A stretch of DNA of 64,000 bases from assembly GCF_009688965.1 (NCBI RefSeq), contig NZ_AP021875.1:1860001-1924000 (forward strand), written 5' to 3'. The translations under genes and the position numbers were made by a program. Shown here in pieces: positions 1 to 64,000 of the stretch. How positions within the stretch are numbered: position 1 is the first letter of the stretch; every line of letters starts with the position of its first letter. The notes beneath the pieces are model-generated. The model was given only the letters and a program-made list of their open reading frames with translations. It was not told the DNA's origin and made no database searches. This DNA is from Desulfosarcina widdelii. GTDB taxonomy: Bacteria; Desulfobacterota; Desulfobacteria; Desulfobacterales; Desulfosarcinaceae.

Positions 1-1324
1 CCGATCCGCCATGCCGGGTCAAATTGTGCCATCCGGAACACTGAGGGGCAAAATTGAGAAACCGTCCGTCCAGGCCGATCAGGCCCGCTTTCGTCAGCGG
101 CGCCGCCGGTTTCTTTTCCAGAGACTGCATCTTGAACCGGGGCGCATGTTCCAGGAACCGATGGATCGGCAATTGGCTCTTCTGCCAGCGGGTGTACAAT
201 TCCTCGTCGAGCCACGGTACGGCAGGTTCGCCCGTGGAAGGGTCGTATCCGACGATAAAATAGTCCCGGGGGTGGGAAATACAGCGCCCCAGGTAGTCCC
301 ACATAAAAGCATAATTGCCGCTGCCGGCATCCGATATGGGGGAGTACCGCGCTTCTGTTGGAATAATATGATCCGTAAATTCCATCACATGCACATGGTC
401 AAGGGCCAGTGTGACGTACCCGGTTATCTTCCCGTTGTTTACCACCGGCGCGGCCCAGCGGATAATGCCCTCGAACCGCTTGCCGACAGGATTCTCTTTG
501 CCGGCATATCCGGACGATTCGGGGGCAAAGGGGATTCCCCGCGCCTTGGCCCTGGCCCTGGTGTAAGGGCCGACCAGATGCCCCTTGACATAAGCCCCGA
601 TTACGTCGGACACGTAGATATCGCCGGGCTTGAGTTTCTTCAGGTCGCTAAAATACGTTTCCGCGCTGCAGTAAGTGTTTTCCTTTCCGCTGATGTCGCG
701 CAGGCGGCTGTCCATGCGCTTTGAGGCGGTCACTTTGATTTTTTCATGTCCGGCAAGGTCGACAAACGTCATCTCCAGAAACAGCGGTCGGTGCTGAACG
801 ATTTCGCCCTCTTCCGGAAAGCGATAGTGAAAATCGGTACGGTTGTCCCGGTTCTGCGATATAACCGCAAGGCCATGTGCCGTCGATTGTCCGGAGGGGA
901 TCCAGGCTTGGCCGGTGTCATCCATCACCCACGGGTAATGATCGATTACCGGTCGGCTGTGGCGACTCAGAAATTTCCGATAGGCCGCTTCGGAAGGGGC
1001 TAAAGATGCGGCATACGCGATGTCCCGATCGCGATCGTATAAAAAGGCTGCCACGGCCCTGGCGGTGTCCGTTGTCAACCGTTCGATCGACTCCCTGGCC
1101 TTGACATCCAGGGCCCGAATCGAGTTTTCCGTGGATAGCTTCCCGATCTGTTCGACAACGGTCCTGCTTTCGGAAACCATCTCCCCCACCTGCCCTTCAA
1201 CGGTTAACGCCAGGTGGGACACGGCCTCCCAGGCAAACCATGCCAGGGCCACAAGAGGCAGTACTTTGATAACGATAAAAATTGCGATGAGCTTATCTCG
1301 GATGCCGGGCCGATAGGGAATCAT
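1..1324 (-). CDS. Membrane sensor with extracellular cache-like domain (partial, C-terminus outside window)
   Basis: Reading the minus strand from an ATG at 1324 gives an open frame that runs off the window edge, at least 441 residues. A GAGGAAA ribosome site precedes the ATG. Residues about 10-35 form one hydrophobic segment (LIAIFIVIKVLPLVALAWFA), followed by a coiled region and a long region of the double-cache type, with motifs such as YVSDVIGAYVKGHLVG and GKITGYVTLALDHVHVME that match ligand-binding cache domains of kinases, chemoreceptors and cyclases. No output domain is visible because the C-terminus lies beyond position 1. It is therefore a periplasmic sensor of unknown output. The long plus-strand frames opposite it are shadows. 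Confidence 0.75.
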   Translation of the reverse strand, partial: MIPYRPGIRDKLIAIFIVIKVLPLVALAWFAWEAVSHLALTVEGQVGEMVSESRTVVEQIGKLSTENSIRALDVKARESIERLTTDTARAVAAFLYDRDRDIAYAASLAPSEAAYRKFLSRHSRPVIDHYPWVMDDTGQAWIPSGQSTAHGLAVISQNRDNRTDFHYRFPEEGEIVQHRPLFLEMTFVDLAGHEKIKVTASKRMDSRLRDISGKENTYCSAETYFSDLKKLKPGDIYVSDVIGAYVKGHLVGPYTRARAKARGIPFAPESSGYAGKENPVGKRFEGIIRWAAPVVNNGKITGYVTLALDHVHVMEFTDHIIPTEARYSPISDAGSGNYAFMWDYLGRCISHPRDYFIVGYDPSTGEPAVPWLDEELYTRWQKSQLPIHRFLEHAPRFKMQSLEKKPAAPLTKAGLIGLDGRFLNFAPQCSGWHNLTRHGGS

Positions 1325-1539
1325 GGATTTCCTCGCGTTAAGCTCCCAGTAATTGAGGCGATCAGCGGATGGACCATATCAATTTTAGTATCGGCCTTTT
1401 TCATAAAACATGAACCAGGAAAATCGGCAGGTTATTTTAAGTTTGAATGGACGCTTTTGCGCGGATGGCCTCGGCCCAAACGATTCTTCGTACCCGTTCA
1501 CGGGGTTGAAAGGCCCAATGTACTGCAACTGCCTGAACA

Positions 1540-1648
1540 GTAAACGTTTACAGGGTGCCGCAGGTGTGAGGCGCCGGGCACGCCGACGGTTTGGTCAACC
1601 TTCAACCGCCCGGAAACAAGGAAGATGCGGCACCCTGTGAACGCTTAC
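1540..1648. promoter_or_regulatory. Long inverted repeat upstream of the aminotransferase gene
   Basis: Arms at 1540-1562 and 1626-1648 are 23 bp each and complementary at all but about three positions (core CAGGGTGCCGCA / TGCGGCACCCTG), around a GC-rich loop of 63 bp. The structure ends about 97 bp before the aminotransferase start. It could be an attenuator, an operator pair or a small inverted-repeat element; the sequence alone does not decide. The rest of the 1325-1744 gap shows nothing else recognisable. Confidence 0.55.
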
Positions 1649-1744
1649 GATCCTTCTGCCTTCGTCCAGGCAATAAGCGCTTGATTAATCGGAAGCGTTT
1701 GTTAAGACTTGGCCGGACGTTAACCGACACATGAAGAGGACCAG

Positions 1745-2953
1745 ATGGGAACGGATGAAACGATCGCCGTAGAAAATTGGCACATGCCTCCCTTTTTCAA
1801 AAAGATGCCCGTCTCCATCGACAGGGGCGAGGGGGTCTATGTCTGGGACGAGGAAGGGAACCGCTATCTTGACCTGACCGCAGGCTGGGGTGTCACCTCC
1901 ATCGGGCATGCCCACCCTGTCATTCAAACCGCCCTGGCGGACCAGGCCGCGCGCATTGTTCAGAATCCGAATTCCGGCCTGACTTACTCGCCGGCACGTT
2001 CGCGGCTTTTGTCGCTCATGGCGAAGATCCTGCCGGAAAACCTGACACGGGTATTTTTCTCCAACAGCGGCGCGGAAGCCAATGACGCCGCTATCAAACT
2101 TGCCCGAAAAATCACCGGTCGTCGAAAAGTGATCGCCACCACAGGCAGTTTCCACGGCCGCACCATCAGCACGGCATCGGCTACGGGCCAGGCCAGGCAC
2201 CGCGAAAAGTACAATCCGCTCATGCCCGGTTATCTGTTCGTTCCGTTCGATGATCCGGAGGCGATCCAACGCACCCTCGACGACGATGTCGCGGCGGTCA
2301 TCGTGGAACCGGTTCAGGGCGAGGGGGGCGTTCGCATACCGTCAAAAGGATATCTGAAGGTTGTCTCTCAAATTTGCCAGGCAAACGGCACGCTTCTGAT
2401 CGCAGATGAGATCCAGACCGGTTTTTGCCGCACCGGCCCAATGTTCGCCATCGGCGAAACCGGGGCCCGGGCGGATTTTCTAACCATGGCAAAAGGAATC
2501 GCCGGGGGGTTCCCCTTCGGCGCATTCGCCATGTCCGAAGATCTGGCAGGCCGGGTGGAGGCCGGCGATCATGGCGGCACCTACTGCGGCAACCCGCTGG
2601 GTTGTGCCGTAGCCTGTGCGGTGATCCGGTACCTGGTCGAAAACAGTATCAGCGCCCATGTTGCCGAACTGGGGCAATATGCTCTCGATGAAATGCACAC
2701 CTGGAGAAAAACCTGTTCCGGTGTCGTCACGGATGTTCGGGGCAAGGGCTTGCTGCTCATCGTCGAATTCTGCGATGAAGAAACGACGGCCAGGATTATG
2801 GAGGCGTGCTTATCCCAAAGACTCTTCGTCTGCCAGACCCAGGGCAATGGCATCCGCGTGTTCCCGGCATTGAACATTGGCCGTGAGCAACTGGAGGACG
2901 GGCTGGCCACACTCAGGCGGGCAATCGATATGGGTGCACAGAAAAAGGGCTGA
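1745..2953 (+). CDS. Class III PLP aminotransferase, acetylornithine transaminase family
   Basis: The 402-residue protein has the full length of the ArgD/class III aminotransferase family. Visible motifs are FFSNSGAEANDAAIKLAR (PLP phosphate and substrate region), IADEIQTGFCRTG (cofactor-binding Asp), and TMAKGIAGGFPFGA, in which Lys250 is the expected Schiff-base lysine. GGTYCGNPLGCA is the conserved late loop. A GAGGACC ribosome site precedes the ATG. The family uses 2-oxoglutarate or glutamate with acetylornithine, succinylornithine, 4-aminobutyrate or similar amines. No arginine or polyamine gene lies next to it, so the substrate stays open. The protein should be cytosolic. Confidence 0.88.
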   Translation: MGTDETIAVENWHMPPFFKKMPVSIDRGEGVYVWDEEGNRYLDLTAGWGVTSIGHAHPVIQTALADQAARIVQNPNSGLTYSPARSRLLSLMAKILPENLTRVFFSNSGAEANDAAIKLARKITGRRKVIATTGSFHGRTISTASATGQARHREKYNPLMPGYLFVPFDDPEAIQRTLDDDVAAVIVEPVQGEGGVRIPSKGYLKVVSQICQANGTLLIADEIQTGFCRTGPMFAIGETGARADFLTMAKGIAGGFPFGAFAMSEDLAGRVEAGDHGGTYCGNPLGCAVACAVIRYLVENSISAHVAELGQYALDEMHTWRKTCSGVVTDVRGKGLLLIVEFCDEETTARIMEACLSQRLFVCQTQGNGIRVFPALNIGREQLEDGLATLRRAIDMGAQKKG

Positions 2954-2972
2954 CAGCATCGTTTGCCGTGTT

Positions 2973-5195
2973 CTAACCCAACACGTCTTTTATCGCCTGA
3001 CCCAACTCATTGATGCCCACGGGTTTTTTGATGTATTTGGCGGCACCCGCCCTGAGGGTCCGCTTGACATCTTCGGTCTCGGCGAAACCGCTTAAAATGA
3101 TCGCTTTCTGATCCGGTTGGATTTCCTTGATCCGGTCATAGGTTTCCCGGCCGTTGATCCCGGGGTCCATGATCATGTCGAGAAGCAACAGGTCGATGCC
3201 GCCGTGTTCCCGGATATATTCGACGGCCGCCTCTCCGGACGATACGCAGCTCGTTGAAAAGCCCATTTTCTCTAAAATCTGGCAGGTGATTTCCTGCTGG
3301 TTTTTGGCATCGTCGACCACCAGGATGCGTTCTCCCTGTCCATAAACGCTCTCGATTTGAAACGGGCGCATTTCGCCTGCCGGCATCTCCCGAGTAACAT
3401 GGCAGTAAATATCGAAGCGGGTGCCCTCGTTGCTGCAGACGATGTCGATATAGGCGCCGTGGTCCTGGACCACATTCCATACCAATGTCAGGCCAAGACC
3501 GGTACCGCTGCGGCCCATGACTTTCTTGGTGTAAAACGGTTCGAAGATCCGGTCCAGGGCTTCACGGTCCATCCCCGGCCCGTTGTCGGCCACAGTCAGT
3601 ACGACATAGTCTCCTTTGGGAATGTTGCCATAGCCCTTTGCGGGGCGATCCAGGCAGCGGTTGGCCGTGGAGACCACGACCCGTCCGCGGCCTTCGATCG
3701 CCTCTGCGGCGTTGGATACCAGATTCATCACGGCCTTGCCGAAATGAAGCGGTGAGCCCTTGATATTGAGAATTCGATTGTCCAGGTTCGTTTCCACCCG
3801 GACCTTCGGATGAAACATCATCAGCTTCTTGTACTCCGGGGATCGGACGTAGTCTTCGATGGTGCGGTTGAGGTTCATCACCTCCTTTTCGATGGCCGCC
3901 CCCCGGGCCACGGTCAGCAATTCACTGACAATGGCCGCCGCACGCTTCCCGGATTCCTGAATCGTCTGGATCGGCCCGCGAAGTTTGCTGTCTTCGGGCA
4001 GTTCCATGAGAAGCAGCTCCGGATAGGAGACGATTCCCGAAAGAACATTGTTCAGATCGTGGGCCACGCCGCCGGCCAGCAGGCCAAGGGATTCCATTTT
4101 CTTCAGGCGGGCCACCTTTTCTTCATTTCTCTTGCGTTCCTTTTCTTCTCGCAACCGCTCCGAGATGTCTCGCAGAACGGCCAGGACGGCGGGGCCGGTC
4201 TTGTAGTGAATCTCGTTGGCATTGATTTCGACTGTGGATTGGCTGCCGTCGTCCCTTTCGATGCCCACGATGACTGAATTCTCGGTAACCGCAGGATCAG
4301 TGAAGGAATCGTAAAACTGGTTAAACCTCTCTTTGTCGTTCTCGGCAATCATGGCCGTGAAGTCTTCAATGGTCCAGCCGATGGCCGATTTGCCGAGCAG
4401 GGATCGGCAGGCAGGATTTTCGAAAACGGCCGTATCGTTCTGCTCCACGAGGATGCCGTCATTAACGAATCGGGTAATCGTACGGTATTTATCTTCGGAC
4501 AGGATCTCATAAGACCTGCCGGCAACGATCCAGAGCACGAGAAGACTGAAGACAAAAAAGCCGTATTCCATAAAATATTGAAATGCCGGTACACCCAGGG
4601 CGGCCATGCCGTCATGGATGCCAAGCAGCGTCCAGATGGCAATGCCCGAAACGCAGGCTCCCTTGTAACGCTCGCCGGGGTCCTTGCACCTTAGCCAAAT
4701 CGCGATCGCGCCCAGGCTCGACAAAAAACCGTACAATACGAAAAAAGCGCCGTATGGCCCTAAGTCCGGTTCGATGTATGGCTGCGCCAGGCCCGTAAAA
4801 TGACGGGCAACGAATCGTTCGGCGATCAAAAGGTCTGTTTTCCAGATGAGAAGCATCAAAAACAGATGGAAGCAACCGGCAACCTGGTGATAGCGCCTGG
4901 CATCGACTTTAAAGTAGGCAAACGTAAATCCGTATAAAAATTGGATCAGGCAAACGACCGCTGTCCACTCCAGTCGGCCTGCCCACTGATTTGCCGGCCC
5001 CGGAGGGCAATTGTATTCGAAGAATACGCCAACGGCGTAGAGCATCGCCGAAAAGGAAATTCCCAGGCTCCAGCCATAAAGCGTAAATCTTGGTTTCTTA
5101 CAAAGGAAGACTGCTTGAAGAACCACCATTACCAGAGCCAGTATGGCAACCGATAACGAGCCGGCGGATTGCAATACGATTTTTTCCACGTTCAC
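2973..5195 (-). CDS. Membrane hybrid histidine kinase with receiver domain
   Basis: The 740 residues start with about seven hydrophobic segments (residues 10-230), like 7TM histidine-kinase sensor regions. A PAS-like domain follows (about 235-350), then a HisKA domain with phosphoacceptor His379 in GGVAHDLNNVLSG, an HATPase domain with the N box NLVSNAAEAI and the G boxes DNGPGMD and GRSGTGLGL, and a C-terminal receiver domain with Asp673 in LLLLDMIMD and the late KKP lysine. It probably autophosphorylates and passes the phosphate to its own receiver; no output domain or partner regulator lies nearby. The kinase core closely resembles that of the second hybrid kinase at 23730-26216, so the two look like paralogues with different sensors. 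Confidence 0.92.
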   Translation of the reverse strand: MNVEKIVLQSAGSLSVAILALVMVVLQAVFLCKKPRFTLYGWSLGISFSAMLYAVGVFFEYNCPPGPANQWAGRLEWTAVVCLIQFLYGFTFAYFKVDARRYHQVAGCFHLFLMLLIWKTDLLIAERFVARHFTGLAQPYIEPDLGPYGAFFVLYGFLSSLGAIAIWLRCKDPGERYKGACVSGIAIWTLLGIHDGMAALGVPAFQYFMEYGFFVFSLLVLWIVAGRSYEILSEDKYRTITRFVNDGILVEQNDTAVFENPACRSLLGKSAIGWTIEDFTAMIAENDKERFNQFYDSFTDPAVTENSVIVGIERDDGSQSTVEINANEIHYKTGPAVLAVLRDISERLREEKERKRNEEKVARLKKMESLGLLAGGVAHDLNNVLSGIVSYPELLLMELPEDSKLRGPIQTIQESGKRAAAIVSELLTVARGAAIEKEVMNLNRTIEDYVRSPEYKKLMMFHPKVRVETNLDNRILNIKGSPLHFGKAVMNLVSNAAEAIEGRGRVVVSTANRCLDRPAKGYGNIPKGDYVVLTVADNGPGMDREALDRIFEPFYTKKVMGRSGTGLGLTLVWNVVQDHGAYIDIVCSNEGTRFDIYCHVTREMPAGEMRPFQIESVYGQGERILVVDDAKNQQEITCQILEKMGFSTSCVSSGEAAVEYIREHGGIDLLLLDMIMDPGINGRETYDRIKEIQPDQKAIILSGFAETEDVKRTLRAGAAKYIKKPVGINELGQAIKDVLG

Positions 5196-5545
5196 TTCCT
5201 GTCCCTCGGCAACTTAACGTCCGAATTCAGATGCAGTTTCAGAAGAGATCTATCGCGAGCCGTCATTTATCGATTGGAGCGGTTTAAATCATTCTTTTTA
5301 AATCGCTCTTTTCATGATTCGTCAGTTACCCTATGGGCTTGAAGATTCGCATGGGAACCTGAATCGAAAAATGGGCAAAACCATGGAAAGAGGTCTTGCC
5401 CATCAAAATGATTCGAGCGGAAGGCGTTCCTTGGCCGTGGAATCTTAATCCCCTTATTTTAAAAAGATATCGGCAATTGGCGGTCGGGCTTTAACGAAAT
5501 TTGAACACCTGAAGCCAAGCCATTCAAATCAGGTCCGAAAACAAT

Positions 5546-5565
5546 TGATTCTTTCGAAAGAATCA
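5546..5565. promoter_or_regulatory. Perfect 20-bp palindrome upstream of the PAS gene
   Basis: TGATTCTTTCGAAAGAATCA is a perfect palindrome 65 bp before the PAS-protein start, a typical operator position. No adjacent regulator gene explains it. The same gap (5196-5630) also holds an imperfect hairpin at 5277-5308 followed by TTTT, which may be a terminator; nothing else is recognisable there. Confidence 0.5.
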
Positions 5566-5630
5566 TATAAGCAAAAAGCAATTTCCGAACATTTTACGCA
5601 TTCTACGAAAACACCCCAGGAGCATGGACG

Positions 5631-6248
5631 ATGGGCCATACGAATGGAATGATAGAAAGCGAAAAAGGCGGAACATTGACCGCGATGCTGCAATCCATCG
5701 GCGATCACATCAGCATCATGGACACCGATCTGAACATCGTATGGGCCAATGATGTTGCCAAAGAAAAATTCGGCAACGAAATCATCGGCAAAAAATGCTA
5801 CCAGGCCTACCACAATCGCTCAAAACCCTGCGAACCATCCCCTTGCATCAGCAAGCGAGCCATTGCCGACGGCAACATTCACGAGCATGACACCGAGGTG
5901 ATCGATAAAGACGGCCGTATCATCTGTTTCCATTGCACGGCCAACGTGGCGTTGAGGGATGAAAACGGAAATCCGACGCGGATCATCGAAATTTCCCGGG
6001 ACATCACCGAGTTCAAAAAGGCAGAGGCGGAAAAAGACCGGCTGATCGGGGAACTGCGGGAAGCGTCCGAGAAAATAAAGACCTTGAAAAAATTGTTGCC
6101 GATATGTGCCTCCTGTAAAAAAGTCAGAAACGACCAGGGGTACTGGCAGCAGGTCGAGGTTTACCTTCGCGACAATGCGGAAATTCTTTTCAGCCATAGC
6201 ATCTGCCCCGAATGCTCCAAAAAGCTGTATCCCGATCTCGACAGTTAA
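5631..6248 (+). CDS. PAS-domain protein with C-terminal Cys4 tail
   Basis: The 205 residues carry one PAS domain (about 15-135, ending IIEISRDITEFKKAE), a short coiled-coil linker, and a C-terminal tail with CASCKKVRNDQGYW and ICPECSKK, four cysteines in two CxxC pairs that probably bind a metal. I know this tail from many sensors and regulators of sulfate-reducing and related bacteria. There is no catalytic domain, so it is likely a signal-binding adaptor. The PAS core contains two further cysteines (near CYQAYHNRSKPCEPSPC), which could bind a cofactor or sense redox state. The ATG at 5631 follows CCAGGAGCATGGACG, a usable ribosome site; an in-frame ATG lies 5 codons further on. Confidence 0.75.
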   Translation: MGHTNGMIESEKGGTLTAMLQSIGDHISIMDTDLNIVWANDVAKEKFGNEIIGKKCYQAYHNRSKPCEPSPCISKRAIADGNIHEHDTEVIDKDGRIICFHCTANVALRDENGNPTRIIEISRDITEFKKAEAEKDRLIGELREASEKIKTLKKLLPICASCKKVRNDQGYWQQVEVYLRDNAEILFSHSICPECSKKLYPDLDS

Positions 6249-6421
6249 AATGCACTTTTACCTAAACATCCGTTAATGACCTGCCAATAAAGAAATCAGG
6301 CAATTCTCTTTTTCAAACGCCAAGGCCATGCTTCAAGATAGATTTTGATATAATATCATATAGTTGTACTATTTGTCAGTTATCCTGCAGACTGGAGAAT
6401 ACATCGAAAGGATGTTGAGCG

Positions 6422-7441
6422 ATGCTTTACAGCGACAGCGTAGAAGACTCACGGCTATATTTCCGCCTTGCCCTGGAGGAGATTGGCAAATTCGGCCTTC
6501 CCATAGACCCTCTGAATTATTGCATCTGGTATGAGTATTTCTCAGAACGAAACAGTGACCTCAACAGATTCATCGACAATTATCTGAAGCAGAACGGGAC
6601 GTTTTCATCGGAAGTCAGCAGGAAACTATTCAATCAGTTTATATTGAATGGAAAAGAACCGCTGAACGAATTGGTCCAGAATGAACTGAAAAAAGTTTTT
6701 TCGAACCTTTTTCGTTCCATCGAGACGACCCATCAGACCTTTGCCGAATCCGGGAACAACCTCGACGCCATGAGCCAGACCCTGGATGCCGGCATCACCG
6801 AACCGGAAATCAATGCCGTCGTCGAGCAGATCAAAAAAGAGATCAAAAAACTGGAATCTTCCAGCGGTAATTTTCAGGAAGATATTCAACATGCCAATCG
6901 TGAGATCGAGACCCTGAAGGAAAAAGTTGCGCGCTATAAAAACGAAGCGACAAAAGATCCGTTGACCAAACTGGACAACCGCCGAAGCTTCGATAAAAAG
7001 ATGAAAGCCGCCCTGGATGAAGCCAATAGAGAAAAAAGCTCGCTGTGTCTGGTCATCGCGGACATCGATTATTTCAAAAAAATAAATGACACCCATGGCC
7101 ACCTGGTGGGAGACAATGTTCTGCGCATGGTTGCATCCACCATGAAGGAATCGATCAACGGCAATGATACATTGGCACGAATCGGCGGCGAAGAATTTGC
7201 CATTCTGCTGCCGCGCACACCTCTGGATGGCGCCGTGAAACTGGCCGACGATATTCGGGCGAGCTTCGAAAAACTCGATTTGAAAAAGAAAAGTACGGGT
7301 GAGAGCCTGGGCACGATCACCATGAGCTTTGGCGTTACGACCTATAAGCATTCCGAGGACGCAGATGAGTTCATCCATCGTGCCGACCAGGCGCTTTACC
7401 AGTCCAAGGAATCGGGAAGAAACAGGGTCACCGGTCAGTAA
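6422..7441 (+). CDS. Diguanylate cyclase (GGDEF domain) with coiled-coil N-terminal region
   Basis: The 339 residues have an N-terminal helical region (1-130), a coiled coil (about 130-175) and a C-terminal GGDEF domain that begins at DPLTKLDNRRSFD. The active-site motif is GGEEF at 255-259, and the metal-binding Asp lies in VIADIDYFKKIND. The enzyme should make cyclic di-GMP from two GTP. The inhibitory I-site RxxD is absent (NGND at 246-249), so product feedback through that site is unlikely. There is no signal peptide or membrane segment, so it is cytosolic. The gene follows the PAS protein by 173 bp on the same strand and may share its control. Confidence 0.93.
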   Translation: MLYSDSVEDSRLYFRLALEEIGKFGLPIDPLNYCIWYEYFSERNSDLNRFIDNYLKQNGTFSSEVSRKLFNQFILNGKEPLNELVQNELKKVFSNLFRSIETTHQTFAESGNNLDAMSQTLDAGITEPEINAVVEQIKKEIKKLESSSGNFQEDIQHANREIETLKEKVARYKNEATKDPLTKLDNRRSFDKKMKAALDEANREKSSLCLVIADIDYFKKINDTHGHLVGDNVLRMVASTMKESINGNDTLARIGGEEFAILLPRTPLDGAVKLADDIRASFEKLDLKKKSTGESLGTITMSFGVTTYKHSEDADEFIHRADQALYQSKESGRNRVTGQ

Positions 7442-7541
7442 TTTTCGAGAGCACCCTATCTTACGGTGAGCATCGGAATCGCTTTAAGAAGCTGCGCCGC
7501 TTTTGGCCTCACGCTAGAACGCTGGGCCGTTTTTTGTTGTT

Positions 7542-7690
7542 TCACGCAAAGGCGCTAAGAAAAAAAGACAAAATCAAAACATACAGGTCCTGATAGCAAT
7601 ATTCACTTGAAATACTGGCTCAAAACAACAGCCACAGTCGCCGTTACTGTAATCAAAAAACCTTTCGCGTTCTTTGCGGCTTCGCGTGAG
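7542..7690. repeat. Interspersed repeat, copy 1 (about 150 bp)
   Basis: This copy begins TCACGCAAAGGCGCTAAG and ends GCGGCTTCGCGTGAG, so its ends form a short inverted repeat. The interior resembles copies at 8645 and 21756 (an AAAATCAAAA block, a CTGAAATGCTG-like block, a TACTGTAATCAAAAAA block). It lies between the convergent ends of the cyclase gene and the 171-residue protein gene. Confidence 0.8.
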
Positions 7691-7692
7691 CC

Positions 7693-8208
7693 TCATCTTT
7701 TCGCCCGAATTCGTATAACCGTAAAAATGATTGCAGCGGCTAAAACGCCTGTGACGACGACCAATTGAATCAATCGTAAAAGAAAATGGTCGATCAGTTG
7801 TTTGCCGCTATCGAGAGAACGATCAACGAGTCGGTCACCAATTGCCTCTATCTCGACCAGGGTCGCTTGCCGTTCGGATACGAGCGTTTCGATCAGTCGG
7901 GTCAGTTCAGACCTCAAGTCTTCGGTTGCGGCAAGACGTTCCTGTGTCAGATATACCAGGGTCGCCTTGCGCTCCTTGTCTACCTCTGACAACGTTGCGA
8001 TTCTCTCTTTTTGGATGACGATCTGAAGATCGTGCATGAGATTTTCAACAAGGCCTGACGGATTCCACTTGTTCTGGATGTCTTCGGAAGTTGCGGCAGG
8101 TGGTGATTCTTCTTTTGTCTGGTAAGAGGCTTCCAGGCCAAACGTGGTTCCGGCCATCAATAAGATCATGGCAAGGGTGATGAAACTGAATTTATTTATC
8201 GAACGCAT
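7693..8208 (-). CDS. Exported coiled-coil protein with C-terminal membrane anchor
   Basis: I do not recognise a family. The 171 residues begin with a signal peptide (FSFITLAMILLMAGTTFG), continue with a long charged coiled coil (about 50-135, with repeated ERxATL-type heptads) and end with one transmembrane helix (about 143-165) and a basic tail, RIRAKR. The layout suggests a periplasmic coiled coil anchored in the inner membrane by its C-terminus. It stands alone between interspersed repeats. Confidence 0.7.
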   Translation of the reverse strand: MRSINKFSFITLAMILLMAGTTFGLEASYQTKEESPPAATSEDIQNKWNPSGLVENLMHDLQIVIQKERIATLSEVDKERKATLVYLTQERLAATEDLRSELTRLIETLVSERQATLVEIEAIGDRLVDRSLDSGKQLIDHFLLRLIQLVVVTGVLAAAIIFTVIRIRAKR

Positions 8209-8644
8209 ACTGTCTCCTTGTTTACGGTTTCTAAGTGCTCCTGTTCAAAATGTTGATTTCCTTTTCCTTGCCGCCCCGCACCTTCCCTCGTGAAAAGGTA
8301 TCATCCATCGGACTTGCCAGCCATGGGGAGACGGCTGGGCACCATAATTGGACCTCAATTTTTAGATAGGGCAGATCGGAAGTTGGAAATAAAGCCAGAG
8401 GTGCTTTTTACCAGATAGCAGTGTTGTATATTGGAAGCATGATACAAATACGAATGGCTGTCAAATTCAAAGGCCAGGGTTCATGATACCAGTGGGCATA
8501 CCATCAGCATCATCCGGCAGGTTTCAAAATGCCGGCAACGGCCGATGAAAGCCGAAACTGTCGATCGATCTTTTTGGAATCATCTACGCGTTCCAACAGG
8601 ACCATCTGCAAGCCGTCGAGCTGCAGTTTTTATAGAAAAGTTGC

Positions 8645-8764
8645 CTCACGCTAAGACGCTAAGAAAAAAAATGGGCTTGATAACGATTCGAAATGCTGTG
8701 GCCGAATCTACAGCCAATATCACCCTTACTGAAATCAAAAAAAATCTTCGCGGCTTCGCGTGAG
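8645..8764. repeat. Interspersed repeat, copy 2 (about 120 bp)
   Basis: It begins CTCACGCTAAGACGCTAAG and ends GCGGCTTCGCGTGAG. It shares the interior block GAAATGCTGTGGCCGAATC with copies 3 and 5, which shows that these are copies of one element and not chance end matches. The 8209-9334 gap otherwise holds copy 3, a half copy at 9103-9136 and the hairpin at 8892-8940. Confidence 0.8.
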
Positions 8765-8891
8765 CCCTCCTTTTATCATCCTTCTTTGCGATTTTGCGCC
8801 TTCAAGTGAGTTTCTGGCATATGATTTGTTTACACTCTGTTTAGAGTATGCATTATTTCTGACTTCCATTCTATCATACTCTCACCTCCTC

Positions 8892-8940
8892 AGACCCCAG
8901 CACGAAATCAATAGCCTTTCGTGCTGGGGTCTTTTCCTTT
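8892..8940 (+). terminator. Strong intrinsic terminator without an obvious upstream gene
   Basis: AGACCCCAGCACGAAA (8892-8907) and TTTCGTGCTGGGGTCT (8917-8932) form a perfect 16-bp stem with a 9-base loop, followed by TTTCCTTT on the plus strand. No protein gene ends just upstream on this strand; the nearest plus-strand gene stops at 7441. It may end an unannotated small RNA that starts in the AT-rich segment around 8820-8870. Confidence 0.7.
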
Positions 8941-9153
8941 AAAATCCGCATGCAAACGACATCGAAGGGGAATGTTGAGTAAAGGCGAAGATCTCTTTTC
9001 AGGTAGGTGACGGTTGTCATCAAATTTCTCATTGCATGCAAAAAATTATTGCACCTGCAATATTTCTATTTCGGTTGTGAGAACAGGCCTTGATTGAGTC
9101 CCGCCCTCCTTCGCGCTTTTTGCGGCTTCGCGCGGGGTCGGATCTTAGAGTAT

Positions 9154-9293
9154 CTCCCGCAAAGACGCTAAGCCGCCAAGAAAAAACTAAAAAACGGCTT
9201 GGTCACAACTCGAAACACTGTGGCCGAATCGAAAGCCAAAATAGCCCCTACTGAAATCGAAAATCTCTTTGCACCTTTGCGCCTTCGCGTGAG
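9154..9293. repeat. Interspersed repeat, copy 3 (about 140 bp)
   Basis: It begins CTCCCGCAAAGACGCTAAG and ends GCGCCTTCGCGTGAG, with the shared interior blocks CACTGTGGCCGAATC and CTACTGAAATC. A diverged half copy of the right end lies immediately before it at 9103-9136. Confidence 0.75.
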
Positions 9294-9334
9294 ACCTGTT
9301 TTTAACCGCCCTGAGGGTTCTCATTGGATGGGCG

Positions 9335-9571
9335 CTACATCCCGATCCACCTTCCAAGGTATCGCAATAGAGTATACGGCAATTCAAAAATCTGAACAAA
9401 AACGTTTTTAGGCCTGGGATTTACCTGTTTGCCAAGCTTGAAGTCAGGGCGAAACCGGGCTCCGCAATTCGGGCAGGCCATCAGGACCCCGCCTACGTCC
9501 TTGGGGAATCGCAATTGCTGGCCGCACTCGGGGCAGGTTCTGATTGTATTGTCTGTCATCTGTCGGTCCAT
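9335..9571 (-). CDS. Small zinc-ribbon protein
   Basis: The 78-residue protein has two CxxC pairs (C13/C16 in CPECGQQLRFP and C33/C36 in CPNCGARFRP), spaced like a zinc ribbon of the MJ0042 type. The C-terminal 25 residues are hydrophobic and aromatic (VFVQIFELPYTLLRYLGRWIG) and may form an amphipathic or membrane-associated helix. The function is unknown. An alternative start is the ATG four codons downstream. Confidence 0.65.
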   Translation of the reverse strand: MDRQMTDNTIRTCPECGQQLRFPKDVGGVLMACPNCGARFRPDFKLGKQVNPRPKNVFVQIFELPYTLLRYLGRWIGM

Positions 9572-9649
9572 TTCATAGCTGGTATCGCTGGTGGGGCGGT
9601 ATACTTTTTCAGGTATTTATCTACTGGTATTTGCCGGATCTTATTTTGT

Positions 9650-9798
9650 CTCACGCAAAGGCGCTAAGATTAAAAAAATGAACGCGTTCATTTTTTTATT
9701 TTTGAGAGCTTACTGTAAATGCCCTATGCTTTTTCCGACAGGCCGTCGGTATCCATTTTTCCTTCGCGTTCTTCGCGGCTTTTTTGCCTTTGCGTGAG
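9650..9798. repeat. Interspersed repeat, copy 4 (diverged interior)
   Basis: It begins CTCACGCAAAGGCGCTAAG and ends GCCTTTGCGTGAG, 149 bp long like copies 1 and 5, but the interior differs from the other copies. It may be a separate subfamily that shares only the ends. Confidence 0.6.
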
Positions 9799-9818
9799 GG
9801 ACAGCTTTCCTGAAAAGA

Positions 9819-10781
9819 CTATGCAAAGCATATTTTCCGGTGTCGCGAAAGATTTTCCTGATCCGGCCAGAAACGCTCGGCCTCCGGCTTGAAAATGGGT
9901 CGATCCTCAAGGGTAAAGATATGCCCCGGAATATTGCTGTCGATGCGCACCCGCTGGGAAACTAAAACTTCGTATTGTTTGCCGACGCTCATCAGCCCTT
10001 CGTCGAAAGACCAGTGGCACAGCCGGCACAGGCACAGCCCGTTGCTTGGCAAATCATCATGGCTTTCGCTCCAGGGTACGATGTGGGCGGCCTCCACCAC
10101 GGTATGACCTTCGGGTGTGCGCATACGGATTCCGCAAAATGCACAGCGATGGTCGTAGAGACTGACGATGGCCCGGCGGAACCCTTGGTCGCGAACCCGT
10201 TGGTTCTCCGGTGCTTCATCGGCAAAGCTCTCGGAAAGCTCTTTGATGCCGGCCACGACATCTTTGGCGTATGCGAATGCCGACAGGTTTACGAATGCCT
10301 GTTCGTGCAGCAGCGGCTGAATTTCTGGTGCGAAATAGGTTTGGATCAACACGGATCGCAGGATTTCCCTAGTCACCGGATCGACCAGAAATCCGAATAA
10401 CGCATCATCCATCCGCGCACCAGTGAAATTCTTTCGCAACCAAACCATCGACGGGGTACGGAACGGGTCCGGAATGTTCAAACTCGAATTGGGAATCAAA
10501 TGCCAAAAGCCGTCGCTCTTCATGAAAAAGTAGGGATAAGCCATGCTTGAACTTTTTCCGGGTGGCATAACCGCATTCCAATACCCGTTCCATGTATCGA
10601 CCAGTTCAAATGAAGGCTCGATGAAATTCTCTGTGATCTGCCCCTGAGCGATCAGATCCATGATCGAAAGCAGGAGAAAGGGCTTGTGGGGCGCACGATG
10701 GCAGGTGGCAGCCGACCATCGATGGCGGCTTTTATCGGTGTTGAGGCGGGAAAACTTATTCAGGTATTCATCTACTGACAT
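9819..10781 (-). CDS. HNH endonuclease with putative phosphorothioate-DNA (sulfur) binding domain
   Basis: The 320-residue protein has an N-terminal domain with RAPHKPFLLLSIMDLIAQG (residues 29-47), the hallmark I know from the sulfur-binding domain (SBD) of ScoMcrA-type enzymes, which recognise phosphorothioated DNA. The C-terminal HNH nuclease has C213/C216, H233 in VEAAHIVPWS, N247 and LCHWSFDEG with C255/H256. By family knowledge such enzymes are type IV restriction nucleases that cut sulfur-modified DNA. The start overlaps the end of the 98-residue gene by 10 bp, so translation is probably coupled. It is the last gene of a three-gene operon with the giant helicase. No dnd or ssp modification gene is present in the window, as expected for a modification-dependent enzyme. 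Confidence 0.8.
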   Translation of the reverse strand: MSVDEYLNKFSRLNTDKSRHRWSAATCHRAPHKPFLLLSIMDLIAQGQITENFIEPSFELVDTWNGYWNAVMPPGKSSSMAYPYFFMKSDGFWHLIPNSSLNIPDPFRTPSMVWLRKNFTGARMDDALFGFLVDPVTREILRSVLIQTYFAPEIQPLLHEQAFVNLSAFAYAKDVVAGIKELSESFADEAPENQRVRDQGFRRAIVSLYDHRCAFCGIRMRTPEGHTVVEAAHIVPWSESHDDLPSNGLCLCRLCHWSFDEGLMSVGKQYEVLVSQRVRIDSNIPGHIFTLEDRPIFKPEAERFWPDQENLSRHRKICFA

Positions 10782-11068
10782 CTGATTGCATCCACGCGCC
10801 GAGACAGTTTCTGGACGATCCTTTTCATCTGGCTTGCGTCAATCCCCTCTTCCTCCTCCAGGTTCCAGTATTCCACAAACTCATCCGGATCTTTGGCAAT
10901 CGCATTCAGACGGGTTTGCACCTTTTCGAGCCAGGCATCTTCATTCTCGCAGTCGTAGCTCAACACGCCGAGTTCGGTTTTCAGCGTATCGCACGCCTTC
11001 GCTGCATGAACGATAATGGCGTATGCTTCGTCCGACAGGTCATCGGTATCCATTTGCTCTGTCCCCAT
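10772..11068 (-). CDS. Small acidic protein of the RecQ-UvrD / HNH operon
   Basis: I do not recognise this 98-residue protein. It is acidic and helical, with an EEEEG cluster near residue 75 and conserved-looking segments DEAYAIIVHAAKACDTLKTELG and EDAWLEKVQTRL. There is no signal or membrane segment. It starts 51 bp after the giant helicase stop and overlaps the HNH endonuclease start, so it is the middle gene of the operon. ATG codon 6 (after GGGACAGAG) is an alternative start. It may be an adaptor or regulator between helicase and nuclease; that is inference from position only. Confidence 0.6.
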   Translation of the reverse strand: MGTEQMDTDDLSDEAYAIIVHAAKACDTLKTELGVLSYDCENEDAWLEKVQTRLNAIAKDPDEFVEYWNLEEEEGIDASQMKRIVQKLSRRVDAIRCQ

Positions 11069-11119
11069 ATGGCTGATTTTAGCTCGACTCCGAAAACATA
11101 AGAATACCCACCGCCTCGA

Positions 11120-14100
11120 TCAATTATTGATAGGCGTGTACACCGCCTCGAGGACGGGCAACTCCCACTGATCCACTCTGATTCTATCCTGAAAACCTTC
11201 TGCGGGATCATCACGCTCACGCTTTAACAGTGCGACGACTCTCAATTCACCGATTTGATCTGCACGCCGGGACCATTTATCGGTGCCTTCTTGCGAGAGC
11301 CTGCTAACGCAGCAGCCATCCGCATCGTGTATTTCAATCCCGGAATTATTCAGATGAAAAGCAACTTTTTTTCCGGCCTCCAGGCGGGCCAATTGTTTGT
11401 GGATACGGTGGCCCCTGTTAAAACAACCGGCAAAATCCATATAAATTTCGCTCAGGCCGATCAGCTCGTATCGTTTGTTTTTAAATCCATTGCCGATGGC
11501 AGCATCAGCGTAGGTTTTGGATAGGGTAAAAGAGCCTCTGATTTCTTTTAGGAACGGGTTGGGGCGGATAGGGATTTTCATGAGGTGCAACGTCTCCTCA
11601 GCACGTGTCATACCCACATACATGACGCGTCGCTCCTCTTCCCATTCAGCCCTGTTTCTCTGCCCTGCCCAGTCGCCGTCCAGAATAAACACATGCGGGA
11701 ACTCCATACCCTTGGACGAATGAATGGTGCTGAGAAATATTCCTTGTCCCAGAACCTTCTCCCGACGTTGTTCCGCCGTGAATTCATAGAATCGGTCGAT
11801 GGCCCGGCTGACCGGAAGGACGCTGTCCGAAGTTTCGTCACGATAGTTGTCGAAAAACAGGTCGACCAACTGCCACCAGATGTTATGGTTTCGATTGGAT
11901 TGGACACCATTGAGCATCTCTATCAATTCAGTGGCACGTAAGTTCATCTTCTCATTGGCGGTCAACAATTCCAGCACATGATGAACCTCTCTTACCCGGT
12001 GAAACGGCAACCCTTTTTCCAAGGTTGTCCGAATGGGATAACCGCTGTCTTCCAGAATCGATCGCACATTCGCCAAAGGCATTTTTGTCCGGCTGAGGAT
12101 GGCGAAGTCATGCCACGCCAGGCTGGGATCAATCGTCCGCATGCGATCGATTTCAGCTTTTATGTAAGCCGCTTGATCTTGAGGATGATTTACGGAAACG
12201 ATCTGCACAAGACCCTGTCCGACGGGGTCGATCAACGCCCACCGCCCCCCCGGCCGATTGGATTCTCGCCCGCCGTTGATGCGGATCGGGTGGTTGCCTT
12301 TCATACGGTCGTGGTTGACTCGGATCAGGGTATTCGCGGCCGAAATGATGTGCCTGCTGGAGCGGTAATTTTCAACGAGATACACCACGTCTTTGCTGTA
12401 GTCTTCCTGGAAGCGCCGAATAAAGCGGATGTTTGCGCCGCGGAACGTATAGATATTCTGATCGTCGTCGCCCACGGCCACTATGGCCAGCCGGCTGTCC
12501 TCCTCTGCAAGCGACCTGCCGGCAATGGCAGACACGAGGTCGTACTGATCCTCGTCGATGTCCTGATATTCGTCCACGAGGATGTGGCTGTATCCGGCCA
12601 GCAAACGATCCCGATGTTCATCGGCTTCTACGCCTGGAATATCCTTTTTCCCATTCAGCAATTTGACGGCATCCTTGATAATGCGGTCGAACTGGATGTT
12701 GTCCTGGCTGTATTCGGCAGCCATATCGCGAATGGAAATCCCGGCCAAGCGCATGGCAACGCCGTGATAGGTGGCGATGGTAACCGCATTGGCCACCTTC
12801 CCGACCAAGGCACGCAGTCGCTTTTTGAGCACCATGGCAGAGCTGTGGTTGAAACAGAGCACCAGAATCTGGCGCGCCGGTATTCGCTCCACCTCGAGTA
12901 AATAGGCACAGCGATGCACGATAACCATCGTCTTGCCTGATCCAGGGCCGGCCAAGATGAGCATACTGTCGTCCACAGGACGCCCCACAACCCCGATCTG
13001 AATCGGGTTGTGCAGGTTGTCGACGATCATACGGAAGGACTCGGCCGTCGTGGCCTTGTCCAGCAGTTCTTGGTCCCCTTCGAAATATTTATTGATGAAT
13101 TTCACACGGCCTAAAGTGAAATAATCCAGAACAAGCGTCAACGCAGGGGCAATTTTTTCAAGGGCCAGGGTCGCATAGCGCATCATCACGTGGACTTGAA
13201 GTCTCTTTTCCTGGTAATGTACGGCCAACGGCTTATAATCACCCTTGCTGTAGTAACGTCCTTTGGCCATCTCTGCCAATCGCAGCGTCATGGCCTGCCT
13301 GAGAACGGCCAATCCACCCTGCAGTTCGATAACGTGCTGTTCGTGCAGGAACATCAGTGCACGCTCCATGGCCGGCAACACTTTTTTGACTTCGGTGCTC
13401 AGTGCCAGATCCGACTTGATCGCAGCCGACAGGTCGTCGCTGGTGAAAGTGATTTGTACGTTTCCCGTAACCTTGGCGCCGGTTTCTGCAGCCTGCTTGT
13501 TAACCAGTTCGATCAGCTTTCGTAATATTGCGTTGGCGACATTTTGCCGTAGAAAAATCGTTTTGCGGATGTTATCCCAGCTGCGTCTTAGCCTGACCCG
13601 GTAGTGGTGCCGATCCACATGGCCGATTTCAAAGCTGCCAGTCGACGCGGCAAAGCCTTTGCCGTCATAAGATATGCCTTTGATCAGCAACCTCAAAACG
13701 TCCGGGCTGGTCGGGCATCCCTCGTTGGTTAGTTTCTGGTTCAAGCGGCGGATATCCAGCTCGACCCAGTCTCCATTTTCCGCGTCAGGATCCTCGAGCT
13801 GCAACAGGCGGATCAGCTTGTCTTCGATTTCGCAAACCGCCTGGTACGTTTTACGGGCGTTGTTCTTGCCTTTTGGACGAAAGGTTGCCGACAACATGAG
13901 CCCCTTGTCGATCAGCCTGGCATCCGACATATCATGCAAGGCCGAAATGACGATCTGGGCGGCGGTCTGCCCGGTTTGCCGTTCCATAGCCTGGAGCGTT
14001 TCTTTTTCGGTAAACAGCGCCTCTGCGAGTTCGTCAGCCCGGATACCGCGATCTTTCGGGCTGTTGATGATCTGCTGCAGGATGCCGAGCCAGAGGTGTC

Positions 14101-16348
14101 TGGTTTGAGGTGCGATGTTGAGCCGGTTCATGATTTCTGTGGCCGCTTCGAACGAATCGACCAAGGGCTTGCCCTGGAAAGCTTCCGTAAGGTTATGGTT
14201 GCGTTGCAAGAAACCCGCTCGCTCTAACCAGGCGATGGAGGCCCTGATTTTAGTGTCCCGAAACTCGGGTTTCAGTTCCTTTATGTCGGCCCAATCTTCA
14301 TCTCGGATGAGTTCGTCTGTGGTGACGATGATTTCGCCATTTTCGTTTCTTTTCTTGCGCCGTAAGGCCCGCAGTGTTCGAGCAATCTCCTTCCGCCTCA
14401 CTTCCGACAAAGATCCCATGCTAAACTGCAGCTTTGCATCCTCCTCGTCGTATAAGAGAATGCAGCGTGCCGGTTTCAGGTCCCGGCCGGCACGACCGGC
14501 TTCCTGGATGTAGTTTTCCAACGATCCGGGCATACTGTAATGGATCACTAAACGGATATTTTCTTTGTCGATACCCATACCGAATGCATTGGTGGCACAA
14601 ATGACGGGGGTATGCCCGGCGATAAAGGCGTCAATGATGCCGCGTTTCTCCTTTGAGTCGATCCCGGCGTGAAATGCCTCGGCTACCAATCCCTGATGGA
14701 GGAGGAATTCCCGGATTTCCTCCGTATCCTTGCGTGTGGAAGCATAGACGATGATGCCCCCCGGATCGTCGTTGGAATCCAGATGGTCCTGGATCATCTC
14801 GTGGGTTCGTTGCAATTTTTCCGCTTTTGAGAGGGGAACAACTTCAAAAGAAAGATTTTGCCGTTCGACACCGCCTTCGTAGAGCCGGAGGTCCTGGCCG
14901 AGTTCCTCACGAAAGTGGTTCCCGATCTCTTCGGCAACGCTTTTTTTTGCGGTGGCCGTAAAGCAGCCGACCGGCGGCACCGGCTGATTCTGCTCCCTGG
15001 CGAATTCCCGGATGAAGCGCGCTGCGTAGAGGTAGTCGGGCCTGAAGTCGTGCCCCCATTTGGAAAGACAATGCGCCTCGTCGAACACCCAACTGCCGAT
15101 TTCGCGCTGTTTGAGAACATTGCGGACGCTGACGCTGCGCAGCTGTTCCGGCGAGATGTACAGAATGGCGGTATCCCCCAAACGGATTCTTTCGAAGATC
15201 TCTCCCCGTTCCGGTAGCGTCTGCAACCCGGAAACCGATTCGGCAAATAGCGTTCCCGTCTTTTTAATAAGGTTGTCTACCTGATCCTTCATCAATGCCT
15301 GCAGCGGAGATATAACGATGGTCAAGGTTCCACGGCGCCAGTAGCGCACCAACGCGGGCAATTGGTAGCAAAGTGACTTTCCGCCGCCGGTTGGGAGAAT
15401 CCCCATGGTGGGCCGGTCTCCCATGCAGCCGCACACGATTGCCCGCTGTAGGCTCTCGCCTTTTTCCGTTTGTGGCGCTTCTCGGAACGAAGGGTAACCG
15501 AAAAATCGGGTAAGCTGACGTTCGGGATCATGGTTTTCCACACAAAATTTGCAGTCGTTTTCGCCGCAGGGAATTTCTCTCAACGCCTTAATGATGGCAG
15601 GGATTTCAGGAAACCGGTATCGGACCCAAGGGGGGAGCACTGAATTACCGCCGGCGACCTGTAACCAGGCCAGGCAGAACGCGACTGCCGGCCGTTTTGT
15701 GTCGTCTGCCAACAGGGATGGAATCGTTTGCTTAGCGGTATGGGTGCATACTTTTCCGGATGTCTGTCTGAAGAAAGTATTCAGGGCTGATTCCGGATCT
15801 TGAACGGAGTTTGCGGCGGACAGCAACGCAAAAACCGTGGATAGTCCTTTGCCCGAAAAGCCATTGAACGTACTATCCTGAAAGCAGTACCGGTATAAAT
15901 CGATTAGTTCCGGGTTTTCCTTGGCCAGGCTTTGAAAACTTTTCCACTGGTCTTCAAAAACGGAAGCTGCAAGTCTGGCGTCTTCAACGGGATTGTTTAT
16001 GGTTGCCCGAACCAGTTTATAATCCTTTACCAGGCGATGATAAGGGTTTTCGGGAAAGGCGATGGGAGACAGATAAAGGGTGTCGATCACCGGTTTTTCA
16101 AGAAAAGCGAGCCACGGAAAAGAGGCCTTCAGGACGGGAAAATCGTGCCCGAGCAGATTGTGACCCAAAATGAAATCCGCATCCTGGGCGATTTCTGCGA
16201 GCTGCTTTAATGTGTCCCGCGAGCCGGCGTTCTTCTTTTTTTCGAAAACGCGACCGTCGAGGATGGCACCAATGTGCCGAATCCTGCCCGATCGCGTCGT
16301 TTCCAGATCGAGCAACAATGTCTTGGATAGCAATTCAGAAAAGTCCAT
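11120..16348 (-). CDS. Giant DnaQ-like exonuclease / RecQ helicase / UvrD helicase fusion
   Basis: The 1742-residue protein has at least three enzymatic modules. Residues 1-140 form a DEDD exonuclease fold: D14/E16 in LLLDLETT, D69 in GHNLLGHDFPVL, D123 in NNPVEDA; the usual catalytic His position (118) is Asn. C261, C266 and C269 may bind zinc. The RecQ-type SF2 helicase has Walker A LPTGGGKSLCYQ (K324), DEAHCLSKWGHDFRPDY (423-439), GMGIDKENIRLVIHY and QEAGRAGRD. A linker of about 400 residues follows. The C-terminal UvrD/Rep SF1 helicase has AGPGSGKT (K1139), ILVDEYQDID, GDDDQNIYTFRGA, TIHSSKGMEFPHVF and YVGMTRAEETLHL. The protein could unwind and degrade DNA as one machine. It heads an operon with the small protein and the SBD-HNH nuclease, which suggests anti-phage or plasmid defence. 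Confidence 0.9.
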   Translation of the reverse strand: MDFSELLSKTLLLDLETTRSGRIRHIGAILDGRVFEKKKNAGSRDTLKQLAEIAQDADFILGHNLLGHDFPVLKASFPWLAFLEKPVIDTLYLSPIAFPENPYHRLVKDYKLVRATINNPVEDARLAASVFEDQWKSFQSLAKENPELIDLYRYCFQDSTFNGFSGKGLSTVFALLSAANSVQDPESALNTFFRQTSGKVCTHTAKQTIPSLLADDTKRPAVAFCLAWLQVAGGNSVLPPWVRYRFPEIPAIIKALREIPCGENDCKFCVENHDPERQLTRFFGYPSFREAPQTEKGESLQRAIVCGCMGDRPTMGILPTGGGKSLCYQLPALVRYWRRGTLTIVISPLQALMKDQVDNLIKKTGTLFAESVSGLQTLPERGEIFERIRLGDTAILYISPEQLRSVSVRNVLKQREIGSWVFDEAHCLSKWGHDFRPDYLYAARFIREFAREQNQPVPPVGCFTATAKKSVAEEIGNHFREELGQDLRLYEGGVERQNLSFEVVPLSKAEKLQRTHEMIQDHLDSNDDPGGIIVYASTRKDTEEIREFLLHQGLVAEAFHAGIDSKEKRGIIDAFIAGHTPVICATNAFGMGIDKENIRLVIHYSMPGSLENYIQEAGRAGRDLKPARCILLYDEEDAKLQFSMGSLSEVRRKEIARTLRALRRKKRNENGEIIVTTDELIRDEDWADIKELKPEFRDTKIRASIAWLERAGFLQRNHNLTEAFQGKPLVDSFEAATEIMNRLNIAPQTRHLWLGILQQIINSPKDRGIRADELAEALFTEKETLQAMERQTGQTAAQIVISALHDMSDARLIDKGLMLSATFRPKGKNNARKTYQAVCEIEDKLIRLLQLEDPDAENGDWVELDIRRLNQKLTNEGCPTSPDVLRLLIKGISYDGKGFAASTGSFEIGHVDRHHYRVRLRRSWDNIRKTIFLRQNVANAILRKLIELVNKQAAETGAKVTGNVQITFTSDDLSAAIKSDLALSTEVKKVLPAMERALMFLHEQHVIELQGGLAVLRQAMTLRLAEMAKGRYYSKGDYKPLAVHYQEKRLQVHVMMRYATLALEKIAPALTLVLDYFTLGRVKFINKYFEGDQELLDKATTAESFRMIVDNLHNPIQIGVVGRPVDDSMLILAGPGSGKTMVIVHRCAYLLEVERIPARQILVLCFNHSSAMVLKKRLRALVGKVANAVTIATYHGVAMRLAGISIRDMAAEYSQDNIQFDRIIKDAVKLLNGKKDIPGVEADEHRDRLLAGYSHILVDEYQDIDEDQYDLVSAIAGRSLAEEDSRLAIVAVGDDDQNIYTFRGANIRFIRRFQEDYSKDVVYLVENYRSSRHIISAANTLIRVNHDRMKGNHPIRINGGRESNRPGGRWALIDPVGQGLVQIVSVNHPQDQAAYIKAEIDRMRTIDPSLAWHDFAILSRTKMPLANVRSILEDSGYPIRTTLEKGLPFHRVREVHHVLELLTANEKMNLRATELIEMLNGVQSNRNHNIWWQLVDLFFDNYRDETSDSVLPVSRAIDRFYEFTAEQRREKVLGQGIFLSTIHSSKGMEFPHVFILDGDWAGQRNRAEWEEERRVMYVGMTRAEETLHLMKIPIRPNPFLKEIRGSFTLSKTYADAAIGNGFKNKRYELIGLSEIYMDFAGCFNRGHRIHKQLARLEAGKKVAFHLNNSGIEIHDADGCCVSRLSQEGTDKWSRRADQIGELRVVALLKRERDDPAEGFQDRIRVDQWELPVLEAVYTPINN

Positions 16349-16559
16349 CTGCGAAACAGTCGTTGATAGACCATCCCCTTCTAATACGGATTCTAACGAT
16401 TTTCATGTTGATTAAATCACAGGATACCATTCTGCTCTTGTCTCATATAGTCGATCAAACGAGTTATAAACTGATTTGGGTAGCTTGATTTCTATACACC
16501 CACAAGGACTTGGTGGATAACAGGTTTGAGATTCCCTTCTTTAACCAAATGAGGGATTT

Positions 16560-17537
16560 TCATTGGGCATTCACTCCATCCAGAAAGTAAGCGCCAGATA
16601 TAGTTGCTTGCCTTGAAAACTTCTCCCATCGCTGGATCAGGTGTGCTGGTTTGGGCCTTAGATCAGCTCTTCGCGGGATCAATATTTTTGTATGGTGCAG
16701 GCCTTTTAAACCGTGTTGAAGCATTGGGCCATCAATTTCGTTTAGCAGGTCCTCTCGAATGACAATTCTGTAATCGGGACGGATACCAATAAACATGTTG
16801 TCGAAAGCGGCGTGGTGAAGCTTGCAAAGTGCGATGCCGTTGTTGACGACGGGATCACCACCCGGCTCATTATCAGGTATAATATGGGCAGCATCCAACA
16901 ACTCCCTGTGCCTAAGCCGGCAAAAGGCACACTGGTCTTTGTAAGCAGCCAGGACTCGCTCTCTGAAACCCCTTTGATGAAGACGATGCTTCACGCCATA
17001 GGTGATATATGAGCGGCGAGCTTCATCATCAGAGTCGGCAATATAGGCTGCCGTGCCTAAATGTGGCTTCTGTCGCCGCAAGTAGGTCATGTCATCTACG
17101 GCGACCGTGAAAGTCAAATCACTTGGATTGTCTCCAACGATAAATACAGGCCAAACGGCGAGATATTTTCCGGGGATTATACCGTGAAAATAAACAAGCG
17201 GAACGTTATGCAATAGAGCGTTTCTTAAGCCGACATTTTCGTGGTGATCAGGATCTTGTCCTCGATAACGGTAAAGTAGAAATCCATCAGGATTGAAACT
17301 ATCACTGTAAGGGCTTTTTGGAGATGTCGTAATGCTCAGCGGGATCTTCGGTAGGACTCTGGGCTTGAATATTCCTTGGGGGCCGACCAAAGGAACGCGC
17401 TGACCGTGATATACGAACCCTTCGGATAGCAGAGTGCGGGGCAGCACATCACCGTACTCGGTTTCGCGAGCTTTCAGCCAATCGAAAGCCGCCATTCTTA
17501 CCTCGTTATCAATACCAATTGTCGGGTTATTCGACAC
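16560..17537 (-). CDS. HNH endonuclease, probable modification-dependent restriction enzyme
   Basis: The 325 residues fit a family I know as putative HNH restriction endonucleases: an N-terminal region with VLPRTLLSEGFVYHGQRVPL and VGPQGIFKPR, a middle region with YRYRGQDPDHHENVGLR and PLVYFHGIIPGKYLAVWPVF, and a C-terminal HNH nuclease with C203/C206 (CAFC), H218 in DAAHIIPD, N233 and ALCKLHHAAFD. The N-terminal part probably folds as an SRA/PUA-like modified-base reader; this is inferred from the family, not proven. It lies 211 bp upstream of the giant helicase on the same strand, so it may be an independent member of the same defence island. Confidence 0.8.
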   Translation of the reverse strand: MSNNPTIGIDNEVRMAAFDWLKARETEYGDVLPRTLLSEGFVYHGQRVPLVGPQGIFKPRVLPKIPLSITTSPKSPYSDSFNPDGFLLYRYRGQDPDHHENVGLRNALLHNVPLVYFHGIIPGKYLAVWPVFIVGDNPSDLTFTVAVDDMTYLRRQKPHLGTAAYIADSDDEARRSYITYGVKHRLHQRGFRERVLAAYKDQCAFCRLRHRELLDAAHIIPDNEPGGDPVVNNGIALCKLHHAAFDNMFIGIRPDYRIVIREDLLNEIDGPMLQHGLKGLHHTKILIPRRADLRPKPAHLIQRWEKFSRQATISGAYFLDGVNAQ

Positions 17538-18023
17538 TTTATGGTACCCTACAGAGGCCTAAAACAACTGGGAAATTACAGGGCGCCTTTGCCTCTTAAA
17601 CTTCAGATTCTTCCATCTAAAATTAAAAGCATCACACAAAAATCACTTTCCACTCGTTCTTCGCGGCTTCGCGCCTTGCGTGAGCCTAATTTTACTCAGC
17701 TGCTGTGATGCAGTGCCGCCCTGGCCAAAAGAGGCTACCACGTCCCTTGTCAGATGGGGTCAAAAAGGACAGCGATTGGATTATTTTTTCTGCTTTTGGG
17801 TTGAAATGCGCCAGGGTGTTCGGCAAAAAATCGTTTCTGTTCCATTAACGTCCCAATCGTCTGTCCAATCAGTTACCCGGCGCATCAGGCCATTGAATCG
17901 TGGCCCGCATATTCACGGCAGCATCGGTTTGTTTCCCCTGGCCCCGGATCAAGGCACTGGAAAAATTCCAAACAGATGTAACGAGAAAATGTGCAAAATA
18001 GAAATAATATATATGGATTAGGG
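17538..18023. other. Intergenic stretch with a half copy of the interspersed repeat
   Basis: The only structure I see is a repeat half at about 17653-17686 (TTCGCGGCTTCGCGCCTTGCGTGAG). A 113-codon plus-strand frame here lacks recognisable features and I do not call it. The last about 45 bp resemble the sequence just before the second direct repeat at 19020. Confidence 0.5.
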
Positions 18024-18095
18024 TGTCAACGTTGTTTGGATTCAGGCATAACCCGAAAATATAGTGAACATCATGATCTCACGCAAAGACGCTAA
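18024..18095. repeat. 72-bp direct repeat, left copy
   Basis: It begins TGTCAACGTTGTTTGGATTC and ends CACGCAAAGACGCTAAGA. A second copy at 19020-19092 differs at about five positions. The two copies flank the solute-binding-protein gene, and their outer end carries the left terminus of the interspersed repeat. Confidence 0.8.
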
Positions 18096-18105
18096 GAGTT
18101 TTAAA

Positions 18106-18915
18106 TCAGTCGCGTTTGAAGCTGTTAACATAGGTCAGCACCATCTCCTCGATTTTTCCCTCTTTTTTTAATTGCAGAATTTTTTTGTTTATCCGGGGAA
18201 TATAACGGACAAAGGGAGATTTTTTTGAAAATCCGATGCAGTTTTCGTTTGTTGCAATCGTCATGTCCAAAATCTCAATCCGATCGGACACCCCCAATCG
18301 ATTGCTGATGGCAATGATATCGTACAGCTTGTCAATGCCATAATCGGCCCTTCCTTTTAAGATCATTTTGATGATCTGATCCAGTGAATTAACCTTTTGC
18401 AGATTCAGGTGTTCGGCGGAAAATCTATCGAATGCCTCCCCTTCACTCCGTCCCCTGACGGCAAGGCCTCTGTACCCAATTAAGTCTTCGCGTTTTTTAA
18501 AATTAAACGAATGTCCTCGCCTCACCAGCACCTTGGTGTCGTGGGTACCAAAAGGGATCGAATACGAGATGAACCTGGCACGCTCGGCATTGTAGAAAAT
18601 CGGCGCAACAGCATCTATTTCCCCATCTTTAATATACTCCAGCAACCTCATCCAGGGTAATGGCACGGTTAGGACTTCAACGTTATAGTCCCTGAAAAGC
18701 AGTTTTATCAAATCGACGGCCGGGCCCTCCAATCCATCCTCTGTTTCATTTGCAAAGGCGTTCGCCATCGGTGCGGAAAAAAGAAGCCTTTCCTGGGAAT
18801 AGGAAAAATCAGCTGAAAAGAGTACGATACATAAAATTAGGACATAAAAGTGGAATCCATAATTGGCAAATCCATCTTTTAACTGGATTCTACTTAATTG
18901 TGGAAGGACACGCAT
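18106..18915 (-). CDS. Periplasmic solute-binding protein, family 3 (orphan)
   Basis: The 269 residues start with a long N-region and a signal peptide (about 22-40, VLILCIVLFSADFSYS). The SBP_bac_3 fold follows: EGPAVDLIKLLFRDYNVEV, PLPWMRLLEYIKDGEIDAVAP, the DYGIDKLYDII region and a C-terminal IPRINKKILQLKKEGKIEEM typical of the family. These proteins bind polar amino acids or similar ligands. No permease or ATPase gene is near, so it may act as a sensor input or serve a transporter elsewhere. The second hybrid kinase carries a related fold as its own sensor. The gene sits between two 72-bp direct repeats. Confidence 0.8.
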   Translation of the reverse strand: MRVLPQLSRIQLKDGFANYGFHFYVLILCIVLFSADFSYSQERLLFSAPMANAFANETEDGLEGPAVDLIKLLFRDYNVEVLTVPLPWMRLLEYIKDGEIDAVAPIFYNAERARFISYSIPFGTHDTKVLVRRGHSFNFKKREDLIGYRGLAVRGRSEGEAFDRFSAEHLNLQKVNSLDQIIKMILKGRADYGIDKLYDIIAISNRLGVSDRIEILDMTIATNENCIGFSKKSPFVRYIPRINKKILQLKKEGKIEEMVLTYVNSFKRD

Positions 18916-19019
18916 CCTTGGCCTCCCCTCTAATTTCAGATGATCGGAAAGGGGCTTTCTGTTTTCACCAGGTGCATAGAAATAATGTGCGAAAAAAGGA
19001 TAAAATATGCGGATTCGCC

Positions 19020-19092
19020 TGTCAACGTTGTTTGGATTCAGGCATAACCCGAAAAACCAGTGAACATTATAATCTCACGCAAAGACGCTAAG
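19020..19092. repeat. 72-bp direct repeat, right copy
   Basis: It matches the copy at 18024-18095 with about five differences and ends in the same CTCACGCAAAGACGCTAAG segment. It lies upstream of the solute-binding-protein gene (minus strand) and about 60 bp before higB (plus strand). Confidence 0.8.
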
Positions 19093-19153
19093 ATCTAAAG
19101 ATCCTGACAAAATCAGTATTGGAATAACATGATATCCGTGTTATTGTGATTTC

Positions 19154-19447
19154 ATGATAATTCGCTTCAAAAACAAAGCTACTGAAGATATTTTTAACGG
19201 CAGGGCCTCGAAGTCTGCAATGAAGGCCTGTCCAAAAACGTTGTGGGAAATTGCATGCAGAAAGCTCGATCAATTGGATTCCGTGGTGAATTTTGACGAC
19301 CTTCGCGTCCCACCGGGCAACAGATTGGAAGCGCTTTCAGGAAACAGAAAAGGTCAATGTAGTTTTCGTATCAATAGCCAATACCGCATCTGTTTCATCT
19401 GGACCGAGAATGGTCCGACAGATGTCGAGATCACGGACTACCTCTAA
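19154..19447 (+). CDS. higB: HigB-type mRNA interferase toxin
   Basis: The 97 residues match the HigB/RelE toxin family in length and pattern: a start MIIRFKNKATEDIF, a central LDQLDSVVNFDDLRVPPGNRLEAL, and a C-terminal GQCSFRINSQYRICFIW with the basic and aromatic residues used for ribosome-dependent mRNA cleavage. The toxin gene precedes the antitoxin gene by 20 bp, which is the usual HigBA order. It should be cytosolic and neutralised by the next protein. Confidence 0.92.
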   Translation: MIIRFKNKATEDIFNGRASKSAMKACPKTLWEIACRKLDQLDSVVNFDDLRVPPGNRLEALSGNRKGQCSFRINSQYRICFIWTENGPTDVEITDYL

Positions 19448-19467
19448 CGCATCATCGAGGACTAATA

Positions 19468-19806
19468 ATGATTAGAATACCGACCCATCGCACACCGACC
19501 CACCCCGGAGAGATGCTGCTGGAAGAGTTTCTGAAGCCGATGGGCATCTCTCAGCGGGAACTGGCCAACGCGATAAAGGTTCCCTATCAGCGGATCAATG
19601 AAATCATCAATGGCAAGCGCGGCATCACCCCCAGCACGGCCCTGAGACTCGCCAAAGCGTTCGGGGTTTCATCGGATTTCTGGATGAACGTCCAGTTGCG
19701 CTGGGATCTCTATTTTGCCAAAAAGGCCGAGACTGCAGCCCTGGATGCCATCCAGCCGCTACCCCAGGCCCATATGGCAACAAATCCCATGGAGGCACAG
19801 CACTGA
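19468..19806 (+). CDS. higA: HigA antitoxin, XRE-family DNA-binding protein
   Basis: The 112 residues show the HigA signature: HPGEMLLEEFLKPMGISQRELA, a helix-turn-helix at about 28-55 (VPYQRINEIINGKRGI) and TALRLAKAFGVSSDFWMNVQ. It should bind HigB and autorepress the operon. The last about 25 residues are less conserved. The stop at 19806 is followed by two half copies of the interspersed repeat at 19896-19914 and 19935-19964. Confidence 0.93.
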   Translation: MIRIPTHRTPTHPGEMLLEEFLKPMGISQRELANAIKVPYQRINEIINGKRGITPSTALRLAKAFGVSSDFWMNVQLRWDLYFAKKAETAALDAIQPLPQAHMATNPMEAQH

Positions 19807-19964
19807 TCCGGGTTGTATCGATTTCTATCTTTCGCGGCCATGGACCGCCCATAGAAGGTCCCGTAGTATTGTTATTTCGCTGCTTAAATGCCCTTGCTCG
19901 CGCCTTCGCGTGAGCCTATCCTTTCAAATGCCCTTCTTTGCCTCTTTGCGCCTTCGCGTGAGCC

Positions 19965-21218
19965 TTACATCAGGTGGTTAACAAAGGCTTCTTCCAGGAA
20001 AGGGAAGTCTTTTTTGGATACCCCAAAGCGGGCATAGACCGATGGCCATTCGGATAAAAACGTCTGCTTGAGGCGGTCGATGATCTGCCGGCCGTCTTCC
20101 GGGGGCAGGCCGAAGACCGGGCAAACGGAAAGTGCATTTTCCAGGGTCGCCCGGCGGCTGCCGTCCATGCCGACGCCCAGGGTAAGGTTGCGGGGCACAC
20201 CCGGCCCCATATCCGGTTGAGGAACGACGTCGTATGCCGGTGAAAGCCGCCAGCCGTGACCGGGCTGGTGAATGAATCCGTGGTTGCGCAGATGATCGTC
20301 GGCATTGTTGCACAGGATATTGAAAACCATCCGCATGAAAAGCTGTTTCAGGTCTTCCGCCACATTCGGTGCCGCCACATACTTTCGCATCTGAACGGCG
20401 ATCTCCTGGTAGCTACCGGTGTCGATCCGGTCGGTGGCCAGCAGGGTGGCGGCCGAGATAAACGGGATCGGGTCGCCCGAAGCGTCGCGGTCGAAGCGCT
20501 CGATCAAAAATACGTCCCGGTCGCCCACCGTCAGAACTTTCGAATCCGGCACATCAATTCGGCAGCGGGCGGCCAGGCGAAGGTTGGCGTGCTCGATCCG
20601 GCAGGTGTTCCACGCTTCACGCTCCCGGCCGAACTTGGCGATCCATTGGCGGCCGCCGTGCAGCGTGGGCGCCTTGGGTTGCGCACCACCCAGCGAGCTG
20701 CCGCGCAGGAGAAACCGGCGATGCCGGGGCGACAGGGCTTCCCCCTGATCGATCCGGTCCGCCGCCGCAATCATGTCCGCCAGGTCAAGGGTTGCGCCAC
20801 GGGGCGGATAGTTTTCCCAACCGGGATCGATGGGAGCCGGTCCTTCTTCCAGGGAACGTCCGAACCCGAGGGCACCGGTTCGATTTTCCACCGGCAGAGC
20901 GGTGAGATATTCGAACTCTCCCGGAGAGCGGGGCTCGGCCGCCCGGTCCAACAGATGTCTCCCCCAGCCGTCCGGCGCCGCGTCCCGGATACCGCCGAAC
21001 AGCGGGCAGGCAGGCGTGGAACGAAACAGGGTTTCTCCTAAAGGAAGCTGCACCGGGTCGATGGCCATGGCGTCCGGACGCTGAAGGTACTTGCGACCGT
21101 ACTGGAACGTGGAAACGATCTGACGGCCGTCTTCGAAAATTGTCAGATAACCGCACGGCAACCACGTACCGCCCAGATGGATGAATACATAAGCACTGTT
21201 TTCTCTGGCCATGTTCAC
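19965..21218 (-). CDS. hipA: HipA-family serine/threonine kinase toxin
   Basis: The 417-residue protein has the HipA layout: an N-terminal couple_hipA-like domain (about 5-125) and a kinase domain with the P-loop-like GSSLGGAQPKA (173-183), catalytic NADDHLRNHGF (305-315; Asp307 or Asp308 as base) and SPAYD (326-330) for metal binding. HipA kinases phosphorylate glutamyl-tRNA synthetase or related targets and cause growth arrest. All key motifs look intact. The start lies 16 bp after the stop of the helix-turn-helix gene, so the two form a toxin-antitoxin operon. The stop codon abuts a half copy of the interspersed repeat. Confidence 0.92.
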   Translation of the reverse strand: MNMARENSAYVFIHLGGTWLPCGYLTIFEDGRQIVSTFQYGRKYLQRPDAMAIDPVQLPLGETLFRSTPACPLFGGIRDAAPDGWGRHLLDRAAEPRSPGEFEYLTALPVENRTGALGFGRSLEEGPAPIDPGWENYPPRGATLDLADMIAAADRIDQGEALSPRHRRFLLRGSSLGGAQPKAPTLHGGRQWIAKFGREREAWNTCRIEHANLRLAARCRIDVPDSKVLTVGDRDVFLIERFDRDASGDPIPFISAATLLATDRIDTGSYQEIAVQMRKYVAAPNVAEDLKQLFMRMVFNILCNNADDHLRNHGFIHQPGHGWRLSPAYDVVPQPDMGPGVPRNLTLGVGMDGSRRATLENALSVCPVFGLPPEDGRQIIDRLKQTFLSEWPSVYARFGVSKKDFPFLEEAFVNHLM

Positions 21219-21234
21219 TCACCCTTCTTAAAAT

Positions 21235-21585
21235 TCAAAAATTCAAATCCACCTTGCCGCTGGCAGGCCGTATGCGCCGGGTTTTCTCATGGCGCTCCCG
21301 GTCCAGAATGTTGCCCACCGTATCGTCTTCAGGACCGGCCAGGCGGGTCAGGTCGTTTTCCAGCCCCAGCGCCAGAAGGGCGGCGGCCAGCACGCCGAGA
21401 CTCACCCCCGGGTCACCGGATTCAAGACGACCAAGTGTCTTGCGGGTCACGAACATGCGCCCGGCCAGGTCCTGCATGGTCATCTTGCGCCGTTTGCGGG
21501 CCAGCCGGATCTGTTGGCCCACTTCGGTCAGCTTCTGTTTGACGGCCAGGGGCAACCCGTCTTTCCCAAGCGTTTTGTGAGTCAT
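21235..21585 (-). CDS. HipB-like XRE antitoxin/repressor
   Basis: From the ATG at 21585 the protein is 116 residues. A helix-turn-helix spans about 19-70 (VGQQIRLARKRRKMTMQDLA, then VTRKTLGRLESGDPGVSLG). The open frame extends upstream to 21705, but that extension would translate an inverted repeat (21589-21615) as protein, so I prefer the ATG just inside it. The gene precedes hipA by 16 bp. It should sequester HipA and repress the operon. The C-terminal part (DRERHEKTRRIRPASGKVDLNF) is likely flexible. Confidence 0.85.
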   Translation of the reverse strand: MTHKTLGKDGLPLAVKQKLTEVGQQIRLARKRRKMTMQDLAGRMFVTRKTLGRLESGDPGVSLGVLAAALLALGLENDLTRLAGPEDDTVGNILDRERHEKTRRIRPASGKVDLNF

Positions 21586-21588
21586 ATT

Positions 21589-21615
21589 ATACCCATTTTG
21601 TTTAATTATGGGTAT
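21589..21615. promoter_or_regulatory. Operator-like inverted repeat at the hipB-like start
   Basis: ATACCCAT (21589-21596) and ATGGGTAT (21608-21615) are perfect inverted 8-bp arms with an 11-bp spacer, immediately upstream of the chosen ATG of the XRE gene. Position and form fit an autoregulatory operator. Confidence 0.65.
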
Positions 21616-21755
21616 TAAATAACGCATTTTATTGGTTGTCAAGCGGTTTCGGCTATCGTTCCGGGTCACTGCATTTGGAAATGGGCTTTGTTCATCACCC
21701 CTCACCTCTCAAGGGGCGAGGGAGTGCGTGCCGGTAATTGCGGAATCTCCTCTGT

Positions 21756-21903
21756 CTCAGGCAAAGACGCTAAGAAAAAAGATAAAATCAAAATATTCTT
21801 TTCCTGACAGAAAAATTCACTGAAATGCTGTGGCCGAATCCAAAGCCGTAATTGCCGTCAATATAATCCAAAAAAACTTTGCGTCTTTGCGGCTTCGCGT
21901 GAG
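21756..21903. repeat. Interspersed repeat, copy 5 (148 bp)
   Basis: It begins CTCAGGCAAAGACGCTAAG, ends GCGGCTTCGCGTGAG, and carries the interior block GAAATGCTGTGGCCGAATC seen in copy 2, plus the AAATCAAAATA block of copy 1. It lies between hipB-like and the sulfatase gene. Confidence 0.8.
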
Positions 21904-22018
21904 TCTTGCTTTGAATCGCCCTTCTTCCCCCCCATTGCATCCGATTCCCATTCATCCCCCAGATATGCTATGAAATACACGATGACAGCATAAAACAAGA
22001 TTATAGTCGGAGGAAAAG

Positions 22019-23575
22019 GTGAGCACGAAAAAATCCAGAACAGCGGCCCGGTGGTTTTTCGGAATCCTTGCATGCTTCGTACTCATGATTGCAGCGGGCG
22101 GTTGGGCGCTGCTCAGGCAGAAAACGGTCGACGATTTTCTCGGAGAATATCCTTCAGGCGCAAAAGAAACCAAAGCGCAAATCATCAACGCCTCGGCCCC
22201 CAAACCCAATGTGATTGTGATCGTAGCCGACGATCTTGGCTATGGCGACATCGGCGCCTACGGAAACAAGGTGATCAAAACGCCGAACATCGATTCCCTT
22301 GCGGCCGGCGGCCTGCGGTTCACCAGCTTCTACGCCTGCAATTCAATCTGCGGCCCTTCCCGGGCCGGTCTGCTCACCGGCCGCTACCCGTTCCGCTCGG
22401 GAATTATCGGCAACACCTACCCCAAGGGCGAAGCCCTGGGAAAACGTGCGGCCAGACGTGCCGGGGTTCTTCTCAAGGAGCTGGGGGTGCTGGACATCCG
22501 TGAGGATTACGTGGCCCGTGGAATTTCGGAGCACGAACTGACTTTGGCCGAAGCCCTGAAAACCGCCGGCTACCAGACCGGCGTCATTGGCAAATGGCAC
22601 CTGGGCGATTATTCCAGCGATCCGCGCTACAATCCGGTCCGACACGGTTTCGACAGCTACCTGGGGGTGCCTTACAGCAATGACATGCTACCCTTGCCGT
22701 TGTACCGGAACGAATCCGAGGTCGAAGCGGACATCGGCAACGACGAGGATCAGGCCCGTCTGACCGGGCTGTACACGGATGAGGCGCTTCGATTCATCAA
22801 AACGGCGGACGAACCGTTTTTCCTTTACCTGGCCCACACCTTCCCCCATCAACCCCTGTACGCCTCCGCAGCCTTCAAAAACGGCTCCAAAGCCGGCAGG
22901 TTCGGCGATGCGGTAGAAGAAATCGACTGGAGTGTAGGCCGCATCGTCGATCTTCTCCGAGAACGGAATATCGAGAAAAACACGCTGGTCATTTTCACCA
23001 GCGACAACGGCCCCTGGTACGAAGGCAATCCCGGAGTATTCCGCGGCAGAAAGGGCCAGAGCCTGGAAGGCGGCTTCAGGGTGCCGTTCATCGCCAGGTG
23101 GCCGGCAAGAATTCCCTTCAATGCCGTCTGCGAGGCCGCGGCCATGAACATTGACCTGTTTCCCACCCTATTCGAACTGGCCGGGTTGAAACTGCCGCAA
23201 GACCGCACGATCGACGGGCAGAATATGCTCGGGCTTTTAACCGGCGAGGATGACCACGACACCCACGAGGCGTTTTATTTTTATCATTACGACCAGCTCG
23301 AGGCTGTCCGCTCCGGCAAATGGAAATACTACCGGCGGGTGAACCGCTACACCTGGCCCATCCCCCTGGATGCGGCCAAAATTCCCAATCAACTGGGCAG
23401 AAAACAGATCGGTGACCGGTGGCCCCTGCTCTACGACCTTGAATTGGATCCAGGCGAATCCTACAACCTTCGCAGAACCCTCCCGGATGTTGCCGCGCAG
23501 ATGGAAAAGCGGCTTGAATCGTGGGAAAAGGCCAATCAATCGAATTTGCGCGGGTTTGCTGAAGACCGAATGTAA
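22019..23575 (+). CDS. Cys-type sulfatase (arylsulfatase family)
   Basis: The 518 residues start at a GTG behind GGAGGAAAAG. A single hydrophobic segment (about 13-34) acts as signal or anchor, so the enzyme works in the periplasm or outside the cell. The sulfatase core begins PNVIVIVADDLGYGDIGAYG with the metal-binding Asp pair; Cys111 in ICGPSRAGLLTG fits the CxPSR signature that is converted to formylglycine. IGKWHLGDY, FTSDNGPWYEG and GGFRVPFIARWP are further active-site segments. It hydrolyses a sulfate ester; the substrate (aryl, glycan or other) cannot be read. No formylglycine-generating enzyme lies in the window. Confidence 0.9.
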   Translation: MSTKKSRTAARWFFGILACFVLMIAAGGWALLRQKTVDDFLGEYPSGAKETKAQIINASAPKPNVIVIVADDLGYGDIGAYGNKVIKTPNIDSLAAGGLRFTSFYACNSICGPSRAGLLTGRYPFRSGIIGNTYPKGEALGKRAARRAGVLLKELGVLDIREDYVARGISEHELTLAEALKTAGYQTGVIGKWHLGDYSSDPRYNPVRHGFDSYLGVPYSNDMLPLPLYRNESEVEADIGNDEDQARLTGLYTDEALRFIKTADEPFFLYLAHTFPHQPLYASAAFKNGSKAGRFGDAVEEIDWSVGRIVDLLRERNIEKNTLVIFTSDNGPWYEGNPGVFRGRKGQSLEGGFRVPFIARWPARIPFNAVCEAAAMNIDLFPTLFELAGLKLPQDRTIDGQNMLGLLTGEDDHDTHEAFYFYHYDQLEAVRSGKWKYYRRVNRYTWPIPLDAAKIPNQLGRKQIGDRWPLLYDLELDPGESYNLRRTLPDVAAQMEKRLESWEKANQSNLRGFAEDRM

Positions 23576-23584
23576 TGGTTAACC

Positions 23585-23727
23585 AGTGCCCGTCCAGAAA
23601 TAGGAAAATTGGGTCGAGATCGAGGCGCACGAAAAATTTTACCGGAGTCATATGGTTGATATTTCGAGGATAAAATTTTTCGCGCAACAAAGATATCGGG
23701 CGAATTGGCCATTTCTGGATGAGCACT
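23585..23727. repeat. Long imperfect inverted repeat between convergent genes
   Basis: The ends AGTGC and GCACT open a 143-bp imperfect hairpin with matching blocks CCAGAAAT / ATTTCTGG and CGAAAAATTTTA / TAAAATTTTTCG. It fills the gap between the sulfatase stop and the convergent kinase stop (3 bp away). It may serve as a two-way terminator, or be a miniature inverted-repeat element that settled there. Confidence 0.7.
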
Positions 23728-23729
23728 AA

Positions 23730-26216
23730 CTATTTTCCCAATTCGCTTTTTATCGCCATGCCAACATCTTTGATGTTGTATGGTTTTCTGATGAACTGTC
23801 CCACGCCGATGTCCAGCGCTTTCTTCACACGCTCCGTTTCGGCAAAACCACTGGCGATGACCGCTTTCTGCCCGGGTCTGATTCTTAATATTTCTTCAAA
23901 CGTTTCCAGGCCATCCATCCCGGGCGGCATGAGCATATCCAGAATCACCAGATCCGCTGTGTTTCTAATCAAATAGGATATTGCATCCTCGCCGCTCGAT
24001 GCGGCGGCCACGCTATAGCCCAATGTAGAAAGAATATTCGATGCGATCTCTCTTTGATCGTCCAGGTCGTCGACAATCAATATCCGTTCGCCATTTCCCC
24101 TGAAATCGACTTCGTCCGGTCTTCGGGCGGCTGACGGGGCGTCATCCTGGCTTGCGGGAAAATACAGTTTAAAGCGCGAACCATTTTTCCCGTCGCTTTC
24201 CACATGGATATGGCCATGGTGATCCATGATCGTCCCCCAGACAACGGCCAGGCCGAGTCCCGTTCCGCTTCTGCCCATCACCTTTTTCGTGTAAAACGGT
24301 TCAAAAATTTTCTCCATGTCGTCCCTGGATATCCCCGAACCGGTGTCCGCAATCTCCAGCAGAACGCACTCGCAGTTATTTACCCCGTCAACATCCTCTA
24401 AACACGCTTCACCCGTTTGAATGTTCGCCGTCTTTATCCTGATCTGCCCCCCGTCCGGCATGGCCTCTGCGGCATTGGACACAAGATTCATCACGGTTTT
24501 GGACAGATGAACGGAAGAACCGGAGATCGGTTTCAACGGTTTCGCCAGATCCGTTTCTATGGTCATCTTTTTGTGAAATGACTTAATTTTCATGCATTCC
24601 GGACTGCCGAGAAATTGCGTGACAATGTCGTTCAGGTCAACATGTTCCTTGCAGGCCACACCCCGCCTTGCCAATGTCAGAAGGTCCTGGACGATAACGG
24701 CGGCCTTCTCACCCGATTTTTTGATGATCTGGATAGGCTTTTTTAAGGAACTTTCTTCCGGCAATTGCATTAGAAGAAGATCCGGATAGCTTACGATACC
24801 CGAAAGAATATTGTTTAGATCGTGGGCAACGCCTCCTGCAATGGTACCCATAAACTCCATTTTCTGGGCGTTCTCCAGTTTCTTTTCGAGTTCATAAAGA
24901 TCCGTGACATCGCGTGAGATAATCACGCAGCCCGCTATCCGGTTGCCGGAATGTGCGTATGGCGTGCAAACAAGATCCATGTATCTGCGGCCAAGCCCCG
25001 GAAAACGAATCCAGGTTCTGAATTTGACCACCTGGCCGGAAAAAGCCCTGTCCAGTCTTTTCTTATGGATTTCGGCAGGAAAGATGTCACCCACAATATT
25101 CCAGATGTTTTTGCCGATCACTTGTATGCGGGATTTCTGCAGCACGCTGAGCGCCGCATCGTTAATGGCCTGATAGGTATAAGACAGATCGATCATTGCC
25201 ATATGGTCGGTTGACGACGCCACGATTCTCTCGTATTTGCGCAGCTCCTCCTCGGCCTTCATTCGTATCTCGACTTCATTTTTCAGTTTTACGTTGGCCG
25301 AGGACAACTCTCGGGTACGCTTTTTTACTTTGATTCGAAGCGTCAGGTTGGTCAGGGCAAATAAGATCAATAAGGAGGCAATGCCAATGAGTGTGTACTT
25401 GATCGGGTTGGGCAGAATCCATTCCGTCGGTGCGACGAGCCAATGGTTCAGCGTCTGGCTGTAAAATGGGTCCTTTTCATCGTGCATCCGTTGCAGGTGA
25501 CTGTCGATGACAGAAAGCAGGCCACTTCCTGAATCCTTTGGCGACGCAAATCTTACCTCGATGGGGTTGAACATGATCGACGTTTCCTGAACAGGAAAGT
25601 TGCCCTTGTTCTCGATACCATAAAGCCTGTTGACAACCCCGGCCTGGACCCGATTCGCTTCGATCAGTTCAAATACGACATCGTATCCATCCGCCTCGAT
25701 GAATCGGCAATTCATATTGAATTTCGATGTCAGCTCTTTAATACCAAGAAAATGGATATCTTCCATTTTTACGGCGATCTTTTTTTGATCCAGATCCAGG
25801 ATTGAACCGATGTCAGAGCCTTTGGAGACATACACCTGCCCCCAATTCGTAATTACCGTTTCATATGTAAAATCGTATCTCTTCGCCCGCTGTTTCGAAT
25901 AGGCGATCGCGGTCATCAGGTCGATCTCGCCGGTCTTCAGCCTGTCGATGCATTCCGGCCAGGATCCATATACATAATCCAGGGTCCACTGCTCTTTTTC
26001 AGCGATGTGCTCCAGGATATCGACAAAGATGCCTTTCGCTTTTCCGTTGTTATCCATAAATACAAGCGGTTTATTATCATACAGCCCAACCTTGACCGTT
26101 CTGTCCGCCCCGGCCTCGGGCGCTGCCAGGAATTGGAGCAGCACCGACAGAACCGCAAAAGCGACCAGACCTTTTTTTAACTTTTTTATAAATACAACCT
26201 TTTGATAAATATACAT
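23730..26216 (-). CDS. Hybrid histidine kinase with periplasmic solute-binding sensor and receiver
   Basis: The 828 residues have a signal segment (about 12-35), an SBP_bac_3 domain (about 40-262; VKVGLYDNKPLVFMD, then GEIDLMTAIAYSKQRAKRYDF), one transmembrane helix (274-293), a coiled linker, a PAS domain (about 330-440), HisKA with His465 in GGVAHDLNNILSG, HATPase (NLVSNAAEAM, ADTGSGIS, GRSGTGLGLA) and a receiver with Asp760 in LVILDMLMPP. It senses a small ligand in the periplasm and phosphorylates its own receiver. Kinase and receiver closely resemble those of the kinase at 2973-5195. Confidence 0.93.
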   Translation of the reverse strand: MYIYQKVVFIKKLKKGLVAFAVLSVLLQFLAAPEAGADRTVKVGLYDNKPLVFMDNNGKAKGIFVDILEHIAEKEQWTLDYVYGSWPECIDRLKTGEIDLMTAIAYSKQRAKRYDFTYETVITNWGQVYVSKGSDIGSILDLDQKKIAVKMEDIHFLGIKELTSKFNMNCRFIEADGYDVVFELIEANRVQAGVVNRLYGIENKGNFPVQETSIMFNPIEVRFASPKDSGSGLLSVIDSHLQRMHDEKDPFYSQTLNHWLVAPTEWILPNPIKYTLIGIASLLILFALTNLTLRIKVKKRTRELSSANVKLKNEVEIRMKAEEELRKYERIVASSTDHMAMIDLSYTYQAINDAALSVLQKSRIQVIGKNIWNIVGDIFPAEIHKKRLDRAFSGQVVKFRTWIRFPGLGRRYMDLVCTPYAHSGNRIAGCVIISRDVTDLYELEKKLENAQKMEFMGTIAGGVAHDLNNILSGIVSYPDLLLMQLPEESSLKKPIQIIKKSGEKAAVIVQDLLTLARRGVACKEHVDLNDIVTQFLGSPECMKIKSFHKKMTIETDLAKPLKPISGSSVHLSKTVMNLVSNAAEAMPDGGQIRIKTANIQTGEACLEDVDGVNNCECVLLEIADTGSGISRDDMEKIFEPFYTKKVMGRSGTGLGLAVVWGTIMDHHGHIHVESDGKNGSRFKLYFPASQDDAPSAARRPDEVDFRGNGERILIVDDLDDQREIASNILSTLGYSVAAASSGEDAISYLIRNTADLVILDMLMPPGMDGLETFEEILRIRPGQKAVIASGFAETERVKKALDIGVGQFIRKPYNIKDVGMAIKSELGK

Positions 26217-26595
26217 ATCCTTCTCCGAATGTCAGATCGTACCATATCTCCTCCTTTAAGGCGGGAACAGGAACCAGGCTAATTCGGCGGCAATTACAAC
26301 ATCAATGGTGGGCTGGTGGGCTTGATCGAGGAAGAACGGCCAGGGATCGGCTCTCGATGGCAACAGGCAGCGCCAGGAAGAAATCAATCAGGGCACAACA
26401 TATTGCAGGGATATTCTTTTTCAATAGTACCAATTGAATTCTTTTAAGATACTCCTTCTTTTATTGTTCCAAAAAAGCCTTTTTGGAAGCCGAAAAGAAG
26501 GACATGCAAAGAGGCGAACCTATGTTGAGTCCCAAAGAAAAAGCCCCCAAGATTTTATCTTGAAGGCTTTCAAGGATTTAAAATCCAAAATTTTC

Positions 26596-26640
26596 TGGCG
26601 CGCCCGGCAGGATTCGAACCTGCGGCCTACGGATTCGAAG
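26596..26640 (-). pseudogene. Truncated tRNA-Arg 3' end (about 45 nt)
   Basis: Read on the minus strand, the segment gives the 3' half of an arginine tRNA: an anticodon-loop part CTTCGAA (anticodon TCG), a T arm GCAGGTTCGAATCCTGC and an acceptor end with CGCGCCA. The match stops at 26640, inside the anticodon loop; the 5' half (acceptor, D arm) is missing. Such 3' fragments mark the attachment site of a tRNA-targeting integrase element. No integrase gene is in the window, so it is a relic of an older event or the far end of a larger island. The remainder of 26217-26966 shows no gene. Confidence 0.75.
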
Positions 26641-26752
26641 ACAGGGACTTCGAGCTTTCTAACCTCCTCATTTTACAGTAACATACTGAAAGCATGGGAT
26701 ATACAATTTCTACATTTTTGCCGATTTTACACATTTTAGCTGTGTAAATTTG

Positions 26753-26789
26753 CTCACTATCTCAGAATTTTTTGCACACTAAATCAGAA
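26753..26789 (+). repeat. Putative transposase-binding sites, right end of prophage A
   Basis: CTCACTATCTCAGAA (26753-26767) and CACACTAAATCAGAA (26775-26789) are two copies of one 15-bp motif, exactly 22 bp apart. The same pair, same orientation and same spacing, occurs at 51067-51103. Similarity between the two sites continues for about 60 bp more (GAACGCAGAAAACCTGAGCG against GAACGCAAAAAACCTGTGCG). The spacing recalls Mu R1/R2. Confidence 0.65.
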
Positions 26790-26966
26790 AAATAGATTAA
26801 TGCGAAATCAGAACGCAGAAAACCTGAGCGAATTGGTTAGAACAACTCGTCAAGCCAAATTCATTTTTATTTTTAAGCTTTTATCACCCCTATTAATGGA
26901 TTTTTAGGCTAACGTTTTATGCCAGTGGTGATGGAACCTAATCCAATAGACACAATGGTTCGTGGT

Positions 26967-27557
26967 CTACTTTTTTCGAAACACTTTGGAAATTAGCCAG
27001 TTTAAATTAATGCCCATACCAAAAAAATTCGGTTTAAGCTCAAACGCATTTAACCATTTAGAAGTTTTTCGTTTTATATTTTTCGAGCTTTCGATTTCGG
27101 AGTTTATTAAAGTGTCGACAACCAAACAATTCTGCATTATACGCTTATGGACATCCTTTATTTCTACAGAATTTGGATAACCTTTCCCTCTAAGCCTTTG
27201 ATCGATTATCGCCATTCTATTAAAAATTTGACTTATCATTCCGTGAAGATGTAAACGGCAAGACTCAAGCGCACCTTGAACCAAAATATTTCTCTCAATC
27301 GCCTTTAACCTTGTCGTCTCAATCAAATCACGACTACGCTTTTTGATGTACGCATCGATAAATCCATTCCAAAAAATGAGAACAGCAGACCCGGAATACT
27401 CAACTCCAGATATCGAAATAGAACCACCATAAACTTTTTTTATTTGTACACCTTTTGAATTAAAGAACATCCACGGATCAACAGCATCCTTTAGAATAGC
27501 CTTTGTCACCTCTTCTACATCGGCTTTAATTATTTCATTTAATGGTGATAATTTCAT
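26967..27557 (-). CDS. Hypothetical protein (prophage A cargo)
   Basis: The 196 residues are not recognised. The N-terminal half has a mixed pattern with FFNSKGVQIKKVYGGSISISGVEYSG; the middle is helical and rich in basic residues; there is no signal peptide, and the end is FRKK. Base composition is clearly AT-richer than the chromosome to the left, in line with foreign cargo. It is the gene nearest to the right end of prophage A. Confidence 0.55.
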   Translation of the reverse strand: MKLSPLNEIIKADVEEVTKAILKDAVDPWMFFNSKGVQIKKVYGGSISISGVEYSGSAVLIFWNGFIDAYIKKRSRDLIETTRLKAIERNILVQGALESCRLHLHGMISQIFNRMAIIDQRLRGKGYPNSVEIKDVHKRIMQNCLVVDTLINSEIESSKNIKRKTSKWLNAFELKPNFFGMGINLNWLISKVFRKK

Positions 27558-27787
27558 TGTCGTATTCTGTTAACGATGGGCAAATGGAGCGGTGGCTTAT
27601 TACCGTCGGTCGCAATGTCTTGGTTATGGTTTGCTTTGCTTTGTCTAATTAAAAGCTACGTTGATATAAACACTAAATACTGCTCGACTACGAGTAGCTT
27701 TAAAAAGTGTATTTCAGCGGTAACCATGCTCTTTCTACGCCCACTTAAAGGATTTAACGATTGTTGGTTTAAATAAAAACTATAGTA

Positions 27788-28192
27788 TCATTGAGATATT
27801 TTCGTGCATTTGATGCACTTTTTGTACAACGTTTCAATAATTACAAAATCCTTAGAGTTAATTCTATGTAATTCTGAAGATTCTATATGAACAAGTATTT
27901 TGGCTTTTGATCCTTCACGTAGAAGCATTTCCGTTTCATATATCGATGCGAAGTTATCGTAACTTCCAGAGTTGTATATTTTCTTCGTGCCAAGGTTAAT
28001 TAGTCCTGAATCAGTACCTCCACCGGCTAACACAATGCCTGTTAAAATAATATCTTTACCTGAAAAATCTTCACCCGCTATGACCCTATCTATCATTTCA
28101 CCGATTTCTATTTCGATTTGTTCCGCAAATGAGGGTGTGATAACGGTAATGATTAAGACAAGTATTAGTGAATTTATTTTGTGCATTTTCAA
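27788..28192 (-). CDS. Small exported protein, possible OB-fold
   Basis: The 134-residue protein starts with a clear signal peptide (INSLILVLIITVITPSFA, cleavage near residue 23). The mature part has a beta-rich pattern, DFSGKDIILTGIVLAGGGTDSGLINLG followed by KAKILVHIESSELHRI, which recalls OB-fold tRNA_anti-like domains; that is a weak resemblance. Two cysteines near the end (KKCIKCTK) form a CxxC. The function is unknown. It is AT-rich like its neighbours. Confidence 0.55.
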   Translation of the reverse strand: MKMHKINSLILVLIITVITPSFAEQIEIEIGEMIDRVIAGEDFSGKDIILTGIVLAGGGTDSGLINLGTKKIYNSGSYDNFASIYETEMLLREGSKAKILVHIESSELHRINSKDFVIIETLYKKCIKCTKISQ

Positions 28193-28334
28193 TCTCTTTT
28201 TGGAATTATCTATAGTTTCTCTTCTTTGCTGAAGGTCTATATCACCATCAGCCCATTTGAGCTTTCCGCTTCAGCGTCGCCGCACATCTTGCCGTCTGAT
28301 GAATATGATAGTTAAACGATATTTCAATGTAATT

Positions 28335-29177
28335 TCAGTTAAGCATATCGAACCAATTTTTAATTGTAGAGGAAAGAGTGCCAATTGTTGAAGCATTTCT
28401 ATTTACCCAGCAAAAACCTCTTTGGATTAGGCTTTTACGCTGAGAAGGATCTGCCTTTTTAAGCTCATCCAAAAGATTTTCCAGTTCATTTCTTTCTTTT
28501 TGAGTAACTCCTTTTTCTTTGAGGGAATCATGTATACTTGAATAATCCCCCACTTGAACATTTGAGGATGTTACATCACCCAAAATTCCTTTGAAAGATT
28601 TGATATTATAAGTTACTGACCCAGCTTTATTAATTTCTTCAATAGAAAAGGACATTCCGTCACCTAAAATGCCTTGATTTTCAAGTTCTAAGCTCCAGTT
28701 TAATATTTCATTTCTGACTGAATCTAGTATTCTAAATATTTGAGACCGGTCAACGAGTAAAGTTGGTACCATCCCCAACCGGAATTGTTCGCTGTGTGAA
28801 AATAATTTCATGATCCAATCATGAGGGAGAGGAACTTGTAAAACTCCACCTTTTTCTTTTTCATGGATCAAAGACTCAAGCTCAGAAATAGGCTGTCCAA
28901 TATCCCTTTTTGAGATTGCCTCCATGGCCTCCGAATTTTCCATAACTACTGGTATCCAGCCATTGTATGGATTCCATGCTTTCAATGAACCCTTTACATT
29001 GCGGTATGAAGGAATAATGGCTTCCTTTTGATAGCCTTTCATCTCAGAATCAATCCAACTTTTGAAATCATTGATTTTCAGTTTTTTCGCAACAACCAAA
29101 GCCTTTCTTAAAATATCTGAGAGGCGACTATTAGGGTTCATTGCTTCACTTTGGAGTTCAAGAACAAGTGATTTCAT
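28335..29177 (-). CDS. AbiTii-domain abortive-infection protein
   Basis: The 280 residues begin with the AbiTii domain pattern: LQSEAMNPNSRLSDILRKALVVAKKL, DFKSWIDSEMKGY, PSYRNVKGSLKAWNPYNGWIPV. By family knowledge AbiTii (first seen in lactococcal AbiT systems) is linked to abortive infection, with an unknown biochemical role. The middle contains VPLPHDWIMKLF; the C-terminal region is helical and polar, with ERNELENLLDELKK. There is no membrane segment. It lies 70 bp downstream of the disrupted Mrr-like gene on the same strand, inside the low-GC cargo of prophage A. Confidence 0.8.
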   Translation of the reverse strand: MKSLVLELQSEAMNPNSRLSDILRKALVVAKKLKINDFKSWIDSEMKGYQKEAIIPSYRNVKGSLKAWNPYNGWIPVVMENSEAMEAISKRDIGQPISELESLIHEKEKGGVLQVPLPHDWIMKLFSHSEQFRLGMVPTLLVDRSQIFRILDSVRNEILNWSLELENQGILGDGMSFSIEEINKAGSVTYNIKSFKGILGDVTSSNVQVGDYSSIHDSLKEKGVTQKERNELENLLDELKKADPSQRKSLIQRGFCWVNRNASTIGTLSSTIKNWFDMLN

Positions 29178-30022
29178 TTATTGTCCTTATGCGCTTAACA
29201 GTTTCATGTGTGAGGCGATAGGAATAGGCGTCTTTCCAACCAAGTTGTTAGCTATCGTTCATACCTTTTATCCATCTGACAATATCACTATAGTTCTTTA
29301 GATCCATTGCCCACTTAGTTGTGTTAATTGCATTAGCGAATTCTTTTGCATCTCGAGTAAAGAATGAAGTAGTTGCCAAAACCGACTTATTAGCACCTTC
29401 TTTTGTTTGAACTCCATATAGGTTCCTTACTATATCAACACGCACTGGGTTACTGACAGCATACCGCTTACATTCAATTATGTACTTAGATTTAATTCCT
29501 AGATCAGCCCTAATTGCTATAATGTCCCTTCCACCATCTCTGGTCTTCTTTGTGAGTTCAACCTTAAAGCCGTGTTTAGCGAAAATCTTTGCAATGATTT
29601 CTTCGAATTTTCTTGGACTAATTTGGTAAAGTATCCTCGGGTCTTTTGTAATTTCAGTGATAAGTGAAAAAGCACTGTAATTGAGATCCGTTATGATCTT
29701 TTGTTTTTGAGGAAGATATAGAAGAGATTGTTCGTTAAAAGAATATATTTTTTCATCAAGATCAAGGTCATCATCAAAATCAAATTCAATGTCATCAAAC
29801 CCACTTAGTAATTCGCCGCCAGAGACAAAAACTTCACTATCATTCAACATCCCTATTGGGTATTCTGATGCTTCATATGTAATTTCAATTGTGTTTTCAC
29901 AATTTGGACAGGTAAAAACTGAAATGCCTGAATAAAATGTTTCTGGTCCCATATTTCTTTCCTCTGAGCCATGGGAATCTACATATATATCAGCTCCAGA
30001 AACAAAAAAGCTACTGGTGCAT

Positions 30023-31491
30023 CAATGTCGTTGAATTAAGAAATTGGTTTATACGCGGTGCTAAATTTTCGGCGACTTTTCTTTTTAAAGGCCCTCGGTT
30101 CGCTACGGCCAGGCCGGATCTCGTTTAACACACGTACGATTAGGTTTTGAAGTTTCGACACATTGTCACGTAGTAGATTTTGCATCCGGTTGAACAATAC
30201 GACAATGTGGTGGCGCAGCATCGCCAATACATTGGTAACGTTGGCTTTGTACGAATAAAGGCGTCCGGACGAAATCGTTTTAATCCGGTCACTGACGCTC
30301 TGGATAAGAATGGCCGCGAAATTTTTGGTGAATACCTTGGCGTAAAAGTCCTGATAGACCGAATGAACCGTTTTGCCGCTGAAATTTTCGATTTGGATGC
30401 GTGACTTCATAATTTTATAGTCTTCTTCCACCGGCCAACGCTGGTGATACAAATCACCGAAAATCTCCACCGGGTACTTTCCCCGGTCGGTTAGCGAGGT
30501 GATCAGGACTTCGCTCTCGCCTGTTGGCAGATCTACCCGCACCAGGCGAAGTTTTAGCGGTTTTTTATCCAATTCGAATTCGGCGCATTTACGAGCCGAA
30601 TTGGGAGTGCAGGATAATTTAACGATTCGGTCTGGCTCCCTGGATTGCAAAAACGCTTTGACAACTTTGAGTTTATTACACGATACACGGGCACAGACAT
30701 TGGCGTTACTTGCCACGATAAGCTTGAACAGCCAAAAACTTTCATAGCCGCGGTCCAGCAGCATTAAGTCCTCTGGACCGAGATGAGCACAATGAGCGGC
30801 GGCCAGTTCTCGTTCGCCAATACATTTTGAGGTGATCGACGCGGCTACCGAAATATTGTTTAAAACATCGTATAATTGCGAGACGCGCGCTTTCGGGCAA
30901 GGATCGCCCTGTCGCCCATGCCATTGACCGAAATGTTCGACAACCGGTTTTGCCGTGGGCAGGGTGCACAGCGTACCGTCGGTAGCCAAAAGAAAGAACC
31001 CGTTCCAACGGTTTGGCGCAAAGCGCATTTGGCTCAGACGTACCAGATAATCGTTGAGTTCGATAAAGGCCATGTGGCTCAGCTTTTCTCGGGCTTTGGT
31101 CAATGCGCTTTTGGAAGCCAGGGGCTCGGCGATGTCCGACCCTTTCAGGTTCTTGTTAAGATGGTACAATTCGGTTTCATATGCCGCCGCGGGCAAATTG
31201 ATCATGTAGTAAATGAGATTTTTAAAGGGCAAGGCCCGGTTGCGGGTAAAGTCTTCGGGCCGATTTTTAAATCGATTGCAGAAATCTTCGGATTCGATCA
31301 AATTTTTTAAAGATTCGATTATATCCGGCACAGTTCGGGCATTTCAGTCTCCATGCCAATTTCTCTTTTTTCCGCAATCATTTTTATCTCCTTTTGGGTT
31401 TTTGGGTTGATATATTTGGCAGCTAATATATCATTAATCATTCAAAAATACAATGGGTTATGCGTGGCTGAGGCTTAATTCAACGACATTG
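30023..31491 (-). mobile_element. IS4-family insertion sequence (1469 bp)
   Basis: Terminal inverted repeats CAATGTCGTTGAATTAAG (30023-30040) and its exact complement (31474-31491) bound the element. The flanks ACTGGTGCAT (30013-30022 and 31492-31501) are a perfect 10-bp target duplication, a usual length for the IS4 family. The element carries one transposase gene and looks complete, so the insertion is probably recent. Confidence 0.95.
30036..31331 (-). CDS. IS4-family DDE transposase
   Basis: The 431 residues contain the catalytic triad in IS4 context: D118 in LLATDGT, D193 in LMLLDRGY, and E302 within the YREK signature (Y295, R298, E302, K309) in YHQRWPVEEDYKIMKSR. The end is basic (KKKSRRKF). 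The frame is intact and fills the element between its inverted repeats; the stop overlaps the left repeat. It catalyses cut-and-paste transposition of this IS. Confidence 0.95.
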   Translation of the reverse strand: MPDIIESLKNLIESEDFCNRFKNRPEDFTRNRALPFKNLIYYMINLPAAAYETELYHLNKNLKGSDIAEPLASKSALTKAREKLSHMAFIELNDYLVRLSQMRFAPNRWNGFFLLATDGTLCTLPTAKPVVEHFGQWHGRQGDPCPKARVSQLYDVLNNISVAASITSKCIGERELAAAHCAHLGPEDLMLLDRGYESFWLFKLIVASNANVCARVSCNKLKVVKAFLQSREPDRIVKLSCTPNSARKCAEFELDKKPLKLRLVRVDLPTGESEVLITSLTDRGKYPVEIFGDLYHQRWPVEEDYKIMKSRIQIENFSGKTVHSVYQDFYAKVFTKNFAAILIQSVSDRIKTISSGRLYSYKANVTNVLAMLRHHIVVLFNRMQNLLRDNVSKLQNLIVRVLNEIRPGRSEPRAFKKKSRRKFSTAYKPIS

Positions 31492-31612
31492 ACTGGTGCA
31501 TTTAGAACATTGAAATTCAGCTTCACCTGACAATTCCATTATTTGTCCTCCATAGAACAAGTAGACGTATGCTCCTTGCGCTCCACTGTAGGAAAAGCTT
31601 TGGCAATATGTT

Positions 31613-32314
31613 TTATTTCTCGTTACTACATAATCGATCAATTTCATTCAGCAACGCTATTACATCAGATCGCGCATGGGCAAAAAAATCAGCATTGGCT
31701 TCAGAATTATCATGAATTTTAGGGACCAACGCGAGAGCATGATCGTTATAGCCCGAATGCGTGGGTCCACCGATAGCAATTGCTTCAAATGGAACATCTA
31801 TTTCACCAAAATAGCTTCCGCCAATATCCCCAACTCGTACTGGGCCAAAGGCAGAAAAGGTGCTATAACAACCAGAACTTCTTCCTTCTGTCGAACGCAA
31901 AACTCTTTCTCTAATTGCCTCGACATTGATATTTTGTTGTTGATTGTTTGAATAGCCTTGCTCAACTAAATGTTTCGCTTCACTCGGCCTAGTGGATAAG
32001 GATGATACTTGAAAGCGAATTCCGCCTTCTATTTCCGCTATTCCACCTAAAATGTGCAACAGAATATCAAGCATCTGCTCACGGGGTAGCGCGAACCACT
32101 CACCCTGCATTCTTTGTGCTTGTTTTTCTAACAGTTTATGAAACTCTCGTTCGAAATCTTCAGGATACTGACAGGTAAAAGCTGATAGCAAATCCAGTTT
32201 TGAGCCATTTCCAGTCTGCAGTTGACGTAAACGATCATGGGGGTTGGTGGTGGTATAACCCACCTTAAATAGATGTTGCCCCATTTCCTCAATAATATAG
32301 ATCCAACCACCCAT
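31613..32314 (-). CDS. GIY-YIG-like (T5orf172/MUG113) domain protein
   Basis: The 233 residues start with GGWIYIIEEMGQHLFKVGYTT and DRLRQLQTGNGSKLDLLSAF, then FEREFHKLLEKQAQRMQGEWF, the pattern of the T5orf172/MUG113 branch of the GIY-YIG superfamily. The C-terminal 130 residues are unlike anything I know (IGGSYFGEIDVPFEAIAIGG). It may be a DNA-cleaving or DNA-binding cargo protein. It lies between the PD-(D/E)xK-like gene and the original start of the Mrr-like gene, 73 bp from the latter, so the three probably formed one operon before the IS insertion. Confidence 0.7.
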   Translation of the reverse strand: MGGWIYIIEEMGQHLFKVGYTTTNPHDRLRQLQTGNGSKLDLLSAFTCQYPEDFEREFHKLLEKQAQRMQGEWFALPREQMLDILLHILGGIAEIEGGIRFQVSSLSTRPSEAKHLVEQGYSNNQQQNINVEAIRERVLRSTEGRSSGCYSTFSAFGPVRVGDIGGSYFGEIDVPFEAIAIGGPTHSGYNDHALALVPKIHDNSEANADFFAHARSDVIALLNEIDRLCSNEK

Positions 32315-32395
32315 GTTATAACTCCTTCATTGCAATTAGAACCGAATGCCAGTGTCACGGGCGGCATGGTTCTCGCCGTCCTGTGAACACAGTTG

Positions 32396-33118
32396 TTACG
32401 TTTCCGACAGCTCAGAAACCACTCCTTGATCAGAAACGATTAAAATTCTTTGAAAATCATGCTTTTCTTGTATGTTCTTTATAGCCATAGAATAGGTTCC
32501 GCTATCCGCAAGCCAGTAATCATTATACAGCGCTAACCATTTTGGCCCCGAATGTGGAATGTTTTTGCATTTTAAAACTTTATCATGAATTCGATCTGCT
32601 AAGATTGCGACTGCGTTGCTGAGAATGTGGGCTTGAGAATTGTCATTTACGATCGCGCCAACAATCTTTTTATTTGAATGGCGCCTTTTTGGAATAAAGA
32701 TAATCTTAATTTTATGACCCAATACACTTGTAGTTTGACTGCTACCTTCTTTTATTGGTTTTGCGAGTACTGATTCAACTAGTTTGAAGAGTTCTTTTTT
32801 GTATTTTCGAGCATTATTGACAGGTAAATGCAAAACCAGGAGTATATCAATATCCTGGGGCACTTTATTTTTAAGCTTTGAATCAAGTTCATTGCATAAG
32901 TTCACTCCGAATGTATCCTGAGTATTCCTGTTTTGCATTTCACCGTCCTCACCAAACACTACAGGTGACAACCTTGTGATTTCTACAGCAACTTTTTCAC
33001 CGTTTATTGTCAAATAGATATCTGGTGGGTCTTCACCTTCCTGATATGTAACACCTTCTTTGCCAAGAAATTTTACCAACGATTCACTAACGAATATTTC
33101 ATCTGGTTTAAGCGCCAT
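32396..33118 (-). CDS. Putative PD-(D/E)xK-fold protein (prophage A cargo)
   Basis: No family is recognised for these 240 residues, but the N-terminal segment EGEDPPDIYLTINGEKVAVEITRL has the spacing of a PD-(D/E)xK nuclease core (PD, then a beta hairpin, then ExT in place of ExK). A long middle region with DIDILLVLHLPVNNARKY and a C-terminal beta-alpha pattern (FQRILIVSD) follow. The call as nuclease is inference from that motif and from the neighbours (AbiTii, Mrr, GIY-YIG). It is the first gene of the minus-strand cargo operon. Confidence 0.55.
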   Translation of the reverse strand: MALKPDEIFVSESLVKFLGKEGVTYQEGEDPPDIYLTINGEKVAVEITRLSPVVFGEDGEMQNRNTQDTFGVNLCNELDSKLKNKVPQDIDILLVLHLPVNNARKYKKELFKLVESVLAKPIKEGSSQTTSVLGHKIKIIFIPKRRHSNKKIVGAIVNDNSQAHILSNAVAILADRIHDKVLKCKNIPHSGPKWLALYNDYWLADSGTYSMAIKNIQEKHDFQRILIVSDQGVVSELSET

Positions 33119-33393
33119 TTAGCTCGATTCTTTGTGAAACGTAACGATTAAGAGTTGTTGCGGCGCACAGCCGGCGCAAAATGTTTAGTTGAAACTTAAA
33201 AATTATACTGAATTCTGCTTTTTGTTACCAAAGCACCAAAAATTACAAATTTGAAAATCTTGCCTATGAATGGAGCACTTCGAAAAGGCTAAAGCCATCC
33301 TACTATAACCTACTGTGTTGTCAACATTTTCAATTAAATTTGGTTCTGGATCGCCTTTTGCTGAAAATATTGCCAAGCTGTATAACATGTCTA

Positions 33394-33439
33394 TCGCGGC
33401 ACTTATATTGAATTCAATATAATAATTCGCGGTACTTAT
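33394..33439. promoter_or_regulatory. 20-bp palindrome between two direct repeats
   Basis: TTATATTGAATTCAATATAA (33403-33422) is a perfect palindrome. It is flanked by near-identical 13-mers TCGCGGCACTTAT (33394) and TCGCGGTACTTAT (33427). It lies upstream of the cargo operon and downstream of the methylase gene, so an operator or a transcription end are both possible. Nothing else is visible in 33119-33490. Confidence 0.5.
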
Positions 33440-33490
33440 TTTGACGCTTTTTGAGCGTTTTGAACGGATGTATCATTGACTGTTTCAGAA

Positions 33491-34267
33491 TCAAAAATTA
33501 GAAACTAACAGTTCCCTGCCATTGGTTTGCTTTCCCTTAGAAACCGTATATTTCAAATCAACCGACCTAATTCCAAACCCGCTGAACACGTCCCGAATTT
33601 CCGGATGATCATTGATGCTCAAGATGAACTGGCTCTTAATCCCGGCCAGAACGTCCGCCATCTGCTGATAGTCGGACAACTCAAGATTGTGCTCGTAAAA
33701 CGGCGCCTTGTAGTAAGGCGGATCGCAATAAAACAGCGTCCCCGGCTTGTCGTACCGCCGGATAAAATCCTCCCAGGGCAGATGCTCTATCGTTACTCCT
33801 ACCAGCCGTAAATGGACCGCAGATAGCTCCTCCTCCATGCGCAAAAGGTTGATGCGCGGTGCATGCATGGGAGCCGTGCCATAGACCCGGCCTTTGACCC
33901 TCCCGCCGAAACAAAGCCGCTGCAGGTAATAATAGCGGGCCGCCCGCTGGATGTCGGTCAAACCGCCGGCAGCCTGCTGGCGCTTCCAATCCTCGAACCA
34001 TTCCCGCGACGAAAGCAACCATTTAAACTGCCTTAAAAACTCCTCCAAGTGGTTCTGCAGCACCCGGTAAAAAGCCACCAGGTCGCTGTCCAGATCATTG
34101 ATCACCTCATATTTCGATTCCGGCTTTTTAAAAAACACCCAGGCCGCGCCGGCAAATACCTCGCAGTAGGCTTTATGCTCGGGCATCATATCGATAATTG
34201 TTTTCGCCAGTTTCGATTTCCCGCCAATGTACGCTAATGGGCTGTTCACGGCCGCCTCCTTGTGCAT
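33491..34267 (-). CDS. Phage DNA adenine methylase, D12 class (copy A)
   Basis: The 258 residues are a D12-class N6-adenine methyltransferase: SAM-binding YIGGKSKLAKTIIDMMP (13-29) with FAGAAWVFF, and catalytic DPPY in FYCDPPYYKAPFYEHN (182-185). The start follows AAGGAGG-like sequence near the coding start ATG-CAC-AAG-GAG. It could protect phage DNA from host restriction, as mom does in Mu. A close homologue occupies the same place in prophage B (51203-52018). The two share neighbours: a 53-residue membrane protein and a structured element upstream. Confidence 0.9.
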   Translation of the reverse strand: MHKEAAVNSPLAYIGGKSKLAKTIIDMMPEHKAYCEVFAGAAWVFFKKPESKYEVINDLDSDLVAFYRVLQNHLEEFLRQFKWLLSSREWFEDWKRQQAAGGLTDIQRAARYYYLQRLCFGGRVKGRVYGTAPMHAPRINLLRMEEELSAVHLRLVGVTIEHLPWEDFIRRYDKPGTLFYCDPPYYKAPFYEHNLELSDYQQMADVLAGIKSQFILSINDHPEIRDVFSGFGIRSVDLKYTVSKGKQTNGRELLVSNF

Positions 34268-34318
34268 TCGAATCGACGTGTGATATTAAACCCGTGCGTT
34301 TGGTCCCTCCAGCGCACC

Positions 34319-34404
34319 GGGCCGTCTGATTTCAGATGTCTGGTTGTCCTCGAGCAGCCATTCGCCCCGGGGATGCTCCAACATCCACCGGGGCGGCCCA
34401 ACCC
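34319..34404 (-). ncRNA. Putative structured RNA element upstream of methylase copy A
   Basis: The segment can close with GGGCC/GGCCC arms around two hairpins: TCTGA/TCAGA, and CGCCCCGG/CCGGGGCG capped by GGATG/CATCC. The matching segment in prophage B (52025-52111) keeps all stems; one base pair changes from C-G to T-A on both sides, and the cap loop differs in sequence. It lies in the leader between the small membrane-protein gene and the methylase. Function (leader RNA, processing site or DNA structure) is unknown. Confidence 0.55.
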
Positions 34405-34407
34405 TTC

Positions 34408-34569
34408 CTAACTCGACCTGGCGGCCTTCACCGCCGCCTTGAGCCGGCGCTTGAGATCCTTGTCGGCGTTCAGAGCCTTGTTGAAATGTTTTTCATTGTT
34501 CCGGGCGATCAAAAAGGTAACGCCCACACCGATACCGATTCCCAATAAAATCCATCCTGCTGCTGCCAT
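34408..34569 (-). CDS. 53-residue membrane protein (copy A)
   Basis: One transmembrane helix (about 4-21, GWILLGIGIGVGVTFLIA) is followed by a basic helical tail (KDLKRRLKAAVKAARSS). The ATG at 34569 has a strong GAGGAGGG ribosome site. A homologue of identical length lies in prophage B at 52114-52275. Size and place next to tail genes would fit a holin-like or spanin-like role, but no lysozyme is adjacent; function is open. Confidence 0.7.
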   Translation of the reverse strand: MAAAGWILLGIGIGVGVTFLIARNNEKHFNKALNADKDLKRRLKAAVKAARSS

Positions 34570-34603
34570 TTTTCCCTCCTCTTGGTTGATGAATAAAACG
34601 CCT

Positions 34604-36490
34604 TTATTCAGGCCGTTTATAAATTTTTGCGCCCAGATTTTGCGTCCATCCAATCTCTTCGGAATACTGGGCGTACATGCTTTTGATGGCGGCCTCCAGG
34701 GCGCTCGAACGGCTCAGATTTGTCGGATTGACCCCATCCGTGCCATCGTCGAACCAATCCGCCTGGGCCATGATGTGGATCTCGTAGCTTTCCTCGTGAT
34801 CGACGTCGCCCGTGTAACTTCCATCGACCCAAATATCTCCGCCGCTCGCGGACTGGGTTGCCTTTTGGATCAGGATTCCGAAAATCTGAGTGATTATTGA
34901 TTCGTTGAATCGGGTCGCCTGGATGTAGGTCCCGTCAAGGACGAACGTTTGATTGACCGCATCCCAATGGTAGTCGGTCTTTTTTTCCTGATAGCAATAG
35001 GCATCGAATTCTCCCAAATTGATCGGCTCCGTCATGCCTAACGGGGTGTGTATCCGTAACTTCGATTGGCCCGTCCGCCATCGTTCCGCGTCGCACTCGA
35101 CGTCCGGTATCGAACCGGGATGAACCGTTGACGATTGTTGATAATAGACCCAATGCTCCAGCCGCATGATTCCGTAATGCTCCTGGTTGATCCGATCCCG
35201 GAGTCGCCGCGTGTAAAAGAAAAAATTGGAGTCGGAGAGCGCCGGCGCATTCGCGCCCAAATCCACGTTAATCGAATAAAAAAGCGACCGCGTGTCGTTA
35301 TAATCGGACGAGTTAAACGTCGGATTATACCAGACCCCTGACACATGGCTAGAGGCTCCCGCGCCCTCCATATATTCCGTGCAATAGGTTTCCGGCCATT
35401 CTCCGGATTGGGAAAGGGATTCATATTGCGTCATCTTGTATTCCCCGTCGTAATCGAACTCGGACGGGTATTCTCTCATCAAAAAATTAGAGTAGTTTAA
35501 CAGATCGTCAGGCCAATAAACTGTCCCAGGCTGGCCGCCCCAAGAACCTGTCTGAAGCCCATCGGTATCCACCGTCTGGTAGACCTGCTGAGAATCCGGC
35601 CAGTCCTCTTCGAACCGCTCGAAAAAAAGTTCCAGATCGTCCGAAGAGGCCGGCCATGTGACCCCTTCCAGCGTCGCATCATGGGCATAGTCGTCGGTTC
35701 TCGGGTCCCAGACGATATAGGCCCCATCCTGGCCGTCAGCCGCGACAACGATCACAACGAACTGATCGCCGCATGCCCTCGGCTCTTGCTTAAAACCGAT
35801 AACGGTCGCCTGGGCATCGGTACGATAGGGCTCCCATTTGACGATCACCGTGTCGCCATCCTCGAAGGCCGCAGCGTTGCAGGACATGTATTCAATGGGC
35901 ACGTCATCCAGGGCGTTGACCGCGTTGATGTCCAGATCCTGGATGCTGCTGAACAGCGGATCGAAAACCACCCGGCAGGTATTTTGGATCTCGTCGATAT
36001 TGTGGATCGTCGCGTATCGATAGGTCGGGCGCCATTTCTGGATGGCGGGCATGATGGCAAAATTCAGCATGGCGTCGGCCACCGGCAAGGTAAGGAAGGG
36101 AACGGCCTGCCCGTCCAGGGATTGTACCCAGACAGCGCCGTCATCGTAGCCCGGCCGGATGTTGATCCCGTTTTTCGCCTCGGCGCCGGGCTCGATGGTG
36201 CCGACCTCCCCGGTTAAGCCCTCGGTGAAATCCGCGCACCAGGCCGTGGTCCGATAGTCCATGTCTTCGATGATCGCATCCAGTTCGGCGATCCTTTTTT
36301 GAAGGGAGGATTTTCTCAATTGAAGTGCGGCCAGAATATTCGGATCGCTTTCTTCAGCGATTCGGGCATCTACGTTGGCCAGGGCCGCTGCGAGATGGCT
36401 GTGTTTTAATGCAGCCGCTGCGGTGTCATGCTTAACCTCGATGGTGTATTGCCCATCCCCGATCTCGTTTATGATCTCAGCTTTGCCCAT
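34604..36490 (-). CDS. Large phage virion protein, probably tail tip or fibre
   Basis: From the ATG that overlaps the preceding stop (TGATG) the protein has 628 residues. The N-terminus is beta-rich (GDGQYTIEVKHD), then a helical hairpin (about 30-75), then long beta-rich segments with many aromatic and acidic residues. There is no signal peptide. I do not recognise a named family. Its place behind the tape measure and three coupled genes suggests a tail-tip or receptor-binding component of the siphovirus-like tail. Confidence 0.65.
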   Translation of the reverse strand: MGKAEIINEIGDGQYTIEVKHDTAAAALKHSHLAAALANVDARIAEESDPNILAALQLRKSSLQKRIAELDAIIEDMDYRTTAWCADFTEGLTGEVGTIEPGAEAKNGINIRPGYDDGAVWVQSLDGQAVPFLTLPVADAMLNFAIMPAIQKWRPTYRYATIHNIDEIQNTCRVVFDPLFSSIQDLDINAVNALDDVPIEYMSCNAAAFEDGDTVIVKWEPYRTDAQATVIGFKQEPRACGDQFVVIVVAADGQDGAYIVWDPRTDDYAHDATLEGVTWPASSDDLELFFERFEEDWPDSQQVYQTVDTDGLQTGSWGGQPGTVYWPDDLLNYSNFLMREYPSEFDYDGEYKMTQYESLSQSGEWPETYCTEYMEGAGASSHVSGVWYNPTFNSSDYNDTRSLFYSINVDLGANAPALSDSNFFFYTRRLRDRINQEHYGIMRLEHWVYYQQSSTVHPGSIPDVECDAERWRTGQSKLRIHTPLGMTEPINLGEFDAYCYQEKKTDYHWDAVNQTFVLDGTYIQATRFNESIITQIFGILIQKATQSASGGDIWVDGSYTGDVDHEESYEIHIMAQADWFDDGTDGVNPTNLSRSSALEAAIKSMYAQYSEEIGWTQNLGAKIYKRPE

Positions 36491-37881
36491 CACCCGGCCT
36501 CGACCACATCGACGTATTGCCGCGTCGGTGACAGCAGGCAAACGATGCTGCCCACTGTCATCTCGTCAGACCCATAAACCGCAGTGTCTCCGGGCCGCAG
36601 ATAGAAATCGGGCTTGGCGCATCGGTACTGCCGACGGCCGTCGGCCATGACGGTTTCGGTTTTGACGCCTTTCAGGGCGACTACGCTCGGTGAGAGATAG
36701 GTCCGGGTCCGGTAGCCCACCAGCGTCATGCTTTGGCTGTTCCCGCCGCGATCTGTCCGGTCGCTGTAATAATCGACCCGGATCAGCTCTTCCCGCAAAA
36801 CCTCTTCGCCCTCGTCGACGGCCGCCATGTCGACCACGATCTCACCGTTCGGCCTGGCCGCGATTGCCGCAGCCGCCGCAGCCGTGTACACGATGGACAA
36901 TGCAAGATAGGATGGCTCTCCCGTTCGCATCCGCAGCTGGAGCGATTTCAAACCAGATAAATCGTAGTCCTCCAGCCCGTCCGCCGCTCCGGTCATGCGC
37001 GCATGATATCGGTAGATCAGCAGCAGGTCGCCGTATTGGGCCATCCATTTCGTCAAATTCAGCGCCCCGGCGGTCGCTCCGAACAAAATTCCTGCCTGGC
37101 CGTTGGCGTTGCGAACCAGACCGCCGCCGGCAACGGCGGAAAGAACGAAGCCGGCACTTCCACCGACCTGCTTTTCGAAATTAACGCCGGCAGTCGCCCC
37201 GAAAACCATCCCGGATGGGGCACTCTGGAAAGACGAAACTGTTTCGACTCCGGGCGCGTCGTTCAATGTGAACCCGGCCGTTCCCCCGACGCCATCAAAA
37301 CCGTCGGCGTAGACCACCGTGAAATTATCCCAGAGGCAATAGGTGTCAGTATAAGTGATGTCGCGGAACGTGAGATAAATCCAGATGTCATCGGTCGAGA
37401 CCGTGCGGGTCCACATGGTTTGCCAGAAATAGCCGTTATCGTACTTTTCCAGCTTTAAACTGCTTCCCGTCCGCGTCACACGCAGGGTTGCAACGGTATC
37501 GTTGTTTGACATGATTCCGGTAGTTCCCGGCGACCCGGAAACCCAAAAGTTGGCCGCATAATCATCGCCATAGGCCCCGAAAAAACCATAGTTGTTCGAG
37601 TCCATATAAAGATAAATAAACGACCGCTGCGCCGTGGAAGAATGTTGGGAGAAGTCCAAATCAACGGTGAACTGGAAGTTGCCGATGAGTTTGTAGTTGG
37701 TCCGGACGTTGGCATGCCGCCCGGAGGTCGAACTGGCGAACTGCTTGAGCTGGTTGCCGGAGATCTCGGAAACGCCGTCGGCAAGGGACAGCACGGAGAG
37801 CGCGGCATTTTCATCCCAGAACGCCGCGTTGGGGGCGTCGCCGTCCACACCGCTGAAATCATCGTTGCCGTAAACTGCCAT
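36490..37881 (-). CDS. Phage tail-tip protein with concanavalin-like N-terminal region
   Basis: The 463 residues begin with a beta-sandwich-like region (about 1-190; WDENAALSVLSLADG, FTVDLDFSQHSS, SFIYLYMDSNNYGFF) of lectin/LamG appearance. Gly/Ala-rich repeats around 200-280 (GGTAGFTLNDAPGV, GGSAGFVLSAVAGG, GQAGILFGATAGA) follow, then a C-terminal domain with ELIRVDYYSDRTDRGG. It is coupled at both ends to its neighbours (ATG overlaps). It probably forms part of the tail tip; binding to cell-surface glycans is only an inference from the fold impression. Confidence 0.6.
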   Translation of the reverse strand: MAVYGNDDFSGVDGDAPNAAFWDENAALSVLSLADGVSEISGNQLKQFASSTSGRHANVRTNYKLIGNFQFTVDLDFSQHSSTAQRSFIYLYMDSNNYGFFGAYGDDYAANFWVSGSPGTTGIMSNNDTVATLRVTRTGSSLKLEKYDNGYFWQTMWTRTVSTDDIWIYLTFRDITYTDTYCLWDNFTVVYADGFDGVGGTAGFTLNDAPGVETVSSFQSAPSGMVFGATAGVNFEKQVGGSAGFVLSAVAGGGLVRNANGQAGILFGATAGALNLTKWMAQYGDLLLIYRYHARMTGAADGLEDYDLSGLKSLQLRMRTGEPSYLALSIVYTAAAAAAIAARPNGEIVVDMAAVDEGEEVLREELIRVDYYSDRTDRGGNSQSMTLVGYRTRTYLSPSVVALKGVKTETVMADGRRQYRCAKPDFYLRPGDTAVYGSDEMTVGSIVCLLSPTRQYVDVVEAG

Positions 37882-38402
37882 TATGCGTCATCAGCTCCGG
37901 TGACCGTGACAAACACCTTGATGACATCGTCATCAGAAATTCCGGTGACCGCCCCGCCGGTAAACTGCACCACCGGACCAAGGATGGCGCCGGAAGCGGC
38001 CTGATCGCCCTTGGTATCGTCGGATACCAGGGCCGCGCCGTAAATGGTCGCATCGGTGCCGTCCATCGTGAACTCGGCCTTGGAGGAAGTGTTGCTGATG
38101 GACTTGCCCGATACGCCATCCTCCGACCAGGCCGGCCGGGTGCTTTCGTCGTATCCGTCGGACTCGGTAAATCCGGGCGATGCATAGGTATCGGTTGCCA
38201 CCGGTGTGTGATCGTCAGAAAACAGGAGGACATACCAGGCGGTTATCGGGGTGCCGCCCGACAATGACGCGTCAAGAACGTGGTTGATGAACTCGTCGGG
38301 GCAAAGGTTTTCTTCGATCCGCTCGGCCAGCATCTTGTCACCACGCCAATGCTGAACCACCCAACGGCTGCCGATGACAATTTTTTGATGAGAATTTTTC
38401 AT
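37881..38402 (-). CDS. Phage tail protein, 173 residues
   Basis: The ATG at 38402 overlaps the stop of the preceding gene (ATGA), which I prefer to the longer open frame. The sequence has a start KNSHQKIVIGSRWVVQHWRG and a beta-rich end, VIKVFVTVTGADDA, with FTMDGTDATIYGAALV. This pattern occurs in small tail proteins of transposable siphophages, but I cannot name a family. It is coupled to its downstream gene by a shared base at 37881. Confidence 0.6.
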   Translation of the reverse strand: MKNSHQKIVIGSRWVVQHWRGDKMLAERIEENLCPDEFINHVLDASLSGGTPITAWYVLLFSDDHTPVATDTYASPGFTESDGYDESTRPAWSEDGVSGKSISNTSSKAEFTMDGTDATIYGAALVSDDTKGDQAASGAILGPVVQFTGGAVTGISDDDVIKVFVTVTGADDA

Positions 38403-38749
38403 TGGATAAATTTCTCCGAAAAATAGATGGTGATCCTGGAAACGCCGTCGCGGGCGGCTTTCAAGCCATAGATGTAGCCGATATAAACACCGTCCCAGTA
38501 GGAGACCCGGATCTGGCTGGCGTTTTCGAACAACGACCGGATAACGGCGATATCGGTATCGGACAGCCGGCATTCGGCAACCAGGGTGCGGTCGATCTCG
38601 CTGACGCCGTAGTGAGAAAGTACGCCGCCGCCGTCCAGGGTCTTGTCCCGGCTGATTCGGGCAGTGTTTTCATAGGTCGCGGTGAGCTGATAGTTGCGGA
38701 TGCGCAGATGGCCGGCACTGTCGGCAGTGGTCTTGCTGACAAAAATCAT
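38399..38749 (-). CDS. Phage tail protein, 116 residues
   Basis: The ATG at 38749 overlaps the tape-measure stop (ATGA), giving 116 residues; the frame is open further upstream but inside the tape-measure gene. Segments include YGVSEIDRTLVAECRLSDTD and IRVSYWDGVYIGYIYGLKA. Order (directly after the tape measure) fits a distal-tail or tail-completion protein. No named family is recognised. Confidence 0.65.
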   Translation of the reverse strand: MIFVSKTTADSAGHLRIRNYQLTATYENTARISRDKTLDGGGVLSHYGVSEIDRTLVAECRLSDTDIAVIRSLFENASQIRVSYWDGVYIGYIYGLKAARDGVSRITIYFSEKFIQ

Positions 38750-41424
38750 GGCGCACCGCCAAGCAAAAGTTGATCGAGCCCCTCCTGGGTGGCCCGGATC
38801 TGAAGCCTTCTTAAAAATGTCCAGATAACCATCTCTATATCCGGCTCCATCCCATCGCAATTGACTGTGATCATGCTGTCCCCACGCTGAACAGCCTCGG
38901 CTTTTGCATCAACGTACTTGGCCTGGGCTTCGGTCAATTTTTTCTGGGATTCGAGGGCTTCGCGCTCAAGTGAAACTTGTTCTTTGAGGATGTCCTGTAA
39001 AAACCATTTCTCTGACATGGACCCTTCAAAGCCGGCCAGGTCGGAAAACATGCTGGAACTGGCGTCCGCGATGGCCGCAACGCTTTCGCCGGCGGCTTCA
39101 AAGGCTGCTTTCATAGTCTCGGCGTTGGCCTCGACCTCGGCGATATCGAGCTTGGCCTTGAACTCGATGGCTGTCTGAAGGGTTTCGGCTTGGGCCTTGA
39201 CCTGGGCGATCTGTAGATCGGTTTCGATTTCGAGGCGTTTGACGGCGGGGATGGCCTCTTCGATCTTTTCCTTTGCATTGTCGACCTGGGCGGTGTCGAC
39301 CGGTACGACAATCGTTTCCCACTGGCCTGTCTTCTCGCTGTAATATTCCAGCGTCTGCAGTTTTTTCTCTGCATCGGCCGTGTCGATATCGACGGCCTTT
39401 TCCTCTTCGACCAGGATGCCCAGTTCCCGCATCTTCTCGGTCAACTCGGCCGTGGAATCGACGGCGTCGTCCATGCTGTTGACCAGTGCCAGGTTATCTT
39501 CATAGGTGGTTTCTGCTGCATCCTCGGCCGCCTCGGCTCTTTCGGCCATTACCTGACTGAGCCGCTGCTCGACCTCGATGGCCTCCTGGCGGACGCGCTG
39601 GGCCTCTTCTTCTACCCCGAAGACGCCTGTGTATTTGTCGATGAATTTGAGTACGGACTGGGTGGCCGTGTCGACCTCGGGGACCAACTCGCGGTAAAGC
39701 GTACCGATCTCCCATCCAATGCCGAATGCGGCCGCCGCGCTACCAACTACCTTTAGCGCCGATGCGAGGCCGCCGGAACCCACCAGGGATGTGGTTAATT
39801 TGGCAACGGAACCGGTAGACAAAACATTGAGCACTCCGCCCATGCCCTTGATTGCTGTGGAAACGGTCGCAATCGGAACGGATATGGCCGTCACCGCTGC
39901 GCCGATGCCGGCAATATTCGCAGCGGTCGTTTTCGTGCCTTCATCGAGGGAGTTGAACCAGCCGATCAGATCGCCGATTCTTGCGGCAACGGCCACAAAG
40001 ATCTCGCCGAGCCCTTTGCTGAAGTCGACCAAACTTTCCAGCGAATCCACCACCCGCTGGATACCGTCGCGCAGGCTGTCCGCATCGCCGAAATCGATGT
40101 CGTCAAACAGGCTCGTGATGAGATCTTTTATCTCTCCCAGCGAATCCAGGAAACCGGAATAGTCAACGCCCTCCAGCGCCTCGGGCAGGTTTTCTGCAAT
40201 CTGTTCCAGCTTGGCTGCGATCCCATCGAGAAAATCGTTTAAGGCATCCAGGATCGGTTCGAAAGCGCCGGCGTCCACGGCATCCTCGAGGGCGTTCAAA
40301 ACGGCCGTGATGCCATCGACCGCACCGGTACCGGCCGTCTGGAAGTCGTCGCCAATGGAAGAGGAAAGATTCTTGAATCCCTGCACAAGCCGGTTGACCG
40401 CCACCTCCGGGTCTTTCAACCGCTCGGCCACCTCTTTGGCGGCGGACCCGGTCGCGTTCATGGCCACGGCGGTGATCTCGGTCGATTTGCTCAGGCCGTC
40501 GAACACCTCCACCATGCGGGCGCTCTGCTCGATACCCACCAGCTGCTGGGTGACGAACAGCTTCTGCGGCTCGTCAATCGTCTGGAAAGCCCTGGCCACA
40601 TCATAGAGAATATCCTTGCCGGACCGCAGCTGCCCGTTGGCGTCTTTTTGTGAAACGCCGATGGAGGCCAGGGCCTCCTGCACCGGTTTACTGTCGTCGA
40701 TAAGTTTGAGCAGGCCGGTTTTCAGGGCCACGGCCGCCTCGTCGCCGGACCGGAATACCTCGATCACAGGGGTGACGACGCCGGCGGTCTCCTCCATGGA
40801 AAAACCCATGGTGCGGGCGATGGGAGAAATCCCGGCCATGCCCCGGCCGAGCTGTTCGATGTCGGTGGCGTAGTTGTTGGAAACCTCGTTGAGGATGTCG
40901 ATCAGCCGCCGGGCATCCTCGGCCGGCGCCTTGAACCCCTTCAATGATGCGATCAGGATTTCGCTGGAGGCGGACGCTGCCAGTTCGCCGGCAATGACCA
41001 GGTCCATGCCGTCCTTGGCCAGGGTCATGGCCCCCTGGATATCGAAGCCGGCCTGTTTGTAGCTGGCCGTGGAACTGAGGACCGAGGCCGCCGACTCGCC
41101 GTATTCGTTGGACAGGCCCTTGGCACTGACCTTGGCGGTCTCCAGGGCCTGCACATTATCGCCGGCAACCTTTTTCAGTTCGGTGAAAGCGCTTTGAAGT
41201 TTGGAGGATTCGCTATAGGCATAGGCGATCCCCGCAGCGGCCATCGCCGCCAGTACCGCATCGAGTTTGACAACGGCGCTGGTCACAGCGGCGAACGGCT
41301 GGGCGATGTCGCGCACATTGCTGCCCAGACTGTCCATGTCCTGGCCCACGGCAGAAAACGTCGATCCCGTGCGATTGGTCGCCAGGATGAGCAGTTCGAT
41401 TTTTTTGGTCAGGCTGTTGGCCAT
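38746..41424 (-). CDS. Phage tail tape measure protein
   Basis: The 892 residues show the TP901-type tape-measure core: FTELKKVAGDNVQALETAK, GLSNEYGESAASVLSSTASY, LASIGVSQKDANGQLRSGKDI, FVTQQLVGIEQSARMVEVF. Hydrophobic segments around 510-590 (AANIAGIGAAVTAISVPIA, VVGSAAAAFGIGWEIG) are the usual membrane-spanning part. The C-terminal third is a long coiled coil. Length sets the tail length; 892 residues would give roughly a 130-nm tail by the usual 1.5 Å per residue rule (family knowledge). Gene order fits a siphovirus-like tail. Confidence 0.92.
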   Translation of the reverse strand: MANSLTKKIELLILATNRTGSTFSAVGQDMDSLGSNVRDIAQPFAAVTSAVVKLDAVLAAMAAAGIAYAYSESSKLQSAFTELKKVAGDNVQALETAKVSAKGLSNEYGESAASVLSSTASYKQAGFDIQGAMTLAKDGMDLVIAGELAASASSEILIASLKGFKAPAEDARRLIDILNEVSNNYATDIEQLGRGMAGISPIARTMGFSMEETAGVVTPVIEVFRSGDEAAVALKTGLLKLIDDSKPVQEALASIGVSQKDANGQLRSGKDILYDVARAFQTIDEPQKLFVTQQLVGIEQSARMVEVFDGLSKSTEITAVAMNATGSAAKEVAERLKDPEVAVNRLVQGFKNLSSSIGDDFQTAGTGAVDGITAVLNALEDAVDAGAFEPILDALNDFLDGIAAKLEQIAENLPEALEGVDYSGFLDSLGEIKDLITSLFDDIDFGDADSLRDGIQRVVDSLESLVDFSKGLGEIFVAVAARIGDLIGWFNSLDEGTKTTAANIAGIGAAVTAISVPIATVSTAIKGMGGVLNVLSTGSVAKLTTSLVGSGGLASALKVVGSAAAAFGIGWEIGTLYRELVPEVDTATQSVLKFIDKYTGVFGVEEEAQRVRQEAIEVEQRLSQVMAERAEAAEDAAETTYEDNLALVNSMDDAVDSTAELTEKMRELGILVEEEKAVDIDTADAEKKLQTLEYYSEKTGQWETIVVPVDTAQVDNAKEKIEEAIPAVKRLEIETDLQIAQVKAQAETLQTAIEFKAKLDIAEVEANAETMKAAFEAAGESVAAIADASSSMFSDLAGFEGSMSEKWFLQDILKEQVSLEREALESQKKLTEAQAKYVDAKAEAVQRGDSMITVNCDGMEPDIEMVIWTFLRRLQIRATQEGLDQLLLGGAP

Positions 41425-41427
41425 GGT

Positions 41428-41634
41428 TCAAGTCTTCAATTCTACCGCGCCATTTTTTTCCGGAACCGATGCCACAACATCCGCTCCGTCTCCGTCAGAT
41501 ACCCGTGAGGAAAAATATCGGGTATCACTTCGAAGAGAAATCGGTGCCCTCCGAATCCGCCTCCGGAGCACATGGTGAGGGCGTCCTGCACCCGAGGGGT
41601 GGCCCAGAGGCGTTCGATTCCCCCAGCGGCACAT
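41428..41634 (-). CDS. Tail assembly chaperone frameshift extension (probable)
   Basis: This frame overlaps the end of the preceding gene and runs to just before the tape measure. It lies +1 (equivalently -2) relative to the upstream gene. A GGGGG run on the minus strand (41624-41620) within the overlap is a suitable slip site. Most tailed phages, Mu included, make a chaperone and a frameshifted longer form from such a pair (established knowledge). The fused product would have about 208 residues. Confidence 0.55.
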   Translation of the reverse strand: MCRWGNRTPLGHPSGAGRPHHVLRRRIRRAPISLRSDTRYFSSRVSDGDGADVVASVPEKNGAVELKT

Positions 41635-42055
41635 GCCCCAGGGAAGTCAGCCGATTGATGGCGTTGAACAATTTAAGAAAAGAATCGATGTGAAATTCAG
41701 CCAGTCGCACCGCATCGCTCTGCTCCAGCTTTACCGATGCGCACCCGAACTGCACATAGGCGATGGCCTTGGCAAGTGCGTCCGGAACGCTGGACCCGCC
41801 AAGACCCAAAGCCTCGAGCGCCGCCTCAATGGCCTCGGCGCCCTTGCCGTCGGCCAGCTTTTTGACCAGCCCTTCGAGATTCTTGTTGACGGCCACGCGC
41901 TGCTCGGCCCGATAAACTTCCGGGCCGGTCAGGTTCTGGACGACGATTACCGGCTTTTCGTCATCGTCGAAAAAGGCGGCCAGGGCCGGAACCGGCACCG
42001 GTTCTGTACGCCGCTCGTATTCCGTCGTTCGGTATTTTTCGATATTAAACGGCAT
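41525..42055 (-). CDS. Tail assembly chaperone
   Basis: The 176 residues have the size, position (between tube and tape measure) and composition of a tail assembly chaperone: a start PFNIEKYRTTEYERRTEPVPV, then a helical body ending in SFLKLFNAINRLTSLG. A CGGAGGAGA ribosome site precedes the ATG. The last about 30 codons overlap the frame at 41428-41634, in which the frameshift extension is probably encoded. Confidence 0.7.
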   Translation of the reverse strand: MPFNIEKYRTTEYERRTEPVPVPALAAFFDDDEKPVIVVQNLTGPEVYRAEQRVAVNKNLEGLVKKLADGKGAEAIEAALEALGLGGSSVPDALAKAIAYVQFGCASVKLEQSDAVRLAEFHIDSFLKLFNAINRLTSLGHVPLGESNASGPPLGCRTPSPCAPEADSEGTDFSSK

Positions 42056-42076
42056 GTCTCCTCCGGAACATTCTCT

Positions 42077-43102
42077 CTACGATGAGAACTCCACCGACGG
42101 TTTTTCGCAGTAAATGGTGCAGCTGATCTTGTTGGGATTGCCCGAAGGAAACTCCCGGTCGAACGCCAGCAGCCCCTGGGTCAGCATGTAGGGCAGCTTG
42201 TTGGCGTCCGGCCACCATTTGACGGTCACCGTCTGGTTTTTCTCCCGCACGATGCCATCGGTGATGCCGTCTTTCACGTACAGGGTAAAAGAGGCGTCGC
42301 CGACCGAGTCGGCCTTCATCGATCCGATGGCGCCGGAAACGCCCGATCCCTCGTAGACGGCGGTGCTGGATTTGGTGACGCCCATCTCGGCCGGTTTGAA
42401 ATCGGCCACGTTCTGCTGAACCGTCAGGCTGGGTGTATAGAATTTGATGTACACCCGCTTGGCCGCAGGGCCGGTATGGATCGCCGGCAAGGGCGTATTG
42501 AATTTTATGTGGGCGTTTTTCTCAGCAGCCACTTCGGCGTAGCTGCCCTTGCCCACGTTGTGCTCCTCGAAGCCGGGAATGTCCGCATATTCGGCGTGAT
42601 CATTGGGCGCCTGGTAGATCTCGGACTCGGCAATGACGGCGCTGGACTGGCTGTTCATGCGAACCTGTCCCAGTTCGACGGCATCCTCCGGGATCAGCGG
42701 CGGGCCGCCGGCGGCGCCACGGGTTTCTGAAAACTCGGTACCCTCGGTGCCCTCGACTTCGTCCAGGCCGCCAACGTCGGTCATGATGATTGACGAAATC
42801 TTGAAATTTTCGGTGGACGGCCGGGTCACCGCCTGGCTGCCGGCCGCAACAGAGTGCTCGACGCCCTTGGAATAGGCCGTAAATGCGGCCACGGTCACCG
42901 TGTCGTTGGCTGCGTTGGGAGAAAGCACCCGCTGCCCGGTCACGATCCCGTTGGGCCGCACGTCGGGCTCGTATCCCGAGCGCCCGCTCCACAGGGCGCC
43001 AAGGTTGAAACGCTGGTGGTCGCCCGAGTCGGCCATAACCGAGAAGTCGGTCAGGGTGCGACTCAACTCGACCGCTACCTTTCCTCGTTGAGATGATGAC
43101 AT
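42077..43102 (-). CDS. Putative major tail (tube) protein
   Basis: The ATG at 43102 follows AAAGGAGATCGAA, so I take it over the frame's upstream ATG at 43123; the protein then has 341 residues. Text features: YEPDVRPNGIVTGQRVLSP, then VTVKWWPDANKLPYMLTQG and GNPNKISCTIYCEKPSVEFSS at the end. Its place before the chaperone and tape measure fits a tail tube protein. No tail-sheath gene lies next to it, which argues for a non-contractile tail. I cannot name the family. Confidence 0.6.
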   Translation of the reverse strand: MSSSQRGKVAVELSRTLTDFSVMADSGDHQRFNLGALWSGRSGYEPDVRPNGIVTGQRVLSPNAANDTVTVAAFTAYSKGVEHSVAAGSQAVTRPSTENFKISSIIMTDVGGLDEVEGTEGTEFSETRGAAGGPPLIPEDAVELGQVRMNSQSSAVIAESEIYQAPNDHAEYADIPGFEEHNVGKGSYAEVAAEKNAHIKFNTPLPAIHTGPAAKRVYIKFYTPSLTVQQNVADFKPAEMGVTKSSTAVYEGSGVSGAIGSMKADSVGDASFTLYVKDGITDGIVREKNQTVTVKWWPDANKLPYMLTQGLLAFDREFPSGNPNKISCTIYCEKPSVEFSS

Positions 43103-43160
43103 TTCGATCTCCTTTGGTTCCACAAGGGATGCCGTCCGGCGGCCCTTGCGAGGTTATTTG

Positions 43161-45032
43161 CTACGAACTGGTGTACTCGGCTTCTATGCGATAGTTCAGG
43201 CCGTAAACGAGCAGCGGGCCGGAGGCCATGATCAATCGTTCCCGCACCGGCCACAGCTCTCCCACGTTCTCCACGATTCTGCCGATCAGCCGGTCCCGCA
43301 CGGCCTCGATGATCAGGTGGCACGCCTCGGCGCCGTCCGCCCGGCTGCGGTGATTCTTGGCGATGAGCACAACCGTGAAGTTCATGGTGTGCTCGGCCAG
43401 GATTTCTTCCATCTTTCGGTCTTCGAAACTGGCCCCATCGTAAAGCACCCACAATGCCGGCAACCGCTTGGGATTGGTTTTCAATTCGTCGATATCCCCG
43501 GCGAACTGATCGACACCGCCGGCGGCTTCAGAAATGTCACCCAGGGCCGTGATGATATCGTCGATGCTTTCCTGGATCAGGGCGGTCAACTCCATTGGAT
43601 CGACGCCTTTTCCCCTGCCCGGTTCAAACAGATCGATGGGCGCCCAGCCTTTCAGGTATTTGCTGCGCTCCTGGGGCCGGCGGGCATATTCGTCCATCCA
43701 GTTGGCCACCATGCAATGGGCCATTTCCATTGTCAGGCACTTGCCACCCACCACTTTTTCGTAAACCTTGCGGTGGAGTTTTTCGCCGCGCATCAATCGC
43801 GGCGGCTTGTTGGCGATAGAGGTGCCGGTGTAGGTGGGCGCGTCGCGCTCCATTTCTGCCATAACGCCGAAAAAACGCTCCACGGTTTTGGATTGGCCGT
43901 GATACGCCCATGCAAATATGGTCTGGATGCCCAAATTGCTGTAGATGCCGGAAAGACCGGCCTGTTCGAGATCGGTATCGAGGCCGGTGCCCTGGAAGTA
44001 CTTGGATTTAAAGGCTTTGCCATTATCCAGATAGACCACGCGCGGGATCTTGCCCAGCATGAGGATCGCCCGGCGCAGCGCGACCGAAATGGCGACGGTG
44101 TTTTCCGTGGGGGCGATCTCCCAGCCGCAGGGCATGTTGGACCGCATGTCAAAAAACGTGATCAACTGCATCCGCTCGATCTTGCCGGTCCACGGATTCA
44201 GGATCTGGAAGTTGAGTTTATGGCCGTCGGCCACCAGGATGTCGCCCACGTTGATCAGTTCCGGATTGCGCTCGATGGAGTAGCAACAATTGTCGTTCCA
44301 GTATTTCTTGCCATGGCGCTGAAAACACCAGATGTCATAATTGTGGGCCTTGAAATCCATCAGCCAGCGCCGGTAGGTGTCCGGGCTGTGACCGTTGTCG
44401 ATTCCCAGTTCGGCCATGCGATTCTTGGCTTTGCGGATGATTTCGGAAATCAAACGCTTGTTGGGATGCAGGGCGATCTGGAGGATGACGGTGGCCTGCT
44501 GGGCGGTGACGATGGATTTGCCGCGCCGCCACCGGCCCCGGCGGTCGGAAAGATCGCCGCCGGCCCGAATGGTGCGCTTCCAGCCCTCGATGGTTTTCCA
44601 GGAGACCGGTCCGACGATGGCGTGGATCTCCTCGAAGATCAGTCCGGAATTGTATGCCAGGATAAAATTGTCACGGGCCACGGCCTTGTTGCCATGACCG
44701 GCGGCGGCCAGGGTGCGGGTGTATTGCAAAAGCAGGTCGGTCTTGGCACTGAATACGGCTTTTTGCTTCTCGGTCATCGCCGGTACCGGCGTTTTCTCCG
44801 GTGCGGCCATCGGAAGGCGGTTCGTGGATGCCGCCGGCAGGTTGCAAACCAGTTCCCTATTATAAAGGAGGCGGATGTCCTCGGGCAGGCTGTCGACGGG
44901 GTAATGCTTGATCTTGCCACCACGGCCGGTTGATAAGTTAAATTTCCAGCCCTCCTTAAGCGCCCGTTTTCTGGCCGCCCTGACGGTCACGCCAAGCAAG
45001 TTTGATATTTCTTTTGCCGTGAGTGCCTGCAT
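43161..45032 (-). CDS. Mu-type transposase fused in frame to a Gp37-like tail protein (deletion fusion)
   Basis: From ATG 45032 (GAGGA site) the product has 623 residues. Residues 1-479 are a MuA-like transposase: N-terminal HTH (ALTAKEISNLLGVTVRAARKRA), and the integrase core with D269 in ILVADGHKLNF, D336 in VVYLDNGKAF and E385 in KTVERFFGVM, so the catalytic triad is intact. At GRGKGVDP, near the start of the transposase C-terminal domain, the text switches to MELTALIQESIDDIITALGDI, then LPALWVLYDGASFED, the pattern of Mu Gp37 (DUF1834). The Gp37 part starts at a Met encoded at 43595-43593. MuB, other early genes and all head genes expected between are missing. A deletion has joined the two genes in frame. 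Confidence 0.85.
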   Translation of the reverse strand: MQALTAKEISNLLGVTVRAARKRALKEGWKFNLSTGRGGKIKHYPVDSLPEDIRLLYNRELVCNLPAASTNRLPMAAPEKTPVPAMTEKQKAVFSAKTDLLLQYTRTLAAAGHGNKAVARDNFILAYNSGLIFEEIHAIVGPVSWKTIEGWKRTIRAGGDLSDRRGRWRRGKSIVTAQQATVILQIALHPNKRLISEIIRKAKNRMAELGIDNGHSPDTYRRWLMDFKAHNYDIWCFQRHGKKYWNDNCCYSIERNPELINVGDILVADGHKLNFQILNPWTGKIERMQLITFFDMRSNMPCGWEIAPTENTVAISVALRRAILMLGKIPRVVYLDNGKAFKSKYFQGTGLDTDLEQAGLSGIYSNLGIQTIFAWAYHGQSKTVERFFGVMAEMERDAPTYTGTSIANKPPRLMRGEKLHRKVYEKVVGGKCLTMEMAHCMVANWMDEYARRPQERSKYLKGWAPIDLFEPGRGKGVDPMELTALIQESIDDIITALGDISEAAGGVDQFAGDIDELKTNPKRLPALWVLYDGASFEDRKMEEILAEHTMNFTVVLIAKNHRSRADGAEACHLIIEAVRDRLIGRIVENVGELWPVRERLIMASGPLLVYGLNYRIEAEYTSS

Positions 45033-45034
45033 GA

Positions 45035-45679
45035 TCAATCCTCGATAAAACGCCTCAACCGTTCGATGAACTCGATCACCTTTTTACGGTCGATCCCCTT
45101 GAAATTGTTTTTCTTGGCGGTAAAGAGTTTTTCCGTGATCGTCAGGAATGCTTCTACAAAGTCCTCGGGCAGTTCGCGTGCGGCCTGGGTGATTTTCGTT
45201 CCGGTCCGTTGGAGGGTGACACCCAATTTTTCGTTGACCAATTTCTTGACATGGGCGCCGGTGGGTTTTCCTTTCGGGGAGGTTTGGACGGCACGCTGCC
45301 AAACCTCGATCTGTTCTTCCGGTCCGGAAAGCTTCGCCATCGACCGGATCTGGCGTTCGTTTGATGGCAGGCAAAGAAACGGGCTGATATCCGAACCGGA
45401 AGGTGGATTTTGTAACCCATGGGTGACATTCTCGAACACATTGGCGGCATCGATCAATCGATAGGCGGTCTGCCTGGATATCCCGAACTTGGATTCCACA
45501 TAGACCTCAAAGGTCGGATGGGTTTTGCGATAATATTTTTCCCCATGGATTTCCCGCAGTGCGAGGCCGCTGTCGAAGGGGCCTTTCATGCCTTCGAAAA
45601 CGACCCTCTCAAGTTCCTCCAGACGGTTTTGTTCTTGCTCCGTCAATGGATCGACCACTTCAACTTCGCTGTTTCCCAT
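45035..45679 (-). CDS. Phage early DNA-binding protein (ParB/DUF3102-like)
   Basis: From the ATG at 45679 (AAAGGTGGT site) the protein has 214 residues. The segment FDSGLALREIHGEKYYRKTHPTFEVYVESKFGISRQTAYRLIDAANVFENV is a pattern I know from phage-encoded ParB-like or DUF3102-like proteins, with an HTH in SRQTAYRLIDAA. LPSNERQIRSMAKLSGPEEQIEVWQRAV is its usual continuation. It probably binds DNA. The C-terminus is basic. Its stop overlaps the transposase start region, so the two are coupled. Confidence 0.7.
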   Translation of the reverse strand: MGNSEVEVVDPLTEQEQNRLEELERVVFEGMKGPFDSGLALREIHGEKYYRKTHPTFEVYVESKFGISRQTAYRLIDAANVFENVTHGLQNPPSGSDISPFLCLPSNERQIRSMAKLSGPEEQIEVWQRAVQTSPKGKPTGAHVKKLVNEKLGVTLQRTGTKITQAARELPEDFVEAFLTITEKLFTAKKNNFKGIDRKKVIEFIERLRRFIED

Positions 45680-45692
45680 GTTCACCACCTTT

Positions 45693-45884
45693 TTATGCGA
45701 TACGGTTATCGATCATATGTTCAGGACAACCCTTCTTGCGCAGGTACGCCAGCACCCGTTCATCGTCCTCCTGGCCTCGTATGGTACGCCAGGTCGCCTC
45801 CATCGATGCGCCGGTAATCATCACCACGTCGCCGATGGAAATGTTATGTTCCCAAAGCCAGCTGGAGACCGCATTTCTAGCCAT
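45693..45884 (-). CDS. Small phage early protein, probable HTH
   Basis: The 63-residue protein (WLWEHNISIGDVVMITGASMEATWRTIRG) looks like a short helix-turn-helix of the kind found in transposable-phage early regions. Its start shares a base with the stop of the preceding gene, so the genes are coupled. A specific role is unknown. Confidence 0.55.
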   Translation of the reverse strand: MARNAVSSWLWEHNISIGDVVMITGASMEATWRTIRGQEDDERVLAYLRKKGCPEHMIDNRIA

Positions 45885-46153
45885 CAGGCCACCTTTTTCC
45901 TTTCGGGCCAGAATTTCTGACCCAGGCGCCGTTCGATAAAGTCCCGGATTTCCTGCGGCCGGCGCCTGCCGTTCACCACCTGCGAGATGTATTGCCGAGA
46001 CACCCCCAGTTCGTCGGCCCAGTCGGACATCTTTTCGCCCTTGCGCAGGGCAATGGAACGGATGCGCCTGGCGGTAACTTTCCGGCCGATGCTTTTTTCA
46101 TCGTCGCGGTCGTCTACATAAAGGGTGTAGGTGATTTTTCGTTTGCGGCTCAT
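45884..46153 (-). CDS. XRE-like DNA-binding protein (phage early region, Ner-like position)
   Basis: The 89 residues contain an HTH at about 40-62 (DWADELGVSRQYISQVVNGR), with a basic N-terminus and the end WPERKKVA. In Mu the small DNA-binding Ner sits between repressor and transposase and shuts down early transcription; this protein has a comparable place and size, but identity with Ner is an inference. Confidence 0.65.
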   Translation of the reverse strand: MSRKRKITYTLYVDDRDDEKSIGRKVTARRIRSIALRKGEKMSDWADELGVSRQYISQVVNGRRRPQEIRDFIERRLGQKFWPERKKVA

Positions 46154-46654
46154 CTAAAGCTCCGATTCGATTCTGCGGACAATCCGATTTTTCTCCTTGA
46201 TGTCCATTTTTGCCTTGGCCCATGAGAGCAATTTTTGTTCACGGTCGTCGACGATTCGAAGCCCCAACGGACGCGCCAGCGTCTCGATTACCGAACACCT
46301 CTCAACGGCGGCACAAAAAACGGGCAGCGCCTTCAAAGGGATGCTCCGGTTAAGTTCATTGGGATTGAGCCATTTTTCGAAGGTTTCGACGGTCAGGCGT
46401 TTGCAATTGCCACTGACCAGGCATACGCCGAAGCGTGCGGCCAAGTCGTTCATACGGTCCACGATCTGCTCTCGGGATAATCCGCATTCGCGGACATCGG
46501 TGTTCATGACCTGTTTGATCGGGCGGATCACATTCAGGGTGGGTTGGTCGAAGAGACCGAGTTGGATGGTGATGGGCTTGTTCATCTTGTCCGCCGATTC
46601 GATCCAGGTTGTCCGTTTTTTACGAAGACTCGGACATTGACATTCCGGGCTCAT
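46154..46654 (-). CDS. Phage early-region protein, unknown
   Basis: The 166-codon frame ends one base before the next start. The real start may be the ATG at 46585 (MNKPITIQLGLF). The text contains GLSREQIVDRMNDLAARFG and LPVFCAAVERCSVIETLARPLG. Its position as first gene of the leftward early operon, directly next to the operator region, suggests a regulatory or replication role; no family is recognised. Confidence 0.6.
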   Translation of the reverse strand: MSPECQCPSLRKKRTTWIESADKMNKPITIQLGLFDQPTLNVIRPIKQVMNTDVRECGLSREQIVDRMNDLAARFGVCLVSGNCKRLTVETFEKWLNPNELNRSIPLKALPVFCAAVERCSVIETLARPLGLRIVDDREQKLLSWAKAKMDIKEKNRIVRRIESEL

Positions 46655-46689
46655 CTAAATTAGAGTAAGACCGTCGCTAACTTGTATAG

Positions 46690-46742
46690 CACTAAAAATA
46701 GTTATAGGCCCTATTTTTCGGTATGTCAACCCGATTTTTAGG
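46690..46742. promoter_or_regulatory. Operator array between repressor and early genes
   Basis: Three near-palindromic 13-mers lie in the divergent gap: CACTAAAAATAGT (46690), CCCTATTTTTCGG (46709) and CCCGATTTTTAGG (46730), spaced 19 and 21 bp, about two helical turns. A fourth, CCCTAAAAATAGG, lies inside the repressor gene at 46941-46953. They are good candidates for repressor binding sites controlling both directions. Confidence 0.65.
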
Positions 46743-46810
46743 TTCCTGCTAATTTTTCCAGCTCTTCCGACCTGTACCAATTACAACTTAATGGAATATT
46801 TGAAGAAAAA

Positions 46811-47404
46811 ATGACAGTTCCTACTTCGAAAACCGGTTCCCACTTTAGTTCCGACTTTCATAAAGAAAGTGGGAACCCAGATTTCGGAAAAAGACTGACC
46901 TCAAAAAGAAAGCTTATAGGGTTGAGTCAGGATGCATTAGCCCTAAAAATAGGAACAAGTAAAAGCACTGTACAAAGGTATGAAAAAGGAGAGCTTCCAA
47001 AAGGCGACAAGCTTTTAGCATTATCTTTTACCCTTGATTGCTCATTAGATTGGCTACTTAAAGGCGAGGGAGGCCCAAGCGAGCCATTTATTGATGATGA
47101 AAAGGCACCTACCAACAACATCCACGACTCGCAAAATTTTCACATTATTCAGGAATTCGAAGATCAAGAATTCGCGCTGGAGATCAACCAGGCCCTCATG
47201 GTCATGGAAAAAACCTCCTTAAAGGAGTTTTACAAGCTGGGAGGGTATATCAAGGCCCTGTCGGGAAGCGGGATCGAGATACGTACTGATTATAGCGGTT
47301 CCCAGAATAAGCAATATGATTCCGATGTCTGGGATGGCACCGAACGCAGATCGGGGAAAGATCGTCGCAAAACAGTAGGTAAAACTGACGTCAACCCGGA
47401 ATAA
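46811..47404 (+). CDS. XRE-family phage repressor
   Basis: The 197 residues have an HTH at about 28-70 (GKRLTSKRKLIGLSQDALALKIGTSKSTVQRYEKGELPKGDKLL) followed by LDCSLDWLLKGEGGP, a sequence common in phage CI-like and Mu-type repressors. The C-terminal half is helical, with WDGTERRSGKDRRKT near the end, a basic motif found in several regulators. There is no S24 peptidase domain, so it is not a LexA-type self-cleaving repressor. It is divergent from the leftward early genes with operator-like sites between. Confidence 0.8.
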   Translation: MTVPTSKTGSHFSSDFHKESGNPDFGKRLTSKRKLIGLSQDALALKIGTSKSTVQRYEKGELPKGDKLLALSFTLDCSLDWLLKGEGGPSEPFIDDEKAPTNNIHDSQNFHIIQEFEDQEFALEINQALMVMEKTSLKEFYKLGGYIKALSGSGIEIRTDYSGSQNKQYDSDVWDGTERRSGKDRRKTVGKTDVNPE

Positions 47405-47892
47405 TAATACTCTGCCAGGATAGGTAATCTAAAATAGTGCTCAATTATCATTGCTCTCCTTAAATAAACCTTGGTTCAGTAAAAATCCGGAATACTGTTT
47501 AAATTTCTGGCTGAACCTGTTTTTGTTTTGAAATCTCGAAAGGGTAACGATTTGCCCTAAAATTGGCTCATTTTTTAGCGAAAAGTTGGTTCCGGGTAAT
47601 TCTTTTCAAACGCAGTATAGTTTTCTCTCCAACTATTTAATTCAAAATATTATTTATTTGATTCCGGACACAGATTGCTGGTTCCGGTTATAGTCACGAG
47701 CACAGATGGAAATGCCTGGAACCGGCGCGAAATCAATAAAAGGTTTTCTGAAGCGATCTATCACTTTTGGCATAGGATAGTTACAATTGGGAAGGCTGTT
47801 TTTCGATATTTGTGTTGTTACCGAACTCAATTGGTAAAAATCATGATCTTATGAGTGAATTCCAGCAAAACTATAGAGGGAAGGCCTTCAAT
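47405..47892. other. AT-rich intergenic stretch
   Basis: I see no gene or clear structure here. GGTTCCGG-like words recur (near 47592, 47683 and 47717), and the stretch probably holds the promoter of the following pair. Confidence 0.5.
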
Positions 47893-48915
47893 ATGAAAAT
47901 CACACATATTTTCAGTTTTCTTGTCCGCCCGGAAAAAGGTCAGGAAGTGCAATCTGAAGTTGGAGGGACATCAATACCGCTCGAGGGCAATCTGTATTAT
48001 ATGCTATTGACTATATTTGAACGAGCAACTGAGGATTGTAAAATAGATATAACTTTTTTGCCAAGTGGGGATGGAATTCAATTCAACCAGCGTAGGTCCG
48101 AAATACTTGATGTAATCAAACATCGAGACATTAAGCATGCACAGCTCCTTGCAAAACACCTTCAGTCAGTAACGACAAAAAGATCAAAATTAGGATTGTT
48201 TTTTATCGTTCTTGGAAGAGATGGGGGGACAGAACGAATTTACTTGTCAAGGTTCCCTGCAGATTTTGGTATCGTTGCTGAAGAAACGCAGAACGAGTTA
48301 CATGTCGAGTTGATTGAGCAAGTTTTTATGAAAAGCGAAAAAAGCTATAAAGCCGTTGTTTTTGACGGCACAAATGCAGACTCTGATTTTTGGATAGGGA
48401 AAGCGATCGACAAACAAGTCAACGACAATTCTGTTTCTATCTCAGGGTATTGGATAAAGGAATTCCTGAAAGCTGATTTTCGCACCACTTCAGCTGCAGG
48501 GACTCGCAGGTTAGCAAAAGCAATTATGGAAACCATCAATCAGACGAACGATCTTGAAATTAAAGAAGAACTCACATCCGCGGCAAGACTTTCAAGATCA
48601 TTGGCTAATAAGATAATCAGCATGGATAACTTTGCTGATAAATTTGGACTTTCCGAAAAAACTAAGAATGCGCTAATATCAACACTTCGAAACAGGAATC
48701 TTCGTTTTGATCAATTTAAGTTTTCTACCAGTGAATTTAGGAAACATGTCAGATTCCGATCTCTTCAAATCAGCAACGGTGCGATTTTAACCGCTCCATT
48801 AAACAGTTTCGATCAATGCTTTACAAAGCAATGTATTGCTGATGATAGCGACGAATATTTATTTAGCACGCAAGGTACCATTGTCGATGATCGCTTAAGA
48901 GCTAAAAAATCATGA
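47893..48915 (+). CDS. Partner protein of the alarmone-synthetase-like gene; unknown family
   Basis: I prefer the ATG at 47893 (GGGAAGG site), giving 340 residues; the frame opens at a TTG further upstream. The body contains LEGNLYYMLLTIFERATEDC, KHAQLLAKHLQSVTTKRSKLGLFFIVLG, GGTERIYLSRFPADFGIVAE and SYKAVVFDG. The middle recalls nucleoid-associated NdpA/NA37 proteins, but weakly. There is no signal or membrane segment. The stop overlaps the next ATG (ATGA), so the two proteins are translationally coupled. Base composition is AT-rich. It may be an antitoxin, sensor or effector partner of the next protein. Confidence 0.65.
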   Translation: MKITHIFSFLVRPEKGQEVQSEVGGTSIPLEGNLYYMLLTIFERATEDCKIDITFLPSGDGIQFNQRRSEILDVIKHRDIKHAQLLAKHLQSVTTKRSKLGLFFIVLGRDGGTERIYLSRFPADFGIVAEETQNELHVELIEQVFMKSEKSYKAVVFDGTNADSDFWIGKAIDKQVNDNSVSISGYWIKEFLKADFRTTSAAGTRRLAKAIMETINQTNDLEIKEELTSAARLSRSLANKIISMDNFADKFGLSEKTKNALISTLRNRNLRFDQFKFSTSEFRKHVRFRSLQISNGAILTAPLNSFDQCFTKQCIADDSDEYLFSTQGTIVDDRLRAKKS

Positions 48916-49520
48916 AGAGCTTACTGGAGTTATATACAAATCGATATAATAATATATTAGTCCCCGCCGCCAAAGGTATAAAAGGACTTCTAATTGATTA
49001 TTTTGAGGACTTTGAAAGAATTGACCGAATTTCAGCTAGAGCAAAATCTATAGATAGGTTTATGCAAAAAGCTCAAAATGAAATTAACGGGAAACCGAAA
49101 TACTCAGATCCATTGAATCAAATTCAAGATCAAATTGGTGCACGCATTGTTACATTCTATAAAAAGGATGTTGATCGTGTAAGCGAAGTAGTACTTAAAT
49201 ATTTCAGACATATAGAACTAACCTCAATTGTGCCTGATTCTGATGCCGAATTTGGATATTTCGGCAAACACTTTATTTTGATAATTCCTCCAGATGTGTC
49301 TGAAGCGGAAGTTTCCGGTTGCCCAAAATTCTTTGAATTACAGGTAAAGACTCTATTTCAACACTCTTGGAGCGAAGCGAATCACGACCTCGGTTACAAA
49401 CCGAATTCAGATTTATCTTCGGAGATCAAAAGGAAGATCGCATTTACATCAGCTCAAGCATGGGGCGCAGACGAAATTTTCAACGATCTTTTTTTAAGAA
49501 TGAACCATATAGAGAGCTGA
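48912..49520 (+). CDS. RelA/SpoT-type (p)ppGpp synthetase-domain protein, possible toxSAS
   Basis: The 202 residues are a stand-alone RelA_SpoT synthetase domain: RAKSIDRFMQKAQ with R43/K45 for ATP, DQIGARIV with D73 and R78 of the catalytic core, a G-loop-like GYFGKHFILIIPP, ELQVKTLFQHSWSEANHDLGYK with E142, Q144, K146/T147 and H158-D159. No hydrolase domain is present. Small alarmone synthetases make pppGpp/ppGpp or, as toxSAS toxins (FaRel, PhRel, CapRel), make ppApp or pyrophosphorylate tRNA. Its coupling to an unknown partner inside a prophage suggests a toxin-antitoxin or anti-phage unit. Confidence 0.82.
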   Translation: MKSLLELYTNRYNNILVPAAKGIKGLLIDYFEDFERIDRISARAKSIDRFMQKAQNEINGKPKYSDPLNQIQDQIGARIVTFYKKDVDRVSEVVLKYFRHIELTSIVPDSDAEFGYFGKHFILIIPPDVSEAEVSGCPKFFELQVKTLFQHSWSEANHDLGYKPNSDLSSEIKRKIAFTSAQAWGADEIFNDLFLRMNHIES

Positions 49521-49755
49521 TTCTCGCGCCGCCGTATCAAACAATCTTTGGAAGCGATCCCAAAAATCAACCCAAAACTAAATCGTGCGAAAACGGGTCG
49601 GACCGCGCTAACCGACAGGAATTTAATTAGTAACGCTTAAAAATCACGCAATTTTTAGCCTTAAACGGCCCTTTTAATGCCAGCGCATAGATCTACCATG
49701 ATAGTTTTACTTTAATATTTTAGAGCCATAAATAGGCATATTGGAGGTGACTTAA

Positions 49756-50025
49756 ATGGGAAATTTAACAGTAGGTGAATTAAAAAAGAGACTCTCAGTT
49801 TACAAAGATTCTGCCAAGATATCGTTTGCCGGAGGATTGACTTTCTATCAATTGAAGACTTGGTCAGACAACGAACTCTTTGTTGAATTCAACGAACCAG
49901 AAGGTTATCTTTCAGACGAGTTTAGAAAGCGAAATCCTGGCGTCAAGGTTGTATTTATTGATCCCACCGGGGCAAACTGTAGCGCGTCTGGAATTATAGG
50001 TGATGTAGACGTTAGTGTAAGGTAA
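49756..50025 (+). CDS. Small hypothetical protein (prophage A cargo)
   Basis: The 89-residue protein has a good GGAGGTGACTTAA start site. It begins MGNLTVGELKKRLSVYKDSAKISFAGG, with a beta-rich middle and DPTGANCSASGIIGDVDVSVR at the end. I do not recognise it. It is AT-rich and on the same strand as the alarmone-synthetase pair, 235 bp downstream. Confidence 0.55.
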   Translation: MGNLTVGELKKRLSVYKDSAKISFAGGLTFYQLKTWSDNELFVEFNEPEGYLSDEFRKRNPGVKVVFIDPTGANCSASGIIGDVDVSVR

Positions 50026-50160
50026 TTAGTTATTGAGGCAGATTAACAGAAATGGGGCCATGCTAAGACCCACCGCCGAAGGATGTTAACAAGATGTCTA
50101 TATAATATTCCCATGCAGCACGTAAAATGGACGTCTATTGATTATCAATTTTAGAGAATC

Positions 50161-50706
50161 ATGGAAGAAGAAATGTACCCTGGCTTCGAATTACACTTTG
50201 AAATGACAATGAGATCATTCCTGGGAAATAAGGCGGATCATATTGCCGGTCAGGCGTATAGTCCTCAGGTTCGAAAAAAGTGGTATCGAAAAGCACTCCT
50301 AAAAGCCCAGAAGCAGATAATGTCTATTGATACATCCACATCCCATCGGGAGCAACTTAATACATGGTGTGAAGCGGCTTTAAAGGTCTTAGGAGAACGT
50401 AAATTAGATGAATATAAACTACTAATTTATTTGTTTCGTCTAATAAGTGCACTATTGGGATTTCGTGGTTTGAAAGGGGTAACTCTATATTCAGCATTTT
50501 TTTGGCAAAACAAAGGACAGTATTATACTGAGCAGCTTAATTCCGTTGCTGACCCAATGATTGATTATTATGATATTGAAAATTCCGTTTCTATAAGAAA
50601 AGAGCTCGTTAAAGAGCTAAAAGAGCGAGGCTTATCGGATTTTAAAATCGCACAAGTGTTGAACACAACGGAGTATCAAGTAAAAAAAATGAAAAATAAT
50701 CTCTAA
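50161..50706 (+). CDS. Hypothetical helical protein with C-terminal HTH-like segment
   Basis: The 181 residues are mainly helical. A central segment LLIYLFRLISALLGFRGLKGVT is hydrophobic but probably not membrane-spanning. The end, LVKELKERGLSDFKIAQVLNTTEYQVKKMKNN, reads as an HTH (recognition helix near TTEYQVKKMK). It is the gene nearest to the left end of prophage A. Function unknown. Confidence 0.55.
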   Translation: MEEEMYPGFELHFEMTMRSFLGNKADHIAGQAYSPQVRKKWYRKALLKAQKQIMSIDTSTSHREQLNTWCEAALKVLGERKLDEYKLLIYLFRLISALLGFRGLKGVTLYSAFFWQNKGQYYTEQLNSVADPMIDYYDIENSVSIRKELVKELKERGLSDFKIAQVLNTTEYQVKKMKNNL

Positions 50707-50823
50707 CCTCGCCACGCACATGGCCTCGCAGTGGCGGGCCTCCTTGGCTTTGGCATAGTTTGGTCTTTAACTATTTTTTGCGGAGTCCGGAAACCCTGCT
50801 CGCATTGGTGGCGTTGTCCAAAT

Positions 50824-51041
50824 TTCTGAGATAGTGTGCAAATATCGCAAAATATTTTGCGTTTTCAGGTCATTTTTCTGATTTTTAAAATTCGTCGAAA
50901 ATCCGCTCCATACCCGCTTGTCAAAACATCACCACCACGCCAAAAACACCGACATTAAAGCATATCCATCCGAACCAGAATCCCATTGAATCCCGCCAAA
51001 TCCCGTCAAATCCCGCCTATTCGTTTTGCTTAGATAGTGTG
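50824..51041 (-). repeat. Putative transposase-binding sites, left end of prophage A
   Basis: TTCTGAGATAGTGTG (50824-50838) and TGCTTAGATAGTGTG (51027-51041) are the end motif in the opposite orientation to those at 26753 and 51067. The 203-bp interval also holds TCCC-centred 10-bp tandem repeats (50978-51020). The arrangement of outer and inner sites recalls L1 and L2/L3 of Mu. No gene is visible in 50707-51202. Confidence 0.6.
50978..51020. repeat. 10-bp tandem repeat (helical period)
   Basis: Four consecutive 10-mers of the type AAATCCCGCC (TCCC at 50981, 50991, 51001, 51011) follow one another exactly. A 10-bp period places each repeat on the same face of the helix, which could bend DNA or bind a protein array between the inner and outer left-end sites. 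Confidence 0.65.
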
Positions 51042-51066
51042 CGTGCGGTAAATGGATATAAATTTC

Positions 51067-51103
51067 CACGCTAAATCAGAATTATTCCCACGCTATCTCA
51101 GAA
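51067..51103 (+). repeat. Putative transposase-binding sites, right end of prophage B
   Basis: CACGCTAAATCAGAA (51067-51081) and CACGCTATCTCAGAA (51089-51103) repeat the end motif at 22-bp spacing, as at 26753/26775. TAAATTT precedes the first copy in both places. Only 25 bp separate this pair from the inverted copy at 51027-51041, so two element ends meet here. Confidence 0.65.
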
Positions 51104-51202
51104 AAATACGGGCCTGCAAATACTGAACGCAAAAAACCTGTGCGAATCGTAATAAACGGATCGCCAGGCTGATTTAGCCGAGTTTTTGAGCTGAAATCCT
51201 CC

Positions 51203-52018
51203 CTAATAATTTGTGATCAACAGCTCCCTACCGGCGGTCTGCTTGGCCTTCGATACAGAATATTTCAAAACCACCGGTCTGATTTCGAACCGGCTAAAAA
51301 CCTTCCGAATTTCCGGATGGTCGTTGATGCTCAAAATGAATTTGCCGTCTATGGTTGCGAGAACGTTGGCCATTTGCTTGTAGTCGCCGAGTTCCAAATT
51401 GTGCTCGTAATACGGCATTTTGTAATATGGCGGATCGCAATAAAACAGCACCTCCGGACGGTCATATTTGCCAACAAAAACGTCCCAGGTAAGGTGCTCG
51501 ATGGTAACGCCGACCAGGCGAAGGTGAACAGCTGACAGTTCCTCCTCGAGGCGCAACAGGTTAATCCGAGGCGGATGCATGGGGCCGGCCCCAAACGTGC
51601 GGCCCTTAACCCGTCCTGCGAAGCAAAGACGCTGCGTGTAATAATAACGGGCGGCCCGCTGAATGTCGGTCAGGCCGCCAGCAGCTTGCTGGCGCTTCCA
51701 GTCCCCGAACCATTCTCGAGACGATAAAATCCATTTAAACTGCTTTAAAAATTCTTCGAGATGGTTCTGCAGCACCCGATAAAAAACGACCAAATCACTA
51801 TCAAGATCATTGATCACTTCGTATTTCGAAAAAGGCTTTTTGAAAAACACCCAGGCCGCTCCCGCAAAGACCTCACAATAGGATTTGTGATCGGGCATCA
51901 TGTCGATAATGGTTTGAGCCAATTTCGACTTACCACCAATATACGCTAATGGGCTGTTCACGGCCGTCTCCTTGTGTATTTGAATCAACGTGTGATATAG
52001 CCCTGATGCTTCACCCAA
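51203..52018 (-). CDS. Phage DNA adenine methylase, D12 class (copy B)
   Basis: The 271-codon frame is a close homologue of the methylase at 33491-34267, with YIGGKSKLAQTIIDMMPDHK and catalytic DPPY in FYCDPPYYKMPYYEHN. In copy A translation starts at ATG-CAC-AAG-GAG; here that codon is ATA (IHKETAVNSP), so the start must be another codon, perhaps the ATG at 52018, 15 codons upstream. It may modify phage DNA against host restriction. Confidence 0.88.
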   Translation of the reverse strand: MGEASGLYHTLIQIHKETAVNSPLAYIGGKSKLAQTIIDMMPDHKSYCEVFAGAAWVFFKKPFSKYEVINDLDSDLVVFYRVLQNHLEEFLKQFKWILSSREWFGDWKRQQAAGGLTDIQRAARYYYTQRLCFAGRVKGRTFGAGPMHPPRINLLRLEEELSAVHLRLVGVTIEHLTWDVFVGKYDRPEVLFYCDPPYYKMPYYEHNLELGDYKQMANVLATIDGKFILSINDHPEIRKVFSRFEIRPVVLKYSVSKAKQTAGRELLITNY

Positions 52019-52024
52019 AGCATT

Positions 52025-52111
52025 GGGCCGTCTGATTTCAGATGTCTGGTTGAACCAAGGCAGCCATTCGCCCTGGGGATGTTAGCGCATCCACCAGGGC
52101 GGCCCAAACCT
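52025..52111 (-). ncRNA. Putative structured RNA element upstream of methylase copy B
   Basis: This is the counterpart of 34319-34404. Stems GGGCC/GGCCC, TCTGA/TCAGA, CGCCCTGG/CCAGGGCG and GGATG/CATCC are all retained. The pair changed from C-G in copy A to T-A here keeps the helix, and the cap loop is different, so structure appears to be kept. If the methylase starts at 52018, the element is its leader. Confidence 0.55.
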
Positions 52112-52113
52112 CC

Positions 52114-52275
52114 CTAACTCAACTTGGCGGCTTTCACCGCAGCATTAAGTCTGCGTTTGAGTTCCTTGTCGGAGTTCAGCGCCCGATTTATATATCTCTG
52201 GTTGTTACGGGCTACGAAAAAGGTTACTGCCACACCGAGGATAACCCCGGCGAGTAAAAATCCTGCTTCGATCAT
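52114..52275 (-). CDS. 53-residue membrane protein (copy B)
   Basis: It is the homologue of 34408-34569: one transmembrane helix (FLLAGVILGVAVTFFVA), the ARNN motif and a basic tail RRLNAAVKAAKLS. I chose the ATG at 52275 so that length and start equal copy A; upstream ATG 52305 is possible. Role unknown; holin- or spanin-like function is conceivable. Confidence 0.65.
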   Translation of the reverse strand: MIEAGFLLAGVILGVAVTFFVARNNQRYINRALNSDKELKRRLNAAVKAAKLS

Positions 52276-52315
52276 TTTTCTTTCGTTTGGGTATTTAACC
52301 CTCATCGCCAAACAC

Positions 52316-53434
52316 CTAATGCAACCCGCAGCCAGACAGACTGACGCCGGTTAGTTGGGATGTTGATTCTCCGAGCGTGATCTCATATCCGCTCGATGGA
52401 TCATTGTTTGAGTCAACCACAAATACATAAACAGTATTGTTGGTAGAAAAACCACCTTCTCGGACTGTAGCCGTAATTGATGAGTCGGACCAACTATCAA
52501 TTGTGGCAATAGCGAGTTTAGTGCAGGATGTATAAATGGCATTGTTTCCGATTTCCACCCTGGCCGCTGCGTTATCTCCCGCAGCTATATAAATATCATC
52601 GAGGACATAGTTGTAGGTCGGATATGATGTTGACGCAAAATAGCCTGGAAAATTAATCCGGTCGAAACCAACGGCCATGTCACTTTCATCAAACCAAGCT
52701 ACATCATGGTTTTCGTAGAATGTATGCCCGGATGAACTCACCGCTCCAAAAAACTCTCTCGACCCGGAATCGGTCGTTCCATTTCCTTTAAACCAAACAG
52801 ACCACCTTACAGGCTCGTCCCACACCCACTGTTTGTTCGCTGCTGTGCTGCGCCCGGTGCCAGAACCCTGTCGTGGACTACCTTGGTCGTTAGAGTGAAT
52901 GGTTTGCCAGTTGCCGCCACTATCAACTCCAGGCACCCACATATCCGGCTCGTTGTCCACACTCCAACCATCTGCGGTATAAAAAAACCATGCGTGTTTA
53001 ACATTGGGAACCCCGTCGAGAGCTTCTTCTGTTGACGCCCCCGGCCACCTATAACCATCAGGCACATATGCAATTGATGATATGAATATTTCTATTTGGG
53101 TTGATCCAAAAATAAATCTATTTTGGACGGCCCCTGCCAGCCCGCAATGTCGGCTGCCCATATTGTTTGATAATGCAGGATCCGACCAGCCTTCACCGGG
53201 CCTCTGATTCCACGATCCCGTTACGGCAGCATCCGTGCTGCTAAATGTTTCATCATCTGACCCATCAGAAAAGTCGTCGAACAAGACAATTGTCGGTCCA
53301 GAGCCAAAGCTGGACCCGGATATCGTTATCTGCCGGCCGTTTTGAAACGTACCGCTTACACCCGTAATCGCAGGTGCAGCCATCGCCGAAGTGTATAAAA
53401 GACTAAAAAGAAGCGTCAGAAATATCCGTGTCAT
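52316..53434 (-). CDS. Exported phage fibre-region protein with split IPT/TIG-like domain
   Basis: The 372 residues begin with a signal peptide (IFLTLLFSLLYTSAMA, cleavage before APAITG). APAITGVSGTFQNGRQITISGSSFG is the start of an IPT/TIG immunoglobulin-like fold; its remaining strands appear only near the C-terminus (IDSWSDSSITATVREG, then NTVYVFVVDSNND). Between them lies a region of about 250 residues with lectin-like text (WFFYTADGWSVDNEPDMWVPG). An insertion inside a TIG fold, or two separate half domains, would explain this. Overlaps the upstream gene by 32 bp. Confidence 0.65.
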   Translation of the reverse strand: MTRIFLTLLFSLLYTSAMAAPAITGVSGTFQNGRQITISGSSFGSGPTIVLFDDFSDGSDDETFSSTDAAVTGSWNQRPGEGWSDPALSNNMGSRHCGLAGAVQNRFIFGSTQIEIFISSIAYVPDGYRWPGASTEEALDGVPNVKHAWFFYTADGWSVDNEPDMWVPGVDSGGNWQTIHSNDQGSPRQGSGTGRSTAANKQWVWDEPVRWSVWFKGNGTTDSGSREFFGAVSSSGHTFYENHDVAWFDESDMAVGFDRINFPGYFASTSYPTYNYVLDDIYIAAGDNAAARVEIGNNAIYTSCTKLAIATIDSWSDSSITATVREGGFSTNNTVYVFVVDSNNDPSSGYEITLGESTSQLTGVSLSGCGLH

Positions 53435-54170
53435 TTTCTATCCACCAATCTATGTGCATAGTCCCAGACCCAGCGTTAAATATTCTCACCCGAGCAAGCT
53501 GCCCTGTTTCGGTGCCGTCTATTGATTGTGTTCCTCCCGACCACGATGAGCCATCCGTTGACCACCAGACCTGAAATTCCGCGTTTCCTCCAGTTCCCTG
53601 TTTTACTCGCAATTTCCAATAAATTGTCGCTGGTGGGGAACTGATCTCGTTATAATTAATTTGCTTGGTCCCTCCGGTAGCCGTGACTTCCCAATCCTCA
53701 TCATTTTGTATGCCGAGGATACCCAGTTGATTTGATGACCCGTCATAAAGCCTGACTGTTACTCCTGTACTGGAGTAGGATTCCGTAATACGCCACAGGA
53801 AAGCACAATATGTTTCACTTCTGGGCGTAACCGCTATTGATATATGCTCTCCCGCACCGAGTTCAATACACTCATCACCCTCCATGCTCAGCCCGGTAGT
53901 GCTGTAGTCATAATCAGGGGAACCAACTTCATCCGTCCAATCATCGTCATCTGCCTGTGTCTCAACTCCGTTTAAATGTACAAACGTTTGCCCACTCGCA
54001 ACCGCCTGCCAACCACTGTCATAATAATAGCTGTCGCAGGTTTCCCACGAATCACCATCATAATAATAGCAATCGACCTCCGTGTCCCAATCCGCCCCGT
54101 CATAATAGTAGGTGTTAGCACAAACGACCGCTGCGAATAAGAGAATGGCTAATGCGATGAGTTTTTTCAT
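53403..54170 (-). CDS. Exported phage fibre-region protein with Tyr/Asp-rich repeats
   Basis: The 255 residues start with a signal peptide (LIALAILLFAAVVCA). Directly after it come three short repeats, YYYDGADWDTEVDC, YYYDGDSWETCDS and YYYDSGW, rich in Tyr, Asp and Trp. The rest (about 60-255) has beta-sandwich character (ISIAVTPRSETYCAFLWRI, GNAEFQVWWSTDGSSWSGG), as in concanavalin-like domains. The function is unknown; surface display or binding is possible. Coupled to both neighbours by overlaps. Confidence 0.65.
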   Translation of the reverse strand: MKKLIALAILLFAAVVCANTYYYDGADWDTEVDCYYYDGDSWETCDSYYYDSGWQAVASGQTFVHLNGVETQADDDDWTDEVGSPDYDYSTTGLSMEGDECIELGAGEHISIAVTPRSETYCAFLWRITESYSSTGVTVRLYDGSSNQLGILGIQNDEDWEVTATGGTKQINYNEISSPPATIYWKLRVKQGTGGNAEFQVWWSTDGSSWSGGTQSIDGTETGQLARVRIFNAGSGTMHIDWWIENDTDISDASF

Positions 54171-54463
54171 TTTCCACCGCCATTAGGTATCATTGATGGA
54201 GGCACGCTGGTTTTAGCCTTTTCCTTTTTGGTCTCGGCAATTTGCTTCAGTTCTTTCCGCAGCACCGCCGCCTTGTTGCGTCGTTCGATGGATTCTTGCT
54301 TGGTGACTTTGAGAGATAGCCGCGTAATTAGAGATTTTAGTTGAACACTCTCGTCAAGCAACGCAGCGTGCTGAGCGGCAAGGTTCTCATACTTCAGTTG
54401 CCAGTTTTCTTCGGCCCATGCCGTGCCACAAAAAATCAGGAATACAATTAATACTCGAAACAT
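54167..54463 (-). CDS. Small exported coiled-coil protein
   Basis: The 98 residues have a signal peptide (FRVLIVFLIFCGTAWA), then a coiled coil (about 22-80; LAAQHAALLDESVQLKSLI) and a proline/glycine-rich end, SVPPSMIPNGGGK. Layout and size resemble phage spanin or pinholin-associated proteins, but no endolysin is adjacent, so I do not assign a role. It overlaps the previous gene by 16 bp. Confidence 0.6.
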   Translation of the reverse strand: MFRVLIVFLIFCGTAWAEENWQLKYENLAAQHAALLDESVQLKSLITRLSLKVTKQESIERRNKAAVLRKELKQIAETKKEKAKTSVPPSMIPNGGGK

Positions 54464-56277
54464 ATGTCCCCCGTTGCCGGACTGCCGATGCCTGTCCGGT
54501 CATCTGATAGAAAAAGACGGTTTACATTGCCGTCGCCGTTGACAATGAAAGCGCCGGATGCGCCTACCGCATTACCAAGAGCAGAAAGCACATTCGCCCC
54601 AAAGTCCGTCGAGTTGGGAACCGCATTGCCGCCCTCGGTAAGCGTATCAACTTCTAAAGATGTTCCAAGGTCGTATGCTCCAGATGCCATTTGATCAGGT
54701 CCAACGCCATCGTCCTCAATCATTGCTCCATCGAGCTTATCTGACCCATTATCCCACTGATTCGCTCCAACCGTAATATGCTTGCCTGTAGCAATTTCAA
54801 GGTCTTCTTCAAGGTTCAGATCAATTTTGATTTCCATCTGAGCGTCAGATTGGTCAACCAACCATGCGGTTGTGCGTGTGCCGCCGCTCATGTAAGTAGC
54901 CCAAATATCCGAGTCCTCGCTATCCTCGGTTGTCGTGATAAAATTGGCCCAAAAACCACCGGCCTCTTTGTCTGCGTTTTCGGAACCGGCACCGTCTGAA
55001 TCGTTGAGGATCACATAAGGATCTGTGGAGGAATTCCAGATTGTGATATCATCTGGAACTTGAGCGTCAGTTACAGCGCCCTGCAAATCAGCCAAATCAA
55101 GCACACCTTCAAGGGCCGTTTCGAAACCCGCAATCGCCGCCATTGTCGCATAGTCTGCCGCAGTAACCAAAGACAAGCCGTTGGCACTCACAACATTTTC
55201 AGCCGACAACCCGGCTTCCGCCTCACTGGTCAAATAGGTGGCGTCGGTTGGCGCACCGGACCCACTTGGCCAAGAATCGTCAATGGCCTCGATCAGTTCG
55301 TTGAGCGTATCGTCGTCGGCATCGCCAAAGTTGGTATAGGAGTTTCCAGGAGTCAGATCCGTGAAGGCAGTATCACCAATGGCCGCCCCGGTCGCCATTG
55401 CCGTGACGCCGGTTTGTAAGATACTAATCGCTCCGGACACAGACACCGCCTCGATCCGGCTATCACCAACACCATCATAAATCAAAATTTGGGAGTTGTT
55501 CATGCCGGTGATTTCTGCCGTGATGCCGTCCAGAGTTGTATCGGACCCGCCAGCGCCCTCGACCGCTGTTTCCAGGGCTTGCAGGGCCGCTTTGATCGTC
55601 AAGTTGTCGTCTATCGTGCTGCCGTTGAACTCGCCCAGGTGGGTTGACCCTATGGCCACGCCCGAAAGAGTGACAAGATCGTCGGCCTGTAATGCGGCAA
55701 CGGCAGCAGCCGCAGTGCCTGCGGCATCATACGATCCAGACAGGTCCGGAATATCACCTGCCTCAAGCCCGAATGTGACGGTGGCCCCGGAAAGATCCCA
55801 AGTGCCAGTGGGCGTCAGATCCAAACCATTTATGGTTGTCGTTAAAGTCAGCCATAAATCCCAAAGATCGTCCTGGCTAACAGCATGTGTGGTGTCCGCG
55901 TTGAAATTTCCCTCGGTAAAGGCTTCGTCCTGCACTTCTGCTGACCCTGCGGCTTGGGTATCCACACTAACCCATGCCGATCCAGACCACCGGCAGGTTA
56001 CGACATCAGACCCGCCGCCCACGGTACAATCTGTTGCCCCGTCACCGTCCGTGACCTCGATCCGATCACCCGTTGTCGGAGATGTTGGCAGGGTGGCCAC
56101 GGTGCATTGACCAATACGATAGGTAGTCCCTATAGCTAAATGCGTCACTCCTGCCTTGGTTTTGTACCCGGTACCGTCTTTTTCGAACGGGGACTCATCT
56201 CCCGGAGGCAAGGCCCATGCGTTGGTAACGCATATGGCCATCACGAGTAAAATTAGAGTAAAAAGTGCTTTTTTCAT
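54448..56277 (-). CDS. Exported phage tail-fibre-like protein, 609 residues
   Basis: A signal peptide (FTLILLVMAICVTNAWA) is followed by a fibre-like text: TKAGVTHLAIGTTYRIGQCTVATLP and DGDGATDCTVGGGSDVVTCRWSG, patterns seen in phage fibres and pectate-lyase-like stalks, then Ala/Thr/Ser/Gly-rich low-complexity regions and coiled segments. Near the end, VNRLFLSDDRTGIGSPATGDICFEY resembles a fibre tip. The combination of a fibre body and a Sec-type leader is unusual. The gene is coupled to both neighbours. Confidence 0.7.
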   Translation of the reverse strand: MKKALFTLILLVMAICVTNAWALPPGDESPFEKDGTGYKTKAGVTHLAIGTTYRIGQCTVATLPTSPTTGDRIEVTDGDGATDCTVGGGSDVVTCRWSGSAWVSVDTQAAGSAEVQDEAFTEGNFNADTTHAVSQDDLWDLWLTLTTTINGLDLTPTGTWDLSGATVTFGLEAGDIPDLSGSYDAAGTAAAAVAALQADDLVTLSGVAIGSTHLGEFNGSTIDDNLTIKAALQALETAVEGAGGSDTTLDGITAEITGMNNSQILIYDGVGDSRIEAVSVSGAISILQTGVTAMATGAAIGDTAFTDLTPGNSYTNFGDADDDTLNELIEAIDDSWPSGSGAPTDATYLTSEAEAGLSAENVVSANGLSLVTAADYATMAAIAGFETALEGVLDLADLQGAVTDAQVPDDITIWNSSTDPYVILNDSDGAGSENADKEAGGFWANFITTTEDSEDSDIWATYMSGGTRTTAWLVDQSDAQMEIKIDLNLEEDLEIATGKHITVGANQWDNGSDKLDGAMIEDDGVGPDQMASGAYDLGTSLEVDTLTEGGNAVPNSTDFGANVLSALGNAVGASGAFIVNGDGNVNRLFLSDDRTGIGSPATGDICFEY

Positions 56278-56735
56278 CTCACACTCTCCAGATAAAGGGT
56301 GAGCTGCTCACCTTCCCCGGGCGACGTCAGACCGACTGTCAGACCTCCATAAATCGACAAATATCCGCCGGACTCGGTGTAACTGGCCACCTTGACCAAT
56401 TGGGCCGTCGTTGTGCTGCGGTCGGCGATGGTGGCACTTTCCATGGCATCGGTAAGGGTGACGGTGTACTGTCCAGATAGCGTGCCGATAGGCACCGTCT
56501 TGAGACGATATGAGTAAAGCCCGTTGACCAGCTTCTTGTCATCTCCATTCAGGTACGAAAACAGATCGAAGTTGGTACTCGAGGCGTCGGCCGTGAGATC
56601 TATTTTTACCAAGGCCTTGCCTTCCGCCTTGTTGTATTTGATAACGGAGGCGGCGATTTCCCATTCGGCCATCACAGGACCGGACGGTAGTGTAAAAAAG
56701 CATAATGCGATGAGTATCAGCAGCGTTCGTTTCAT
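56274..56735 (-). CDS. Exported phage fibre-region protein, 153 residues
   Basis: It has a signal peptide (LLILIALCFFTLPSGPVMA, cleavage before EWEIA) and a beta-rich mature part of about 130 residues with WEIAASVIKYNKAEGKALVKIDLTAD and SIYGGLTVGLTSPGEGEQLTLYLESVR. No family is recognised. The start overlaps the stop of the previous gene, and the stop overlaps the next start. Confidence 0.6.
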   Translation of the reverse strand: MKRTLLILIALCFFTLPSGPVMAEWEIAASVIKYNKAEGKALVKIDLTADASSTNFDLFSYLNGDDKKLVNGLYSYRLKTVPIGTLSGQYTVTLTDAMESATIADRSTTTAQLVKVASYTESGGYLSIYGGLTVGLTSPGEGEQLTLYLESVR

Positions 56736-57103
56736 GACGGTCCTCCCTCAAGTTTATTTTGCTCGATCAATTTCCTGCTTTTTTGCATGTCGTCCAGAAC
56801 ACCGATCAGGGCCATGACAGCCGGGTCCGGCTTTGGGCGGCCGTTTCCGTTATGGTCAGTTTCGGTCATGTTGTTGCGAAAGGACTCGGTCGCCTGTTGA
56901 TTTCCCAGCAGCAATGCGTTCGTGTGCCAGTGCAGCCGGGCGCGATACAAATCCAGACATTCCGCGACTCGAACATTCCCGCCATCTTTGGCTTTCAGAT
57001 CCGCCTCCACCCATGCCGGACATCCGTCCTCTCCATTCCATGAGCGCTGCGGACAACCTTTTTTAAACTCTTTCAGTCCTCTGATGCACGGTGGTTTTCT
57101 CAT
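56732..57103 (-). CDS. Small cysteine-containing phage protein
   Basis: I take the ATG at 57103, just after the preceding stop, giving 123 residues. The N-terminal part has four cysteines (CIRG, GCPQRSWNGEDGCPAW, VAECLDLY) that may bind a metal. The rest is helical: ALIGVLDDMQKSRKLIEQNKLEGG. There is no signal peptide, unlike its neighbours. Function unknown. Confidence 0.55.
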   Translation of the reverse strand: MRKPPCIRGLKEFKKGCPQRSWNGEDGCPAWVEADLKAKDGGNVRVAECLDLYRARLHWHTNALLLGNQQATESFRNNMTETDHNGNGRPKPDPAVMALIGVLDDMQKSRKLIEQNKLEGGPS

Positions 57104-57104
57104 C

Positions 57105-57797
57105 TTAATCCTTGGTTGCGGCAATGACTTCCTGGTAGTACGGAGGCGAAACCGAGCTAGTAGAAAACGGGTTGCTGCCTTGAGCCCCGCTGCTGATATA
57201 AGTTCTATCAAGGGTGGTCAGATCAGATGGCTTTTTCCATGCGGTTGCTCCGGATCCGGAAGCCACGGTTACCTCCTCGACAAAGGCCTCATAATTTTCC
57301 GTATCCGCTCTTATGGCTTTCAATGTTTCCGGATCGGTCGCATGGTAATCATAAATAAACATGGTGTGCCGGTGATCATTCAAATCATGGCTGTGCCCAG
57401 CTTGCGGATTGATATCTCCTCCGCTGCCGATATCCCCTGTTGCGGCATAGCAGAGCATGGCGTTGTCCTGCCAGTCGTCTTTACGCGTCCATCCGGTCGG
57501 CGCGGTATTTTGCCCGAACGCCGCGATACAGGTGCCGGCTTCGATATCTCCGGCGATACGGGCCGCTGCCTCTGCGGCATCGCCGGCTATCCTTGCTGCG
57601 GTTTCCTCGTCGGACGCAGCCTCGAAATACTGCAGCCACCGGTCCATAACCCGGAACGCCCAATTGAAATATTGGAACGGCGGTTTTTCCAACTTCAGCC
57701 AACCGGCCAATTTTTTGGCGCCGGATGGCTCGATAAATTTATCCGGGTCATCATCGGTGATCCACTCCAAATGCCCGGTTGTCGGTTTATCCGCCAC
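57105..57797 (-). CDS. Phage tail fibre protein with collar-like C-terminal domain
   Basis: The 230 residues start with GHLEWITDDDPDKFIEPSGAKKLAGWLKLEKPPFQYFNWAFRVMDRWLQY, a segment I know from phage tail fibres. A short helical stalk (EETAARIAGDAAEAAARIAGD) leads to CIAAFGQNTAPTGWTRKDDWQDNAML and AGHSHDLNDHRHTM. The histidines there fit the iron-binding tail-collar/needle type of tip. There is no signal peptide, so this is the conventional fibre of the run. Confidence 0.75.
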   Translation of the reverse strand: MADKPTTGHLEWITDDDPDKFIEPSGAKKLAGWLKLEKPPFQYFNWAFRVMDRWLQYFEAASDEETAARIAGDAAEAAARIAGDIEAGTCIAAFGQNTAPTGWTRKDDWQDNAMLCYAATGDIGSGGDINPQAGHSHDLNDHRHTMFIYDYHATDPETLKAIRADTENYEAFVEEVTVASGSGATAWKKPSDLTTLDRTYISSGAQGSNPFSTSSVSPPYYQEVIAATKD

Positions 57798-57812
57798 GTT
57801 TTACTCCTTTTC

Positions 57813-59819
57813 TCAATTCACTTCTGCATTTTCGATCCCATTGACTGTCGGCGTTTCCGTCCAGTTTACCGTTGGTCCGGATGCGGCCTCCTCATCATAA
57901 ACGTAGGCGCCTATGGGCCAACCCTCCGTGTCCATGCTTCTCGCGTCGATAATGATCTGATCCGGATCGGTGTCGTGGAACACTGTATCCGGTCCAAAAG
58001 CAAAGTCCCAGGGAATTGGATACGACTGCCCTTGGATCGTCAGTGTTGCGATATTGCCGCTCCCGAGATCCGCGCCCTGATCTATCAAAACGGTGCTGCT
58101 GGATGTCAGCCTGAAATCTCCTGCCGCCATATTACTAAGATAGGGATTGCCTACAGTATTCGTATCTGCAACTTGGCCCTGCAAGCCATTGTTGGTGAAA
58201 CTGAGATCCGACCCGGCATCGGTTGTGTTGTCGTAAAGCCGCACAAAAATGCCGGTAGTATCCGGATCATAAGCGTGATTATTCCCTTGAATTATACCAG
58301 TTCCCGCGTCATCCAAATTGTCCCGTTGGCTCATAAAACGATAATCGGTCCTATTCATTCTGGCTTCGATTATCAGATTGTTACGAATCTTCGGCCCCTG
58401 CTCAAATTGATCTGCGTTGCAAGCCCACTTAATTCCCGAGTATGAGTAAGAGGTAGAAGGAAACCCACCCGCATATGTCCACCCAAGAGAAGCATCTTCG
58501 GTTGCGGGCCTATAGATGGTGTTGTTAAAAGCCCACATATTGACAAAATCGTCATGGCTCCCATTTTTTACTGCCGCATAGTTGATTCCCGAAAACTGGA
58601 TGGTGTCCAAAATATTGGAAAAAACATATCCATTTATCACATCGAGCCCATTTAGCTCGAACGTCCCATCAAAAGCTTGCGAAACGTTAATACCCATCCC
58701 GCAATTTTTTACCCGGTTCCCATAAACAAAAAAGTTTGCCGGATCGTAACCAATAGAAATGCCGCCAGCGGTACCCCAATCTTTATCGTCAGCGTGGATA
58801 TTGAGAACATTATTAAACCTGACAATAATTGGGCCTTCTGCCGTCAAGGCGGCATCACCTTTAATGTCTATGCCTATCCTATGATTCTGTTGATACCAAA
58901 TATCGCGTACGATATTATATTCAACCAAAGCGTTGCGAACATCGTTCAAGTACATTCCCACCTGATTATAATCTGTGCTTTCCGCGTGCAGGTAGTTGAA
59001 TGAGATAATTAGATCATCGACGTTATCAAGGCCCATGTGAGGCAAAACGGTGTAGGTATTATTGGGAGCCAGCTTTCCGATGTCATATAGATTGTTACCG
59101 TTATATCGACTCCCACCAATCGTCAGGTTATCCACAAAATCGTCTTGGCTTCCGGAGTTGGATTTTAAAACGGAAATGCCACGACCCATTAATGAGTAAA
59201 ACGTACTGTTTGTGATTGTGCTCGTGTCTACGTTTCCATCATAAAGAACTCCGCTCACCGTCCGGTAAAACGTGCAATTATCGATGTCGATATTAGTAGC
59301 TTCGTTGGCGGTCGTACCGTAAATATAGATCCCCGAACGAAAAACCTTTGCGTCGCCACCGTTGGGAGAGCTGCCACCCACCGGGTCCGTGGTGGATGTC
59401 CAGGCAGTGGTCTGGCCATCGAAATCGATGTTTTTGAAAATAAGAAAATCCTCACCGGTCACATAGATGCAGCCACGATAATGGGATAGATCGTCGTCAC
59501 TATCCAGACTCCAATAACCATCGGGCGCGGAGGCGTCGTAGGCGCTTGCATTTCCATCATACGTTACAGGATTGCCGGACGTGCCGCTATTGGGAACCGA
59601 AAACATTTCGGTGAAAGCCCCAGTAAAAATCACCGTATCGCCAGCCAGATCGGCAAAATTCCCCGTTCCAGCTTCCACAGTAGATTTGCTGGCACGGTTG
59701 GCGTAGTCGTCGCCGGATCCGTCACCAGCACTCGATTGAGCAGCCCAAAAATTGGCCGCGAAAACTGGCTGAACGGTAACGAGATAAACAAGCAGATATA
59801 TGAGATATCGTTTGATCAT
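57813..59819 (-). CDS. Exported right-handed beta-helix protein
   Basis: The 668 residues have a signal peptide (YLIYLLVYLVTVQPVFA). The mature part is a right-handed parallel beta-helix: repeated Asn-rich turns such as NIDIDNCTFYRTVSGVLYDG, TITNSTFYSLMGRGISVL and IIVRFNNVLNIHADDK. It starts AANFWAAQSSAGDGSGDDYANRAS. Such folds occur in phage tailspikes and in secreted polysaccharide lyases; catalytic residues cannot be assigned. A phage tailspike should not need a Sec leader, which makes this gene notable. Confidence 0.75.
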   Translation of the reverse strand: MIKRYLIYLLVYLVTVQPVFAANFWAAQSSAGDGSGDDYANRASKSTVEAGTGNFADLAGDTVIFTGAFTEMFSVPNSGTSGNPVTYDGNASAYDASAPDGYWSLDSDDDLSHYRGCIYVTGEDFLIFKNIDFDGQTTAWTSTTDPVGGSSPNGGDAKVFRSGIYIYGTTANEATNIDIDNCTFYRTVSGVLYDGNVDTSTITNSTFYSLMGRGISVLKSNSGSQDDFVDNLTIGGSRYNGNNLYDIGKLAPNNTYTVLPHMGLDNVDDLIISFNYLHAESTDYNQVGMYLNDVRNALVEYNIVRDIWYQQNHRIGIDIKGDAALTAEGPIIVRFNNVLNIHADDKDWGTAGGISIGYDPANFFVYGNRVKNCGMGINVSQAFDGTFELNGLDVINGYVFSNILDTIQFSGINYAAVKNGSHDDFVNMWAFNNTIYRPATEDASLGWTYAGGFPSTSYSYSGIKWACNADQFEQGPKIRNNLIIEARMNRTDYRFMSQRDNLDDAGTGIIQGNNHAYDPDTTGIFVRLYDNTTDAGSDLSFTNNGLQGQVADTNTVGNPYLSNMAAGDFRLTSSSTVLIDQGADLGSGNIATLTIQGQSYPIPWDFAFGPDTVFHDTDPDQIIIDARSMDTEGWPIGAYVYDEEAASGPTVNWTETPTVNGIENAEVN

Positions 59820-60745
59820 TAGATGGGCACCTTAACGCTCACACGCGGCATCATATAGAGAAAGACATCGCCAGTTCCGCCACTACCATCAACCTGCAAA
59901 ATAATGGCAACCCTGCACACGTCATCGCCGGCCGTGGTGGGTTTCACCAATGTCTGTAAGCCGCCCCCGGTCGTACCGGCATACAGGGGCTTGCCTTCAT
60001 CCTGGTTGCCCGTCAGGGTCGTAAACCCATCCCGCCGCGCAAGCATACCCTCCACGCGCACCGTGATACTGTTTCCGGTTGTGGCCGTGGAAACCGCCAC
60101 GCCAATCATGGGAAAGGTTTCCTTGTCCGTAGCCGTGACATCGGCGTCGAAAAGAAAGATGCGGCCGCCGTCATTCACACCATCGTTTTTGAAATAAACC
60201 TGGGGGAATCCGGAAAAACTGGCCAGATTGATATCCTCGCCGGCGGTCAGGGTGAGATAATCCACGGCCATATATTCGCCATCGGAAAGACTGCTCAGCG
60301 TGCCGGTGACGCCGGCCGCAACATACCCCTGGGCTTCGGCTTCGGTGGCGATCTGCGTGTTGGTCACATCCTCGAGCTTGCCTTCGTCATCAAGCTCCGA
60401 TTCTTTCAAAATCGGCCCGTCGTCGGGATCCCATTTTCTCCACACCCCCTGGGTGGAGAAATCGTCGGGCCGGATAATGTCAGGGCTTGATTCGGCATCT
60501 GTGCCGTCCGCATCGAAGAGGAAGACTTGATAGGTAACCGTTGTGCCGCTGATGCTCGCCCTTACTGCCACGTCTCCATCGGAGAGATTCTCGTAATTCG
60601 GAGACCCGTAGCCCGTAATGTCCAGGGCGTCCAGGGCGCCGACGCCGCCGCCGGTCAAAGACGTTACGCCCCAAAGGTTGGCCGCCTGCCCTTGGGTCGC
60701 TACCAAAAGGATCAGCAAAGAAAAAATTGAAAGGATTTTTCTCAT
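59819..60745 (-). CDS. Exported phage fibre-region protein, 308 residues
   Basis: A signal peptide (LSIFSLLILLVATQGQA, then ANLWGV) begins the 308-residue protein. The first domain includes GGVGALDALDITGYGSPNYENLSDGDVAVRASISG, resembling fibre shaft or carbohydrate-binding text. The C-terminal half, VEGMLARRDGFTTLTGNQDEG followed by AIILQVDGSGGTGDVFLYM, looks like a head-fibre or tail-fibre attachment fold. No family is named with certainty. Confidence 0.65.
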   Translation of the reverse strand: MRKILSIFSLLILLVATQGQAANLWGVTSLTGGGVGALDALDITGYGSPNYENLSDGDVAVRASISGTTVTYQVFLFDADGTDAESSPDIIRPDDFSTQGVWRKWDPDDGPILKESELDDEGKLEDVTNTQIATEAEAQGYVAAGVTGTLSSLSDGEYMAVDYLTLTAGEDINLASFSGFPQVYFKNDGVNDGGRIFLFDADVTATDKETFPMIGVAVSTATTGNSITVRVEGMLARRDGFTTLTGNQDEGKPLYAGTTGGGLQTLVKPTTAGDDVCRVAIILQVDGSGGTGDVFLYMMPRVSVKVPI

Positions 60746-60746
60746 T

Positions 60747-61421
60747 TTAATAGTCCTTGAAAGTTATTCCGCCCGTGTCCTTGAAAGCGATGCCGCCCGT
60801 GTCCTTGAATGAAATAGCCACCCTTTCGGATGTCATCTGGATATAGGCCAATTCTCCGCCGGATGTCGGGTCGTCCACATCGCTGAATCCGTTGACCGTC
60901 GGATCGTCCGGATCGAAGCCGAAAGCGTTGGTGGGCGAAAAAATGATCGCCAGAAAATTCACCTCGACGCCGGCGGCCGACACCTTCTGCATAAGGTCGT
61001 AAACGAACTGGCTGATATCGCCATCGATTGGTTCGTCCGCATATAGATCGACCTGCGCCGGGTAGACCTCGACCACCCGGATGGTCTCGGCCTGGGAAAT
61101 GATCCGCCAGACGCTGATGATATCTTCCAGCGTTCCCCGGCTGACCAGTTGCCCGCAACGCGCCTTGAGGAGGATGCGGTAAATGGCATCGCTCCAGCCG
61201 GCCCTGGGCGTGCCCACGATCCGGCCAATGCCGTCCAGCTGGGCGCCCTCGGAGTCGTCGATGCTCAGGCGCCCAGTCAGCGACGCAACGGCATCCTCCA
61301 CCCCCTGCACCGGTTGCCCGTAAAGCGCCTGAATCAGCGCGGCAATATTCGGGCTGTGCCGGTACTGCATCAACAGCCGGGCCTGGGCGTCGGCCGTATG
61401 CGTGGTGATTGGAACAATCAT
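60747..61421 (-). CDS. DUF2612-type phage tail protein with C-terminal FKDTGG repeats
   Basis: The 224 residues have the order and text of the Mu gp48-like/DUF2612 tail protein: LLMQYRHSPNIAALIQALYGQPVQGVEDAV, then LDGIGRIVGTPRAGWSDAIYRILLKA. Its place after baseplate J fits. The last 22 residues contain three tandem copies of about seven residues, FKDTGGI (FKDTGGIAFKDTGGITFKDY), encoded by a 21-bp DNA repeat at 60748-60810. Confidence 0.75.
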   Translation of the reverse strand: MIVPITTHTADAQARLLMQYRHSPNIAALIQALYGQPVQGVEDAVASLTGRLSIDDSEGAQLDGIGRIVGTPRAGWSDAIYRILLKARCGQLVSRGTLEDIISVWRIISQAETIRVVEVYPAQVDLYADEPIDGDISQFVYDLMQKVSAAGVEVNFLAIIFSPTNAFGFDPDDPTVNGFSDVDDPTSGGELAYIQMTSERVAISFKDTGGIAFKDTGGITFKDY

Positions 61422-62626
61422 GATGTCGTCACCGTGATGTTGCCGTGGGTCCAGGAGGACATCTCAACATCACCGCCCGACCCGTCGTCGATGTCCACGT
61501 TGTCGTCGCCGGTCGGTCCGGAATCCGTGCCGATCCTCACCGTCACATCGGTGATCCCGGCCACTTGGGCCAGCTGGGCCACCAGGCTCGGATAGACCAC
61601 GATGTCCACTCCGGCGCCCAGATCATTTCCCCATTCCACCAGCAGATCTTTGATGACCGCATCGCCGTTGTCCGGGTAGTCGTCGTCAACCGTCAGGTCC
61701 AGCTCCAGGTAAATCGGGACCAGCACCGGCCTGGAAAACCGGCAGGTGTGGGTATAACCCTGGCTGTCCACCACATCCACGGATATATCGCCGTGAGGGC
61801 GAATGCCGGCCGGCTTGGCTTTCAGCATGAGCGTATCCGCAATCTCCTGATCCCGGTCGGTGACGCCCCCGGCCTGATAAACCACCACGGCAATCGATTT
61901 GGCCGGGATGCCGCGGGCGTCCGTTTCCAGCGTGTAGTTCTCGAACACGCTGCAGTGCTCGATGGCGGCTTTGGTGGTATCCTCGTTCAACGCCAGAATG
62001 GCCTTGCGGATCGCCTCGGTCGGCCCGGCATGGGATATCTGCAGGTTGTCATTTCTGCGAATTCTCAGCTCCGCGTCGGTTTCCAGGTCGCGCCCCTCGA
62101 CGGCCGCGTTGGGATTGGTGACGCTGTCCAGCCCGGAAATCGGTGTGTCGATGTTGGTCAGCGCCCCGGCAGACACGGAAATGGGTCCGGTTTCGGTGGC
62201 GATGCAGTCCACCGTGGCGCTGCCGCCGGAAAGGGTCGCCTCTTCTTCGGTTTCGAAAGTCACATCCGGCGCACCGTCTACCGAGAGGACCGTTCCTGCC
62301 GGAACCACGGTGCCGTCGGTTCCGGACAGGGTGACGCCGGATATCCGGCTGTACGCCGCCGGCAGCCGGGTATGGGCCGTGATCGATGCACAGTGGTCCA
62401 GGCTGATGCCGTCGGCCGAATCCGGATACAGGGCGTTGTAGAGATCCTGCAGCGCCTCCCAGAGCAGGGCCTCGCGCTCGGCGAAAATACTTTTCAGCTG
62501 GCCGAACACGGATGGTGCGGTCGTGTTGATGTGCACCCCGAACGCGGCCCGGAGAGCGCCCTCGATCTCCGCTTCGCACTCGTTGATGGTTTTAAGGACA
62601 AACCCTTGCGCTGTCAGGCCGCTCAT
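61418..62626 (-). CDS. Baseplate J-like protein (Mu gp47 homologue)
   Basis: The 402 residues match the baseplate wedge J/gp47 family: FGQLKSIFAEREALLWEALQDLYNALYPDSADGISLD near the N-terminus, LPAAYSRISGVTLSGTDGTVVPAGT, and AELRIRRNDNLQISHAGPTEAIRKAI. It builds the outer baseplate of a contractile tail. Start and stop overlap the neighbouring genes, as usual in Mu-like phages. Confidence 0.9.
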   Translation of the reverse strand: MSGLTAQGFVLKTINECEAEIEGALRAAFGVHINTTAPSVFGQLKSIFAEREALLWEALQDLYNALYPDSADGISLDHCASITAHTRLPAAYSRISGVTLSGTDGTVVPAGTVLSVDGAPDVTFETEEEATLSGGSATVDCIATETGPISVSAGALTNIDTPISGLDSVTNPNAAVEGRDLETDAELRIRRNDNLQISHAGPTEAIRKAILALNEDTTKAAIEHCSVFENYTLETDARGIPAKSIAVVVYQAGGVTDRDQEIADTLMLKAKPAGIRPHGDISVDVVDSQGYTHTCRFSRPVLVPIYLELDLTVDDDYPDNGDAVIKDLLVEWGNDLGAGVDIVVYPSLVAQLAQVAGITDVTVRIGTDSGPTGDDNVDIDDGSGGDVEMSSWTHGNITVTTS

Positions 62627-62979
62627 GGCACCACCTCTTCGAAGTAGATCTGCTCGCCTTCCTCATTGATCGCCCCGAACGCCACTTTCAGCTGCCGGGT
62701 CCGGGAATCCGCCAGCAGATCAAACGCAGTCAGCTCAACGATGCCCGGCGTATTGATAATGACCGATTTGAAAATGCCATCCAGCACCACCGGGTTGGAT
62801 TGCTTCACGAGAACTTGCTGCAAATAGGGTACGCCCTCGCGCAGGTCCCGGAACCATTCACCCATCCACGTCTTCAGCCGCTGGGCCAGGTGTTGCTCGA
62901 TGGCGTCGCCTTCGGTCACCTTGGCCAGATCGCGGTTGGAGACGATCAGATCCCAATTGCTGTCCAGGGCCAGGTCCAC
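62623..62979 (-). CDS. Baseplate wedge protein (Mu gp46-like)
   Basis: The 118-residue protein (VTEGDAIEQHLAQRLKTWMGEWFRDLREGVPYLQQVL, then VELTAFDLLADSRTRQLKVAFGAI) belongs to the DUF2634/gp46-like group with the gpW/gp25 fold. It lies between the spike region and baseplate J, the standard order. It marks the tail as contractile-type. Confidence 0.85.
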   Translation of the reverse strand: MDLALDSNWDLIVSNRDLAKVTEGDAIEQHLAQRLKTWMGEWFRDLREGVPYLQQVLVKQSNPVVLDGIFKSVIINTPGIVELTAFDLLADSRTRQLKVAFGAINEEGEQIYFEEVVP

Positions 62980-63203
62980 TATTCGAGGTCCCCCTTACCG
63001 GTCAGCGCCCCGCCCAGGCTGTCCAGAAACGTGCCAGGTGTGGCATTTCCGTTGGCCGTGATGTGGTCAACGATAGCCGTACAGATCACCTGCCACTGTT
63101 GCTCGAGGATCGCCTTCTCATTGACGTCCAGCATGCCGCCCGGAACCGTGGCGGCAATCGCCGCCGCCACTTCCGAACCCATCTGGTTGCCGTTCATCGC
63201 CAT
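62979..63203 (-). CDS. Small phage baseplate-region protein
   Basis: The 74 residues (EVAAAIAATVPGGMLDVNEKAILEQQWQVICTAIVDHITANG) match a small protein often found next to the spike gene in Mu-like phages; its role is unknown. The stop shares a base with the next start. Confidence 0.65.
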   Translation of the reverse strand: MAMNGNQMGSEVAAAIAATVPGGMLDVNEKAILEQQWQVICTAIVDHITANGNATPGTFLDSLGGALTGKGDLE

Positions 63204-63205
63204 CG

Positions 63206-63874
63206 CTATGTCCTCTTGATCGTTGCCAGCCGGCTGCGGTCATCCTGCAGTGCTGTGATGGTCGTATGGTAAAACGGCATGGCGCCCGCCGCCGTTATTA
63301 CCCTCGCATCGATCAGATGTCCGATGAGGCTGTCCACGATGGTGAGAAATTCCTCCGACGCGCCGGAAATGGAGATTTTCCCGGAAGGTTCCATCTCGAT
63401 GCGCATCTGATTATTTTGCAGCACCGTATTGGCGGCGCTGGTATCGGATAGCGGGTTGCCGAACGGTCGCAGCCCGGGAATAAAAATCGGATCCTTGATA
63501 TGATGAATCCGGGCATCGGACGGCGCTACGATCTGTCCGCTGCCGGCCAGCCAGGCGTCCAGACTGCGGTCCGCGAACACCAGCATGCCCAGGTCGCCGG
63601 ATGCCACCGGAAGATGCAGGTAGGCACTGCCCCCCGCCGCCGACGGCCACTGCACCGGCACGTCCGTGATCACCGGAAGTTCCGCCCGGCCGCTGTCTCC
63701 TTCGGAAAGTTTCTGAATATACTGTTTTTTGAAAAGCGGCTTGACGTTGGCCTTCTGAGCAGAATGATCGTATTTTTCGATGCGGGCGGGAAGGCACACG
63801 CGCAGGTCCAGCATCTGGCGCCGGATAGCGTCCATGATGACTTTGGCCATCGTCTTGCCCGCTTTTCCGCTCAT
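63206..63874 (-). CDS. Baseplate spike (Gp138/gpV-like) protein
   Basis: The 222 residues have an N-terminal OB-like part (LRVCLPARIEKYDHSAQKANVKPLFKKQY, LPVITDVPVQWPSAAGGSAYLHLPV, GDLGMLVFADRSLDAWLAGSG) typical of Gp138-type membrane-piercing spikes, and a C-terminal beta segment (QMRIEMEPSGKISISG). It forms the needle tip of a contractile tail. The ATG at 63874 overlaps the upstream stop (ATGA), which fixes the start. Confidence 0.85.
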   Translation of the reverse strand: MSGKAGKTMAKVIMDAIRRQMLDLRVCLPARIEKYDHSAQKANVKPLFKKQYIQKLSEGDSGRAELPVITDVPVQWPSAAGGSAYLHLPVASGDLGMLVFADRSLDAWLAGSGQIVAPSDARIHHIKDPIFIPGLRPFGNPLSDTSAANTVLQNNQMRIEMEPSGKISISGASEEFLTIVDSLIGHLIDARVITAAGAMPFYHTTITALQDDRSRLATIKRT

Positions 63875-64000
63875 AGGGTCACCGCCACGCCTTCAGCGTA
63901 CCAGCTCTGGCCGTGGGTATCGCCGACGAAGTCCACCGCCTCCAGTTTGTACAAACCGTTTACGGATTGATTCTGATCACATTGAATTTTTACCAGTCGG
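63871..64000 (-). CDS. Phage protein, C-terminal fragment (cut by window edge)
   Basis: The open frame entering from the right edge ends with LYKLEAVDFVGDTHGQSWYAEGVAVTL and a TGA at 63873-63871 that overlaps the spike start. By Mu gene order it should be the gp44-like (gpP/tail hub region) protein or a small protein near it; too little is visible to decide. Confidence 0.6.
   Translation of the reverse strand, partial: RLVKIQCDQNQSVNGLYKLEAVDFVGDTHGQSWYAEGVAVTL

Follow-up and report, generated by a model that had tools for sequence, protein, structure and literature searches.

A fused exonuclease-fold, RecQ and UvrD protein beside a sulfur-binding HNH endonuclease in Desulfosarcina: two probably independent modules

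Introduction

Do three closely packed genes on a Desulfosarcina chromosome, encoding a 1742-residue protein with two helicase motors (here the giant), a 98-residue protein, and an HNH nuclease with a sulfur-binding domain (SBD-HNH), form one dedicated defence system, or do they stand side by side by chance? The initial annotation favoured a coupled three-gene system. We analysed the window, a stretch of 64,000 nucleotides from a genome assembled as a single 7.3 Mb contig, together with the loci of related genes elsewhere. The locus is best explained, with a probability of about 0.68, as a chance-assembled pair of independent modules against foreign DNA.

Results

Layout of the locus

On the minus strand, the genes run in the order 325-aa HNH protein, giant, 98-aa protein and 320-aa HNH protein:

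16560..17537, minus strand: second HNH endonuclease, 325 aa, upstream of the giant (PF13391, 1.5e-10)
11120..16348, minus strand: giant, 1742 aa, with a DEDD/DnaQ-fold domain, Cys/His knuckle, RecQ, middle region and UvrD
15809..16348, minus strand: DEDD/DnaQ-fold domain of the giant, residues ~1-180 (alignments, AlphaFold2, VIA-align)
15530..15568, minus strand: putative zinc knuckle of the giant, C261/C266/C269/H273 (invariant in alignment A4)
14369..15529, minus strand: predicted RecQ helicase core of the giant, residues 274-660 (profiles, motifs)
11534..12991, minus strand: predicted UvrD-type helicase core of the giant, residues 1120-1605 (profiles, motifs)
10772..11068, minus strand: small all-helical protein, 98 aa, of the MDTDDL family, without the C-terminal TPxxKRG tail
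9819..10781, minus strand: SBD-HNH endonuclease, 320 aa
10332..10781, minus strand: N-terminal sulfur-binding domain (residues 1-150) of the HNH protein (PDB 8h0l match)
9825..10205, minus strand: HNH nuclease domain of the SBD-HNH protein (PF13391, 3.4e-13)
9583..9758, minus strand: remnants of a second small-gene start (9758-9718), then of a second HNH start (9626-9583)

The three open reading frames called in the initial annotation exist with these coordinates and lengths; the second HNH gene, the start remnants and the absent His/Tyr of the DEDD site (below) had escaped that annotation. The giant and small genes are separated by 51 bp, the small and HNH genes overlap by 10 bp, and all three are co-directional; this close spacing suggests co-transcription. 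No RNA families were found at the locus, and promoter and terminator scans gave matches at chance level. The giant has a dN/dS of 0.135 (against relative G004) and the SBD-HNH gene one of 0.127 (against D. alkanivorans), which indicates that both are coding rather than chance frames; the codon substitutions point to clear purifying selection on the giant, and to purifying selection on the SBD-HNH gene as well. Since the remnants of both starts (small gene, 85% over 41 nt; HNH gene, 82% over 45 nt) lie past the HNH gene, the small-gene and HNH cassette has undergone duplication and erosion. Our best reading of the surroundings is a defence-rich stretch of the chromosome.

The SBD-HNH protein resembles known phosphorothioate-dependent enzymes

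The first 150 residues of the HNH protein match the sulfur-binding domain SBDHga (PDB 8h0l, E 6e-11), with the sequence PHKP at residues 31-34. In ScoMcrA, the sulfur is contacted by H116, R117 (or Lys), Y164 and P165 (PMC6224610). Their counterparts here are H32, K33, Y82 and P83, all conserved in relatives, and H32-K33 and P83 align with 8h0l. The initial annotation had taken the PHKP motif for that of a sulfur-binding domain, which the 8h0l match bears out, and it had set beforehand that its interpretation would fall if the N-terminus proved not to be such a domain; on this point the 8h0l match and the pocket residues bear it out. The HNH domain is intact (PF13391, 49.7 bits), with H233, N247 and H256, Cys pairs 213/216 and 252/255, and the catalytic motifs EAAHIV at 230 and SNGLCLCRLCHWSFD at 246. 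The whole protein aligns over its full length with NCBIfam NF045808 (E 4e-37), at 127.9 bits against a cut-off of 180, and on this sequence score is homologous to that family yet outside its curated limit.

No DndC was found in the host genome, and the sole PAPS_reduct match there, where a PAPS-reductase-type writer was sought, is a GMP synthase; linkage of the SBD-HNH gene to a dnd system was rejected on these grounds. The SBD-HNH enzymes described in the literature cleave phosphorothioate DNA; they are usually solitary, with fewer than 3.6% near dnd genes (PMC7461809). Because it has a true sulfur-binding domain and an intact HNH domain, this protein is, with high probability, a phosphorothioate-dependent restriction enzyme, and these matches, taken with the lack of a DndC or PAPS writer in the host, make an ordinary type IV enzyme of known kind, like EcoWI, the most likely assignment. 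A search of viral contigs with the HNH alignment gave no match.

The giant joins an exonuclease fold to two helicase motors

By profiles and motifs, both motors of the giant are full, intact helicases. The RecQ core scores 266.8 bits against TIGR00614 (cut-off 219.8) and carries GGGKS at 321, DEAH at 423 and GMGID at 590; no RQC or HRDC domain was matched in the Pfam profile search up to E 0.1. The UvrD core (PF00580, 4.5e-38) has a complete set of motifs I-VI, namely GPGSGKT at 1134, DEYQD at 1259, GDDDQNIYTFRGA at 1293, NYRSS, HSSKGMEF and EEERRVMYVGMTRA.

The N-terminal domain is matched by no Pfam model, and its AlphaFold2 model is confident (pLDDT 90.6); structure prediction drew on genome-derived alignment rows only. 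In VIA-align, the S. aureus DinG (9ii8) ranks first, at Z 14.1 with an rmsd of 4.8 over 236 residues; DnaQ (8h2f, Z 12.7), oligoribonuclease, Pol II and TREX1 come next, and every fold match listed is a DEDD-type exonuclease or proofreading domain. The initial annotation had described a single 1742-residue chain with a DEDD fold, a full RecQ and a full UvrD helicase, and profiles, motifs and AlphaFold2/VIA-align all agree with that description. The four acidic metal ligands D14, E16, D69 and D123 are invariant among 19 aligned sequences. Neither the His of DEDDh nor the Tyr of DEDDy enzymes is present ahead of the final Asp, the giant of the window having N118/N119 there; because this catalytic position is Asn, Ser or Asp in all giant relatives, the nuclease activity predicted from the fold is uncertain. 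A near-invariant H104 and an invariant K108 fall within a low-confidence loop of the model. Between the exonuclease fold and RecQ, the residues C261, C266, C269 and H273, invariant in alignment A4 and lost in a cyanobacterial giant, suggest a zinc knuckle.

The giant family is widespread, patchy and often mobile

Members of the family share 28-92% identity and occur in Desulfobacterota, Pseudomonadota, Cyanobacteriota, Bacteroidota and Campylobacterota, being carried on plasmids in the last four, with homologues on five IMG/VR contigs. Occurrence is patchy: a substantial match is present in 12 of 60 relatives and in 7 of the 345 genomes of the phylum sample. Some giants in mobile loci adjoin restriction systems of type I (L021), type II (L135) or type III (L136), and one adjoins Cas6 (L020); others stand amid ordinary genes, and a plasmid-borne one adjoins parA/parB. 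Our impression is that giants may be enriched in defence islands. Existing annotation calls the family merely a RecQ-family helicase, and we found nothing relevant on a RecQ-UvrD fusion; as far as the literature searched shows, this widespread exonuclease-RecQ-UvrD fusion is undescribed. What is new about the locus is the giant family rather than the combination of three genes.

The three genes are not conserved as a set

An SBD-HNH gene is present at none of the 37 other giant loci, about five of which are truncated by a contig end inside the giant or shortly past it, and no giant is present at the roughly 36 SBD-HNH loci examined. Neither an SBD-HNH nor a small-gene partner was seen beside the plasmid and mobile-element giants. 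The initial annotation had named the absence of a conserved neighbourhood in relatives as grounds for giving up its reading; these loci show that absence, and we reject the three-gene system, as its combination is not conserved. What remains of the earlier interpretation is its assignment of domains, its recognition of the SBD-HNH protein and the general flavour of DNA processing and defence; the coupled system falls on this lack of conservation, on the unrelated neighbours of the small-protein family and on the lost tail of the copy in the window.

The small gene has left a trace at 1 of the 37 loci, that of G004, whose DNA matches that of the window (90.8%) from 7 bp ahead of the giant to the 26th codon of the small gene. 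The neighbours of SBD-HNH relatives vary, and include a DUF3427 helicase, a Schlafen-type helicase, NERD, Mrr, NUDIX, an integrase and a methylase; several of these SBD-HNH genes come after helicase genes. In D. alkanivorans PL12 (NZ_AP021874.1), the closest SBD-HNH gene (77%) is preceded by separate RecQ, DprA and UvrD genes, an arrangement that resembles the same parts unfused. This UvrD, however, is an 830-aa protein with S24 and HSDR_N domains, unlike the UvrD of the giant, and it was not found in 96 relatives; a conserved RecQ-DprA-UvrD set was rejected for that absence.

The 98-aa protein belongs to a family of about 100 aa that runs from MDTDDL to TPxxKRG and is predicted to fold as a helical bundle (pLDDT 92.5). 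The copy in the window lacks the terminal TPxxKRG, with the break exactly at the start of the HNH gene, and its relatives adjoin unrelated genes. Matches to Pfam, PADLOC and NCBIfam were all at chance level, PDB sequences gave no match, Foldseek returned nothing under E 3, and the best VIA-align hit (Z 5.8) lies within the noise expected of helical bundles; a role as antitoxin or adaptor was rejected accordingly. It is best read as a mobile passenger from a family with varied neighbours. The loss of its tail, together with the eroded duplicates, fits a secondary joining of the genes.

Discussion

We propose that two independent modules met at this locus and would stand adjacent without joint function; the mechanisms suggested for them draw on what is known of their families. 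The first is the stand-alone exonuclease-fold/RecQ/UvrD fusion, whose two 3'-5' motors would most likely separate the strands of foreign DNA that is branched or being replicated, with the DEDD domain trimming or holding the 3' strand. In the second, the sulfur-binding domain would dock onto phosphorothioate-marked incoming DNA and the HNH domain cut near the docking site; the host would itself be safe from this enzyme because it is without a DndC-type writer. We would go one step further for the giant, and suggest, tentatively and at somewhat less than even odds, that it is a single-protein defence system which plasmids and mobile elements have spread through several phyla, and whose two motors in one chain serve to unwind and degrade the replicating DNA of invaders.

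The main competitor for the giant is an accessory repair or recombination helicase with no part in defence, processing stalled forks or recombination intermediates. The WRN-like layout of an exonuclease followed by RecQ, the many giants amid ordinary genes and the plasmid copy beside parA/parB are all consistent with such a role, but it sits poorly with the patchy occurrence among relatives and across the phylum, the frequent carriage on plasmids and mobile elements, the restriction-modification, Cas6 or toxin-antitoxin neighbours at some loci, and a host that already has UvrD-like helicases; we consider it rather unlikely. Less probable still is a dedicated system in which marked DNA is nicked by the SBD-HNH enzyme, with the small protein as coupler and the giant unwinding the DNA and degrading it onwards from the nick. 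Operon-like spacing, the D. alkanivorans arrangement and the other SBD-HNH genes behind helicase genes speak for it; that the combination recurs at no other giant or SBD-HNH locus, that the D. alkanivorans UvrD is of another kind and confined to that genome among the relatives, and that the small protein loses its tail at the HNH junction speak against it.

A variant, in which an older giant-small-HNH unit lost its HNH gene in G004, may account for the small-gene codons that this relative keeps behind its giant. The SBD-HNH gene might, finally, be decaying within an eroding locus, as the start remnants past it, a further HNH-start remnant in D. alkanivorans (L049, 12082-12188), the loss of the sulfur-binding domain in L051 and the bare start left in L053 could suggest. 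Yet the frame in the window is complete, retains all catalytic and sulfur-binding residues and has a low dN/dS, so that we regard decay of this copy as very improbable. The reading of two independent modules is the one we retain.

An exonuclease fold with two complete and different helicase motors in one chain is unusual and conserved, and if foreign DNA is indeed its target, the giant is a simple and testable one-gene defence candidate. Dropping the three-gene reading spares effort on a false system, and the adjacency of giant and SBD-HNH becomes a meeting of two defence-type genes that in relatives are normally apart.

How do the two modules compare with known systems? EcoWI and Ksp11411I share with the SBD-HNH protein an N-terminal sulfur-binding domain with an H-K and Y-P pocket, a C-terminal HNH domain, a stand-alone gene and a host without a DndC-type writer, while ScoMcrA and SprMcrA have the sulfur-binding domain in common with SBD-HNH endonucleases. 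The protein of the window differs from EcoWI-type enzymes in scoring below the NF045808 cut-off and in standing behind a giant helicase gene, and is known here from its sequence. For the giant, PADLOC likeness to Gabija GajB (2e-48), DpdF (9e-101) and PsyrT (3e-81) is limited to the motors; no GajA (OLD-type ATPase-TOPRIM) occurs among the adjacent window genes scanned, and neither other Dpd proteins nor PsyrA were seen among the giant's neighbours. The S. aureus DinG, an exonuclease joined to an SF2 helicase, is the best fold match to the N-terminus, and exonuclease activity has been measured for it (PMC12345164); unlike the giant, it has an XPD-like 5'-3' helicase and no UvrD motor. WRN likewise places a DEDD-type exonuclease fold ahead of a RecQ motor, whereas the chain of the giant continues into a complete UvrD motor and lacks the DEDD His/Tyr. 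In concept, the giant is akin to RecBCD and AddAB, helicase-nucleases with two motors, but both of its motors belong to 3'-5' families in one chain and its nuclease fold is DEDD rather than PD-(D/E)XK; it may be regarded as a one-chain counterpart of the RecBCD- or WRN-type helicase-nucleases.

Divergence within the giant gene

Relative to its counterpart in the genome G004, the giant exonuclease-RecQ-UvrD gene has a dS of about 1.3 in the exonuclease-domain codons (window 15563-16348), versus about 0.2 across the remainder. Because of this difference, it is probable that recombination has swapped the N-terminal part of the giant.

Surrounding genes

The following features lie around the three genes:

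9335-9571 (-), 78-aa zinc-ribbon ORF, within a repeated element
16560-17537 (-), second HNH endonuclease, 5' of the giant gene
19154-21218, HigBA-type and HipA toxin-antitoxin genes
28335-29177 (-), AbiTii abortive-infection gene, with a transposase nearby
34604-45038, tail genes of phage type, coding for a minor tail protein and a tail terminator

Immediately 3' of the HNH gene of the trio, window 9583-9758 holds what is left of two gene starts, one of a second small gene and one of a second HNH gene. The repeated element that contains the zinc-ribbon ORF recurs in G004 (L030, L065) and D. alkanivorans (L049). In G417 (L123), a HigA start near-identical to that of the window is found some 6 kb away from the giant. 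Given its tail genes, the 34604-45038 region is a probable prophage.

Sulfur-binding domains in other genomes

The two HNH types are also found together outside the window, since a split, 65% identical relative of the second HNH endonuclease adjoins a sulfur-binding-domain (SBD) HNH gene at locus L085. The D. alkanivorans operon (L049 / L079) comprises an NYN protein, RecQ, DprA, a UvrD carrying S24 peptidase and HSDR_N domains, and SBD-HNH. In G117 (L078, 9222-16740), a 1904-aa HerA/FtsK-type ATPase ends in a fused C-terminal SBD with 47% identity to that of the window and is adjoined by a MAD7-like gene (NF047733); this fusion is possibly a sulfur reader in a MADS-like system.

Follow-up and report, generated by a model that had tools for sequence, protein, structure and literature searches.

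We show here that an open reading frame of 623 codons in the genome of Desulfosarcina widdelii joins the N-terminal two-thirds of a Mu-type transposase in frame to a Gp37-like tail-terminator gene, and that the two genes are separate in a related prophage elsewhere in this genome. It is very probable that an illegitimate deletion of about 17.1 kb in a Mu-like prophage made this fusion by accident and left a dead remnant, in which the fused frame would be a passive scar. The frame lies in a stretch of 64,000 nucleotides, referred to as the window, and the element that carries it is referred to as the window element (Table 1).

The fused frame is open from an ATG at position 45032, and a TTG is also present two codons upstream. 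In an hmmscan search, residues 2-473 were assigned to phrog_310, a transposase family, and residues 511-584 to the Pfam family Phage_tail_terminator (PF23840); because these two matches lie in one open frame of 623 codons, the transposase-tail chimera is real and not a reading artefact. A preliminary description of this DNA had proposed a Mu-type transposase in frame with a Gp37-like tail gene, which the family matches and the alignment described below confirm, and had called D269, D336 and E385 intact, and all three are found at exactly these residues. Together with the phrog_310 match and a match of the family profile to MuA in the PDB, they identify the N-terminal part as a DDE transposase of the MuA family. 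However, it is not a complete transposase, as the Pfam domain Mu-transpos_C was not found in the fused frame, while the transposase of the related prophage, prophage A, has a match at residues 487-542. The claim that the transposase core is kept therefore holds for the three acidic residues but not from the beta-barrel onward, where the protein is cut off. The proposed start of Gp37 at a methionine at codon 480 was also mistaken, as Met480 is a transposase residue that in prophage A lies within GVDPMELTALM. The unfused Gp37 of prophage A also matches the Pfam family Gp37, weakly and below the cut-off.

Table 1. Features of the window element (positions in the window)
Feature	Position	Strand	Remarks
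Fused ORF, 623 aa	43161..45032	minus	transposase residues 1-485, Gp37/tail-terminator from residue 486
Transposase part (end-binding and DDE catalytic domains)	43587..45032	minus	without Mu-transpos_C beta-barrel and C-terminal domain
Gp37/tail-terminator part	43161..43575	minus	own ATG replaced by CTG
Deletion junction ACCGCC(C/A)TGAT	43576..43586	minus	10/11 bases common to both original sites
Early genes upstream of transposase	45035..46654	minus	match prophage A
Repressor-like HTH gene	46811..47404	plus	58% identical to that of prophage A
Left-end region kept in common with prophage A	47440..47575		putative end
Tail module (348-aa protein phrog_30644, tape measure, later tail genes)	34604..43123	minus	open frames
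DNA adenine methylase-like (dam) gene, last of element	33491..34267	minus	homology to relatives ends at stop codon

Prophage A, which lies in the opposite orientation and is 94-97% identical to the window element around the junction, encodes a transposase of 712 aa from its ATG (887178-889316) and, as a separate gene of 139 aa that is closely preceded by an in-frame TGA, Gp37 (905723-906142). When the window's own genome was searched, the transposase DNA matched 887178-888634 with 94% identity and the gp37 DNA 905717-906142 with 97% identity. In the alignment of the two elements, window positions 33491-43586 correspond to 915812-905717 of prophage A and window positions 43576-47575 to 888634-884582, and the 17,093 bp in between (888635-905727) have no counterpart in the window element. 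This undeleted relative defines both breakpoints and gives both original gene ends, for which a comparison with an intact relative had been proposed, and its two unfused genes with 17.1 kb between them support the earlier suggestion that the fusion arose by deletion. The dN/dS between the two elements is 0.06 for the transposase part and 0.12 for the gp37 part, and the repressors are only 58% identical, which indicates that the elements are two separate phages and not a recent duplication. The synonymous divergence from prophage A is uneven, ranging from 0.02 for the 348-aa gene to 0.56 for the methylase gene (window 38746-43123 and 33491-34267), which suggests mosaic exchange between the two phages.

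At the level of single bases, the original site in the transposase gene is ACCGCCCTGAT and the one spanning the start of gp37 is ACCGCCATGAT; the window reads ACCGCCCTGAT at 43586-43576, followed by gp37 sequence. Alignment with the unfused genes of prophage A places the switch inside the TGAT at 43579-43576; the ATG of gp37 has become CTG, read as Leu485, and gp37 sequence starts at Ile486. A random crossover between these two regions of prophage A would fall on a match of at least 10/11 bases with a probability of about 0.0002, and on an exact match of at least 4 bases with a probability of about 0.02. We infer illegitimate recombination at a microhomology, which would leave a junction of this kind. 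The join kept the reading frame, a one-in-three chance, and this was counted against a deletion scar, as two-thirds of random joins would have broken the frame.

A genome that contains several related prophages can be assembled wrongly, and the join could in principle be a chimera or a collapse of two prophage copies at a locus that in fact holds an intact prophage. The join is known from one assembly, and the only other public copy that we found is a record in a virus collection (viral_contigs), which was the only match there to the exact 28-base junction, includes the neighbouring prophage B as well and evidently comes from the window's own genome. However, the flanks differ from prophage A on both sides, with 94% identity over 43576-45032 and 97% over 43161-43586 and a synonymous divergence of about 0.1-0.25, so that neither is simply a piece of prophage A; a collapse at the join appears unlikely because both sides differ from prophage A by several percent. 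In addition, the genome is a single contig of 7.3 Mb, and a match of 10/11 bases is far too short to mislead a long-read assembler. An assembly error of either kind is hence very improbable. The fusion was absent from 60 relatives, from 30 genomes of the family, a set that overlaps with the first, and from the genome, virus and phage collections searched; all related transposases are unfused, in stop-to-stop frames of mostly 703-790 aa with one of 900. In the collections searched, the fusion is therefore not a normal gene of many phages, an outcome that would have spoken against the preliminary description. One candidate for a second fusion (L047), with a match extending to residue 572, was rejected, as it is a plain transposase of 767 aa.

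By position and family, the stretch of prophage A that is missing from the window element encodes the transposase beta-barrel and C-terminus, a MuB-like AAA ATPase (phrog_296, 889355-890107), GemA, a DUF3164 protein, an endolysin (GH108) and a holin-like protein, followed by Gp27/small terminase, large terminase, portal, a head-gene remnant, protease, decoration protein, capsid E, Gp36 and a Phage_tail_S (tail-completion) protein. No match to MuB was found in the window element, nor to the Gp27, terminase, capsid and Gp36 of prophage A or the portal and protease of the prophage in the related genome G004. It had been claimed that genes normally found between the transposase and gp37 are missing here, and they are indeed present in prophage A or in the prophage of G004 and absent from the window element. 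What remains is a repressor-like gene, early genes, the fused frame, the tail module and the DNA methylase gene, with the gp37 part followed by the 348-aa gene and the tape-measure gene, the same as in prophage A.

These findings are consistent with the following course of events. A Mu-like transposable prophage, of about 31 kb if equal in size to prophage A, would have been resident in the genome and would have lost about 17.1 kb internally by illegitimate recombination between the short similar sequences in the transposase gene and at the gp37 start. The reading frame would have happened to survive the join, giving the fusion of transposase and tail terminator. In MuA, most insertions in IIbeta and IIIalpha abolish activity, and IIIbeta contacts MuB (PMC3362531); family profile positions 499-558 align with the equivalent part of MuA in structures 4fcy and 1bcm. 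We predict that the fused protein is inactive in transposition, because the beta-barrel and the C-terminal domain, which MuA needs, and the partner ATPase are lost. Lysis, packaging and head genes are also gone and, judged from its gene content, the element would neither transpose nor make particles and would be a dead remnant.

With open tail genes and no head genes, such a remnant could also have been kept as a tailocin-like phage-tail particle of which the fused gene product forms part. However, the endolysin and holin-like genes lie inside the deleted stretch, which leaves the element without a release system, Gp36 and the tail-completion gene are missing as well, and the tail terminator would have to bear a transposase of 485 residues at its N terminus, in an arrangement that no relative has. 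We therefore regard a tailocin-like role as highly unlikely.

Under the deletion reading, the event looks recent. When changes were polarised with prophage B, the transposase part was found to have acquired 5 amino-acid and 26 silent changes on the branch of the window element and 2 amino-acid and 17 silent changes on that of prophage A; the deletion looks recent because the amino-acid changes on the window branch are few and none of them alters an invariant residue. Much of the divergence between the two elements probably predates the deletion. The open frames and a dN/dS well below 1 also fit continued use.

The window element is, on the sequence evidence, one of several decaying relatives, as prophage A has a portal deletion and a further element lacks nearly all structural genes. 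Compared with the prophage of G004, about 1.5 kb are missing from prophage A, and the portal gene is joined out of frame to a minor head (gpF-like) gene (L007:5023-7026, corresponding to G000 901022-903025). The further element, element C (G000 6484950-6499247, L010), consists of a transposase, a MuB-like ATPase, GemA, small terminase and a 92-aa ORF, followed by a methylase gene. By eye, it also contains two host-like ORFs, one of which resembles a cobaltochelatase. Prophage B, which is Mu-like and in the same orientation as the window element, extends from window position 51203 to about 92300 in the same numbering, past the end of the window; from length and order it apparently has the full gene set, with a tail that by eye is of a different type.

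The boundaries of homology between the window element and prophage A are position 47575 and the stop codon of dam (33491). In six dam copies of the window's genome, homology ends at this codon or slightly before it. Two further dam-like gene ends (G000 3123133 and 2226604; L070 and L072) had no linked transposase of the family of the fused frame in our searches. The statement that the prophage keeps its ends is not established by these homology boundaries: the left ends of the two elements and all right ends beyond dam were compared, and fuzzy motif searches and scans for 5- and 6-bp duplications were made, but neither a 5-bp target-site duplication nor a shared terminal motif was found. Two loci compared for an end (L040 and L054) share the same flank and thus give none. 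A TGAGC at 33452 was considered as the right end and dropped, as homology to G004 runs past it to 33477. That homology covers 285 bp beside the remnant (33193-33477), 82% identical to G004 662367-662653, where it lies next to an integrase-like gene. In a search for an empty site in relatives, G004 had only a short match to the left flank, next to an unrelated integrase-like gene, and the right flank had no match in any genome of the same genus.

A further idea is that the host expresses the fusion and uses it as a protein that binds element ends without transposing, which would restrain the related prophages A, B and C of the same genome in a dominant-negative manner. The fusion retains the N-terminal (end-binding) and catalytic regions, with unchanged invariant residues, and the apparently complete prophage B is 3.6 kb away. 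Against this, no conserved end sites were identifiable to which such a protein could bind, the repressors of the window element and prophage A differ, the transposases of prophages B and C are 82% and 66% identical, respectively, to that of prophage A, and no other genome keeps such a fusion. We give this role, too, only a very small chance.

Our analysis points to an ordinary deletion in a prophage, with a fusion that is in frame by accident, and would provide a clean, base-resolved example of the death of a transposable prophage by microhomology deletion. It also cautions that an in-frame chimeric gene need not mean a new protein family, as automatic annotation of the fused frame could create a false entry for a transposase with a tail domain. 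Compared with the 663-aa MuA of phage Mu, the fused frame has the same DDE core, with D269 and D336 at equal numbers and the third acidic residue at E385 instead of E392 (PMC3362531); however, it stops before the beta-barrel (IIbeta) and domain III and goes on as a tail protein. Similarly, its second part resembles the Gp37/tail terminator of Mu-type phages in its PF23840 match and in its position before the 348-aa and tape-measure genes, but it has lost its own start codon and is fused behind a transposase. Finally, with an internal deletion that leaves the regulator, early genes and tail module, the element resembles the general kind of defective (cryptic or 'grounded') prophages (PMC6379469, PMC7744054), and differs from them in that the join is in frame and a close relative without the deletion is present in the same genome.

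Follow-up and report, generated by a model that had tools for sequence, protein, structure and literature searches.

A YejK/NA37-related protein paired with a RelA/SpoT-type synthetase behind the repressor of a Mu-like prophage in Desulfosarcina widdelii: a candidate phage immunity module

In the genome of Desulfosarcina widdelii a Mu-like prophage carries, directly behind its repressor gene, two overlapping genes whose products are a divergent relative of the nucleoid-associated NA37/YejK family (gene A) and a lone synthetase domain of the RelA/SpoT type (gene B). The same pair was found at 24 loci, comprising alphaproteobacterial plasmids and chromosomes, Klebsiella, a gonococcal prophage, Desulfobacterota and viral contigs, and the recurrence of the pair with the same overlap at so many loci far exceeds chance. 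We lean, if only just, towards reading the two genes as a prophage immunity module resembling the toxSAS modules, in which A would restrain B until infection and B would then stop growth. The features are compiled in Table 1; the window is the whole stretch of 64,000 nucleotides that was analysed, and all positions refer to it unless they belong to another locus or to the host genome.

Table 1. Positions of the gene pair and of the prophage features around it in the window
Feature	Position	Strand	Remarks
Gene A	47893..48915	+	340 aa; divergent NA37/YejK relative; proposed partner or sensor of B
Gene B	48912..49520	+	202 aa; lone RelA/SpoT-type synthetase domain; proposed growth-arresting effector
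ATGA, start of B overlapping the stop of A (translational coupling)	48912..48915	+	RTGA in 23 of 24 loci
Likely ribosome-binding site of A, GAGGGAAGG	47876..47884	+	Read from the sequence; ATG at 47893
Catalytic core of B	49038..49337	+	R43 (49038), K45, K53, D73 (49128), Y116 (49257), H120, E142 (49335)
CI/DicA-like phage repressor	46811..47404	+	197 aa; directly upstream of the pair; defines the cargo slot
Divergently transcribed phage regulator, phrog_2345	46154..46654	-	Left-end marker of the Mu-like phage family; four copies in the host genome
Low-GC insert containing the pair	46500..51200	.	About 37-43% GC, flanked by DNA of about 55-60% and 49% GC

Both open reading frames and their overlap are present where the first-pass annotation had placed them. 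For gene A a GTG at 47812 is an alternative start and would extend the protein to 367 aa. Since the homologues begin at the position of the ATG we retained the latter as start codon.

It had been argued in the first-pass annotation that the two genes should be conserved together if they form a unit, and a search for conserved gene pairs had been suggested. This expectation was borne out, as B lies directly downstream of A at every one of the 24 loci and no A without B was found among them. At the single locus lacking the RTGA junction the overlap is longer. There are two subfamilies of A, which are only 14-20% identical to each other in this protein. The distances between the A proteins and those between the B proteins correlate with r 0.98 (0 of 2000 permutations as high), which is expected of linked and co-inherited genes.

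By tblastn A was recovered from six plasmid records of Rhizobium/Agrobacterium (35-38% identity, with most or all of the protein covered); scanning GTDB contigs contributed ten alphaproteobacteria and IMG/VR two further viral contigs. A genome of the host genus (G009) contains a far more distant A of the second subfamily (24% identity, E 5.6e-6) followed by a longer RelA gene of 327 aa. The subfamily II pair is also present on a conjugative plasmid of Klebsiella and on an Ochrobactrum plasmid, where the genes are annotated as 'nucleoid-associated protein' and 'RelA/SpoT domain-containing protein', as well as in viral contigs and in one Neisseria gonorrhoeae record with a phage-like setting. 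In this gonococcal record (L034:5019-7065) a repressor-like HTH gene precedes A and B, and B is split into two overlapping open reading frames and is therefore probably inactive there. The pair is rare: of 385 genomes sampled from the Rhizobium class only one contains it, and that one was the centre of the search itself. Its distribution over conjugative plasmids and viral contigs is mobile and patchy.

Protein B matches the Pfam family RelA_SpoT (PF04607) with an E-value of 2.8e-11 and 44.1 bits against a cut-off of 27, and the Pfam search found no hydrolase domain within its 202 aa and no other noteworthy match. Among 18 homologues, with identities as low as 23%, there is no substitution at R43, K45, K53, D73, Y116, H120, E142 or Q144. 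For FaRel2 it has been described that R64, K66 and K74 contact the phosphates and ribose of ATP, that D90 is a magnesium ligand, that Y128 belongs to the acceptor site and that E145 contacts the adenosine (PMC11782079). By motif position R43, K45, K53, D73, Y116 and E142 of B correspond to these six residues in this order. The residues of donor site, magnesium site and acceptor site are hence all invariant, which confirms the previous description of B as a synthetase with a complete set of catalytic residues and no hydrolase domain. As these residues are kept, B should be an active pyrophosphokinase, with GDP/GTP, adenine nucleotides or tRNA as possible acceptors.

A sequence search of the PDB identified YjbM of Bacillus subtilis (E 1.5e-12) and other small (p)ppGpp synthetases as the nearest relatives of B, whereas CapRel matched the B profile far more weakly (E 0.008). 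Judged by these scores B resembles the housekeeping-type synthetases more than CapRel, and for this reason the toxicity of B is something that we infer. In the acceptor loop the motif is GYFGxH or GYEGxH in subfamily I, YQSxH in subfamily II and YRSYH in YjbM. With PADLOC, B and the B protein of subfamily II match the candidate PDC-S33 weakly to moderately; PDC-S33 is an uncharacterised candidate with a single gene model. A solitary homologue of B with 41% identity is encoded in a 174-kb viral contig (L005:4899-5621), and no A was detectable anywhere along this contig; restraint of B by A is therefore not obligatory.

The assignment of protein A is less direct. According to the first-pass annotation it matched no family that could be recognised well, and this still holds for direct searches with A, which returned no Pfam, NCBIfam or PADLOC family and no PDB sequence match; only PHROG families of unknown function were hit, with marginal E-values. 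At the level of remote homology and fold, however, A falls to NA37/YejK. The A protein of subfamily II (G009, locus L002) matches Pfam NA37 (PF04245) above the cut-off, with an E-value of 1.9e-18 over residues 12-317, and in our alignment of 16 A proteins four match NA37, a number equal to that of its subfamily II members. A profile-profile comparison of the two subfamilies with hhalign, in which the subfamily I profile contained no subfamily II sequence, gave E 1.8e-10 and a probability of 96.9 over about 238 columns. The corresponding hhalign comparison of the A subfamily with two canonical NA37 sequences, which are too few, gave no match; the link to NA37 consequently depends on subfamily II and on the fold.

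For the fold we used an AlphaFold2 model of A obtained from 16 sequences of both subfamilies (pLDDT 80.6, pTM 0.64). An initial model from 11 sequences had been too poor (pLDDT 59.7) and was discarded; the improvement followed the addition of subfamily II. When the model was compared with 350,542 PDB chains by Foldseek, the single significant match was YejK of E. coli (9be2, E 2.3e-5). VIA-align gave Z 14.2 over 256 residues for the same structure, the next row reaching Z 5.4. With 9.3 the rmsd is large and the TM score of 0.37 is low, which shows that the domains are arranged differently. In the viral structure library BFVD nothing significant was found. KwaB of the Kiwa system appears in the VIA list at Z 4.4 over 127 residues, a value within the range of unrelated folds and to be taken as a lead only. 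Rows for MHC-like proteins (Z about 4-5) were disregarded because they reflect a common arrangement of sheet and helices. Likewise a match to A in genome G087 (L003, E 3.2e-4) was regarded as a chance hit, since the open reading frame looks ParB-like by eye and has no RelA neighbour. Taken together, the subfamily II intermediate, the profile match and the predicted fold place A, as a divergent relative, with the nucleoid-associated NA37/YejK proteins, and we speak of a relative and not of a member because the window protein itself has no direct Pfam NA37 match.

The pair had previously been described as prophage cargo. The prophage context is correct and can be specified as the slot directly behind the repressor gene of a Mu-like phage. 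To the left of the pair lie a Mu-like transposase gene (43161-45038), phage regulators and the repressor, to the right a Dam methylase and tail/baseplate genes. In the transposase frame (minus strand, 625 aa) residues 3-475 are a Mu-type transposase (PHROG 310) that is truncated and fused to a Mu gp37/tail-terminator domain (about residues 505-616), and this in-frame deletion junction indicates that the left prophage is probably defective. Two further genes on the plus strand of the same low-GC insert, 49756-50025 (89 aa, weak match to phrog_21180) and 50161-50706 (181 aa, no clear family), are possibly separate cargo.

There are four related Mu-like left ends in the host genome, near 885556, 1906157, 1951207 and 6498767, and in the copies other than that in the window the slot behind the repressor is occupied by other genes. 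Compared with the window, the prophage of G009 (L040) has a divergent regulator that is 72% identical, a repressor that is 35% identical and A and B proteins that are 23% and 26% identical; the slot is therefore conserved while the cargo varies, L040 holding a version of the same pair from the other subfamily. Uncharacterised cargo is found in the slots at L060 (a 286-aa protein together with a membrane protein of 257 aa) and at L062 (750 aa, weakly radical SAM), and in the related genome G045 (L063) a Shedu-like SduA gene lies some 3.5 kb beyond the repressor, with a DUF6731 gene downstream of the repressor. The order repressor, A, B is shared by the window, L040, L043 and the gonococcal L034. 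The rexAB genes of phage lambda occupy the same position relative to cI. By this analogy the lysogen probably expresses A and B along with the repressor.

Outside prophages the neighbours of the pair comprise Hachiman HamA/HamB and DNA methyltransferases as well as genes annotated as DarT, TIR and AbiJ-NTD4, a description and not an enrichment statistic. In two other Desulfobacterota (L028:249-2472 and L029:809-3106) a canonical NA37 gene is followed directly by a gene for a protein of about 410 aa with two hydrophobic helices, and relatives of this protein adjoin NA37 genes on plasmids of Methylobacter and Pseudoalteromonas. As in the A-B pair the NA37 gene comes first and the second gene lies directly downstream, but the second product is not a synthetase. 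This may be a second pair of NA37 protein and effector, and the pattern is in keeping with a sensor role of A. RelA/SpoT-domain genes were also seen directly downstream of large proteins without clear family on a Klebsiella plasmid (L021:1890-4873, 704 aa) and a Yersinia plasmid (L025:2319-4819, 532 aa), and these large proteins are perhaps further partner types.

The toxSAS modules, namely FaRel2-ATfaRel2, PhRel-ATphRel of phage Phrann, PanA-PhRel2 and the fused CapRel SJ46, have in common with A-B a synthetase without hydrolase domain, the same donor and acceptor residues, the two-gene unit with a partner and the prophage home. Their antitoxins belong to the PAD1/Panacea, pseudo-zinc-finger-like and hydrolase classes (PMC8832971, PMC10440598, PMC11782079), whereas the partner here is a 340-aa protein of predicted YejK/NA37 fold, and B is more akin to RelQ/YjbM than to CapRel. 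Pfam found no match of A to these antitoxin domains, although a small local neutralising element could escape such a search. The canonical proteins NA37, YejK and NdpA (PF04245; PDB 9be2) are similar to A in predicted fold and, via subfamily II, by full-length remote homology; A differs in that it escapes the Pfam model and in that it occurs, in the loci found, only with B and largely on mobile elements. A system with a YejK domain, predicted by DefensePredictor, has proved its anti-phage activity in E. coli (PMC13092281), and this would support an immunity function of A-B; the main text of that article does not name the partner gene. The literature that we searched, an incomplete selection that includes the texts of PMC8832971 and PMC10440598, contained no report of NA37/YejK combined with a toxSAS or alarmone synthetase. 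Both toxSAS modules and YejK are known, and as far as searched the YejK/NA37-family partner of a toxSAS-like synthetase is what appears to be new here. The suggestion that the pair is a new toxin-antitoxin or phage-sensing unit gains from the co-conservation and is in line with the setting (repressor slot, conjugative plasmids, defence neighbours); A, however, is not the unknown protein that it was taken for.

How such a module might work, that is how A restrains B, how B is toxic and on which substrate, what triggers its release and how this protects against phage, we infer as follows. The Mu-like prophage would carry A and B as a two-gene immunity module. A, translationally coupled to B, would bind B or otherwise keep it inactive. 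As a sensor A may respond to the DNA of the infecting phage, to a change of the nucleoid or its topology, or to a phage protein touching it, and would then release B. Free B would act as an ATP-dependent pyrophosphokinase and stop growth by pyrophosphorylating guanine or adenine nucleotides or the CCA ends of tRNA, and the growth arrest would block the second phage.

This toxSAS-like reading is favoured by the pairing, the gene order, the overlap, the mobile homes and the immunity slot. It is weakened by the scores of YjbM-type synthetases, which lie far above that of CapRel, and by the acidic character of B (pI 6.0), as FaRel2 binds tRNA through a basic patch (PMC11559606); moreover no search relates A to the known antitoxin domains, and the solitary homologue of B also argues against it. 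The closeness of B to the housekeeping synthetases leads to another explanation, in which B is a non-toxic, regulated synthetase of phage or plasmid that modestly raises (p)ppGpp and tunes lysogeny, transfer or host growth, while A modulates B or the DNA. Relatives of YejK do regulate mobile elements, for instance NdpA2 on the ICE PAPI-1, which alone gave no gel shift (PMC8565334). The solitary viral B homologue is compatible with such a role, and extra synthesis could matter in a host whose only further RelA_SpoT protein is a 729-aa open frame that would fit a housekeeping Rel. The patchy distribution, the defence neighbours and the exchange of cargo in the repressor slot suit immunity better, however, and we consider a regulatory synthetase unlikely.

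The direction of signalling might also be reversed, B being an infection-activated maker of a nucleotide signal and A, as a YejK/KwaB-like DNA-associated protein, the effector directed at phage DNA upon alarmone binding. The coupling of two genes suits a signal and the protein that receives it, B is similar to synthetases that use nucleotides, YjbM among them, and the fold of A groups with DNA-associated proteins. KwaB, which binds DNA in the Kiwa defence system (PMC12904381), is in the same fold list, but its score lies within the range of unrelated folds and no membrane partner of the KwaA type was identified for A. A sensor domain could not be recognised in B, nor a nucleotide-binding motif in A, and the antitoxin-first gene order suits a toxin-antitoxin reading; we therefore regard this reversal as unlikely too. 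That A and B are accidental neighbours or a decaying remnant without joint function might be suspected from the adjoining prophage, partly decayed and with its shortened transposase joined to a tail gene, and from the split gonococcal B. The co-conservation, with a single gene order at 24 loci, a nearly constant RTGA junction and an invariant active site, makes this very unlikely.

To sum up, an immunity module with A as the restraint on B seems to us the reading to pursue. As a broader and rather doubtful generalization, proteins of the YejK/NA37 fold may be a general phage-sensing scaffold with exchangeable downstream effectors, an alarmone or tRNA pyrophosphokinase here and a two-helix membrane protein elsewhere, so that the condition of the nucleoid or of incoming DNA would be translated into growth arrest. 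In such a scheme the alarmone might even serve as second messenger to the DNA-associated partner. The slot behind the repressors of Mu-like phages suggests itself as a place to seek further immunity modules. Little is understood about the function of YejK/NA37 proteins, and restraint and triggering of toxSAS-like enzymes are known for few partner types. A conserved and mobile pair of a YejK relative and a synthetase joins both questions in one compact and testable system, and poses the question whether a DNA-associated protein may sense infection and release a growth-stopping pyrophosphokinase.
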